Under the pieces are notes generated by a model. The model saw only the letters and a program-made list of their open reading frames with translations. It did no database searches and was not told the origin of the DNA. From positions 3,596,001-3,660,000 of the forward strand of contig OV121090.1 in the NCBI GenBank assembly GCA_921293015.1: a stretch of DNA of 64,000 nucleotides. The letters run 5' to 3'. Below, in pieces: positions 1-64,000 of the stretch (positions within the stretch are counted from its first letter, which is position 1; each line of letters opens with the position of its first letter). Made by a program: the position numbers and the translations under genes. The DNA comes from Phorcus lineatus. Its lineage: Eukaryota > Mollusca > Gastropoda > Trochida > Trochidae.

Positions 1-1410
1 TACTTGTTCAAGAATTATGATAAGTAAAAACATGTGTGAAGTTACAAATGTCGTTTAGAAATGATACTGTGTGGAGGTCATTTTTTCTTAAATACTATAC
101 ACATGGGAAATTATGTGTCACCGAATGACTTCAAACTGACAGAAATATAAGCAAGGATCTATGTTACTGTCTGCCAATTAGATCGGCGTAGCAATACGTC
201 GAGACATAATAGTTTTGAAAATATGAATAATTTTTGTATTTTTGTCGTTTTTTATTTATAAGGATTCTAAGGCATCGAATTTACGAAGTTAAGTATTACA
301 AGACCCATAACTGTTACCAAAATTGATAGTATTCAAAGTAACGATACATTGTTGGGATTTGTTTACGATTTGATTGATGATTAATTCAATTAGAATATTT
401 ATAGATAAACAGTACGTTTCAACAAATTTGGATTATTTCTTCTTTCAAATCTAAACAACTGCATATATAAAACCACAGTCCGCGAAAATTATATGAGGAA
501 AAGATTTGAATAACCCCTAATTGGACAACAATAGGGACAAATCTAAGTTAATCTAGATGTAAGAGACGGTAACAGTTAGCGGTTTTAAGGTAAAACATTT
601 AAGGTAATCGTAAGAAAGAGGAGGCTTTGTGGTAGGGGACGGGAGGAGTGGGGGGGGGGGGGGGACGTGAGGGTGTACATGTTCATGCTAGTAGCATATG
701 TCATGTATGATAGAGGGACCGATTTGAAGGATACAGTTATATATATATATATAGGTACAGACAGTCATAGGCATAGGCAATAGCGTAAAATATATTGATA
801 CATTGGGGGGAAGTTGGGGGAGGGGGGATAATTATAGGCTTACAGGTATGAATATCAGTGATAACTCGCATGATTGACGGAGGGAGATGCGTTGAAGATG
901 GCAGGGGTTGGGGAGGGAGGGCTGTAATAGACCATGCTAAGTGCCAAGGTGGGGGGGGGGGGGGGGGGGGTTGGGTCTTGCCAATTCGCCAGCTGGGGAA
1001 TATTTCTGTATGGAGGTGGAATGCGAGATAGATTAAGTGGCTTCTGACAAATGCGCTATATAGCCTGTGTTGACTAAAGCAGACAGGCCCGTCAGCGTCA
1101 AACTTTCATAGCCTGTTTGTGTATCACCCGTCAGCTCGCATTTTGTCTTATATTAATCCGAGATGAAATATTCGACAGTTGTATGTATCTAATTAGCTCC
1201 GCATGGCGTAGAGGTATGGGGTCTTATCTCTTATCCCCCCAAAACGCCCCCTCCCATATACCGCTCCCTCCCTCCCAAACATCTGCACGACTCGTAATGT
1301 CATAAAACAAAAATCATATAAAATTATGGCCGGACCACCACCTAGTCGGCACGGAAGAGAGAAGATGGAGAGGATGTGTGTTGCAACGTCCCGGCCCCAC
1401 GTGTATGCCT
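1..1410. other. Intergenic, AT-rich, with G homopolymers
   Basis: No gene is recognised here. The first 600 bases are AT-rich and featureless. From about 600 the plus strand becomes G-rich, with runs of 15 G at 650-664 and 20 G at 951-970, and a short TA microsatellite near 739-753. A short open frame at 1117-1305 has no coding character and is not called. The G-rich stretch leads into the minisatellite that starts near 1411. Confidence 0.7.
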
Positions 1411-1925
1411 GCTAACTAGCTATTGGGGTAAGGGGGGGGGGGGGGGTGGAGAGGGCAGGGATGAGTGGAAATAGGGTAGGGGTGAGGGAGGTAGATGTAG
1501 GGGTGGTGATTATGTCTCCTAACTAGATTTACAGGAGAGAGTGGTTCAGGACGGGATGGGTGGTGGTAGGGGTTGGGGATCGGTGGAGGTTATGTCTGAT
1601 AACTAGATCTGAGGGAGAGGGTGGAGAGGTAGGGGTGGGGAAGGTTGAAGTTTGGGTGGGAGTAATGACTGCTAACTAGATCTAGAGGATCGAGTGGGGA
1701 GGTAGGGTTCAGGGCGGAATGGGTGGGGGTAGGAGTTTTGTAATGTCTGATAACTTGATCAAGGGGAGATGGTGGAGAGGTATGGTTGAGGGATATGGGT
1801 GGTGGGCGGTGGGGTTATTCTTGCTAACTAGATCTGGGCTAGAGGGTGGAGAGGTAGGTTTGAGGGAGGGAGAGGGGTTTGGGGTGTTTGGCGATGGGGT
1901 TATGTCTGTTAACTAAAGCTAAGTG
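1411..1925. repeat. Degenerate G-rich minisatellite, unit about 73-107 bp
   Basis: A landmark of the form CTAACTAGATCT recurs with its AACTAG-like core at 1414, 1521, 1601, 1674, 1752, 1826 and 1911, giving spacings of 107, 80, 73, 78, 74 and 85 bases. Between landmarks each unit is purine-rich on the plus strand (GGGAGAGGGTGGAGAGGTAGG and variants). The copies are clearly related but too diverged for simple slippage. A run of 15 G lies in the first unit at 1432-1446. A frame at 1719-1916 reads through the repeat and is an artefact. Confidence 0.85.
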
Positions 1926-2828
1926 AGAAAGTGTAAAACAGGGGTGAATTGTGGAATTGTACGACGAAACAATATGATCTTCTAAGTTCATTTTCTTCTA
2001 GTGGAGTCATAAAACATTTTTCATTTTTTGACAATCCAACCCAATATACGTTTTTGAATCAACTGCAACTCAGACAATTCATCAGCTGATCTATTTTAGT
2101 GCTAAAATATTACACCAACGTAGAGATTACACAACAGTGGCCATTGGTTATTGAGTTCCTAATATGAACTTTTCAAGTGGGTTCCCTCAAACGAAATTAT
2201 TCCGACGTTCTCATTTCATATAAAATCTCATACTTTACTTAATCTTATCTTCATTGTTGATTAACTCTCAATTCCAAAACGAATAAATCAAAAAGATATT
2301 AATCCCATGTTCGATGTCAAAGGTGAACAACGAGGAAATGGTCTGAGAGAGAAAAACATTAACGAGTAGAACGTGCCAGAGGAATAAATTTATTGTTTGC
2401 CATCCCCAGGAGAAACGAAATATATCGGATGTTTGTAATGTTCCAGTGCCAGGCCTAATGTCTAGCATTGCTATATTTCATGCTAATAATCTTCTCTCCC
2501 TCCCCTCTGAATCAACCCCCCTGTTCCCCCAATCACTGTACCCCTCCTGGAGGCTTCGCCTTCCATCATGATTTCTCTCATTTTACCCCTCATCATCTTT
2601 GCCAACCTCTCTAAATGTACCCGCCATACTCATCATAAATAAAGTAGATTAAAACGTTGCCCCTGCCATCCAAAATGAAACTTTACATTTATGCATGTTT
2701 AGGTTGAGATTATCAGCTTCAACTTTACTCCATCTAATCCAAATTCATACAAATCTGTATTCATCAACTCTTTATCATTAATAATACTAGGGTGAGATCA
2801 TCCTGCATCTTCAGAACTCACCCTCCCA
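1926..2828. other. Intergenic, no recognised feature
   Basis: Unique-looking AT-rich sequence between the G-rich minisatellite and the assembly gap. Nothing resembling a gene, RNA or mobile element was seen. The reverse-strand frame at 2268-2468 has no recognisable motif. Confidence 0.6.
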
Positions 2829-3028
2829 NNNNNNNNNNNNNNNNNNNNNNNNNNNNNNNNNNNNNNNNNNNNNNNNNNNNNNNNNNNNNNNNNNNNNNNN
2901 NNNNNNNNNNNNNNNNNNNNNNNNNNNNNNNNNNNNNNNNNNNNNNNNNNNNNNNNNNNNNNNNNNNNNNNNNNNNNNNNNNNNNNNNNNNNNNNNNNNN
3001 NNNNNNNNNNNNNNNNNNNNNNNNNNNN
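2829..3028. other. Assembly gap of exactly 200 N
   Basis: Exactly 200 undetermined bases, a round number that suggests a placeholder gap of unknown true length. Frames on both strands that run through it are meaningless. Confidence 0.99.
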
Positions 3029-4170
3029 TATGTACATTCCGTTTCCATATGGCCAGGGCAATCTTTCTTTCGACTCTAAGTTTATCTTAATATACATAAA
3101 TACATCACTTTCGTTTTCCAAATCGCGATATGGTTCATGCAGCGTTCTCCGAGCCCCCATTTGGAGGTGACTTGTTACCCCGAGCATATTTGTCAAACTT
3201 GTGGAACTGTAAATTTTCATAAACGTTTTCCTGGTAGGGAGAGAGCTTATCTAACAGCGTTGTATAGGTTGACTTTCTACTATGACAAATTACCAGCAGT
3301 AAAGTCACCGGGGGCCGTTATCAACCTAGAAATGATATGGAAAATTGTTGCCGAGAGTTTGAAAATATTCAATAAGTCAATCAATAATAATCAATCAAAC
3401 GATATTGTTGGTGCGATAAAATTTCAATCAGAATTTTGTCGGAGAAATCCTTTTAAGTTTTGACTAATCGTCTGTGAATAGACCAGGCTATGTGTGGCAT
3501 GTACGTATAAGTTCACCATTGATATAAACGTGTTAAATTGCTCCCAGTCGGACTAAGACAGTCGCGAAGTCGAGATTAGTCTAATCTGGGGTATCATGGC
3601 AGGGGACGCTGGGTTGGTTGGCTAAGTCGTACATTAGACTAACGGTTTTGTACCTACGCTTGTACCTGCATCAAACAATATTTATTTTCCACTTTTTAAC
3701 AGCGGCTGTAAATCAAAATACCCACATATCACTTTCTTAAGCACTTCTATTGTAGACGTGAGTTATTGTCTGGACATGGAGTTGGATATTCATGTACATA
3801 TTTAGACTAGGCTGAAACGCTAATACCCCGGTCGCCTGCTCAATAGCGTACCCGTAGGTACTTAGTGCATGTACCAGCTCAATCTGGTGGAATAAAGAAT
3901 ACTTATGAGGCTCATTGTACACGAATATACATACAAGTCAGTTTATTATAGAATAAGTAACTTGAAAAGGTTAAAATATGATACAGGCAGTAAGAGCTGA
4001 TATTTGTACCGGAAACGCACTCGTAAAGAGAAGTACTCTCTACTCGGCCTACTGTTAAATAGATCGTCAATATTGAAAAACAATACACATCCGCTTTTCC
4101 TGCAATAATTGTTACTATTACACCTTACACAACGAAAACTACTACTATCACAATTACAACTTATATTTCC
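3029..4170. other. Intergenic, no gene supported
   Basis: A plus-strand frame at 3137-3463 (108 residues) is the longest clean one here, but it shows no domain, signal peptide or splice context that I recognise, so it is not called. The rest is unique AT-rich sequence leading into the trinucleotide repeat block. Confidence 0.55.
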
Positions 4171-4246
4171 TACTACTGCTGCTGCTGCTGCTACTACTAC
4201 TACTAATTCATCTACTACTTCTACTACTACTTCTACTACCACTTTC

Positions 4247-4279
<33 letters not shown>

Positions 4280-4302
4280 TACTACTACTACTACTACGAC
4301 TA

Positions 4303-4359
<57 letters not shown>

Positions 4360-4750
4360 ATACTACTACTTCTACTTATACTACTACTTCTATTACTACT
4401 ACTCCTTCGTCTACTACTACTAATACTACTACTACTACTACTTCTACTACTACACTAATGCTAATACTAGTACTACTTCTAATACTACTACTAATACTAC
4501 TTATATTACTAATACTAATACTATCTTAAATCGTCTGCAATTGTTTATGTTATTTCTGCCATCATGTTACAACTTTCACTGTAATTGCTACTACTACAAT
4601 TACTACTACTACTACCACAAACTACAACAACTACTACTACTATAATTACTACTACTACTATAATTACTACTACTACTACAAGTAATACAAATAATACTAA
4701 TACCAATACTACAACTGCTGCTACTGCTACTAATTTTGCTACTACTACAG

Positions 4751-4796
<46 letters not shown>

Positions 4797-4811
4797 AGCT
4801 ATTGCTTCTAC
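4171..4811. repeat. Imperfect TAC/CTA trinucleotide microsatellite block
   Basis: About 600 bases dominated by (CTA)n with scattered CTG, TTC and AAT variants, in two arms (about 4171-4521 and 4587-4811) split by a short unique stretch around 4525-4585. It produces long spurious Thr, Tyr, Ser or Leu-rich frames on both strands. A similar array lies at 33064-33254. Confidence 0.95.
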
Positions 4812-6261
4812 AACTTGTAATTTTACAAACCCCCAACCCCTTCTATACCTATATCTACTAATACTTATTTGACCAGCATTAAAATTTATGAAATTGCATA
4901 TTTATTGTCCTACATGTTTCAACTTAATAGACGTCTAATACACAATTCTTAACACACCACTATTTCTCTTCCAATGCAACATACTGTCTATAATTTATTT
5001 ATGGTACAGTCATAAAACACATATAAAACCCTATCAAAATAAGGTCGGTTCGTCTTTCACTTCACGGAAATGGATAGGATTAGCTATTTCATTTGGAGAA
5101 TAAATAAATAAAATGACGTAATCTTAACAACCAGGTCTCCGCTGAAGGCATAAGACCGGATATTACGTCATAGACTAATTGAGGGATGCTTTGAAAATTA
5201 TGTGCGTAAAAAGAGTAAGACGATTCATGTTGTAATCATATGTATATATATTTGTACTTTAATTCTCTGGGGACATTGTATTGAACCTGAGAGAACTAAG
5301 TTACCTCGAAGATATCATTTATTTGTAATATAAATAAGCACGACTAACATCGCGCTCTCAAACACGAGGTATAAACAATATATTGTTTAACATTAATCAA
5401 TTTTAATGATAAGTAGTATCATAACTATGTTCATTTCATTGTCTAAATAAGTTAACAAGTGTAAATAGTCTGTAAGCCAGACTCTTAAGTAAGATAAAAC
5501 CTTAGGAAGGTCTAAAGGAAGACTTGAGAGTTGGTACATGAATAAATACTGTTTTAACCATATATACATATATGGCAAGTTAGTAAATTCAAAATTTAAA
5601 TGTAAATATAAAACCACTTGGCTATTGATTTGAGCTTATAATTGTAGGAGTATGTTAAACGTATTTATACACATCTTTTTTTATTTTTTTTAGGGACGAG
5701 CATTTATATAGGCAGTTATATCCTGTTTGATGGTGCCTTTTTCTTTGTATTTATTCTAATTTATTGTTTAATACATGTTGTTTTTCTCAAAATAACATAC
5801 CGTAAAATATTAACGTTTAACTTGAATAAACCTTTTCATACTTGGTAAAATATTTCGTTTGAAAAAGACACATTTATCACGAGCTCTGCTACAGTTCATA
5901 AAGTGCATTGAAGAAAAGCTACCGAGGCGCCAAGATAGTTTGAAAACAGGGAAAGTCTAGAAATTTCATGTTTGTAACAAGCACTTATTCGTTTTTCTAA
6001 TTGATGTTGATGGATTACATTAGTTTAATTGACAAAAAGAAATGTCATAAAAACAAAACGTCAGGTAGTCGAGTTCACTGTATCCATAAAGTGTCAAAAA
6101 TGTTTTTAACAAACACACCAAATGACCATATATAATATTTGAATTATGAGGTATGATTTATAATTTTCAGTTTCCAAAGTCTAAGATCCTTTTATCCATG
6201 ACTTTTAGAGGAGGTTTCAAACAAATGTATTGCTTGAGTGGCATTCTGGAAGTTGCAAGAA
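4812..6261. other. Intergenic AT-rich stretch
   Basis: No gene is seen. The only structured element is a short inverted pair at 5113-5122 (ATGACGTAAT) and 5162-5171 (ATTACGTCAT), each containing a CRE-like half palindrome, with a nested GGTCT...AGACC pair. It could form a small hairpin or be a fragment of a short mobile element. Confidence 0.5.
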
Positions 6262-6413
6262 AAGGATATTTAAATGGATGTACAACTTCTTTATATTCAC
6301 AAGGGCAACCTTTTGGTATAGATCAAGCATATGCTTGAGAGCGGTATAACGATCTATAACGACACGTCGCCATTGTGTTACTAAAGAAGTTGAACATCCA
6401 TTTAAATATCCTT
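6262..6413. repeat. Inverted repeat, 32-bp arms
   Basis: The left arm at 6262-6293 and the right arm at 6382-6413 are reverse complements with a single mismatch. They enclose an 88-base spacer that contains a CAAGCATATGCTTG palindrome. This fits a small foldback or MITE remnant, or a structured transcript. No flanking target duplication was identified. Confidence 0.8.
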
Positions 6414-6508
6414 ACCTTCCTTTAAACTAATATATATGTCAAATAGACATGACCAGTGATGGGAATTTGCTTCTAAATTCCTTTTTTACAATATTCACTT
6501 GAAATCTT

Positions 6509-6520
6509 GCTTTCATTAAG
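6509..6520. repeat. SINE target-site duplication, 3' copy
   Basis: GCTTTCATTAAG, identical to 6837-6848 on the other side of the SINE. On the plus strand this copy abuts the element's 3' tail. Confidence 0.95.
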
Positions 6521-6836
6521 GTGAGGTGAGGTGAGTTGGTGTTTAACGCCGCTTTCAAGATTATTTCACTTATATCGCGGCCGCTAGTATTATTGCAGGG
6601 AGAAAGCCCGCAACACTATTGTGGCTATTCATTGCGGTGAAACCTGCGAGCATCGACTGGAACTAGCGAACCATGGGTGGTACTGCGCTGAATTTCAGTG
6701 TAGCATTGCACCCAAACCTGACTGCGTGTAGAACAGTTCTCTACTGCAGACAAAGTTGCCGAGCCCCTGGCGGGATTCGAACCACGGACCTCCTGATCCG
6801 AAGCCGAACGCGCTAACCACTGCGCTATCCAGCCCC
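6521..6836 (-). mobile_element. Full-length tRNA-Arg-derived SINE
   Basis: Read on the minus strand, the element begins with a tRNA-like head. Its A box TAGCGCAGTGG lies at plus-strand 6827-6817 and its B box GGTTCGAATCC at 6783-6773. The anticodon-loop region CTTCGGA points to a tRNA-Arg(UCG) ancestor, with a degraded anticodon stem. The body contains a NotI site, and the 3' end reads GTTAAACACCAACTCACC followed by short CTCAC-type repeats. Perfect 12-bp direct repeats GCTTTCATTAAG flank it at 6509-6520 and 6837-6848, showing target-primed insertion and a relatively young copy. It depends on a partner LINE for mobility. A reverse-strand frame at 6695-6880 is an artefact of the tRNA head. Confidence 0.95.
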
Positions 6837-6848
6837 GCTTTCATTAAG
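6837..6848. repeat. SINE target-site duplication, 5' copy
   Basis: GCTTTCATTAAG directly follows the end of the tRNA-like head and matches 6509-6520 without mismatch. Confidence 0.95.
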
Positions 6849-9800
6849 ACATATACAGAAAATAGTTTATGTCCATCCATATGGTATGAATTATATCCAG
6901 ATTAAGCAAAAATGATACTGACTGCAGATATCGAAAATGTATTTAGCCATCATCTCCAATGAATGAATTTATTTCCAGTATACTACCTGTATTATCATCC
7001 TAGACATTATTACCATATGTTGTTCTTGTCATGATCATGTTCATATATTTATGTTTCTGGAGCGGTCTTCACATAAGCTCACACGGGCTGGTTGACCAGT
7101 CCATTTCATGTATCTTTTCATGAAATAAATACGTTTAAACCATATCCAGCCTTGTATACGAAACAAAATTATTTGTTTACACAAACTGATTCTCTTTATT
7201 GTCGAACTACGAACATTTGCATCGGGCTTCTAATATGCATGTACATTAACTTATGCATTCAAAATTTGGTGAGTACTATCTACAATTACTTTTCATGTGT
7301 ATTTTCGAAGAGACTCATTTTAAGCTCATCGAAGTTTGTTTGCCAGTCAATCTCTAACATGTGCGTGTGAGTAATTAGATAAGTATGTCTTACTAACTAT
7401 GTTCAATGTAAAGCTATTCTCGTATATCGTCTTGTCTTTATAAAGCCTGTTTACCGATCCATGCATTTATTTGATTAAATATTGTTTTAACCACTTGTGT
7501 AACGTACATATAACAATAAAAACTATCCATATCATTTGTTGTTTTTTAATTTCAGTCATTATTTTTCTTTAAGAAATATTTGAATTAGCTGCCTCCTTAA
7601 CAAATTACCTTCACTGCACTAATGCAAGTACACATTATTAAAAACTTATATTTCTTACCATAGACGAGTTATTGTGAATCTGATACGTAGGTAAATCTGG
7701 ATGTACATCCCTAAGGCTGATGACCAAATTCATCGCATAGGCAAATCGTTTTGATGGGTCAATTACATGAGCTAACGATTGAGAGAGAGAACAACAAAAT
7801 AATATTATACAAAGCATACAATAACAAACGGAGCTAACGACAGGGCGAGACAACAATGACGGTATTGGATCAAAGACCCTCTCGTAACAGAATCTCTGAT
7901 TTCAAAATGTGATCGCACCATCGAGTACAGGACAGTGGTCAGTGGTCAGTCCAGCGTATACATGACACTTCACACGCCGGTCAGTGAACTAATACCACAT
8001 ATATGATGTTTATAACAGAGCAGATCACAATAGCTGTGTCCAGTAATGTCCAGCCATTGTCCGTGCGTGCCAGCCAAGTCGCTCACCGCGTGGTTATCAT
8101 ACCCTATATGTCAATTCATCAATAAGATGGAATACTTTTGATTGTTAAAATTGGGGAGTAACGTAAGACAGCGCAATGCAATGATGTCAGAGAAGGTCCA
8201 GTGGTCAAGAACGTGGTCACTGAAGACGTAACGTCCTCTCTGATGTGACCGCCATTATGAGTATATCGTCCCTCTGTAATCATGCCGTTCAGTTTTCAAA
8301 AGCTTGGAATGAAACCTTCAGAAGCGATGACAATCGTTTTGACAGACGATTAAAAACGGACCACTTTAGTCTTTTCGAGGAGAGCCGCTTTTCACGTTTC
8401 TACGCTCATGCGCGAAAATGACCACTGTGACGTCATGAGGTCTTTCACCTGAATCGCTGACCCGCGTCTTTCAATTTTATTATTCTTTTACGGATTAACA
8501 ATTTGCTAAATACGGACGCCCCTCAAGACCGGTTTGATATCCAAGTCCATACACTTGTGTAGAAATGAGAAAATTGCCCATTATCAGATCGTGCATTGAC
8601 AGGTAGAGTGGTATGATTGCTTTCAAACTTTCTATACAGCCAGAAGAGGGATGAAATTAATGAAGGTCAGGGGTCATCTGAAAAGCCCACCCTCAAATTG
8701 CTTGAATCAGGTTTTATGATTTTATCCCTGAAACTACAATCCCCAACAATCATTGATTCGGTCGTTAAAATGACGGACGGTCATGAAAAGTAAGCTTAGA
8801 ATAATGTAGTGTATTGTAACATATCTTCAAATGGGCAAAATAAAATTAAAAGTGATCAGAGTGACACTTATACATAAACATGTCTTCGGATAAAAATTAT
8901 CAAGTGTTATCGATACATACTCATTTATGGATAGTCCGGTTTATGAAGTTTACTGGACCTTATTGCATAAGATTATCTTTTAGTTGAAAATTCACATTTT
9001 TAACAACCAAAAATTAACATAGATTTTAACTTTTAAGGATAGCATTAAAACATATTGATTAGAGATGATGAAGTTTGTTCATTGAGATATAATCTTTTTT
9101 AGAATGTGAAGATATAGTATTTTGTTAAGCGGAATAGGATTATATTGAATGTAAAATATTTCCTGTCTTAGGATGTAATCTATTTTGAAATCTTAACCTT
9201 TTTAGGAATCTGACATAATCTATACCCTTATTAAGAGAAAGTATTATGGTTTATGCTAGGAATATACAAGTAACAGGTTTTTAAAAGTTTAAAATTAATA
9301 AGTTAAACAAAAATTACTCAATACATATAACACGTTGTTGTAAGTGGCCAAAAAGTAGTCAGATGTTTGCAATAATATTTGAAGTCCTTACAACGTCAAA
9401 AACAGGACTTCTGGTGCAGTTGATTTAAAAATGGTGCCTAAAATTAATACAATATACACAGATGAATATATGTCTTGTCTGAATGGCATTGACGCTTATG
9501 ACATCGCAAAAAGTAACAAGATATAACGTAAATGAAAAATGTAACGGAGAAAAATAAGGAAAAATAGTAACAGAAAAATAACAGTTTTTCCTATGAAAAC
9601 AAATAACAGAACAAAATATAAAAAACAAGGTTTTTAAAAATCGTTTTTCCAACTCTACGACACTAAAATATTACCAGCAATGTTTGATATTTGATGCAGG
9701 GTAGGAGTAGTGGACAGTGGTAAAGGGGTGGTCAAAGGAAGATGACATGAAACATCTAGACACCTGTAGATACTGACCTCTGATCAAAATGATTTATGAA

Positions 9801-11000
9801 ATCCTCGTGTACAAATGAATGCATGTCCGATTTACCACCCTGGGGCGCTGTGTGTAGATAATTATCGTTACCCACACCACCGCGATATACAAGCAACTCG
9901 CACCCGCGGGCGCTTCATGTATTGTGTTTTGTGAACTAACAGCGAATCTTGTGTTTACGTTGTCATTAGATATAAATTTTGCTTAATGGTGGAATAGTTT
10001 TGCGGATTGTCCATTGAAAACTGTGGCTTTACAACGCCATGAGAACGCATTAGAGTTGTGTATTATGATACGGAATGATGCTGCCATAGTGGTGTCACTG
10101 TACTCCGGCATTGATACTTACGTATTAATTACTTTCATTATGTAATCAAATACTAGTACACAGTTCAGAACTTTAATTCAAAACATTCCCTAATGTCAAC
10201 TTGTCAATTTTCTTGTTATTATGAAATTCATTACTAAAATGCTTTTTTCAAAAATTGAAAATACATGATTCCATCCGTTGCTGTTTTAAAGATGATAGTT
10301 TACAGCGTGTTATTAACCTGAAATGAAATAAAAGTTTAACGGAAAGCTATAGTAGTACTTATCGTGTTTTCTATCCAAATAAATTAACCATTTTATTCTT
10401 TTGTAGAGGAAAATTATAATACTTTATGACTTTATGTTAGTAATCTACGTATGACTTGTCTACAAAAGCAATAGCTTCGTAGTATCCCACAAAACGCCAT
10501 AAGAAGGGTGGTTTTTACCCTAAAAGTGACATTTCAATTTCGTTTCATTAGATGCCAAAACGATTATAAATCAGATGCAAAACGAAACAAAAAACCTTTG
10601 ATCTCTCCTTATAAGCCAGCCCGATTGTAATGTTACAATATTATACAGGAATCCTTTTAATGATCTTAACCATTCCTCTGAAAATTTAGATTAAGAGTGT
10701 TTTATCTTATAGTTTGCATTTGGGTTTTTTTTACTGATAAAAATTCATTTCTCAAGACCTAAACAACCTTAGCAGTGTTATTTCATATCTCTTAGCTCTG
10801 TTCTAAAAGGGAAACCTTTAATGACTCTATACAATCTCTCTTAACGTGTCTATCAGTTAAAGGCGATCACAAATAGTCGGGCTTGCACGTGTACTTTAAC
10901 AGACTATCTAACAAAAGAAAAACAAATAAAACAATACTAAAACTGTCATGCGCAGTGGTCCTTAACGTGAACCCACATCAATACTTCCGGGACCGAAAGA
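6849..11000. other. Intergenic block with one palindromic CRE
   Basis: No gene is recognised. Most of it is AT-rich. A more GC-balanced, low-repeat stretch at about 8030-8480 includes a perfect palindromic CRE (TGACGTCA, 8428-8435), which makes it a possible regulatory island. Reverse-strand frames at 7638-7856 and 9425-9652 show nothing recognisable. Confidence 0.5.
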
Positions 11001-12274
11001 GAACCAGAGTTACCTAACTTTGCATATTTCCTTTTGTCCGCTCTAATCCTGTTTAAGAAATATTGCAAATATTTCACAAGTGTGTTTAGTTCGTGTTTGT
11101 CCCTCTTTTCCCCTGCTACTACTCCCCCCTGTGTCCCCCGCCATAAAGGAAGAAGCACGTTTTCGTAAACAGTCTATTTCCGCTGCGTCTGTTTTGATGT
11201 TTTGCGAGGTCTGTGACGTAAGTTATTTCATACACAGATCGGACAAGTTGTTCAAAGACTCCTATTCTTTTTATTTTGACCTCTCCAGCTTGGGATGTTT
11301 AATAGACTTAATCACTGGCCCTAATGGCTTGATCTGCATAATTCTCGGCTTAGTTTCTCATCGACGCTGCAATAAATTACCCAGAGAGCGCGAAACGAGT
11401 GAGAAAATCTTCAAGTGAGGATAATTTATGAAAACATGAAATAACAAAGTGTCGGGTACAAGATATGTTCCCATCAAAGCACGTCTATAACAGGCAGAAA
11501 GTGAAGTCTGTAGGCCTTGAAGCCGTTTCGCATCGTCTCGCTACGTTACTGCAAGCTTTGATCCGCCATTACTGACATGATATACGGGGCTAAACCGTGA
11601 TGTAGCCATGTGTCCTTGCGTTTTAATTAGCAAATGTAATTCATTAGGCCAATCCGATCTTAGAACCCCGTTTCAAAGTGTAATTGTTAGGTCCCCCCGA
11701 ACATGGGAACTCTTCGGATGAGGAGGTACGATTTTTACTCCGAGTCTTCAAATTTGTTGTCTGCTGTGATTTGAGAGACGTCTGCCAATCCTGCCCCAAG
11801 CGTCGATTAGGGAATTTGGCGGGAAAATATTAAAAAGCATTTAGAAGTCTGGCTTTGCTCCTAAGCGTGTTTTGAGTAGTGTTATACAAATGCTTCGCAT
11901 GGTCGCCCGGCGTAACAAAAAAGTGATTATTCAGGTCGCGAAAGATACCCGGGGCGGGCGAGGCGCTGAATTATGCGCTATTATTCCGTAGACACGACAA
12001 ATTATATCATTTTCTCCGGATCATATTCTCTTTTAGTGAAGTGCAAAGCTTGCTCGGATTTCTAAGAAAGTCCACCAGTTTATCTTTTGACGGATCAAAC
12101 GTATGAGCACCTTGAGTAGCGAGTTAGCAGGAATCAATAGGGGAGTCTCTGCCGTGGTGCACCGGTAGCTAGCCCCGGGGGGACAGGTGGTAGGAGTCGG
12201 GGTGGGAGGGAAGGTTTATAAGCGTTCCTTATAATCTCGTTTTCTAAACAAACTTTATTCATTACTCAAGCAAC
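11000..12274. promoter_or_regulatory. Low-repeat, CpG-containing island, possible promoter/enhancer
   Basis: This stretch has balanced base composition, frequent CpG and no microsatellites, unlike its surroundings. It contains a textbook E2F-type site TTTGGCGGGAAA at 11815-11826 and homeodomain-type cores (TTTAATTAGC, GTAATTG) around 11620-11690. It ends in a TATA-like TTTATAAGC at 12215-12223, about 58 bases before an ATG. A regulatory role is inferred from composition and motifs only. Confidence 0.4.
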
Positions 12275-12484
12275 ATGCGCACTTTTGTTGCGGTTTTCAT
12301 AACTTGCCTCGCCATGTTAGCTTTACTACCCTTAACAATGATCGCACAAATACTTCAGAAATTGCCAGGGCTCGTTGTCGCCCCTGTAGGTTGTCAAAAT
12401 TTTATATCCGGTGTCAACCCAATTTGGTTGCTTTGGAATGATATGTTTCCGCATCACTGCAAGCTAAACATCAGTATTTGTTAA
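12275..12484 (+). CDS. Candidate first exon or short secreted peptide, unknown
   Basis: The frame starts at an ATG 58 bases below the TATA-like TTTATAAGC (12215-12223) and has no upstream ATG in that interval. The first 24 or so residues (MRTFVAVFITCLAMLALLPL and on) are strongly hydrophobic with a basic N-terminus, like a signal peptide or signal anchor. The frame stays open for 69 residues. A donor-like CT|GTAGGT lies at 12386 in phase 0, which would leave a 37-residue exon ending VVAP. I recognise no homologue. TATA, short leader, signal-like peptide and donor together are suggestive, but each is common by chance in 64 kb. Confidence 0.2.
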   Translation: MRTFVAVFITCLAMLALLPLTMIAQILQKLPGLVVAPVGCQNFISGVNPIWLLWNDMFPHHCKLNISIC

Positions 12485-13582
12485 ACACCATTTTATTACA
12501 TGCGAGGGGGTGTCGACTTACAAGACTGACGTGCCTACCCCTCATAAGACCGACTCCGCCCCACCCCCTCTCCGAAAGCTGCCCCCTCCTTTCCCTTCTA
12601 CTAACCCGGGTCTGGGACAGAAACCCCCTCTGCTTCAGCACACGACGGGGATATTTTCAACCCGGCCACTAATCCAACCACTAGATACTTGTAATCTAAT
12701 ACCATTGCTTTTACATCCCGAGCTCAAATGACATTGCGTTTTGTTTAAAAATGGACTTTGTAGCGTATTCATAAAACACACAATACATGAAAGCGGCGAC
12801 TGTTTATATCCATAGCTATCCAATTTTCTAAATGATATTCCGTGGCTATACAGACAGATATAAAAGCTTCGGGATTAAATTCAATATCATCATGCAGACG
12901 AGCCATTATTTTTCGTCGGTGTATCGCAACACACACAAATTAGCAAGCGTTTTTAGCATTTTTACAAATCATCTCTTGTACTCTTAATACGAGAATAATA
13001 AACGTATGTCGCTGTCGCTATTTAAGTAAGCTTGTCAACAAGCAACACAACATAGGGCATGGAACCAATAGGATCATAATCACTGCGCCACGGTGAAACC
13101 ATTGTTGCAATGCATGGTATATTTAACCCATTAATGCATAAGTTAATACCCGCTTTCTGATCAGCCGCTCTCCGAATCAAACAGGCTTTGGCTTTAGATG
13201 ATAAACATGATAGAATTATAGAAATACAAGCGGAAGAGCGTGATGATAGAGCTGTGATAGATCAGCAATAATCCCCATTGTCTTCCCTGCATTATCATTC
13301 CATAATTCCATAAGTGGAAGTAAAAATAAGCAGAGTGTATTTGTACTGTCATCGTACATTATCAAAGGAGTGTATTGAAGTGAATGCTTGACGAGAGGAG
13401 TATTAATGAAGTACATGAATAACAACTCGCTTCGCACACTGTTTTATAAAGGGGAGTACAAAGCAGAATGTATATCATAAAACATCAAAAGTTTTTATAT
13501 AGTGTTGTAGTTTGATGTAAAGGCAATTATTAATAAAATCTGTATATACGATTAAAATTACGTTTTTTGGAATACATGTATA
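12485..13582. other. Intergenic, no recognised feature
   Basis: A C-rich patch around 12500-12640 gives two overlapping proline-rich frames without other coding character. The rest is unique AT-rich sequence, with nothing supportable. Confidence 0.55.
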
Positions 13583-13888
13583 GGGAAGAAGAAGTTAAAG
13601 AAGAATAAGTTTTAAAAAAAGAAGAAGAAGAAGAGAAAGAAGAATAGTAGAATAAGAAGTAGAAGTAGTAAAGGAAGAAAAAATAGAAGTAGTTGAGGAA
13701 GAAGAAGTAGAAGAAGAAGTAGAAGAAGAAGAAGTAAAAGTAGAAGAAGAAGTAGTAGAGGAAGAAGAAGTAAAAGTAGAAGAAGAAGTAGAAGAAATAG
13801 TAGAGGAAGAAGAAGAGGAAAAAGGAGAAGAAGAAGAGGAAGGAGAAGTAGGCGAAGAAGAAGATGAAAAAGTAAAAGAAGAAGAATG
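13583..13888. repeat. GAA/GTA polypurine microsatellite
   Basis: About 300 bases of imperfect (GAA)n with GTA, GAG and AAA interruptions, almost entirely purine on the plus strand. Such tracts can form triplex DNA. The reverse-strand frame at 13595-13921 is a Ser/Thr-rich artefact. Confidence 0.95.
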
Positions 13889-16025
13889 AAATGTTTTATT
13901 GACGTACCCCATGCTGTTCACATAATATTTCGATGTTTAAAATATCATTTTCGTTAATAATGACACTTATATACACGTGTTTATGTTTAAATCAGAACAT
14001 CTAACGTTTTAACTTTGGACATGGCACATGATCCTGTGCTTACCTCAGTTGATCGCTATCGGTGTAATGAAGTCATCGCGACCATGGCTTCATGTACAGG
14101 TTCCCCGCTTAAAAGGACAGTCCTATAGGGGTATTTTTTGTGGAAACGAAATTCAAGGGACACTCCAGTTTATTCATGTATGCTATGTACGTGATTATAA
14201 CATTACCCAGTTGTAGCTGAAACATGTTACTGAGGGAAATATTTTGTTTGCTTTAGATTGGAAAACTAGATAAACGAGAGCGCACACTCGGTAAAACAAA
14301 ACTAGAATTAGAAGCGAAGCCATTTATCGGCGCTATGAGTGTGAAAAAGCCTTATTACGGCATCACAAGGCATTGTTGATTAATCTTATCAATATTTTGT
14401 AAATGTGTGGATATTCTTTCCATACATATAGTTTATTAGTATAATGTAACATTGGTAAAAGTACAGCGCCTCTTTTATGTCATTGCCCTCAACACAAGAG
14501 GGCGGATCTCAAGACGATAGGTCAGACTTAGTCCTGCTTCATGACTGTGTATATAAAGGAGCCTTTAATACAGTCTAGGTCCACATTCAGCAAGTCTAGA
14601 TTGACTGAATACACATATATGAAATAAGGAGCCCAAATAAAAGAATATTATGGATGAAGGAACATCTATAAAATTTTGATAGACTGAATTTTGGTTTAGG
14701 TCAGACTCCTTAATGGTTGGTTTATATTGAATTGAAACAGTGATTTCCTGCCATACATAGAGCTATGTTTTGTGAAATTGCATCGTTACCTTTGTATTCA
14801 AACTGTGCTTCGATTCACCATCCCTAAATTAGGTACCCAGTTTTGAAGCCAGCGCAGTTACAGATTGCTAATCGTGCTGGGTTTAGAGAATGAAAAAAAA
14901 AGATGTTGACCCTCAAGGAAATATGTTTTAGCGCATTTGGGGGCGAATTTATTCTTTTCAAGTATCAACGATTCCGATTGCCTTCTTCATCCTTATCTAT
15001 GTATGATCCTAAACAAGTCGCAAATTTAGTTATTCTCGATTATCTGTCCCAAACATATCTTTAATGCAAATTTCGGCGCTCAATTATCGAATGTGGGACT
15101 CACAGTGCTGCACCCGTCATCAAATGGATTGTCCCGGCGCGTACTTTCTAAAACCCTCATGTAAAGCGATTGGCTCAACAGCCAATGCATTGGATTTCAC
15201 GAACTCTGGTCGTGCTACCAACGTTGTCCATGTGTGCCTCATGATCTACTCCTCCAGTGAAAAACCTCGGCTTCAGACTGACAAACAGTATCTTATGATT
15301 TAACTGACTAAAAACTAAAATCTCAGTATCCTAGTTGATAAAGGCGAGGATTTAGAATTCTAAGGGTTGCAGGTTCAAAACCGGATTCACATTATTACCC
15401 CAAAAAAAATCCCAAAATATATTTGGTCATCGTCCTTGAAATAAGTCCTCGGCCTAGTGGTATACAAATTAACAAGACCGGGACAGTCAGTAAGCAGTGG
15501 ATTCGTGAATATTATCTACTATTAACACAAAAGGGGGATACATCACCATGGATTGAATTTCATGATTCATATAGGTAAATATCCAAAAATGCCAGTGACA
15601 ATAATGATATGCAGTGAAAGACATAAAGACCAGGAAACAGCCCTAGAGAGATTATATTTTATACCTCCAAGCCTCACATCACGTCGGCATTTTACTATAT
15701 ATTCACCCAGCAAGCTGTAAAACAATACACAACAGTGCTATATGGCTATATATTTGATATGTAAGCTGTAAAACAATACATAATGGCAAAGTTTACAACG
15801 ACTAACATTAGGACTGGTTGAGCTTTGCTTTGTGTTATAGTCGTGATTCATAGGAGCTCCTATCCACACGAGGACGCTTTATCTCAGATATTGGAATATA
15901 ATAATTTTATGATTTAGCAGAGCTATTAAGATGATGATCGTGACACGTTTTGAGCGTAATATCAGAGATCAAACGAGTTTTGTGAGAAGTGGGAGGATGG
16001 ATATGTATACATGTAGGTCTCTACA
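13889..16025. other. Intergenic with small repeats
   Basis: No gene is seen. A diverged dispersed repeat lies at about 14541-14650 with a relative at 39080-39185. A perfect inverted CCAAT pair (ATTGGCT-CAAC-AGCCAAT) is at 15169-15186. A degenerate tRNA-like stretch with a B-box-like GGTTCAAAACC is near 15372, possibly an old SINE head. A direct repeat AAGCTGTAAAACAATACA occurs at 15712 and 15763. Confidence 0.5.
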
Positions 16026-16935
16026 CTAGACTTGATGAGGGCTTCTTTACATACAATTGTGATCAGCGCTCGAAGCAAGATTTCCTAACGGATAAATCGT
16101 TTTTGATCAGCCTGTCAAGTTAGACTTGATTAAAACTTTCTTATAGGGAAATCGATTGTGAAAAGCCTTATGAATTAGACTTGATTCAAGCTTCTTTATA
16201 GATAAATCGTTTGTGAACAGCCTTATGAATTAGACTTGATTCAAGCTTCTTTATAGATAAATCGTTTGTGAACAGCCTTATGAATTAGACTTGATTCAAG
16301 CTTCTTTATAGATAAATCGTTTGTGAACAGCCTTATGAATTAGACTTGTTTCAAACTTCTTTATAGATAAATCGTTTGTGAACAGCCTTATGAATTAGAC
16401 TTGATTCAAGCTTCTTTATAGATAAATCGTTTGTGAACAGCCTTATGAATTAGACTTGATTCAAGCTTCTTTATAGATAAATCGTTTGTGAACAGCCTTA
16501 TGAATTAGACTTGATTCAAGCTTCTTTATAGATAAATCGTTTGTGAACAGCCTTATGAATTAGACTTGATTCAAGCTTCTTTATAGATAAATCGTTTGTG
16601 AACAGCCTTATGAATTAGACTTGATTCAAGCTTCTTTATAGATAAATCGTTTGTGAACAGCCTTATGAATTAGACTTGATTCAAGCTTCCTTATAGATAA
16701 ATCGTTTGTGAACAGCCTTATGAATTAGACTTGTTTCAAACTTCTTTATAGATAAATCGTTTGTGAACAGCCTTATGAATTAGACTTGATTCAAGCTTCT
16801 TTATAGATAAATCGTTTGTGAACAGCCTTATGAATTAGACTTGATTCAAGCTTCATTATAGAAAAATTGTTAGTGATCAGCCTTTCAAATTAGATTGATT
16901 CAAGGGTCAGACTTGTATCAGGCTTTCCCTAGAAA
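16026..16935. repeat. 55-bp satellite array, about 15 recognisable copies
   Basis: Units beginning GATAAATCGTTTGTGAACAG start at 16201, 16256, 16311 and every 55 bases to 16806, nearly identical in sequence. Diverged copies lie at the edges (near 16026, 16091, 16146, 16861 and 16905). Most units carry a HindIII site within CTTGATTCAAGCTTC, and CTTGATTCAAG is a palindrome around a central T. Two units (16311 and 16696) share the variant ACTTGTTTCAAAC exactly 385 bases (7 units) apart, pointing to duplication of a multi-unit block. A homogenised core with decayed edges is the expected signature of unequal exchange. Confidence 0.95.
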
Positions 16936-19900
16936 CATATGGGTAGTGATCGATTGATAATTAACATATTCATATGACTGTGTTTGTTTTAGGTTAAACC
17001 ATGTCCTAAGATATAAAACACCAACGCACCCTTCATATAATAACCCAGTTTATCCTTTTTAAGAACCCTTTGGGAACAGCAAAAATGCATTGTCATTGGT
17101 GTAATGTTCAGCATTATGCAGTGCGATTAGTAGAGGTAAATGTCAACTCATATTGATTACTGAAACACACAAAAACAGAAAGAAAGTCAGTATTTGGTGT
17201 AACCTAATTGAGCACAAATGGTAGCCGCAAACCTACCTCTCCTTCACTGTAGACATTGAACGGTCTGTGAGGCCATTGCTTCCACAGACTTTTGGTGATG
17301 CATTTACCGGAAGAACTCTGTATATAACTGAAAAGAGCTTATAACGTGTTCAACTTACGTGGGGCAAAATTTGCAATACGTTTGACGTAGTATTTCCTAC
17401 GTAGATCTTCGTAACACATACGACCATGTATCTCCTGCAAACGACTCTGTATCCCCTGCAAAGGGCTTATTTTATTCTGTATGTATCATTTTGAAACATA
17501 TGTCATCTTCTCGGGGGCTGTTAAAAGAGGCCCCAATAGTTCATATAATTTTTCTAACCGTCGACGAAATTTAATGGCAGATTCATTACCGTTCATGCTA
17601 TAAAAGATTGCGAACGGTATCTTTTATCTCGGTTCATTTGTTACCATTATAGATACCTAAATTCTTCCTGATATGATTTATGAAAAAATATTGATTTCTA
17701 ATAAGATCATCGTGTAAGATGGGCATCAAAGTTACTCGATATTGTTTTTTTTTGTACATTCATTCATTAATGTGATCTTATCGCCCTTGAAGCTAAACGG
17801 ATAAGAATTATTGTTTTACTATATCCAGATAATGTCAATTTTGTAATAACGCTTAAATGTCGTTCATATATTGATAACGCCTTTTGGTAATAACGAGCAA
17901 TTTGTAGTGACGGTTCTGGCGTTACCGTTATGGCGGAATCATCATATCTGATGCCTCATACCTCTATCATTCTCCATAAAGTCGTAAAATGTCACCAATA
18001 AATAACTTTATGAATGCTTTATGCTGATAGCGTCTTAAGAACCAGATCACATCATCGCACTTGACAATCTGACATCGCGCAAACAGCTCGCTCGACTAGC
18101 GCCTGTCAATCAAACACGCTTATACTCGCGTGTGTTGTTAGCAATGTCGTGTAAGGGGAAAGTAAGATGCTCGTTGATTGGCTAGGCGAATCCGAGACTC
18201 GCTGACAGAATCGTGTATTAGAAATGGGGATTAGTAGCGTGAATATCTAGACGGTACCTCACACGCTTAGTGACAGAAGTTAGTAGACTATATCTTAGAG
18301 TGGATTGACACCCGTGAAGATTAAATGAGTATTATATTATTACACCGCCCTTTGTTATTGTGCGTGTATTAATGTAAAAGGGAACCGCTGTTAGTTATGA
18401 TTTGATATCTTTATCGATTATGAAGGTGGAGACGTTTCAAATTCTCCCAATTACTTAAATGAAGTATACAAATATACTGACATATCCCTTTTGAAACGTG
18501 CGTGTACTAATGTAAAAGGGAGATGTTTTAGTTAGTGTCGATTTCTTAATCGAATATGTCATTAGGGACATTCAATCATATAATCCTGACTTTTCAAAAT
18601 ATATCAGTTACTGAAATGAAGTATTCAAATAAATTGGTACATCCCTCAAGTAATATGCGATTATTATTGTTAAAGAGAAGAGCCTTTAGTCAAAATTCTG
18701 TTCCTTTATCTATCATTTATCACCACAATGCATATGTGCATAAACTTTTCTATCAATTACTTACCTGGAGTGTACAGTAAAAGTGGTATGATTTTATGAT
18801 ATGGATCGTCACGCCATTCGGGCATGACATGATTATCATGCAAAAGTAGATTAAAAGATTTTTTTACATAGATACTATAATTTTCGTTGTATCTTGTCAT
18901 TCACTCCCAAAAGAGGTAGCTCTGTCATAAATTCCTATGCAACAGGAGGTATCTTGTATCTTGAAAATATTTGACTTTTATGGAGGACCTTTGCAAGTAA
19001 CTTATTAACTTTTCCATTCACTATTATCATTTTTATAATACAGTTTACCAGCACACTATAAATCTGGTGTTACAATAGGCTTTCGAAAGATTACATTAAA
19101 AATGTATCATAAACAAACATTAATTATTGAGACGACTTTTGGATGAAGATGTTGGGTGTAGCCGTTTGAAATGAAAAGCGTAAAACAATGATATGATCTT
19201 AAAAGCTCAAAAAGCAATACGCCACAAGACATTGATATCATGATTTTAATTTTAATGTCCTAATATTTTGCATGATTTTTCATATTGTATACTTTTGAGA
19301 TCGTCGTTTCAAAAACATTGTAAGGGATAACGACTTTGTTATAAAAATTACAAATATCGACGTTTATGAAAAAACAATATTTTTGAAAGAATAAAATATC
19401 AGTGATTTATTGAGCTGTTTATTTGATATAATCAATATAACTTTTATACGCAGCTAATTCAACATCGCAGTTACTGATTACGCCGATCCGGTCTCTAATA
19501 AAGAATACGTTTATTACCATTTTTTACTGCCCTCGGCGCGTATCTTGGATACAGACATGATGGAATAACCCCCAATTAATATCACATATACAAGGACGTT
19601 ATAAAGTAATGCGGAGTGATTATGATGTGGAAATGATATTTATTGCTTGTCATACTGACGGCAGTGATTTGCGAACTATAATAGCTCGGGTTAACAAGCC
19701 AGTGAAGAAATGTCGCCGGATCGTTCGCGATTATTTGTCGGAAAAATATCCATAAAATCTTATCATTGACCCGAAAGTAATTCTTGTATGAAAGAACAAA
19801 TCGACTGGCTTTGAACAAATCGCCTGGCTTTGTTCGATAATTAACCTGGCACTGAATTGTAACGCGATAGTGGCATAACTATACCTGCTTCATGACGGAA

Positions 19901-20973
19901 GTATCATGGCGGGGAACTGTGGAATCACAATGTCGACGCGCGAGATTATTATTCGTATTAACAAGTCTGCTACGTTTTCAGGATATGAAGGCTTTTAGTG
20001 CTGTTTAGTTTCCCTTGCACGACAGCCCGCCTAAAATGTAGAATCCGATATATCGATATGTTATGACAAGATCCTGGACTTCCGGTCTGATCAATCCTAC
20101 CTGACCCCCCGGGGTCAAAGCGCGCCAATCCGCACGTGCGCACCACGGTTTCCCGCCGTGTTGACACTGACGTACTATGGAAGCACTAAACGAGACTTGA
20201 TGTCATAAAACCGAAGGAAATTCCCTCATAAATCATTCGAGAAGAGAGGCCAAAAAGCTTTTCAATATGAATGCATTATAGCTGGAGTGATGAATTTTAG
20301 TTTATCATGCAAAAAGTCGCGTAAATCGGTGACCACTGGCAGGTCTGCATTAAGATGATAGAGCGACGCGGTCTTATGTATACTCCCGACACCACCATTA
20401 CCGCCTAATAAATGATACATGACATGCACATTACTATCGAGGTACCCTGTAAGGAATTTTTTTCTAAACTAATTCTTTTCGCCATGGAATTTTGAAATAA
20501 AATTGCGATTATGTCTCTGGAGTTAGCGTACAGTCAGTGGTACTTATGTAAGCATGGGAATTTCATTTCATTTCTAATGGATACCTCCCTACGGCTGGGG
20601 TCGCCCCTTCAAAAATTATTCCAAGTTATCGTCTGCAATCACGCGAGGAAATTTCACTGCCAAGAATCAATTGATTGGAAGTCAAATAGTATTTCAAACA
20701 GGCCTCATCTGATCTCTATGTTAACGGAAGCGTAAGTAACTCTGTGTCTTCAGCTCAGGACGACTGTCTTTTGACACTTAAAGAATACGCTTTGGACGTT
20801 TCATTTTAAGTATATAAAAACTTTGCACTGAGTAACTTTATGTGCATTATTGATGAAGCTTCTAATGGATCAGTTTGCTGGTTCAAATATACACCACACC
20901 AGAGCGCCCCTTTCTATAATTAATTGTCTTTTCTTGCGTCCTCATCAGGCATCAAAAAGAAGGGTTAGATGAA
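16936..20973. other. Intergenic, with a low-repeat island and a diverged duplication
   Basis: No gene is recognised. A GC-balanced island at about 18040-18260 includes CTGTCAATCA (18103-18112), the reverse complement of the PBX-MEIS/PREP consensus TGATTGACAG, and a CCAAT box in GATTGGCT near 18176. A degenerate tandem duplication begins at 18360 and 18499. A 19-bp tandem duplication (AACAAATCGMCTGGCTTTG) is at 19795-19832. A second GC-balanced stretch runs from about 19480 to 20240. Confidence 0.5.
18360..18640. repeat. Degenerate tandem duplication, period about 139 bp
   Basis: GTGCGTGTATTAATGTAAAA at 18360 is repeated with one change at 18499. Later segments (AATTACTTAAATGAAGTATA, then AGTTACTGAAATGAAGTATT) keep the same order, so whole units of about 139 bases were duplicated and then diverged. 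Confidence 0.7.
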
Positions 20974-21111
20974 AGCATTGATATCATAGATGTGTCAGCA
21001 TTGATATCATAGATGTGTCAGCATTGATATCATAGATGTGTCAGCATTGATATCATAGATGTGTTAGCATTGATATCATAGATGTGTCAGCATTGATATC
21101 ATATATGTGTC
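20974..21111. repeat. 23-bp minisatellite, six copies
   Basis: Copies start at 20974, 20997, 21020, 21043, 21066 and 21089. The unit begins AGCATTGATATCATAGATGT and contains an EcoRV site. Only two substitutions are seen across all copies, so the array is young. Confidence 0.97.
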
Positions 21112-24100
21112 ATGAAATAAGACTAATTTCCAGGGTTGATCTATTTCTAGGTCAGTTCTTCATCGCTTACTTTAGAGACGGATCTGGATAATGGGGGTCA
21201 TTTGGAATCTTTTTAAAAAACGATATAAATGGTGAAACCCAGGATGACCAGCCCCTTCCCCTCTTTTTCTCAATAGATAACTCTTCTTCTAGATTCTTAT
21301 AGTTTTACGTTTCTTGTATTTTCCTTCTATAAAACTCTTTCGGCAAAACACAATAATAAAACCAAATTTTTTTTAAAGCTATAATATGACATAGAAACGA
21401 TGTCCAGATTAGTTTTAGAAAAAAACCCAAAGTGATTGTAGATATTCTTTTTACGCTTGGGCGTTTTGAGTAATTTATTGCATGATTTGTTAAAAACGTT
21501 ACAACAGACTTTTAAGCAGTGTCGGGCGTTTGAGGGTGCCAACGGTGGAGTTGTACATGCCTTATGTAGGTGTTCACATTTGTTCCATAGGAAATCTCTT
21601 ACCTTTGAGTTTTACATCATGTTTTGATTTTGGCAACTTGGTAATGCATTTGGTGATTTATTTCAAATTCTTACCTCATATTCTTGCCATGATGGCGTTA
21701 AATATGACGTTATAAGCGATGAAATCTGACGGCAATGACGGTCGCTTAAACTGGTAATCAAACTGAGGGCATAATACCCACAGTTGAGGATTGTAAACAT
21801 ATCTCTAAATCATATTTCCTTAAAATCGATGGAAACTCATACGGCAAAATCCAATAAAAGCAATACATATTATGGAGTTAATGGGATATGCGGTAGTAAT
21901 GATAATTTTGTTCTTAAGGGAGACAAATGGTAATCTAAAATTATATGCATTTCAAAAAGCATCACATCATTTCACAGCTTTAGACAAAATGTAAGCCATA
22001 TAATAACCCTGTCGCCACCCGATATGAATGAATGGGTCGAGCGCGTGTCACAGAATTATACCTTAACGATCCGATTTCTCATTTCACGGTAAATTCCAGA
22101 GACAAAAATGACGGCCACAGTTCGAATACGATATTTATTTCATTTTTCATTGTTACTCACCTTTGAATTAAGACCATTAAAACCAGTTAGTTCTGAGTTA
22201 AAATTAATTTTGGTTTATTTGAACTTGAGATCGGGCGCGTCAATGATATGGGTTATCTGGAATAACATTATGATAACCCAAGAATGGCGTAGTGTTGAAA
22301 TGCAATCGGCGTAACGGCATCAAGCTATAGTGATATTTCATGTTAGAGATTAATGTTGTCGCGTTTTAACAGTAATCATTTTGTATTTAACCTTCTTGAC
22401 TTAATAACCGATGTTTGACTCCATGACGCTAATGACATTTTGATATAAAACTATACTGGTGCTATAGATGATATTTGCTAATGATATTGATTTGTATCGT
22501 TTTTGTTGTTTCCGAATGATTTGATTTCCTATGAATAATATTTCGGATTTCATGTTCAGATTTTATAAAATATAGATGTAGTTTTGTATAAATTCAAATA
22601 ATATGTCAATATGTCTGTATATGAAAAGAAATCATTATAACCTGTCTGTGAATTAGTTGAATAATCGGTCACCTACACCCTAGCAAAATTAAAATTGGAT
22701 AATTAGAAAGTGATTAAGTTTGTCATATAATCATTAATGCCAAGAATGATTTTAGCTTCCAATAAATGCTAAAAATATATACTTATTTATATATACTTTT
22801 TACATTTGAAACTAAATTACATTTCTATTTTTCGTATAAAGTGTCAAGTTGTTTTCAGGTAAAAGGTCATTTTGTTTAACATCGTCTCTTTGATTAAAAA
22901 TGAAAGGTGCAAATGAATAGGAGTAGCTTAAACGCGTGTACACACTAAATGTCTTGGGTGGTCGCCACAATATCATGTGAACCGCTACTTTAACCAACTG
23001 TCAGCCAATGGCACGAAATGTACTCTGCAAAGCTGCTTTTCACATAGCCGATAATTTAGCCATTTAGAAATCATTTAACAAAATAAACATTGGGAAACTG
23101 GCGAATATTTTCGAATTTCACAGGTGCGCGTTCACTGACCAACCAATATATACCTAAGGATGGTACATCCCTTTGGTTGAAGCGTTAAAATAAGGGGCAC
23201 TGTAACCATTTTATGAACGCAATTTCATCGGCAATCAGTCGCCATTGTTTGGGCGAAATCGCGGATGGGAGATACGAAATGTTTCTGACACACGATTTAA
23301 CGCCTAATGTGTGCGCACGCACCTCAACCGTGCCCCCATTAATGCATTTATTCGAGATTGCACGTGCGGAGCATACCTAGGCGTTCTTGATAGCGCAGGT
23401 GTTCGTTGGCTTTCTTAAGATTAACACGGGAAAATCTATCATGAAATGGTAAATTAGAGCGAGCGACAATGTGTTTGCATTCATAGGATGGGCGGACTTC
23501 ATTGTTGCTGCAGATAGTTTTTACTTCATTAAAAGCAGCAAGAGTGACCTGTTTACCAAAGTTTACAACGATATTGGTACTTACTTCCACTTCCATGTCG
23601 TAAGAAGTCTGTTATCATGTCACTGTAGTGTCATTGAAAAGGAAAAGGAAAAAAAAGTGTAGTGCTTTATTGTTAAAGGCACTATCGCACGCTTTTTCAG
23701 TTCAAATTGGCTATCTCAAGGCATGTGAGGACATAGGCACATTTTAGCTTTCTATCGATGCAATAAAATACAAATTATTCTTTACAATTGACCTCTTATC
23801 AACCATGAAGAAGTTAAGACAACCGAAGTAAGCTTAGACATACAAAAAATCTATGGTCAGCTGTGCACAAAATGGGGGAAATATGGACAGTTGAAAACTG
23901 CTGAACTAATTATTGAGGCAGCTTTTGAATTTACCTAAACCCTGAACTTTTATTAAAGGAAATTTATTTATTGAAACGAACCGATTTCAAAACATAACAT
24001 TAGCGTTGTTATCGGATTAACTATAGCTGCTGCCGTTTTCGCTTTTCTGTCTGTAGGCCAAATTCGAATAATTTCCATATCTTAGTTCATGTGGACTTAT

Positions 24101-25187
24101 TGAAACGTTGCATTATATACTGCGGACATTTAGAATCTATTGTATAAACTGAATACGAACACATTTGCTAAATGACTTACAAGGTACATCACCTGGTTGC
24201 GGATCGTCAGTTATTTACATATATATGCAACATCCATGCATTCGTTGTATTTACGAAATATTGGTGTGCACTAGTGCCTTTAAATATCAAGTTTTCCATG
24301 ATCTACCCTTAATCACTTATCTCCTAAGTTTAGTAACCGTATAGTTTCGAAGATAATCGTAGCATAAATTCGAAAATAGATTAACCATTTTTGGAAATGG
24401 ATATGGTAAAGAAAACAATTTTTGAAGAAATCAAATTGAGTTGTCAATCTCAAGGAAAGGAATATGACTCTATTACTTACATCAAGGGGTCATACAAGAT
24501 AGGTCCGATCTTATTTCAATGAGATTGAATATTTATTCTTTATTCAACTGTTCTTTCGATCATTGCTGGTGTGTTCAGGTGAATTACGATGAATTGGTTG
24601 ACGTCATCAGTTGTAATCATGACGTCACGAACAGTGCACTGCGTTTTTACATAATTATTCATTATTATTACCTTGTCGTATATACTTACAAAGATCCAAG
24701 TGTATATTGAATCGAAAAAAATTGTGATTACATTTTCATTAAAACTTGAAACTAATTTTAAGCAATAATTATGAATATGTCATGCAATCAGTCTGCAATC
24801 ATCTTTGTGTATAGTTAAAGTAGTTTTTCTCATTGCATGTCTAACGATTTGCACTTCAAATATTTACGCTTGTTTCGAGGAAAATCGATTGTCCTTGTAA
24901 CAGTTCTGGTTCCGTGTATGTCTTTCCTGACATTCTAAAATAATAAAAGAGTAATCTTTCAGTCGTATATCCTATCTCTTCTCAAAGGAAATGTTCATTT
25001 GCTGTTGATATGATACTAGGAGAAAACTTTTGTACGTTGCCGTCGTTTGTAACCATATGGTGTGTTGAGTAATTAATCATTCATGATTATAATGATAATT
25101 GTTATAAGTAAATAAGAGTTTATCGGTATCTGAGAAAATTTTATTACCATCAAATTTTATCTGTTTGTTGTCGGAGGTTATAACAGT
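21112..25187. other. Intergenic block with paired CREs
   Basis: No gene is called. A reverse-strand frame at 23348-23596 (82 residues) has non-repetitive, protein-like composition but no recognised domain. It sits in a CpG-containing island (about 23090-23640). Two perfect CRE palindromes lie at 24599-24606 and 24620-24627. The rest is AT-rich unique sequence. Confidence 0.5.
24599..24627. promoter_or_regulatory. Two palindromic CREs 21 bp apart
   Basis: TGACGTCA occurs twice, with starts 21 bases apart, i.e. about two helical turns, so bound bZIP dimers would face the same side. Further single copies occur at 26199-26206 and 26859-26866. CREB/ATF-type binding is inferred from the consensus. 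Confidence 0.5.
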
Positions 25188-25308
25188 CAGTTTCAAAAAT
25201 ATTAAAAACTAGGGACCACAAGAAAATATTCATATTGATCGATTTATGAACTATAGATTATCTTAATATTGAAAATCGGGTGGCCCTAAACTTATTTTCT
25301 TGAGTATA
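25188..25308. mobile_element. MITE-like element, copy 1 (diverged)
   Basis: The right end GGCCCTAAAC...TTGAGTATA is inverted relative to a left end containing AGGGACCAC. The internal stretch ATGAACTATA followed by TTAATATTGAAAATCG matches the copy at 28660-28774. The left terminus is decayed, so the start is approximate. No transposase is present, so it would be non-autonomous. Confidence 0.65.
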
Positions 25309-26299
25309 CCACTGGTAATAATGATGGAACAAATTAAAGTATTCGAATACATGAGTATTTGATAGAATGTGACATTTGCTCTTCAAATTGTTAATTTCAT
25401 ATAGTTTCATTAAAGTAAACTAACCAAATTGCTAATAGATTGAGATGAGCAAAGCAAGACTAGAGTCGCCTTACAGAATTATTTGTTGTCACATTACTAT
25501 TACAAACGTTATAGAGTCACATGTTCGTGTGAAATTGTATTCCTTTAAGGTTCCTAACGAATGAGGTTGTTATATGGATTAATGCATTTGAAGGCAGATG
25601 ACACTTTCGCATGAAAATCTCGAGGAATGAGACATGAAATATACAACCTGCTTGCTGGCGCGATCAAATATTACGAGATATTAGATGCTGAAAGAGGCGA
25701 TTTGAGTTTTCATCAACGAGAAACCATATTGTGATTACTCCTCAGCCTATCTTTATACCCTGTGAGATTAACTGTTGCATTTAATTAAATTTTTCTGAAA
25801 ATTACGAAAAACGTGACCGACCAATTACCCATGTAAGAGGACTTTTCCAAACTCTGAAAAACATGTTTACATAAGACAGATTTCTTCAAGAATAGAAATA
25901 TTCTTCTAAGAAACTAATTTTATATTTTGAAATAAAACATACAACCATATTTGTGTTTTCTTTAATGATTTTTTTATTCAGTCGTTGATGCGTTTCTTGA
26001 CAATTATTTGAACACCACATGATCCGCGGCGCGCTATGGAAGCAAGTAGATTTCTTTAACAAAGATCAACACTTTTTACATGGCTTTGTTGAAAAAGGTA
26101 GCACTCTTTTTTATGAAATACATCAATAATTAGCAATAACATTACCAAAAAACGTTTCAACATGGTTCCCACGACAGTCACAACTTGGACATGGGATGTG
26201 ACGTCATAACATGCTTTTTTTTGGTAGATATACCGTCTTGTTCGTCTTGAAAGTTGTATGTTTACCGCTTATTGATGAATTTTATTTTTGTTTACTTTC
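25309..26299. other. Intergenic, AT-rich
   Basis: No gene or repeat is recognised. A single palindromic CRE (TGACGTCA) lies at 26199-26206. Confidence 0.5.
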
Positions 26300-26470
26300 T
26301 CCAGTTCCACTACCCAAAGGGCGAAATCCGACTCCCCGAGGGGATTGAGATTGTGTGGGTAAGGGGGGGGGGGGGGGGGGGGGGGGTTGGTTTGACCACC
26401 CCCATTTCACTTTTAGATTGTTTAACTCCCCCCTCCCCCTTTAAAAATTCCTGGATTCGCCACTATAGCT
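26300..26470. repeat. Short dispersed-repeat-like segment with 24-G run
   Basis: A run of 24 G at 26363-26386 is followed by C-rich sequence and the phrase TCCTGGATTCGCCACTAT, which resembles ends of dispersed repeats seen in many invertebrate genomes. The assignment is from memory of similar sequences, so moderate at best. The frame at 26254-26472 is an artefact of the G run. Confidence 0.4.
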
Positions 26471-28659
26471 AGATAGTATGCATTGGCCGTCTGAAACAAA
26501 ACAAAATCAATGGCTTGGAGGAATAAACAAACTTTTACATTAAGAATAAAAAGTTTAGAGTAAATCTTTGACCTGCAATTTTATAATACCTGGGTTTGGT
26601 ACCAGACAGAAAAAACTACACCTCTAGACGTTGAGAAGAAAACCGGAAGGAGAAATTGGGCGTTTTATGTACATCATTTTAAAAATATAATTTGAAATAA
26701 AAAATCTAACAGACACAGAAAATAAGTCCATTGAAAAGCATGAAACTAGCTCTTAACGATTTTGCAATTTTACAAAATCTAACCAAAACAATAAATTATT
26801 CCAATTGACCGCGAAATGTTTTTTGAAATACGATGATTTTTTAAAATTTCGAGGTCAGTGACGTCACAGAAACATCTGCCCGTGTCGCGTGCACATTATA
26901 TTGTTGCGCAGTGTGCTGCGCAGTACGATGAAGTGCTATGTACGTTAAAGATTTTATAATCATCAATTATTTCTAGAATTATCTTCGAGGGACGGAGTTG
27001 CGGATGTAAATGACTGTACTTAGTTCGATAAGCAGGGACAGGCCAGGAAAACACTCGCAATTTACAAAGTAAATGTTCGTCTGTATTACTCTTTATAAAA
27101 GCCGTCACAAAGCAGTTTGTAGTGAAAGAAAGTTGTTGAAATGGGCTAAAGGGGTCTGCGCCGGCCCTCAAGTGGCAGATTGCATCAAATATTAATGATA
27201 TCGTTTCTGCCTCTACAATGGGGGCCGTGGAGTTAGCTAACACATATTCAAAAGAGCGGGGCTAGTTTGTATAGGTATTAAGTAGGGGGGAGATCAGCAT
27301 TGTGAAACACCCTCAAGACTGGGAGACATTTTAGTCATCGCGATGATATAATAAGTTCTTCCATCTGCCAGTTGAAGAGGGGTCTATACCCACCTGTGAG
27401 GAATTGAGGTGGGGATATAGGGTGGGGTGGGGTGGGGTGGGAGCGGTAATACTTTTGTATGTGGAGGAACAGATCACGTCTCTAGTGTAACCTCTTTCTA
27501 TTTGTCCAAAGATTACTCTCTTCAACAATAAATGAGATATTTCCCCCTGAATATGACACAGGCGATATTTCAACAAGCGAGAAATATTTTTTGAGTTGAT
27601 ATCGTGGTGGGCAAATAGATATATGCCATAAGCTTTTTCATATGTGATGTACTCAAGCGGATTGATTGATTTACCATTCCCACACGCTCCAACCCTCGTG
27701 CGCTCTTCACGCGCCGTTTAACATTCCAGCTCTGTCGGAAGGTTGGAGCTACACGGTTTCAAGATTAAAAACTGTCACAAGCTAAAATATTACTTTACTT
27801 ATGTAATCTCAGAAGATCTGCACAGCTAGAAGTAAAATCTGCCTTGTATGGTCTTCTCCTTATGCTAATAAATCGCTGATTTCAAGAATCAAAATTGAAA
27901 CTCTTAAGAGTTTTTAATCATAGCGGGACGATTGTTGAGAGATTGGCCTCCAACTGCGGGGATATCAGTGTGAGATATAAGCCATGGTTTATGACACATA
28001 TGGTAAAGTGAGAACTTGCATTCTTATAATACGGAGTGTTACCGTGATATTAAGGCGATCTGTATTCTTATCTTCAACGATATCATATTTTTACGAAAGG
28101 TAGGATTCTTGTTAAAACACGCTGTGCATAAAACGAGAGGAAGTAGATGGAAGGTTTTGCAATTTATAAGCATTTCGCTGAATTTTTTTCTATATCTTTC
28201 AACATCTTATGGATATAACGTATGTTGGTATGGTTTGGTTATATTCGATAACGAAGAACAAGGAGTTTAATCGATAGAATATAAGCATGCTGAAGCATTT
28301 CTTTCCACTTACGTACACGGCATTTGTTTTTAAAACGATCAAGAAACAAAGATGGCTGAATGTGATACATTTAAAAAAGTATTTATTAGATTTTAAGTCG
28401 AAAATGAAGAATAATAAATTTAGGGAGTGTAGCCACTCCATTGATAGACTCTTGTGAATGGCGCGTCATGCTTAAACTAGAAAGATTGAAGAAGGAGTTT
28501 AAACTTAAATATTTGAAAGAAAAATATGGCATACACATAAATCTGTCATCTAGTGCTGATGGTATACAAGGGCACATTCATCAAGTGGGCACTTCCTGTT
28601 TTCGCTGATGTCTGGATTGGACAATGCTGACTTAAGAATTCTTCAATGAAGGCAATACG
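26471..28659. other. Intergenic with a CRE and a G-quadruplex motif
   Basis: No gene is called. A CRE (TGACGTCA) is at 26859-26866. A reverse-strand frame at 26896-27243 (115 residues) lies in a GC-balanced patch but shows no recognisable domain. Four to five G runs separated by single T form a strong quadruplex motif at 27420-27441. Confidence 0.5.
27420..27441 (+). other. G-quadruplex motif (GGGGT)n
   Basis: The plus strand reads G3 T G4 T G4 T G4 T G3 with single-base loops, the most stable class of predicted quadruplex. Its function is unknown. Confidence 0.85.
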
Positions 28660-28774
28660 TATACTCAACAAAAAAAGTAAAGGACCACCTCAGTAATAAA
28701 GCATAAGAACATGAACTATAAAGAATCCTCAATATTGAAAATCGCGGTGGTCCTTATCTTTTTTGATCAGTATA
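28660..28774. mobile_element. MITE-like element, copy 2 (best preserved)
   Basis: Terminal inverted repeats of roughly 28-30 bp: the left end starts TATACTCAAC and runs into AAAGGACCACC, while the right end is GGTGGTCC...GATCAGTATA. Total length is about 115 bases with no coding capacity. TA dinucleotides at both ends would fit a Tc1/mariner-type TA target, which is an inference. Related copies lie at 25188-25308 and 29612-29702. Confidence 0.8.
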
Positions 28775-28819
28775 TTCCGAAAGATGAATCTTGTAATTGG
28801 CAATAATGCAGATTGATGT

Positions 28820-29110
28820 GTGGACAATTTATCTTTGAAAACATGAGGTACATTTACTAGTTCAATCTAGTTAAAACTAGATGTATTGATCCGTCAACGG
28901 ACTTCAGGACGTATTTTATTACAGCTAGTTTTAACTAGAGTGTTTACTATTTATACATATTGTTATAGATAACAAATAAAGGATGTCCAAGTATTTGTGC
29001 TTGACGATTTATCTTTGAAAACATCATATATATTTACTTTTTTACAGAGGTGAGATAACTGATGTAGAATCAATTGTGCTTAACAGTGTGTATGTGAAAA
29101 CATAAAAAGT
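28820..29110. repeat. Degenerate tandem repeat with TTTGAAAACAT motif
   Basis: ATTTATCTTTGAAAACAT occurs at 28827 and 29007 (180 bases apart), each followed by a TTTACT tract. A weaker third relative (GTGCTTAACAGTGTGTATGT...GAAAACAT) begins near 29078. Between the first two lies a perfect 15-bp inverted pair, TCTAGTTAAAACTAG at 28867-28881 and its complement at 28924-28938. Confidence 0.65.
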
Positions 29111-29165
29111 ATTTCCTTTTAACTTATGGGGAAAAATTACAGAACTGGAAGGGATATATATATAT

Positions 29166-29310
29166 ATATATGAAAGTATTAAAAAATACAGAGAAGATGT
29201 AAATCAACTTTCAAAATCATGACTTTATCTTTTTCCTTGGAAAAACGATAAAGTCATGATTTTGAAAGTTGATTAACATCTTCTCTGTATTTTTTAATAC
29301 TTTCATATAT
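29166..29310. repeat. Long hairpin: 64-bp arms, 17-base loop
   Basis: 29166-29229 and 29247-29310 are reverse complements over 64 bases with a single mismatch, separated by 17 bases. A transcript of either strand would fold into a long, almost perfect stem. It abuts a TA tract on the left and the CT microsatellite (29341) on the right. It may be a foldback transposon fragment, a young replication-born palindrome, or a source of double-stranded RNA. An assembly artefact is also possible. Confidence 0.95.
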
Positions 29311-29337
29311 GCTTCTCCACGATTGATACTTCTTACA

Positions 29338-29492
<155 letters not shown>

Positions 29493-29611
29493 CTTGTGAT
29501 TTAAGCCGTGTAATAATATGTTAATCATAAAGATATGAAATATGTTTATTATATCATACAAATACACTGGAGTTTACGCAACCAATAAGTTACGGATACC
29601 CCAGTATTCAA

Positions 29612-29702
29612 TATTCAACCAAATAATGGACCATTATATGAGCCATTGCAGATCTCTATAACGAAAATCAGGGCGGTCCTTAACTAATTCTGTTGAGTAT
29701 AT
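29612..29702. mobile_element. MITE-like element, copy 3 (shortened)
   Basis: The right end is CGGTCCTTAAC...GTTGAGTATA, whose last ten bases are the exact complement of the TATACTCAAC terminus of the 28660 copy. The left end (TATTCAACC...ATGGACC) is diverged, and the internal ATAACGAAAATCAGGGCGG matches the family core. Confidence 0.65.
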
Positions 29703-32700
29703 AAGTCTATCCGTTATCCTATATTGGCAAAACTCAATTCAGATTACGCAAGTATAGTAGTTAAATAACATTACCCTCTGAAATTTTTAAATATAGAACT
29801 TCTATTCATTTTTCTCTTCATTGAGATGATACTAACGGTAATTTATGGGTATGCCATGTACCAACCCCTCACAGTAGTTGCGGATTTTGTACAATTATAT
29901 AATGTTAACATTAGCTGTCCGTAATACTGAATAAGCTAAATTCACTAGTTATAAGCTAGACCAAACTTGTATTGCACTGCAATCATCTTTATAAAGAACA
30001 TTTATTCATTGATCATTCCTTATTCATTCTACGACAATATTTGTGGAAACAAATATACAATGTCATCGAATTCCTCATTTAACGTTCTGTAATGTACGTT
30101 AATCCTCATTAACTCATTTACTCAATTTCCTCTGTAATAATATTCATCACGTAGAGTTGTTGAAATAAATTCAAATTTCAATGCATTATCATAGATATTA
30201 CTATGGTACACTCTTCATAGATATTTATAATGAGTATTAGTGTGCGAAATGAAAAGTGTCATAAAGGAAATGTAGAAAATGGCATGCGAGATGTCCACAA
30301 AAATATATACCACAAAGTTCTTTAAATAACGCACTTAGAAATGGGATATGTACACATACAGACAAAAAACTGTCGTTGTATGGTACAGTTCGTACCATCA
30401 CGTGACCCTGAGTTCCACGTGCTACTATAAATATGAAGATATTCATTTATGATTATATCATTCCCGACGTGTTTGCCGAAGCCTATAGATACGCTGTTAG
30501 GAATATGTGATATATTCTCATAATGTCAAGAAAACATCCCATTTAACAGAAGAAACAACGGAGTTATGAGTTCGAATCTTTCCACGGTTCAGAGCAAGCA
30601 TCTCCAACCTCACCTATCAAAGATAAAACAGTGATATATTCAGCGATATATTTCTTTCAGTTGCTGTATGGTGCCTGAGTGTGAGCACCTTGAAATTGAG
30701 TAAAAACTGTAATGAATATTTATGTACTTTCAAGATTATTGAATAAGACAAATGACATCATTTTGGTGAATGGAGAAGTTTGATATATCCATGTCAAACA
30801 AGTGAACCGAGATTATAGTTTTAAACAAAGGTTAAAGTATTTTAAATGTTTTAAGCCTCTGTTAGACAACTCTTAGACCTATCAGTAAATTCGAACGTAT
30901 TTCTACAGCCATCTAAACTGCGCAGAATTCGAAACTTTGTACCTTTAGTCATTGGTATATAAATTTGACTGTAAAGACGTTTGGAACTTGAAAGTCTTCT
31001 TTTGACACAATTTCTTAACATTTTCTTCAGGATTTTGAAAAAATATGGTCTTAAGGCAACAAAGGTTGATATAGAATCGCATACTTCGAACTGGTTTAGC
31101 TCAAATATCGAAATATGCAGCAAGCATGTCAAAGTTTACCGTCATCTTTCTGAACACTGGCGCCCACGTACTAACGATTTCAGATAAATATGATTTGCAG
31201 GTTGTCTGTATGTTTAAACTGACTTGTTGTATAAAAATCTTTGAATAAATAATAACTTGTCAACAATAACTGTCCCATCAAACATATTTCTATCATGGCG
31301 AAGAGGTGACCCGGTTCAGTAAACACACAGACTATATGATATGAAACATAAACCAAACAGCACGAGCGGAAGAAGCGACAAAGGCGAAAACAAACATTAT
31401 TCTTCCAAAATCTGACTATAAAAATAGCATAAAAAAGGAAGTATTTGAAATTCTTTCTTGATATCACTTTATGCCACGTGCTTCGTGTGTTGTAGTCAAA
31501 CAAGAATAAATTCCTTTTAGAGATCTGCCAAGAAAAATACGCCTTCAGATCTGTTGGAAGAGGATTTAGTGATTTTATAAATATGTCAATTTGTATTTTC
31601 AACGCGATGTCGAGATTTGAACGTTACACGCGACCGACTGCAGTTACGTGAAATGTGTGACCAGCGCATATTCATATTTGATCAAAAAATGCCATATCTT
31701 CACTTTAAACGATTTTCATGCCAATGGCACATGCGAAAGGAATCCATAAGTTTGCCGACAAAACATTGAAGACCATATCCTTCTGGAAAACAAATAACAC
31801 AGGCTTCATAAACGAATGTCTAATATTTGACGCGAAAAGATGACATTTTGCTTTGGACGTGTGCCTTAATATTCCGATCATAGCATCTTTGGCTTGGCTT
31901 ACGGATGAGGACATTCTATTTGAAGGCATCTTTCTTTTCTGATCTTCTGTCTTGAGCTACATATTCTCGGGAAAGAGCGGGGTTCAACTTTAAAAGAACT
32001 TGTGTTCATGATTATGATACAAAATGATAGAAAAGGTAAACAAAGGTATGAAAAAAAATCAATACATCATAGTCTGAATAGTATAAATGAAATTCTTCAA
32101 AGTTAAGAAAAATCTTTAATCTGTACTAAAGATATATACCTGCAAGAAAGGGAAAATAAACTAATGAAAACATCAATATTTTGCTCATTATTTATTCAAC
32201 TTTGACATTTCCTTTCCCATTCTTAATTAATTTTCAAAAAGGGTTCCCACAAAAAAAATCTTGTCAGGATTTACCTGTACCTTCCTGTACAGGTAATTAT
32301 CAGCGTCCCGACGTCAGGTGAGACAGGTGTAATGTATAGGCCATGTAGAACAGGACATAAAGTCAGTGGAGCGTGGAATATGACGGACAGACTCGTGAGA
32401 TCAGCTCTGAAATGGCCGGGTCGGAGGTTTATTAAAGGAAAGACGTCTACATCAAAGACATGCTGAATTAATGAGTGAATTATTAAACATCAAGAGAATA
32501 ACACGAACTGCATGCACACCAGAACGCCGTGTTATTGACATGTTGTATGTTGGACAGACGGACAGACGGACAGAGGATCGCCTCTTCGTCAGTGTGCTAC
32601 CTTAATGCGCTCATGCAATAGTTCGTGAGTGTCTGTAAAGCCCCCTCCCCTCCTTAAAATGAGTGCCGACATAAAGATTAATATTTTTCATGGGGATCTG

Positions 32701-33060
32701 GAGCAAGCTGATGATTTATTTAGCCATCAAAGGAATATTTGGATACGATCTTGATAATGCGAAATCTTATGAATATTTTATTACAAAAACAGAAGTCAAA
32801 TATCAGATATAAAAGAGAAGATGAAAGAAATATGCATTGAAGTCTTTGTTGTAATGTGATATCGATGCGAATGATGTAACGTTTATGACTTTGAAAATTT
32901 GTAAAAAAATACAAGACCCATATCTCTTTTAAAAGGCTTAAAATTTTAAAACAGCAGTCAGTTGAACCTTAACAAACATTCACCTCTAACAGCTGTTGTT
33001 TATTGCTTTTGCCCCTACGACTGCTATTACTATTGCTTTTATTACTTCCACTATTGTTAC
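29703..33060. other. Intergenic; several unassigned minus-strand frames
   Basis: No gene is called. Three minus-strand frames follow one another (31929-31705, 31602-31180 and 31132-30851; 74, 140 and 93 residues). None matches a family I know, and all lie in AT-rich sequence. A short octamer repeat (GGACAGAC, about three copies) is at 32551-32574. Confidence 0.45.
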
Positions 33061-33063
33061 TAT

Positions 33064-33129
<66 letters not shown>

Positions 33130-33158
33130 CACTACTACTACTACTACTACCACTACTA

Positions 33159-33216
<58 letters not shown>

Positions 33217-33219
33217 CAC

Positions 33220-33254
<35 letters not shown>
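33064..33254. repeat. (TAC)n followed by (AAT)n microsatellite
   Basis: About 155 bases of near-perfect TAC repeats to about 33218, then AAT repeats to 33254. All four long frames across it are repeat artefacts. Confidence 0.97.
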
Positions 33255-33258
<4 letters not shown>

Positions 33259-34460
33259 TAGACGCAAGCGACGACGACAGGATTCAGCGCTGTAAAAGCA
33301 CATTCAGTACAAACATAGTCATGTTAGCAATCAACCCTGAAAGTTTCATGAAGATTGGCTCACGCATTAGTCCACAGCAGCATGTTTTATGTGAACAAGT
33401 TTCGTAACCAAACTGCGATTATTGCAAAGAAGTTGATAATGCTAAAAAACCATGACACATACGAATTCGTCATGATTTACTTTTTTGTTTGAATTGATAT
33501 TACGCTTCTTTCAAAACAAGTTTCAAGTCTCTAAGTCAATTTTGAAAAAATACCCCATGTTAATTTTGAAAAAGGTATTTTCCCCGATTTTGATCGATTA
33601 TTGTGAACGAAAATGACTGTTCGCGACCAATGTTTTTATTGATTTGTAAAGTGCCCATAGTGGTTTCACATTCCTGAGAAAATGGTGTAGTTGTGAGTCT
33701 AACTTTTTGAGTTATAACCCCTTGAACATGCTCACATGTGCTAAGTCGCCCGACTTCGAAGGGTTGCTGAGTAAAAAGTATTAAAGTTTGAGCAAAAATT
33801 TCACTAACTTTTTCTCCTCAGTACTTCAGCTACAACATATGTAACTTTCAGCTCTGAGATGCTAGTATCTTCGGAGGAGAAGATTCTCAAAGGTGCGTGG
33901 GGTCCGGAAATTTCAAAAAGTCAAAAAAAGTAATATGGCGGCGTAAGTATGCATGCTACGAAGTCGCCATGATTTACTTTTTTGCTCCAAATGTAATTGC
34001 CTATCGTTTAAAAAAAGTTTCAGGTCTCTAAGTGCATGTTAATTTTTGAAAATTTGAGTGGTACTGTGCCTTTAACGCTTAATCCGATTAAGCCCAAAAG
34101 CTTATTAGAACCCCTTCTCATGAAGTTCTACCAGACTGCGAAGTTTGGCTGTTGTAGCTGTAGCGGTTTGGGCTAAATCGCGTACACAAAATCGGTGGCA
34201 AAAAAAAATAATAAAACACGCCAATAACAATAAGGATTCAGCAAAATTGCTGAATCCTTAAATATTTTAGGAAATATTGGCATTTTAAGGTTGTATGTCG
34301 TTAAATAAGACTTGAGAAAGACTGATAGACTGATTTTGCATTTTTCTAGACTTTATTGGCCTCTTATTGCCTTGATTCCAATAGGTATTGCAGGCATGTG
34401 TACAATATAGTCGCAAGCGACGACAATGACAGGATTCAGCAAAATATGAGCACCCGTGGC
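33255..34460. repeat. Dispersed-repeat-like region with internal duplication
   Basis: Two related segments begin near 33466 and 33963: each has TCRTCATGATTTACTTTTTT-like sequence followed by GTTTCAAGTCTCTAAGT or GTTTCAGGTCTCTAAGT, about 497 bases apart. GACAGGATTCAGC also occurs at both edges of the region, near 33278 and 34428. Phrases such as AAAGTTTCATGAAGATTGGC have the feel of high-copy repeats. There is no coding capacity, so this may be a decayed non-autonomous element. Confidence 0.55.
34231..34260. repeat. Perfect 30-bp hairpin
   Basis: TAAGGATTCAGCAA, then AA, then the exact complement of the first arm. The core GGATTCAGC recurs at 33281 and 34431, linking the hairpin to the surrounding repeat. 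Confidence 0.95.
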
Positions 34461-36762
34461 TCTTGGGGGCAAACTAAGTGATTTTCCAAGTTTAGATAGC
34501 GTTTTGAAGACAGTTTTAGTACACTGCAGTTGATTTAGCTTCTACTGTTACTTCTACTTCTACTGCTACTTCTACTATTGCTGAGTACTCATCTACCTAT
34601 CATGATAACCTAGTCCACTATTGTACAACTGAAAATATATCGTATCCTACATACCGGATATCTGAGACAACAGGTATTCATACCTTTATATACTATTAAC
34701 CTTATCACATAATGTATAAGGATATGAAGAACAACTTTGTTTTTTCATTTTTCCGGACTTGTAATTTCATACGTTTATTCAGCTATAGATTTGCTGAAGT
34801 AAAGTCTAGACTACAAAAAAGTCTTGTTTGTTAAATAAATCACTGTAAAGAACTGAACATAATGTGCAGGTGTATGAAACATGCATTTACTGAAATAAAA
34901 CTATTTGACCATTTGCAAAAGCCATTTATTCTATGAAGAATGATCCAGATGAAGTTGAAGGGATTAGGGACCTACTGACTAATTAATGCTGGATTATCGT
35001 CGCTAAAGTCAGAGCACATTCATCAAGTTTCTTCTCAGATAACAAATCTCATAAAGTCATTACCGTCACTCGGAAGTTCGGGTTAATTAGTTGTCTCACT
35101 ACTGCTCCGCCCGCACGACAAGGGTTAAACGAGGGTTCATTAATATTGTCTTATGGATTTCTTGCTATAGATAACACATGTCGATGTAAGTCACTTAGAA
35201 ACGTTCATACTCTTTCGGTATGATATTGAACATTATATCGTTTCAAAGTTATACTATCTTTAAGACGCTAATGACTATATATCGGTATATCACTTGCTCA
35301 CGCTCGGTTAATACCAATATTCAGGCATCCGTGCCTTAAACAAATATGACCTGACAATTCATAACAGTATCAAAAGCAGGAAAGTTATTTCGTCTTGTGT
35401 GAAATAATTTCAAACAGAAAGACACCTTGTTGCAAGAATAAATGAATTTTTCGGACTATTGACAATCAATAATGACTGAGAAGAAATCAAGTTTCTTCCA
35501 TACAGTTTGTCGTGTGTGGCAAATGCCACCCGTATGGTTGACATTTCGTCAATTGACAATGTTACTTTGTGTGGTACAAACTTATTACATGCCGTTCACA
35601 ACGCCATAAATTAATATTGTTACTTACTATTAATGAGCGAGATGTCCATATTCAAATATCCAAAGCAAGAAATTCTGTCCCGGATATTATTACACAAGGC
35701 GCTACTCAAAGGACACCGTGCTTCGTAGTCGTGGCGTAGTTTGCTGGAATCATATAAGACTTCAATATGGATCGGTATATACAGTTGTTCTTTGAGCACT
35801 GATCTTTTTCTATTTTAATAACACGGGGATCCATTTTTCTTTATTGTCAGGTGTCTCGGGTCCGAATTATTGCATGCATTACCCTTGCCCGCGTCTCAAT
35901 GTGGATACAAGAAATTTATTAAAATTTACAAAGGCGTATCTATTATTATGGTGAAATCTACACGCTATGTATTGAGGGGGATCAAGGGGGTCGGCGGCGT
36001 CTGTGGTCCCCCTCCTCCCCAGCGTTCGTAGTCTTTTCGTCTGTCACGTTCTCACGATTATCAAACCGCTCCCCAAGCTCACATCGGAGTCCTCGCATGC
36101 TGCGTTTCCCCCTCTTTCAGCAAGCATCATATTCACTGAATGAAATCCATTCTTCTTCTGCGATATTATGCATATTCCAGTGAAAGGGAATAGGATTATA
36201 AGTATTAATATTCCGTGCAGGTGAAATTGAAACCAGAGGATAGTCTTGTGTGGCAGATAAAACAGGCAGGAATTCGTATCGTGTTTGTCGTTTATCATTT
36301 CATTCCCTGCACCTGCGAGCTGAAGTTTTTTGTCCGTAAATGCTGGGAATTTAAAAATATTTTGGTTAAGCTGTACATAGGTATTATAAATGCAGATTCT
36401 TAAGTGTCAACTTTGATATGGATTTACATATTTTCAAAAGTCTATAAATTATCAAAACCTAGGATTTGATCATATCGTCAAATGCTGTAGTGCAATCTTT
36501 ACTATTAAGTTTAAAAAAAGTATTTTGATTGATTCATTTATAATGATATTCGTATTCTTTTTTCGATTCAAAGCATTCGGATTTCGTAGCGCTGTAAACA
36601 TTTCGTCTGATGGACGAATGTTAAGGAATCTTTTAAAGTCTACGAACACAATGTTTAATCAGCATTAGCTTTTCTTAGGTTGACCTGTGCAGCTATTTCG
36701 CGACTGACGTACAGTCTAGTCAGACACCTGCGCGTCGTCACTGCTGATTCCAAGTTGTCGAT
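34461..36762. other. Intergenic, no gene supported
   Basis: Unique AT-rich sequence with a short CTTCTACT repeat at 34540-34585. A short phrase GCTCACGCTCGG followed by TACCAA at 35296 recurs at 43596, suggesting old copies of a dispersed repeat. The frames at 36044-36298 and 36215-36403 have no recognisable features. Confidence 0.5.
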
Positions 36763-36828
36763 CACTTCCGGTTAGGACACAAGATGGCGGTGTTCGGCAT
36801 CCGGTTTCAAATGCCAACTTTTGTTCCG
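36763..36828 (+). promoter_or_regulatory. ETS + YY1 TATA-less promoter, possible first exon
   Basis: A perfect ETS-type site CACTTCCGG (36763-36771) is followed ten bases later by AAGATGGCGG (36781-36790), the YY1 motif that marks start sites of many housekeeping genes. Its ATG at 36784 opens a 15-codon frame (MAVFGIRFQMPTFVP) ending at a phase-0 donor-like CCG|GTAATA at 36829. It may be the first exon of a plus-strand gene or non-coding RNA. No downstream exon could be identified. Confidence 0.4.
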
Positions 36829-42984
<6,156 letters not shown>

Positions 42985-43380
42985 GATATCCACATTCTCT
43001 TATGCGTATATCAACGCATATCATTTAATGTGGATTTTTTTTTACCTAATAACTTTTAAATCGTGAATCCGAGTTTAGATAATTCTATTCAATTGCCTAT
43101 CAAATAAGTTACCTTCGTGGACAAACGAAAAGGGGTAAACAAGTTATTTTATACCTTATAATATTTATTTTATGGATCCGTTTAATGATAATTCAATCCA
43201 ATATCCTATCAAATGATATGCCTTCGGGGACAAACGAGAAGGGATAAAGAGCAGAATATCCACATTCCTTAAAGCTTACAACAACGCAAATAATAAAAGT
43301 TTTTTATTTTAACTGGTAACGCCGAATAATTATAGTTCCATTTTATATCCTATCATATCAGATACCTTCGGGGAAAAACA
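42985..43380. repeat. Diverged tandem repeat, three CCTATCA...CCTTCG modules
   Basis: CCTATCAAATAAGTTACCTT at 43096, a relative at 43205 and a third at 43349 are each followed by a CGTGGAC or CGGGGA stretch. The phrase ATATCCACATTC recurs at 42987 and 43257 (270 bases apart). This is an old tandem expansion with unequal spacing. Confidence 0.7.
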
Positions 43381-46300
43381 CTCTGCCGTTTTGCAAAATG
43401 TAACTGTTTCATATTGACGATATTTTCTATAACGTCATACATTTGGTAACGTAGACTTATACGTGACGACCATATTTGCCTTTCTTTTCTTTAAACTAGA
43501 TACTTTTCAATTCCACTACTTTGGTTATGCATATAGTATTGTATTTGTGTTCAAATGTAAACTACGTATAGGACTCTCATACATAAACATCCCTCGCTCA
43601 CGCTCGGAGAGTACCAACTTCGAGGCATTAATATCTTGAACATCATCATTTCATGCAAAAATTTTGTGCGTAACATCATTTTAGAAAATAATGAATATTC
43701 ATATCATAATTTCCACTGATAATATGATAACTCGTGTCTATTTAGACGTAACGGTTAGACATATACTTTATTCTAAATCAAACATTATCTACATTTTTGC
43801 TTCATTTCTCTCATTTTTCCTCCCTTCTTCTTCATCTCATATAAGGCCAGTTTATAATCTGTGTACTGCTTCTCGAATCCTTATTAAACATTCATAGATA
43901 AAACACAGGACGTCGACGTATAGTTGTAATAAGCATCTCCGTGACCCAAGTCTGTAAATAACACTATAAGATTGCAGTTACTGGGTGCGCTTTTTATAGG
44001 AAATGTCTGCACAATTAAACATGCAAATGGGATTTTGGAATGGAATACCTACAATGGCCATTTCTCGTCTCTCACGTGATGAAATTATGTTTAACCTTTA
44101 ACAAATTATTAAACACGTTATGAATATTGTTGACAAGGATGTCATTAGTTTGAAATATGCAAGGCAGGCACGTGTTATCATATTTCCTTACATAGTTTTG
44201 TAGAAGCGATGTTGTGAATTAATTCATAAGGAGCATATCATAATTTGGTATTTTATCATCGTTTGTACATGACTGCACATTGATATTTTTTCATTAAAAT
44301 GGAAATTAAACAAATACTCATAAATGTTCCAGGAAAAACTATATGGATAATCATGAAGGATTACTTTACCATGTCCTTGAATCATACATTCTTAGAGATA
44401 ACATGAATCAAGGATTTTATTGTTAAAATGCATACAAATTTGTATGATTTGATGATTGCTAAAGGATAACTCATCATTAACATTTGGATCGTTCATTCAA
44501 TGCTAAAGGTATTACATATAAACATCTAGTTAATCATATTGTTTAGATTCATATTTTCAATTTAATACTCTCAACAACTTTATATATTGCAATCGCATAC
44601 GTCATTACAAAATGAGCTTTTAGCATTTAAATAGTTAGATTTTCGTGTAAACTAGATTGGTCGTTTTTTTGCATCGTGTCAAGATATATGTTATTTGGGT
44701 GATAGTGACGAAATGGACACTGAAACAGGTGTGGGTTTCAAAATCAAAATGCTCGACCTATGCCAAATCACCTTGCTGTGTCGACGAGTGAAACACCTTT
44801 AGGTCTATCAGTTTACCCATTGGGCAGAATACTTCAGCGAGCGGCAGTCTTGCGAACCTCTCTTCAGTCGTCATTGATATGTGTGAAAAGGTTAAGACAT
44901 TTGTGGATGTTCAATATAAACATGATCATAATTTGATATTTTCATAAATAGAGAGGGATTTAGGAATTCTGAAAGAGTGGTTCACTTGTTTAAATGGTGG
45001 GGAGGGGTTCCACCCCCTGGAGTCCCCCGTATTATGATTGACTTTTTAAAATTCTAAATGGGGGATTCCACCCCCCTGACCTTCCTCCCCCCAAAACAAA
45101 TTTGATACTACATTATAACTAAATGAAAATCCAGAACTCCAAAATTTCAAAATAAGTATTATTATAGAAACCAAATAAAGTATTACTCTTCTTTATATTT
45201 GGAATAACGATATTTGAGTTATGATATTAAAATATTTACTTTGATTTTACTTTATGAAAAATGATATAAAACTGAATTTACACAACAGTAAATGAACTAT
45301 GAATATTATTGATACTGATGAATAATCGTTTTCGAAATGATTTGAACACGTTTATATACCAAGATTTTTCTCCCCCCCCCCCATATAAATGCATAAAACA
45401 TACGTAAGGTATATTTGCATATATTCATGATTGAATTTGAGAGTTATGCATTATGATGATGTATATGTACGTTTAATAATAGGCAATTTATGAAAAAGGT
45501 AATATGAATTATTTATAGTATGTTAATGTCTTCAGTCACTGGGGAAAATTGAGCATCAGAATAATAATGATATTTCATTTTTTTAAAAGAAAAAAGTAAT
45601 CAATTCTATTTCCATTAATAACAGGAATTTATATCGACGATGTTGTTTTGTGTAATTTGCTTTGTTGGGGACTAATACGTCATAATACTACTGTTAAAAA
45701 ATAATACAATAAAAATTTCAAACAAAGTGTTAATGATTGAATATTACTTTCGAAAAGAAATGCATCTACGTGAACTTTAATGAATCATAAGTAAGTCCTT
45801 CTTTTGAATTGTCATATACTTTGAATATAAAATAATGGACATTCCACCATGTAGAATATTGCAGCTAATGTAATTCAATTGCTATGCGTCTATTCATCGA
45901 AAGAAAATGTCTTTACATAATAATCTTCAAATCATAAATAGAATTAGGTTACAAACACATTTATCATACGACATCAATTAAAATCAGTGCTAATACCCAA
46001 AGGGGTGAACTTTGCTAAAGGCCCTGACACGTCTTATGTAATTACGTGATTAAACAAGGACATTACAAATCGCTATACAGGTGAAAATAAAACCCTGGGG
46101 CGATGGGATTGATGTCAAATTAATATAATTACAAGTACTGGGGTAAAGTAGTTCGTTTTTATTGTTTAATAAAAATGGTTACTTTCCTGCCATATAAAGA
46201 CAACTCATTTTGTCGCTATTGTTCGCTGTCCAATGATGTAACGCATCCGCTTTGGTACAGCGTATTCTCCATTCTCCCAAGTGATCGTTCAGTAATTCAT

Positions 46301-47440
46301 CACCTGTGATGACAGCCTATTGATAGATGATAACGCCATGAAACATTTGTTACGTTAAATTTGACCAAAAAATATCTATCAAATTTAACGAAAATATGAA
46401 TATCTAAAATTTCATATTCATATTTTGTCGTTTGTTTATTAATATGAATAATAAACATTATGTTTATTATGAAAAGGCGGATACTTTATTGCAATAACTC
46501 ATATGATTTTCAATGCAGATTTTTTTTTCTAATTTGACATAAATGTATTAAAAGTAATGTTCATATGGCAATATGGTTTCAATGGTATGATTTTCTAAAC
46601 ATGATGTTCACAAACACTTACATGAACCATTTTTCCAATTTTAAATACTTGATTTTTAAAGAGATTTCATATAGAAATTAATTATTTCCGATATATGTAT
46701 AATCATAAATAATTATACATGTATAAGTATAGACATGTATATCTATATGTTTAAAAGTCTATTACCTTTTTGGCAAATACGTTTCTTTTATGTTATACAT
46801 ATCATACTGTTTTTTGAAAAACATACGAAAATAAAAAAAAATGTCTTCATATATTTGTTTATGATTATGCATTATGTTACTTCGTTTATTGTTATTGTAT
46901 TTTATCTAATAAACAAAACTTACTTATCACTTAATTTTTTATTTTCGTAAATCAAAACACGAACTTCAACTTAGTAATTTCAATGTTTGTTTTGATAACC
47001 TAAAATGATTTCAGTTATACCATATCATTTTGAAATACTTTCTTCTTCATATCTACCAAATATAAACAAATATACCTATGGTTACAGTTAATAAGCAAAG
47101 AACGTGGAGCGTCTTGAAATTGTTGCAAAAAATGTAATCATTCCTTTTTCTAATCCCCGATGCTATAAAGGACTTGATATGGGAAACCTCAGTGTAGAAA
47201 TGTGACACGATTTGACGTGGAAGCGGCGATTGTATTTCTTGATAAAATGACTGACAAAATTACAACATTTATAAGCGTGTTGACATTTCCTCTGCACAGT
47301 GCCCAAAGTCGTTTTAATGACGAAAGCTGACTTGATTTAAAACAACGCCGAGTAACTTGTCTCTCCCTCTCTGTGCATTCGCTAGTGGACACAGAACAAG
47401 ACGTCGCTGGCACCAGGAATAGTGTTCCCTATTCTTTCAC
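43381..47440. other. Intergenic AT-rich block
   Basis: No gene is seen. A G/C-rich patch at 44990-45100 holds two related segments (GGGGTTCCACCCCCTGG and GGGGATTCCACCCCCCTG). An 11-C run is near 45372-45382. Nested inverted repeats are at 46353-46389 (CGTTAAATTTGA and complement) and 46392-46436. The remainder is simple AT-rich sequence. Confidence 0.5.
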
Positions 47441-47563
47441 CTGACTCGGTAAAAGCTCCAAGTTCGATACGCAATAAAATCAAGGCGGTTGCGGCTCGAC
47501 TCGACGCGGTTTTCTCTGAGCGGCTGTATAAGTGCACCTGCATTACATTTGGAAACTTCGGAA

Positions 47564-47615
47564 ATGGACGGGTGGATTTCTAGAGACGCAACACCAAGTT
47601 CCAACTCCGATGCGG
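47564..47615 (+). CDS. Candidate alternative first coding exon of the sall-type gene
   Basis: ATG at 47564 opens 17 codons plus one base (MDGWISRDATPSSNSDA, then the first base of a Gly-type codon) and meets the donor G|GTAGGT at 47616. The donor phase (1) and the split G codon are the same as in the MSRRKQ exon 2.1 kb downstream, so both could splice to the same second exon. A TATA-like TATAAG lies at 47527, and the flank (about 47440-47620) is CpG-containing. Vertebrate SALL2 is known to have two such alternative first exons, one with and one without the NuRD motif. No transcript evidence is available, and a chance match of ATG, phase and donor is possible. Confidence 0.4.
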
Positions 47616-49490
47616 GTAGGTCCTGATTTGTTTAATTACGCATGACCGGTTAAGCCCACCCATTTGCCTTGAACCAACGATACTTCTGGCTTTGTAGAGA
47701 CTTGTAAAGGGTACGGATAGAGTTTAGCCTTTTACATGCTTGTGGTGTGTTGGGTGTTTGATTTGAATTGAAATGGACGCTCCGGAGCTATGTCAATTTT
47801 ATAAGCTACCTTCGCCGAGTGTCACGCGAAACCATGTAAATATTTACAAATCATGCTCCGACCAGATTGACTTATTTCATACCAGACCGCTTCCAGCTTC
47901 CATCACTTAAAACAAATTTGGTCTTTTTGGAAAATGAAAGAAAAATTTTCTTTTAATCATGCGAAAAGTGCTCAAACGAGAATTAGCTAAGCCCAGTGGT
48001 CCCCGGCTCGGCGCCCCACTAAGAAAATTGACATTAAATTTTGCAGTATTTGTTTTATCGGGACCTCTTAGTGTGGTTAAGATACCGAGCAGAGGGTCTA
48101 CAAATGCGACGTGCTCTCGACTTGCTATCCTAATCACTCTGTAAAATACCTCAATACGCGTTAAAGTCTAAAATATTATGGCAAAATATAGAAACATGTG
48201 ATTTGTCATGTTTTCGTCTCTTCATATCTCTACGAGCATACATGCATATGTAAATATGTTTTTTAAAAATTTCGTTTGATGTAGGTATCAAACAATAATG
48301 TAGATGTTATTTTTCTAACTAGCTATAGATAAATACATGTGTGTTGTCTAAACTCTTTCTAAACGAGGACGTGACATGAAAGTTAGGATCAATCGGTAAG
48401 AAAAAGTTTTTTAAAAACAATTTCTTCCTCAAATGGCCATTGCTTGTGTCAACACGAAGCAGGCTATCGGCGAGTAGGGATGCGACAAGGCGAAATGACA
48501 CTTCGCTCTTTCGCATGCCTAACTGCCGCCGATTGGCGAACTCATGCAAACTAACAGCAAGGCAAGCCCACTGAGTGTGTTTCACCTTGATACTCATAGC
48601 GGGAGGGAGGAGGGAGCGAAGAGAGGAACGAGTTAGGAGAAAAATCTTTACATCCATATATTTGTTTTGAGGACAGGGGTGATGTGACGGGGCTGTCTCG
48701 CTTGCAGTGGCTTGCTTTGCGATCGGACTGGAAACAAAAGCTCGCTAGCGATAGTGACAGAGCGAGCGAGTAAGAGAGCGACCCCCTAACCGTACAAACA
48801 GTCGGCAGTCAATCTTTTAATGACGCTTACATGTTCAGCAACCAACATTCGCCCGGCCTGCCTCAAGCGCTCCGTCTGCGAGAGTCTCCAGTTTTTCTTG
48901 TGAACAAACTCTCTCCAATTATCAAGCATGTACAAAGGGGATTATTACCATAAATAAAGCGTCTCAGTCGGGCACCGTGAATGGGCGATTTGCTGTGTAC
49001 GGAACCCATAAATTGTACTATAATTCTGGCGGATACATTCCTTGCAATTTGACAGGGGGATTCAGTTACAGACTTCTCCGCACACTGTGCCCCTCGCCTC
49101 AATCCGACTTCTGACTCACGGTGAGAGGATGGGATCTCCCGCAAGATGAAAACTTTCTTGGACACGCTTCTGAGTTGACCAGCTTGGACAACAGACTCGG
49201 ACGCTGCCCGGAGCAAGACTGGCGTTCTGAGAAGGGGCTGGGCCTCTGCCCCCCTGTTACGTAAGAGCAGACGATACCCTGCCGCCGGCCAGGACCCGTG
49301 AGCGGAGTAACAAAGCGAGCCCTTACCCATTGGCAGTTAGCCCAGGCGAGGACACACGTTTTCATAAGGACTGAACAGACAATATGTTTTTATTTGCACG
49401 TGAATACTTTATCACGGGAACAAACTGCTCCAAGTATTACATTTGCTTCGTCGCTGTCAAGTCAGACCCGTGGTGGGCTAGTAATTGAGC
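47616..49490. promoter_or_regulatory. CpG-containing upstream region of the sall-type promoter
   Basis: Compared with the desert, this stretch is richer in G and C and in CpG, lacks microsatellites and has many short frames on both strands (up to 155 codons at 49330-48863 minus) with no recognisable domains. That is the usual picture of a large upstream regulatory region of a developmental gene. If the 47564 exon is real, this is also its intron. Confidence 0.5.
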
Positions 49491-49494
49491 CGCG

Positions 49495-49509
49495 GATCAA
49501 AGCCAATCA
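49495..49509. promoter_or_regulatory. TCF/LEF site overlapping a CCAAT box
   Basis: GATCAAAG at 49495-49502 is the exact complement of the TCF/LEF consensus CTTTGATC. It overlaps GCCAATCA (49502-49509), a CCAAT box. Both lie about 100 bases upstream of the TATA box. A Wnt input is inferred from the motif only. Confidence 0.5.
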
Positions 49510-49601
49510 AAAGTCTTCTTACAATTTGATTATGATAATTACAGCGGGCATTATTTGATAGTTGATAATCATAATTTGAGCATGCGCATCGCGAGTCTGA
49601 C

Positions 49602-49640
49602 TATATAAACCGGAATATCACAACTGGGCAAGTTTTGTCA
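49602..49640 (+). promoter_or_regulatory. TATA-box core promoter of the sall-type gene
   Basis: TATATAAA at 49602-49609 lies 63-70 bases upstream of the MSRRKQ start codon. A start site about 30 bases downstream would fall near 49632-49640, where TTGTCACT offers an initiator-like sequence. There is no ATG between there and 49672. A GCATGCGCATC motif (NRF1-like) lies just upstream at 49579-49589. Confidence 0.7.
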
Positions 49641-49645
49641 CTGAG

Positions 49646-49662
49646 TGGACGGACGGACGGAC
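49646..49662 (+). repeat. (GGAC)n short repeat in the 5' leader
   Basis: Four GGAC-type tetramers (GGACGGACGGACGGAC) sit between the predicted start site and the ATG. It may form secondary structure in the leader and be length-variable. Confidence 0.8.
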
Positions 49663-49671
49663 TCGGGAAGA

Positions 49672-49744
49672 ATGTCCCGTCGCAAACAGTCCAACCCAAG
49701 GCACTTGGACGCCGAACTGGAGTTAGGATCCCTACTTGAAAATG
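49672..49744 (+). CDS. First coding exon of a spalt-like (SALL) transcription factor
   Basis: The exon encodes MSRRKQSNPRHL, then 12 acidic/leucine-rich residues ending LLEN, plus one base of a Gly-type codon. It ends at the consensus donor G|GTAAGT (49745). MSRRKQxxPxx is the N-terminal peptide of SALL, FOG (ZFPM) and BCL11 zinc-finger repressors that recruits NuRD through RBBP4. SALL1 has a 76-base first coding exon in phase 1 ending in a split Gly codon. The 73 bases, phase 1 and G here match that better than the shorter first exons I recall for FOG and BCL11, although residues 7-10 (SNPR) equal those of FOG-1. The ATG has A at -3 and no upstream ATG in the leader. The product would be a nuclear DNA-binding repressor. 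All zinc fingers must lie in exons beyond the window. The assignment to the NuRD-motif group is firm; to SALL in particular it is probable. Confidence 0.75.
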
Positions 49745-52504
49745 GTAAGTTGATTTTTTTCACAGAACATTGTGATGACATTGACACACGTTTATTCGGG
49801 TGCACGTGCAGCGCTCGGAGATAACTCGCTCTCAGCTGATCGCCAGTCAAGCTCACTTCAAATTCCCGCCATCTCCCTTCTGTCAAATTGTGTCGTCTGC
49901 TACCGCGGTATTTTTTCTCAGTCTATCTTGTCAAGTGGAAACCTTTTGGGACTTAGATTAGCTCGGCTTTGGCATGTGTTCGTCTACAAAACAACTGCAA
50001 AACAATTTTGTTACAATTATTTCGGTTGATATTTGACTCGAGATAGTGTAGCTTCACTTTACATAAACTTCTCCTTGTCACTTCGATTAATTTCAAACTT
50101 AGGTGAGTCTTCATTTTTTTAAAAACAAAATTATTTTTTATATCTGAGATTTTATTTCATCTTTAAAAAAAGTTTGTTTACATTTTTCAATTTTGATATA
50201 TTTTTATTTTAACGTTTTTACGTTATTGAAAAATCGACAGTTACTGATAAGGATTTATCGTCGCACGAACGGTCGGTTGTAACAGTTAAGTATTTTTGAA
50301 TTGATACGAGTACTTTTAGTTTAGTGTCAAGTTCGGGGGAGGAACTTATTCGGGGGGATGGAGAAGGGTTATGCATTTTTACAACACGAACGTGCGTAAT
50401 CATTCCCCACTCAATATCGTAATAAAGTTCGGGTTTGTTTTCAAAAATTTTTTTTGTAGCATATGAAATGAACAACTTGAAATAAAATACCTGACGTGCC
50501 AAATTTATGAGTGGACACTATACAAACAAATGTGTCATATTTCATTTGAGGCATAAATTTGGAGGCGAGTTTATTTAAAATTAGTGGCCTGTTTCATTGT
50601 GTCTCAACAAGGGAGATATATTACATATGTCTTTTCATAAGCTCAACAAATGGAATTTGTTTATTGCTGACAGTTGAATGGCCTTGTTAAATTTCATAAA
50701 GTTATTGAGACGGCAAGCGTTAATGTGATTCCATACGTTTCTCTTCTTATTATGAAGAAAATATTTTAGATTTACTAGATAATGTCCAATTGACATGTAG
50801 GCATTCCATCGGCTTAGTTTCACATTGTCGTTCTTTTGAGATGATTTTAAAGCAATTACCAAATATCCATTCACAGGGAAGCGAAAAACAATTTGTAGAT
50901 AGGCTTCGAGAGAAAAGAAAACTGCAATCAACACAATAGCTATTCAAAATCACACGCCGGAACGAAGAAGTTCTGAAAACAAGTCGAAATTCTTTTCAAT
51001 AGGTCTATTGTCTTTGAAAGTCACTCTTTTCATTTCTTGTGCAAACACACATTAAGACGGCAATTGCAATTGTTACAGAAAAGATCCATCCCAGCGTTTT
51101 CTGCACGTAAACGAAAGGGATGTAGGGATTTTTGCCGCTAGGCTTATGGCTACAAACATTTTTGAGAGGATATAAAACGTGCCTCAGAGAGAAACATGCT
51201 AAACTGTAATGCCATCGACTTATGATATTTCACAAATCAAACAACGGCTAATATAAATCATAAGCATACAGCTACCATTATCAGAAACTCATTGAAAAAC
51301 TCAACTGGCGTAGTCAAAGCAATCGCGACGTTGATGCGATAAGCATACCTATTACAATAGAAGACCCGACGCAGCCGGTTTTGTCGGCGATCGCAGTTCG
51401 CTGCTAAATGATACGATTATTTGTAACTTTCTTGATAATTCCTGTCTTTAGGTTTAAGATATCTACAACCTTCCAAGGTGTTGCAAAGACTCTGTTTTCT
51501 TAGAAACAATCTCGTTTTGTTGTTAAGGAACATTTTAGCTGATTTATGGTACGTTTTAAATGAGGTGTAAGCATAAATAATGTCTTCCCTTTTAGTGAGA
51601 GATAAAGGACTTTGTTTATTTGTATATGACATTTGATGATAAGAAAATAATGTTGAAATTTCATTTCAAATGTTTTGAAATTTTTGACAACATGTAAAAT
51701 TGTTTTACAAAATAAATGTAGTTTTAATTATATTTATAAAGTATATCACAGTTGTATAATTTTAAATTCAAACTTTATTTCAAGGCATTCTATTATACAA
51801 ACTATGTTTTGATAAAATCATAAACCAAATGTTTTTTTATCATATCAATATAGTTAATACATACTGATAAAAAATCTTGTTGTGGAAAATAAAATATCCT
51901 TTGTAAATCATTTTCAATAATATAAATTTTACATTTAAAAAATAACCTTAAATAAGTTGTCATTAGTAGACAATGCCAAGACTATTGTATGAATATATAT
52001 TAAAAAGTACAAATGAACTAATATATCAAAATGTATACATGCCAAGGAAAATCAGACCCCATATGGTAAAGTTTTTAATATATTGAATTATTTTCTGCAA
52101 GAAGAGCCTTCTCTGTAGGGATTTATCTTCCTTTGAGGTCCAAATGTTTTTCTCTTTATGTTTTTATCTTTCTGGAAAATCCATCTCATGATAAAGTAAT
52201 AATTTTTCGAGCTGATTTTGATACCATGGCAGTTATGGTTGACTTGTTTTTCTGATATGTAAAATTGTTCTTGAAACCTCCTCAAAATATCTTTTCACAC
52301 AAATTTAAAAAAATGGATTAATAATCCAGGTATGCTTCAGATAGAATTAGGTAATCATTTAAAACTTGGCTCATTTCAATAAAACTCTCTGTTCCAATTA
52401 ATGATTTTCTAAAACAATATGCAGGTTCATTAAGGAGAAATTAATAACGAGTTTTGACAACCCTTTCATGTTTTGTTTGAATAAATATTATCAACAATAA
52501 CGTA

Positions 52505-52781
52505 TTAATTATTAATATTGATTTCATTAGTTAATTGACATGTCTTGTTCAATATTTTTTTGGGGTAAAATGTAATATTAATTATTAAATTACAGCCTTA
52601 TATCTTGCTCAGTGCTCCAATAATTAAAGTAATTTATTTGAGTCGTTATTTAGCTTGTGACTGAGATGGAATATTTTTTATGTTTATTCATTAATTAAAC
52701 CCTGTTATTGTTTTCTTCATTATAAATTCAAACTAAAAGTGAGAACAGCATGCTTGGGTTTCAACTGAAATTAATTATTAA
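52505..52781. promoter_or_regulatory. Homeodomain-type site cluster, TTAATTATTAA x3
   Basis: The exact 11-mer TTAATTATTAA occurs at 52505-52515, 52578-52588 and 52771-52781, with further TTAATTAA and TAATTA cores between (for example 52691). The region is AT-rich, but three exact copies of one 11-mer within 277 bases are far more than base composition predicts. Homeodomain binding is inferred. Confidence 0.45.
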
Positions 52782-54784
52782 AAGGAAATGTCTTTACCTT
52801 CTTGCACCTGTTTTATAAAACGCTATACAGTCCCATATTGCTAACCTTTTTCTATTAAAAATCATTGAATGAAAATAAGAAATGTTACAAAATTGCTGTT
52901 ATTGATATGTAAAAGTTTTTAAAATCCTTATAGCACTTAGGAACTTTTAGGGACTGCTATTTTCAACATTCATAAATAAACTATTAAAATTAAGATTATG
53001 TTTAAAAATCATAAGCGAGATAAAAGTCAAGATTTTGTCTTAAAATCATGAGATAAAAATAGAGGGTCTGTTTAAGAATTATAAGGTTAATGAAAATATA
53101 TATAATATCAGATAATCTATTATATAAAAAGTAAGTAATTGATGGATCACAAAAGAAAATGTTTCAAAATCTAGCTTTTCATTGAATATTATATTGTATT
53201 CAAAGTAAATGTAACAATTTCTAACATGAATTAATAAAAGTAAACATTTAAGAATTCTCATAAATAAAACATTTCAATTAAGAAATTGTAAGGTAGAAAA
53301 GTGAAGTTGAAGATGTGTGGAAAGAGAGGAAGGAATTTGAAGTTCTTGTCATAGAGGGATAGAAAGACTAAGATAGGGATGATACGGAGTGATAGATGGA
53401 GAAAAGGAGAGAGCTCTCACACGATTCTGGTAACAGCTGGCATGAAATAAGGAAATTTGAAAAATTCTGACACTAACTATTTGTAGAGAAGTGACATTGT
53501 CAGATGTATATTTACAGTGTTGATGGTATGGGGGAAATTATGAGGGAAAATATGAAAAAGGCCAGCGACCCTAAATTTATTTATGAATTATCTTATTTGC
53601 TAGACATCTTACATTCGGATTTACTTACTCGTTTATTTCAACAAGTTTTCAATTTATAATATCTATTTTAAAAAATTCAATTCACCTTATTAAGTGTCAC
53701 CCTTAATATTTTCACATTGTTTTATATCTTCTAAGCATTAAGATATCAAGTCTTTTGAAACATCTTTATATAACATTGTCTAATTATTCCATTTCTGGTT
53801 TTAAAATGTTATTTTCTAAATAATATATTGATTTTAAAATAAATGATATATGTGTAAAAATATGTCATTATGTAAGAGTAAAAATCTATGGCATTACATT
53901 TATGCAAAAATATGTCAATCAAAAATATTTTAGCATCTTTGTTAAGACTGTTAAGACTTACCATGTTAAAATTTATCATTTTGCATTGTTTTTGTTGATT
54001 TCATTGAGCATAATTATGTTAAGATGTGATCCAAAGGGATATATTTTTAGGCTTGAAGAGAGAATTATAGGTAATTGTTTTCCTCTATAGTAGACAGTAC
54101 TACGTCCAGACTTCCTTTCGATAGCTTCGTACTAACTCGAGCCAGGCAAAAGAAAGTTAATCTTTAACCCACAATCAGGAAATGACGCTTTTAATATATA
54201 AAAGGTAAATTTTAAAGTAGGTCAGAAACACTCCAACAACCTCCCACATTTAAGGAAGTATTATAGATATTTGGATTTATTATCGTTTTTAATTTGTGAA
54301 ACATAGAATCGTGACAACGAGAAACATGATTTTATGGTCACTAAAATTGTTGTATGAATTATTTGGTAAAAATAATTTATAATTTAGAAGCTTTTTGATT
54401 TATTGATATTTACCTGAAACTTGAAGTAATACCTGATAGAAATTCAATTGTGATATTTTGTGAGAAAAAATTTCACCTTTGTTTTATAAATTCTATGTCT
54501 AATACAGGAATATTGTAAAGTCAATATGATTTAAATCTTATGATATTGGTTATCAAAAGCAATCAAAATTGAATAATCATGCAATTTTCTCTTATTTTAG
54601 GGTATGAAAAGTTTATCAAATGATTTAAATCTTTCAGATAAGTCATGTTTTGTTTGTTGATAATTTGTATCTAGCTATACTGTTGTGACACTAATACTTA
54701 AGCAGGGTCACCTTAATGGAGTTAAACTGTCATATTAAGAGAATCCCTTGTGTAGAAATCCTGAAGTTCCCTTGACGAGGTTAT

Positions 54785-55468
54785 CACCTGTTAGATATGT
54801 ACTGTTTGCCACCACTTTTACACCTGTAGTTGGGATACCTTGGACCCTATCGTGAGATACCAAGGGTGTACCTCAGGCTTACAGGGGTACCCTGGGGTTG
54901 AGGGAGGGTATCATGTTCAACTCTGTCAATAGATCGGTGATTGCTTTGTTTGCAGTCACCTGGTATTAATTACCTTAATTAGTACAGTAACGAGCCCTGG
55001 ATTGGATACTTTGTTTCAAGGTGATAGGCTGTTGATGCAAGTGGTAGCGATTAGCCGATTGATCCATTGATTACCTGGGGTAGCCGACAGGGAGATGGAC
55101 AAACACCACTCAGGAACACACAGCCAGGTGTCACTCACCTGCTCGCTCGGGTGGAACGAGGAGTTGTTCAGGTGTGACTAGGCTGGGGGATCCCCCACCC
55201 ACAGACTTGCTTATTTGAAATGAAGAGGGAATCATTGAGCATACTCACCTGTGTAAACTGTGATCGTACAACAGTTTCCAACTCTCACTGACTATCTCAC
55301 CTGTAACGAGGGTTTAGGGACTCGTTCCATTCTTACCTGTGTCAGGTTTGAGTGAAGTGTCCCCCACCCACTGACTTACCTGTTCAAGGAGGGAGGGGCA
55401 GACAAGGAGGGGATCATTGCATGTTTACCTGTATCCACTTGTTGATTGAGCAATGGATACTACAGGTG
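54785..55468. promoter_or_regulatory. CACCTG E-box cluster in a diverged tandem duplication
   Basis: CACCTG or its complement occurs nine times, at 54785, 54821, 54957, 55125, 55136, 55169, 55246, 55298 and 55463. About 0.3 would be expected by chance in 684 bases. Several TACCTG variants add to it. Part of the cluster arose by duplication: CCCCCACCCAC recurs at 55192 and 55361, and CTCACCTG at 55134 and 55296 (offsets 162-169). CACCTG is the core bound by Snail, Scratch and ZEB zinc fingers and some bHLH dimers. The TATTAATTACCTTAATTAG homeodomain-type patch at 54964-54982 lies inside. Likely an enhancer or silencer; function not shown. Confidence 0.55.
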
Positions 55469-55998
55469 CAAAAGGCATGATTACAGGTATGTTTTAGCAA
55501 CAAATGATATTGGAAAGTTTGTTTGATAGTTGATGATTTTCCAGATGGTTGTTTTCTGCTTATAATAATTAAAAAAAAATATATATAGAGTACAGTAAAT
55601 AATTACTTGATTTTTTGGTTGGTTTTTCAAATGCTCAGACTCATATTTTAATTTTATTTTCTTAGATTTTTCCCTCTGCTTGTATTTTCATGAAACAAAA
55701 TTAAGTATCTGGACCAGCCTGCTTTTCTCTATTTTGAATAACTAGTTGTGCGAGTGTGTTCAACAGGACACAAGTATTTGATTAATTTACAATTTATGGC
55801 AGGATATATCTGGTATGCGTGTCATGTAACTTTTTTTCTTATTTTCGGCAACTTCAAATAAATATTCATTTGAAAAGCAAGTGTATCTTTTGAAGTCGAA
55901 CTCTTCAAAGCTGTGATAAATGTAACCAGGTTGATTTTCAAACAGAACCTATGAGTGTTTATATTGTGGGTGTTCTCCCTTGTTTAATTTACATATAG

Positions 55999-56193
55999 AA
56001 ATCGGCCCGCTGTAGACGCGCAATCACCGATCTGAAAAAGTCGACAGATCAATACAAGAGTGGAAATGTTGCGACAGAGAAGGATAGATTCCTGTGTTGT
56101 CAAATCCCAGTAGATGGCGCTTGTCTGCCCGCTCAAGTGAAAGTCGAGATTTCAACGCTGCTCTTCTCGCCCGACGTCAATAACCCATCATAG
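55999..56193 (+). other. Exon-like open frame with acceptor, unassigned
   Basis: After a pyrimidine-rich stretch and CATATAG (acceptor at 55997-55998), a frame stays open for 64 codons (KSARCRRAITDLKKSTDQYK and on, ending NNPS) and stops at TAG 56191. Base composition is markedly richer in G and C than the AT-rich flanks. There is no ATG start, so it would have to be an internal or last exon. It is not in phase with the 49744 donor: joined directly, that frame stops after five codons. The frame contains a CTCF-type motif, so conservation for DNA binding is an alternative explanation. I recognise no homologue. Confidence 0.2.
56107..56120 (+). promoter_or_regulatory. CTCF-type core site
   Basis: CCAGTAGATGGCGC matches every position of the CTCF core consensus CCASYAGRKGGCRS. 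CTCF is present in bilaterians including protostomes. The site could mark an insulator or loop anchor in the first intron of the gene. Confidence 0.5.
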
Positions 56194-57779
56194 AGAGACA
56201 GCATGCGATGAATACACCTATCTTACACACCTCCTATCTAATTCCCTACCTATTTCTTGCAAATTGCTTTCAATATTACCCACTTGTCCCGAGTTTGATT
56301 CCATACTTGAGCATTCGTCGGTTAAAATCTTGAACAAATATATCACTGTCGTGACCATTAAATCAAAATTTGTTATTTTGAGGCGAGGGCTTTGCTAGGA
56401 TTTAATGATATTAACAAAGTTTGGGGACGTATGTTGATTTAGGTGAATATTTCTCCACCTGTATACGAGCTTTATATCCGTTTTATTAGGTTTTACCTGG
56501 TTGCTATGTCACTGACGAGGTAGAAACGAGATTGAAGCAGACATTAATGACGAGATATGATATATGAAATTAATAATATGGCTCTATCAGACCACCTGTA
56601 CGCTAAGTGTTGGAGATTACTGAGTTATTGATGTATATGTATATTAGATTTACTTATATACTAAGTAAATGTTGCCATGCTCAAATGAAATACATCACTT
56701 AATGAATAAATCAAAATTCTTTAGTGATTTTATAGATTTATGAAAATATAAAAATATTAAAAGCTTCAAATAAATTATTATTTTTATTTACCTTTGTAAG
56801 CTTTTTAAAAGTAGATATGTACAAACAGTTTCTTACTTTTTAAAACAGCATATTTACCTTGTTAATAACCTACATTTATGCTAATATTTGTGTAAATCTA
56901 GTTATACAAAGAATTTACATTAGTTTATGGTTTCTGAATTACAAAGCCATTTCACAAAAGCATTAGTAAATAAATATTTGATCAGAAGTATTAATAATGT
57001 GAGTTTGCACACAAGCATGTATTCACCGGATTATGGGAAGTTTGCCATTCTTTGAGCTATGTTCTCACTGTGTCCCTGCTATAGTTATTCATATGAAGCT
57101 GTAACTAATATTTGTTTTCCATACCTGACAATAGAATCTCCTCAACTGTTCGTCAAATTATACAGCGGACAATGTCCAGGTGTATATTACTCAATTTGTG
57201 AGCGGGTAAGCAAATATAACATGTATGTGGAATAAGCCATGCATATGCATTTACTAATTCAACCTCAACACAAACACAAGCATATAAAGTTATTCACCGA
57301 GTGCTTTAGTTCAACCAAAGGTTTGTGAAATGGAGGGTCTCGTCTCTCACTAGATATTGAATTTCTCCAGTAGGAAAAAAACCCTGAGGCACATCAAATT
57401 TAATATTATGTAAGATTTTCTAAACTGGAGAGATGTTTGGGGCGTGAATCCCATACACTAACAATTTAAGCTTGCTTTAATGTCTACCCATTATCTAGGT
57501 ATAAAACCCTCATTTCATATTTGTCTGCGATTTGTATAGTTTTATGGGCAAATGGTACACCCCTATTGTTATGCCTTAAGAAATCCATTTTCTTTGACTG
57601 GGGGGACAATTGTTACCCCCCATGAAGTGGTCAGACAAATATGTAGCCATGGAACAGATTACAATTGAGCTTACATAACACTCGGGCCCATTGTCATTTC
57701 ACAATTCCATAGCAGGGGAATTTCACTGTACACTGTAATTTAATAAATATATCTAACCAAGCATCAAGTTTCAATAAGA

Positions 57780-57910
57780 ATTTGATAGCCCTAGGCAGGG
57801 TGAGTGACCACTGGTCAGTGGTCAGGTGCTACAAGGTGTGGAGGTGGGCATTGTTAGGAGGATGGACCCGTCACTTTTTAGGGAGTTTCAAATCTCGGAC
57901 AGGACGGAAT
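57780..57910. promoter_or_regulatory. Low-repeat block with GTGGTCA palindrome
   Basis: TGACCACTG-GT-CAGTGGTCA, a perfect inverted repeat with a two-base spacer, lies at 57805-57824, directly followed by CAGGTG. The surrounding 130 bases are GC-balanced and non-repetitive. A binding site for a dimeric factor is plausible but unassigned. Confidence 0.35.
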
Positions 57911-58559
57911 GTTAGTATACTTGTATGACAGTTTCATCAAATATGTTAATATGTCTTATCAATTTCATATTTTGTATTTTTTATATTCTATTTCTTAGAT
58001 ATTTTTTTAGATGATATTTTAAAATTAATTACAAATTTCACATTTAGTAACATGCATTGGAAACTAATATCATTTCTACTCTGAACTTGTCATTTTGGTC
58101 TTTCACGATATGATTTTACTTTTTAACGTCTTTCAGTTTTGTATGGTATCGAATATTTCTTAGAATTTATAGTTTTGATTTCTGTCTTTTATACATTTAT
58201 GTATCTTTGAGATATATTTATAATTATATCTTTTCAAATAAATACATTTAGCTATTAATTTACTATTGAAATATCCCAAAACTTAATTTCTAGTCACCAG
58301 AGTGAGCACTTTTCAATACTGCTTATGAAATGGCTTTTAACGTTCGATTATATCTAGGATTATTGTAAGGATTTTGTTGAATTTTAAAATGTTCTTTTCT
58401 GCTTGCATTTGAAAAATTAATGTGGCATTTAGGTGAAATAGGATTTTTATCCTTTGACAATACCGGCAAGATAAGAAACAAAATATTTTCATAATGATTG
58501 GGAAGATTTGCTTGAAACAGGGTAATCTAGAAAGGCTTCAAGCAAATTTGAATAAATGG

Positions 58560-59400
58560 ATTGGTCCTTTTGTAGTGAGAGGGGAAAAAGCCTGTTTACT
58601 GCCCGCTGATTAATATGACATAATGTTCTCAAACCGTACAAATCCAGGTCTGGGTTTTACAAGTGACAGCCATATTGATTAGAAATAATCTTTTTTGATG
58701 CTATCTCTCCGAAACACCAGAATCAATGTTTTAAATTGAAGAATTTAATGAGAAATTATAACCAGATTTCCCAATTTACCTTTTTCCCTGTATTGTTGAT
58801 AGGGAAATTCCTGGAGGGGAAAAAACGGCCAATAGAGGCAATACCGCTGGTTTCCTTGGTTGTTAAAATTAGATGGATATTTGAAATACAGAGGCACAGA
58901 GGGTGTGTGGTCTATCTCCCGTCCGATCAAACACGCACATTTTCAATTTGAGAAGCTGGCGAGAAATTTGATAGATTGTATACACTAAATATAAATATTG
59001 TTTTCTGTCTGCCTCTTGCCGATTGAAAAAAAGATCTTTTCTTTCCTTCATCTCCGTCTTGAAAGAAATTAGTTCCAGTAAGCGCGGAAAATTGCTTTAG
59101 TTAAAGTAATTTAAACAACAGAGCAGAGCGAGAGACAAATTATCAAACATATATAGCCCTGTTGCTGTGTAATTTGAAGAAGAAAAAACTCAGCCTCTGG
59201 TATTGGCTTCAATATATTGAGGTTACTATCAGCTGTTTGGCTCTTTTAAAATGTCAGAAAAGCGAGGAATTGCAGCTTATTTCCATGATGAAATATCACA
59301 CTGGTCCAAATATATCTTGTCAGGTCCTTTCCAATTACAATCCGATTGCAAATATTTATCAGAATTACAATACCTCCGGTTTTGTGGGCGGGATTGTGTA
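58560..59400. promoter_or_regulatory. Low-repeat intronic block, possible enhancer
   Basis: GC-balanced, non-repetitive sequence in an AT-rich intron. The 3' part includes ATTGCAAATAT (octamer-like, near 59347), two AATTACAAT boxes (59333 and 59363) and a GTGGGCGGG GC box (59385). Several short frames on both strands are probably incidental. Confidence 0.3.
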
Positions 59401-59409
59401 GTGAGGGTG

Positions 59410-60115
59410 AGGCTAAAATGAAATCTTCCCCCCCTCCCCCCTCTCTCCCAATCCTTTCGCCCTCCCCAAGTTAGATGCGTGGAGGATGCTTGATGATATT
59501 TGGAGAACACCAACATTGTCTAGGAATGGATGAGAAAAACAGGAAATATTTCGGAATCTTTTACTTTGACATCAATTTGAAAATTTAAACAATTAACTTA
59601 AACTTCTCCTAGTAAGGTCAGTCAAAGTTTTTTTCTGTTATGAATTATATTTATTAAATACATTCTTTAGAAAGTGAATTTTGTTAGCAATAAGAACTTG
59701 TAAATGTGAAAATAATGTGGTTGATAGCAGCTGACATCCTTAAGAAAATGCATAAATCTTTAAAGCAAAGAAGAGGAAATTGTGTCTCTAGTTGTAAAGA
59801 TGTCCAGCCTCTGGATATTCTCAACAGCCAATTTATCAGTTGAAGTATATCCAAACCAAACTCAGCAATGCCTTCTGAGGTAAACAAGGTAAATAGAGAA
59901 CTTTTCCCTTTCACCCCTGCCACTTACGCAAACTCTTCTGTTAGTTTTCTCTCCCCCTTACTTTTCTCTCTCCTATCCTCATTTCACTTTCCCCATTTTG
60001 GTTCCACCATTTTCCTCACCAAAAACCGACCTATCTTCTTTTCCCTTCCCCCTCTATGCCCCCTCCCCTCCCCCTCCCCATTACTTTCTCTCCTATGCCC
60101 CTCCCTCCCAGGATA
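59410..60115. other. Pyrimidine-rich tracts ending in a strong splice-acceptor-like site
   Basis: C/T-rich plus-strand patches lie at 59428-59470 and 59900-60110. The second ends CTCCCTCCCAG|GATATTGG, an excellent-looking acceptor at 60110-60111. The next 92 bases, up to a weak donor CAG|GTTGAG at 60204, are open in phase 0 (DIGTLHSRGEKILCLPEGYR and on) and also in the phase required by the 49744 donor, though that frame stops at 60195. It may be a cryptic exon or merely a pyrimidine tract. Confidence 0.25.
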
Positions 60116-62089
60116 TTGGAACTCTTCACAGCAGAGGAGAGAAAATTCTCTGCCTCCCAGAAGGTTATCGGGAGGAGATCGGAAACAAATTTCATGAAGA
60201 CAGGTTGAGTGGAATGTCAACTTTACATCATTGCCAATTCCCGTTTCCTCCCCCTCATCTGTTGGAGGCAGGGCGGTGAAAGGGGGAAGGGGGGGGGGAA
60301 GAGTTTCGTCTCCCTGGATAGGCTCCTGTCACTATTACATGTGTATTAGGTTAACCTCTCACCCCACATCTAACCAGCCAAATCTGCCTGCCAATTTGAA
60401 GATCTTTGGTCAGGGGTTACGTAAAAGAGTCAATTTTCTGTACTCCATATTACATGGATGGGATGATATGGGCAGATATGAATCTATGGGAAGTGTTTCA
60501 CCCTCCTCCGCTAATCGCCTTTTGAGATCTTAATTATTTATCAGATGCAGATGTGAGGTGCATGTAAGAAATATGCCTTGGGAAAATGTATATGCGCAGG
60601 TGATCGTTACGACCTTTCATAGCCGAGATGAAATGTTGCAAAACATTATTATTGTTTACATCTTCATGATGGCTTAATATTTTTTTTTTTCAAGGAGTTA
60701 TAAGATAGAAAATAAACACTTAGACGCTAAAAGGAACTTTGATATTTGTTTTATTTACTGAGAATTATAAATGAAAATAAGCACTTTGCAGACAAAAATC
60801 GTTGCTGTGAGGGAAAATGGAAAATGTTTTCTGTAAACATGCATGGTCCTTATGAAAGGGTGTTAATTTTTTCCGTTATGTGTTCAATCATGTTTCACAA
60901 AGCGATTTCTTTGTGGGCTGGTGGTCTCTTGGAATCGGCTGTGCTGGTCCCAGACTTTCATCTCAGACAATGGATCCACAGAACAAGATTTTCCCAACAT
61001 GCTGTAAGCTGTCAAAATGCAAACATGCTAGCATAAATTGGCATTCCATGATTTGTTTACATTTCAGACTATTGTGTCAGTTGGACGGTGTCTGGTATAG
61101 GGACAGCCTCCATGATAAAAGCGACAATAGAATTGAGGAGTGTATATTTCACCATGTATTGACAGCGTAACCGGTCTATATGACAGGCTCATGTTGTTTA
61201 AAGCGTCAGAGGCATGCCTCGTCATTTAGTTAAGGGATAACTAGATATGATTATCATATCATAATTGATTAAAAGGGAATCAGGTTTTCCAATACAAACA
61301 CTTGCTTTGTATGGGCGTGCTTTGGGTCATATCCATCGTGGGCTCGAGAGGGGGGGAAGTGTTCATTTTAATCTCTTCTGTCAATATGTTTTGTGGAGGG
61401 GGGTTAGAGGGAAATTGAACCAGGTTGAAGGTATTATTTGCAAAATGTCAAACATAATTACTTTTTTTCACCAAATATTTGTTGATTATTTAATTTTGAT
61501 TAAAACCTTTATGAATAATATGAAAGATATCGATTAGCCTGGCTGTGATATTTGTTATGATTAAGAATATCTGTTAAGTAAGAATCTTTAAATAGATGAA
61601 CCTTAATTCATTTAAAGTTAATTTAAAAAAAATCAAACTTATGTTTATTCAGCCAAGGTTAAAACCTGAATAAGACACTTATACATGTTTTTCAGAATTA
61701 AGTTGGGATGAAAGGGGTATTTAAATAAAAAGAACTATTTAAACCAAATTTTGTTTTCAAATGTAATTCATGAGCAGTTTATAAAATGCATACATATATC
61801 GACAGATTAAATATGGACTTTCCCAAGCCCAATGATTGAAATATTGCAAACGTGGCGCTAAACAGTAACTAACTCACTGATATGAACTTACGAACAGAAG
61901 CCTGTGTTAAGATAAAAAAATTCTGAGCAGGGGGGTTGGGGTGTAGATTTTGGGGACCTGGAATTTCTGGGGGGTTAAGTCATGCTGAACCCCTTATAAA
62001 GGAGCTTGTCCCCTCAGTATGAAGGGTGGATAGAGTTGCGGTGGATTTACCCCAAAATAGGGTGGTGTGACAAATCTGAAACTGTGTGC

Positions 62090-62800
62090 CTCTCTGCCGA
62101 GTGTGTCAGCCCGGGACAGACAATAGCTCCACGCAGATTCATATTTCATGAGCTGTCTCATTGTTGAAAGGAATTTTGTTGAATCAGACGCCTATTAATA
62201 TGAGTAGAAGTGAGAGCCGAAGAGAGGTATTCATAAATGTAAATAGATATGATACCGCGGCCAAGAGGGTCTGAATATCCCCCCAAGTCAACACCTAAAC
62301 ATCTCCAATTGCAGACGGAACTTTTATTGCCTACCTTCAAGGCCCCTTTCAGTCCCTTCATTCAATGTGTGTGTTCCAATGAATTTAAATAATATGAAAA
62401 TAATATGAAATTTTCCATCTGCGGTGTTATGGGAGGGAAAGGCAATAAACGGTTCTGGGTTATCATTGCTTCGGTGTTTAAACAAGCGTTTCGGCAACAC
62501 ACGGGGGGTGGCTGTTTTTATGTCCATATCGCGATTTGCAGCTTTTGAAGTTGTAATACTTTCTGTCAATTTTGAAAAAGTACTTGTCTGACAATAAGCC
62601 ATATTCCTTGCTTCTAAAACACAGCAGATTTCTTCATGCGGATAAAGATATTTGCTGCGAGCCGTTGCTGATCGACAGATGTGCTGAATTAGCGTGCGAC
62701 ATCGTGGGTCACCTTAGGGCATAGGCTAAATGCTTCTCTATCTGCGATGAAAAAGCTTCTTGAGGAAAATCACAGGTTAATTTAATCAAGCAGTATCTTT
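62090..62800. promoter_or_regulatory. Low-repeat intronic block, possible enhancer
   Basis: About 700 bases of GC-balanced, complex sequence between AT-rich stretches, with several AT-rich homeodomain-type cores (CAATAAA, TTTATTG, TATTAATATG). It resembles the conserved non-coding elements common around developmental regulators. This is a judgement from composition alone. Confidence 0.3.
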
Positions 62801-64000
62801 AGGTGACAATTATTGCAGAAAACAAACTCAATTAATGGATTTGAATAAAGAATGTGACCTCCGGAGACACAGCCCAATGATGAAACTAGTTTTAAATTAA
62901 TATAATTGAAACAGTTTTAAGAGATTGCCTCAAATATTAGCTTGATGACTTTGATGAAATATTTTCTAATTATTTTCCTGACTACAAAAGAAATCTTTTT
63001 ATTCGACATCGTGAGATAAAATTTTTGTCAACTTATCGTGTTATTATTCCATAATGACGTAATCTGCGTTAAATTAAATTTCAAACACCATGTGTTCAGT
63101 TATTTATGACTCCAATGACAACTAATTAAAAATTAATTTTAAAGATTAAAATTAATTTTTAAAATCAATTCAAATTTGTTTAGCTAAAAGATATATACCC
63201 TTTGTACCATGCTTTACATCCAACTTCAATTTGAATTTCTGATATCCAATTAAATATATGGAAACATACCAGCAAAAGAAAAACTCCTTTAAAATTTATT
63301 TTGATAAATATGTGTTAATTAAAAACTTTTGAAATTTTAACCTGAAGTCAAAAAACAAACTTTGGAGCAAAGAAAGATCAAACTAACACGATATTTCATA
63401 CATAGTTGAAAGCAGGCTTCTGTGATATGAACGGTCAAAGGCCTAACGAGCCCAGCTGCGAGACCCTCTGATCTGGAACATGCTTACACTTTAATTATGA
63501 ATTCAACATCTGATCAATTAAACTGCCAGCATGCTTCCGACCCATGTTTATAAGGGGATAAATAATTGAAGGCGATGTCTGATAAACTAGGGTGTCAGGT
63601 GATGGTGATTGCAGATGCAAAGATATTAGATTTTGATTGTTGGAATAACTCTTTGGATATTATTTTCTTCAAGTTTGCAAAGGTATTGAATTACGTTGAT
63701 TACAAAAATTCTTTGTATGCATTATCATCAATAAGGGTGGAATTTTAAGAATATCAATGATGATGATGATGATGATGAAGATGATGTTGAAGCTAATGAT
63801 TTTGAACCATAATGTTGTTTTTTATGATTCAAACAATAAATATTAAAAATTTGGATGATTGAAATATATTCAATGCTCATTGACTGCAAGTTTAGAATTT
63901 TGATAAATAGGATAAAGCAAATTTCCAAAATATTTGTAGTTTAAATTCTTCGAACAAATAATGGTTGGAGCAGTGCTATTCTTCAGTGACAATCCAGTGT
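62801..64000. other. AT-rich intronic sequence
   Basis: No exon is seen. A dense run of ATTAATTTT and its complements lies at 63119-63172, and a short ATG/TGA microsatellite at 63757-63787. The frame at 63566-63748 has no recognisable features. Confidence 0.5.

Follow-up and report, generated by a model that had tools for sequence, protein, structure and literature searches.

A candidate first coding exon without the NuRD peptide upstream of an MSRRKQ exon in the gastropod Phorcus lineatus

The stretch of DNA analysed here, hereafter the window, comprises 64,000 nt of contig OV121090.1 (positions 3,596,001 to 3,660,000 of the forward strand) from the gastropod Phorcus lineatus. The following features mark a first coding exon with a FOG-repression/NuRD peptide:

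49672..49744, + strand: first coding exon with the FOG-repression/NuRD peptide (73 nt; MSRRKQSNPRHLDAELELGSLLEN plus a G; phase 1)
49745..49750, + strand: splice donor GTAAGT of the MSRRKQ exon
49602..49609, + strand: TATATAAA, 70 nt ahead of the MSRRKQ ATG and possibly the TATA box of that exon
48300..49967, no strand assigned: GC-rich run that takes in the MSRRKQ exon and the presumed promoter

The MSRRKQ exon consists of 24 codons and one G, followed by GTAAGT. Its MSRRKQSNP at 49672 fits MSRRKQXXP at the extreme N-terminus, as in FOG-repression-motif regulators, MSRRKQXXP being the consensus given in the available text of PMC8079813. No other stretch of the window matched the motif patterns sought in its six frames. 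A pattern search with MSRRKQSNP returned no match in genome_contigs or viral_contigs (collections not intended for animal genomes), and a PDB search with the 25-residue peptide returned none up to E 10. Octamers like TATATAAA occur eight times on the + strand of the window. Within the 100 nt before the MSRRKQ ATG no good acceptor was found (pyrimidine fraction at most 0.5), and with so poor an acceptor a transcript from upstream is expected, although not with certainty, to skip this exon; two better acceptor-like tracts (0.7 and 0.65) lie about 210 nt before the ATG, at 49460-49465.

The first-pass annotation had described, upstream of this exon, another short ATG exon ending at GTAGGT in the same phase and with the same split G codon, and the letters bear this description out. 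The features of this upstream region are:

47564..47615, + strand: candidate alternative first coding exon (52 nt; MDGWISRDATPSSNSDA plus a G; phase 1), known from its letters
47616..47621, + strand: candidate splice donor GTAGGT, preceded by CGG
47320..47563, + strand: ATG-free stretch and possible 5' leader, the previous ATG being 247 nt upstream of the candidate ATG
47360..47385, + strand: acceptor-like pyrimidine tract ending TCGCTAG (pyrimidine fraction 0.8)
47527..47532, + strand: TATAAG, 37 nt before the candidate ATG (a second TATAAG lies at 47270)
47180..47906, no strand assigned: GC-rich run enclosing the candidate exon and distinct from that over the MSRRKQ exon

The candidate comprises 17 codons and one G followed by GTAGGT, shares its strand with the MSRRKQ exon and starts 2108 nt from it (ATG to ATG). 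Both exons reach their donor in phase 1 after a lone G, and the candidate, judged by its letters, is without the NuRD motif. Its start context shows a purine at -3 with G at +4, and a stop at 47450-47452 closes its frame on the upstream side. No repeat covers it, the 46.5-50.5 kb region holding seven two-copy direct families and 14 inverted pairs, and the candidate-start pattern had no match in viral_contigs, a collection not intended for animal genomes. GC-rich runs were built from 500-nt stretches whose GC reached 0.46 or more, a cut equal to the candidate's own value and thus post hoc; by this definition the candidate's run is one of seven in 64 kb.

Chance may have brought together an ATG, a short open reading frame and a GTAGGT that resembles a donor, all in a GC-rich block upstream of the MSRRKQ gene, the block acting, if at all, as an enhancer or as promoter-proximal DNA; we regard this as a substantial possibility, if on the doubtful side. 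ATGs and stops are less frequent in GC-rich DNA. The frequency of comparable structures, counted as an ATG with an open frame and a phase-1 donor with final G (the two exons themselves left out), speaks for this reading. At a donor cut of 5.5, just below the candidate's score of 5.52, the window contains four other such donors on the + strand and two on the - strand. Of all 2108-nt stretches taken by sliding, 12% (+) and 7% (-) include another candidate; for stretches of 5 kb the shares are 25% (+) and 17% (-). At a cut of 3 these values were 19% (+) and 28% (-) for 2108 nt and 38% (+) and 49% (-) for 5 kb, and at the laxest cut 43% (+) and 63% (-) of 5-kb stretches contained a phase-1 candidate. 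When the local 3.17 kb (46501-49671) was dinucleotide-shuffled 100 times, 7% of the shuffles contained such a candidate, 5% one with one good start-context base, and 1% one with both (purine at -3, G at +4). Donors are usually preceded by G (frequency about 0.8), so a final G common to both exons says little. Taken by themselves, phase, final G and donor show no excess over chance and are weak evidence.

Scored with a splice-donor matrix against the window background, the candidate donor ranked 26th and the MSRRKQ donor 25th of 3458 GT sites, and against a uniform background they ranked 46th and eighth. With the uniform background the candidate donor is thus clearly weaker than the MSRRKQ donor, and the candidate is lost at cuts 4 and 5; with the window background, no other ATG/donor pair in phase 1 with a final G occurs in the 5 kb upstream at any of the cuts applied, which ran from 2 to 5.52.

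The chance reading is opposed by a composite first-exon score, the log-odds of donor, start context and ATG-free leader, whose features were picked after the candidate had been seen and which is accordingly post hoc. The candidate headed the 113 phase-1 candidates of both strands (12.66, with the runner-up at 7.13); under three assumed leader lengths it also came first among 330 ATG/donor pairs (both strands, all phases) and first among 650 once reversed and complemented controls had been added. When the 5 kb upstream was block-shuffled 400 times with local composition kept, no shuffle attained the full score, and the part contributed by donor and start context was attained in 3.3%. When the leader term was dropped, the candidate ranked fourth of 113. 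The MSRRKQ exon itself ranked only ninth of 113 and 18th to 23rd of 330, which argues that the score separates real exons poorly.

Of the ATG gaps in the window, 12 of 1381 (+ strand) and 15 of 1310 (- strand) are as long as the one before the candidate. Within the same 2.7 kb there are other long gaps, of 238 nt between ATGs and 292 nt between CATs, as the chance reading would have it. The + strand of the window has 100 matches to TATAAR, and the TATAAG near the candidate is therefore a weak signal; the copy at 47527 is moreover too near the ATG to explain the long ATG-free leader.

This leader could also belong to a real 5' exon of a different sort: an internal exon, either non-coding or start-bearing, of a longer upstream transcript, part of a long non-coding RNA, or a leader-only exon joining before the MSRRKQ ATG. 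An acceptor-like site at 47384-47385, with a pyrimidine fraction (0.8) reached at 18 of 1430 [CT]AG sites of the window, would make 47386-47615 a start-bearing internal exon of 230 nt, with no ATG between 47386 and the candidate ATG at 47564; the stop closing the candidate frame upstream and the acceptor-like tracts about 210 nt before the MSRRKQ ATG point the same way. Were an upstream exon joined at the latter tracts (49460-49465), the candidate start would precede the MSRRKQ start in one RNA. Splicing of the candidate straight onto the MSRRKQ coding frame was considered and rejected, as the acceptors in the 100 nt concerned do not exceed 0.5 and the frame has a stop, TGA, at 49642. Against an exon of another kind, no second gene was recognised among the open reading frames (ORFs) of at least 90 aa that were scanned, the 37 frames submitted to Pfam giving no match better than E 0.056 (35 of the 51 such ORFs plus the two exon frames, leaving out five over the N run and 11 of simple repeats), and no upstream exon was identified. 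On balance we consider this reading unlikely.

Base composition changes downstream of the MSRRKQ exon:

51400..64000, no strand assigned: CpG-depleted stretch (observed/expected 0.50 vs 0.96 upstream)

The CpG drop begins 1.7 kb past the MSRRKQ exon, its best change point being 51400 with a log-likelihood ratio of 41.4; the highest value among 1000 block permutations, scanned at coarser steps, was 21.7. Past the same exon the + strand has an excess of G over C (z 4.1) and of T over A (z 3.1), whereas at 20-40 and 40-47 kb the G excess is absent (z 0.5 and -0.2) and the T excess slight (z 1.7 and 1.9). Larger skews occur elsewhere in the window (G over C of 0.39 in 1-2000 and -0.30 in 4001-6000), so that a skew by itself does not prove transcription. 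The genomes of invertebrates are mosaic, and methylation in oyster rises past the transcription start, according to the available portion of PMC4378273. The combined CpG and skew pattern looks like that of a transcribed, germline-methylated body that starts at the MSRRKQ exon, with methylation deduced from the CpG depletion, and 51400-64000 is presumed to lie in the first intron of the MSRRKQ gene.

That these signatures begin only past the MSRRKQ exon again favours chance as the origin of the candidate. Between 47.6 and 49.6 kb neither CpG depletion nor G over C skew was seen, 2 kb being too short to exclude a skew, and this signal-free interval is a mild argument against an upstream start being heavily used in the germline. 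The candidate's promoter would remain CpG-rich in any case, which softens the CpG argument. Possible marks of such a promoter are the candidate's own GC-rich run and the two TATAAG copies at 47270 and 47527, with the skew and CpG signal absent.

The gene to which the MSRRKQ exon belongs had been labelled SALL at first pass. The label is plausible, the exon encoding 24 residues where SALL2 E1 has 25, and it stays unproven, because MSRRKQxxP is common to FOG, BCL11 and ZNF423/521. SALL/spalt proteins are characterised, in the accessible text of PMC5892016, by an N-terminal C2HC finger and paired C2H2 fingers with the Sal-box FTTKGNLK. Neither the C2HC finger nor the Sal-box was recognised within the 64-kb window, which may end before the second exon, and C2H2, KGNLK and HTG[EQ][KR]P patterns had no match in its six frames. 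The same six-frame scan returned two C2HC-like strings, at 55816 (+) and 57221 (-), and three short VC..C-like strings. The C2HC-like string at 55816, the most SALL-like, was tried as exon 2 and rejected: its open frame of 35 codons (55786-55890) is in the wrong phase and offers a poor GT and a single AG, whose pyrimidine fraction is 0.55. Both C2HC-like strings were judged to be due to chance, and we infer that exon 2 lies beyond 64000 or is present unrecognised within the window.

Returning to the candidate, we give close to an even chance to the reading that 47564-47615 is a used alternative first coding exon of the MSRRKQ gene with its own upstream promoter. This weight, like those given above to chance and to an exon of another kind, is a matter of judgement and was not computed. 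Letters, matching phase, motif, score and composition were read directly from the DNA; promoter, splicing, shared exon, zinc fingers and function of the candidate are what we infer. Transcripts from the upstream promoter would be spliced from 47615 directly to a second exon that is presumably common to the MSRRKQ form, bypassing the MSRRKQ exon because no convincing acceptor lies close to it. The resulting protein would begin with MDGWISRDATPSSNSDA in place of MSRRKQSNPRHLDAELELGSLLEN, probably keeping the zinc fingers while being without the FOG-repression peptide, through which RbAp46/48 and MTA of NuRD are contacted. In this way the choice of promoter would toggle the factor between NuRD-recruiting and NuRD-free forms.

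The vertebrate SALL2 alternatives E1 and E1A, to which the candidate had been likened, are indeed described in the part of PMC7937961 available: human SALL2 uses alternative promoters, and the E1A form, without MSRRKQ, predominates across cell types. In the geometry of strand, phase, strong start context and separate GC-rich run the present locus fits an E1/E1A-like arrangement, whereas phase, G and donor alone stand at chance level. As in SALL2, there would be two short first exons, one of them with MSRRKQ, those of SALL2 joining one long common exon; the N-termini have 25 and 23 residues in SALL2 and 24 and 17 plus the split codon here. The SALL2 promoters are 11 kb apart, vs 2.1 kb between the two exons here, and SALL2 transcripts are known whereas the present arrangement is read from genomic letters (SALL2 details from the same portion of PMC7937961).

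Whether invertebrate SALL genes switch in this manner had been left in doubt at first pass; a switch of this kind has already been reported for Drosophila u-shaped (ush), and none was found for an invertebrate SALL gene. In the available sections of PMC7891773, ush, a FOG gene, produces N-termini with or without the motif through alternative promoters and splicing, and of Ush-B and Ush-A/D only Ush-B binds dNuRD. The likeness lies in an invertebrate gene with alternative short N-termini, with or without the FOG-repression motif, as proposed for the candidate; in contrast to the candidate, ush belongs to the FOG family and has been tested biochemically, and the isoform-specific parts given there are seven (Ush-A) and 14 (Ush-B) residues long. 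Human ZNF423 has alpha and beta promoters, with a 12-residue NuRD sequence in the beta form only (PMC5968090, available text). This matches the proposal made here in having two alternative promoters and the peptide in one form, and differs in that ZNF423 is a vertebrate gene of the ZNF423/521 family with a different set of zinc fingers. Mouse Bcl11a-XS likewise is without the NuRD-interacting domain of the other forms; unlike the candidate it arises by alternative splicing, is short (191 aa) and is also without the C2HC finger, according to the excerpted PMC7158892.

We count the SALL2, ZNF423 and Drosophila ush designs, along with the start context, the ATG-free leader, the separate GC-rich run and the composite score, as support for 47564-47615 being a used alternative first coding exon. 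These described cases cover vertebrates and insects and three families. Translational isoforms of FOG1 are also said to have been the topic of an earlier paper. In the literature searched, no invertebrate SALL gene was described as having an alternative first exon, which is no proof of absence; the nearest sources, in the sections available, were PMC5892016 and PMC7891773. The wider claim, that in an invertebrate SALL gene the NuRD peptide is removed through an alternative promoter and first exon, and that such switching has repeatedly arisen or is ancient in SALL, FOG/ush and ZNF423, is put forward tentatively and is less likely than not. If real, the candidate would be a further case of a known design and not a new principle; if used, it would add one more gene in which promoter choice sets the NuRD recruitment of a zinc-finger factor. 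A further case, if true, would raise the question of whether a small exon of its own has been retained for the N-terminal peptide because this makes the peptide separable.

The remainder of the window was surveyed for other elements. Rfam gave no match at the gathering threshold and no tRNAs were found; a scan for bacterial promoters and terminators stayed near the shuffle level, such models not being meaningful for an animal gene. Two further first-exon-like structures lie in the presumed first intron of the MSRRKQ gene. At 59251-59406 is the second-best first-exon-like score of the window (10.62, phase 0, 378 nt after the previous ATG), and 55453-55486 is a G-ending phase-1 ATG candidate with the donor GTATGT after CAG, which has another ATG 32 nt upstream and is probably due to chance. 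Elsewhere, 200 N (an assembly gap or mask) occupy 2829-3028, and two tandem repeats were noted, one of 55 nt at 16091-16904 (14.8 copies, 95% matches) and one of 23 nt at 20974-21112 (6 copies, 97% matches).
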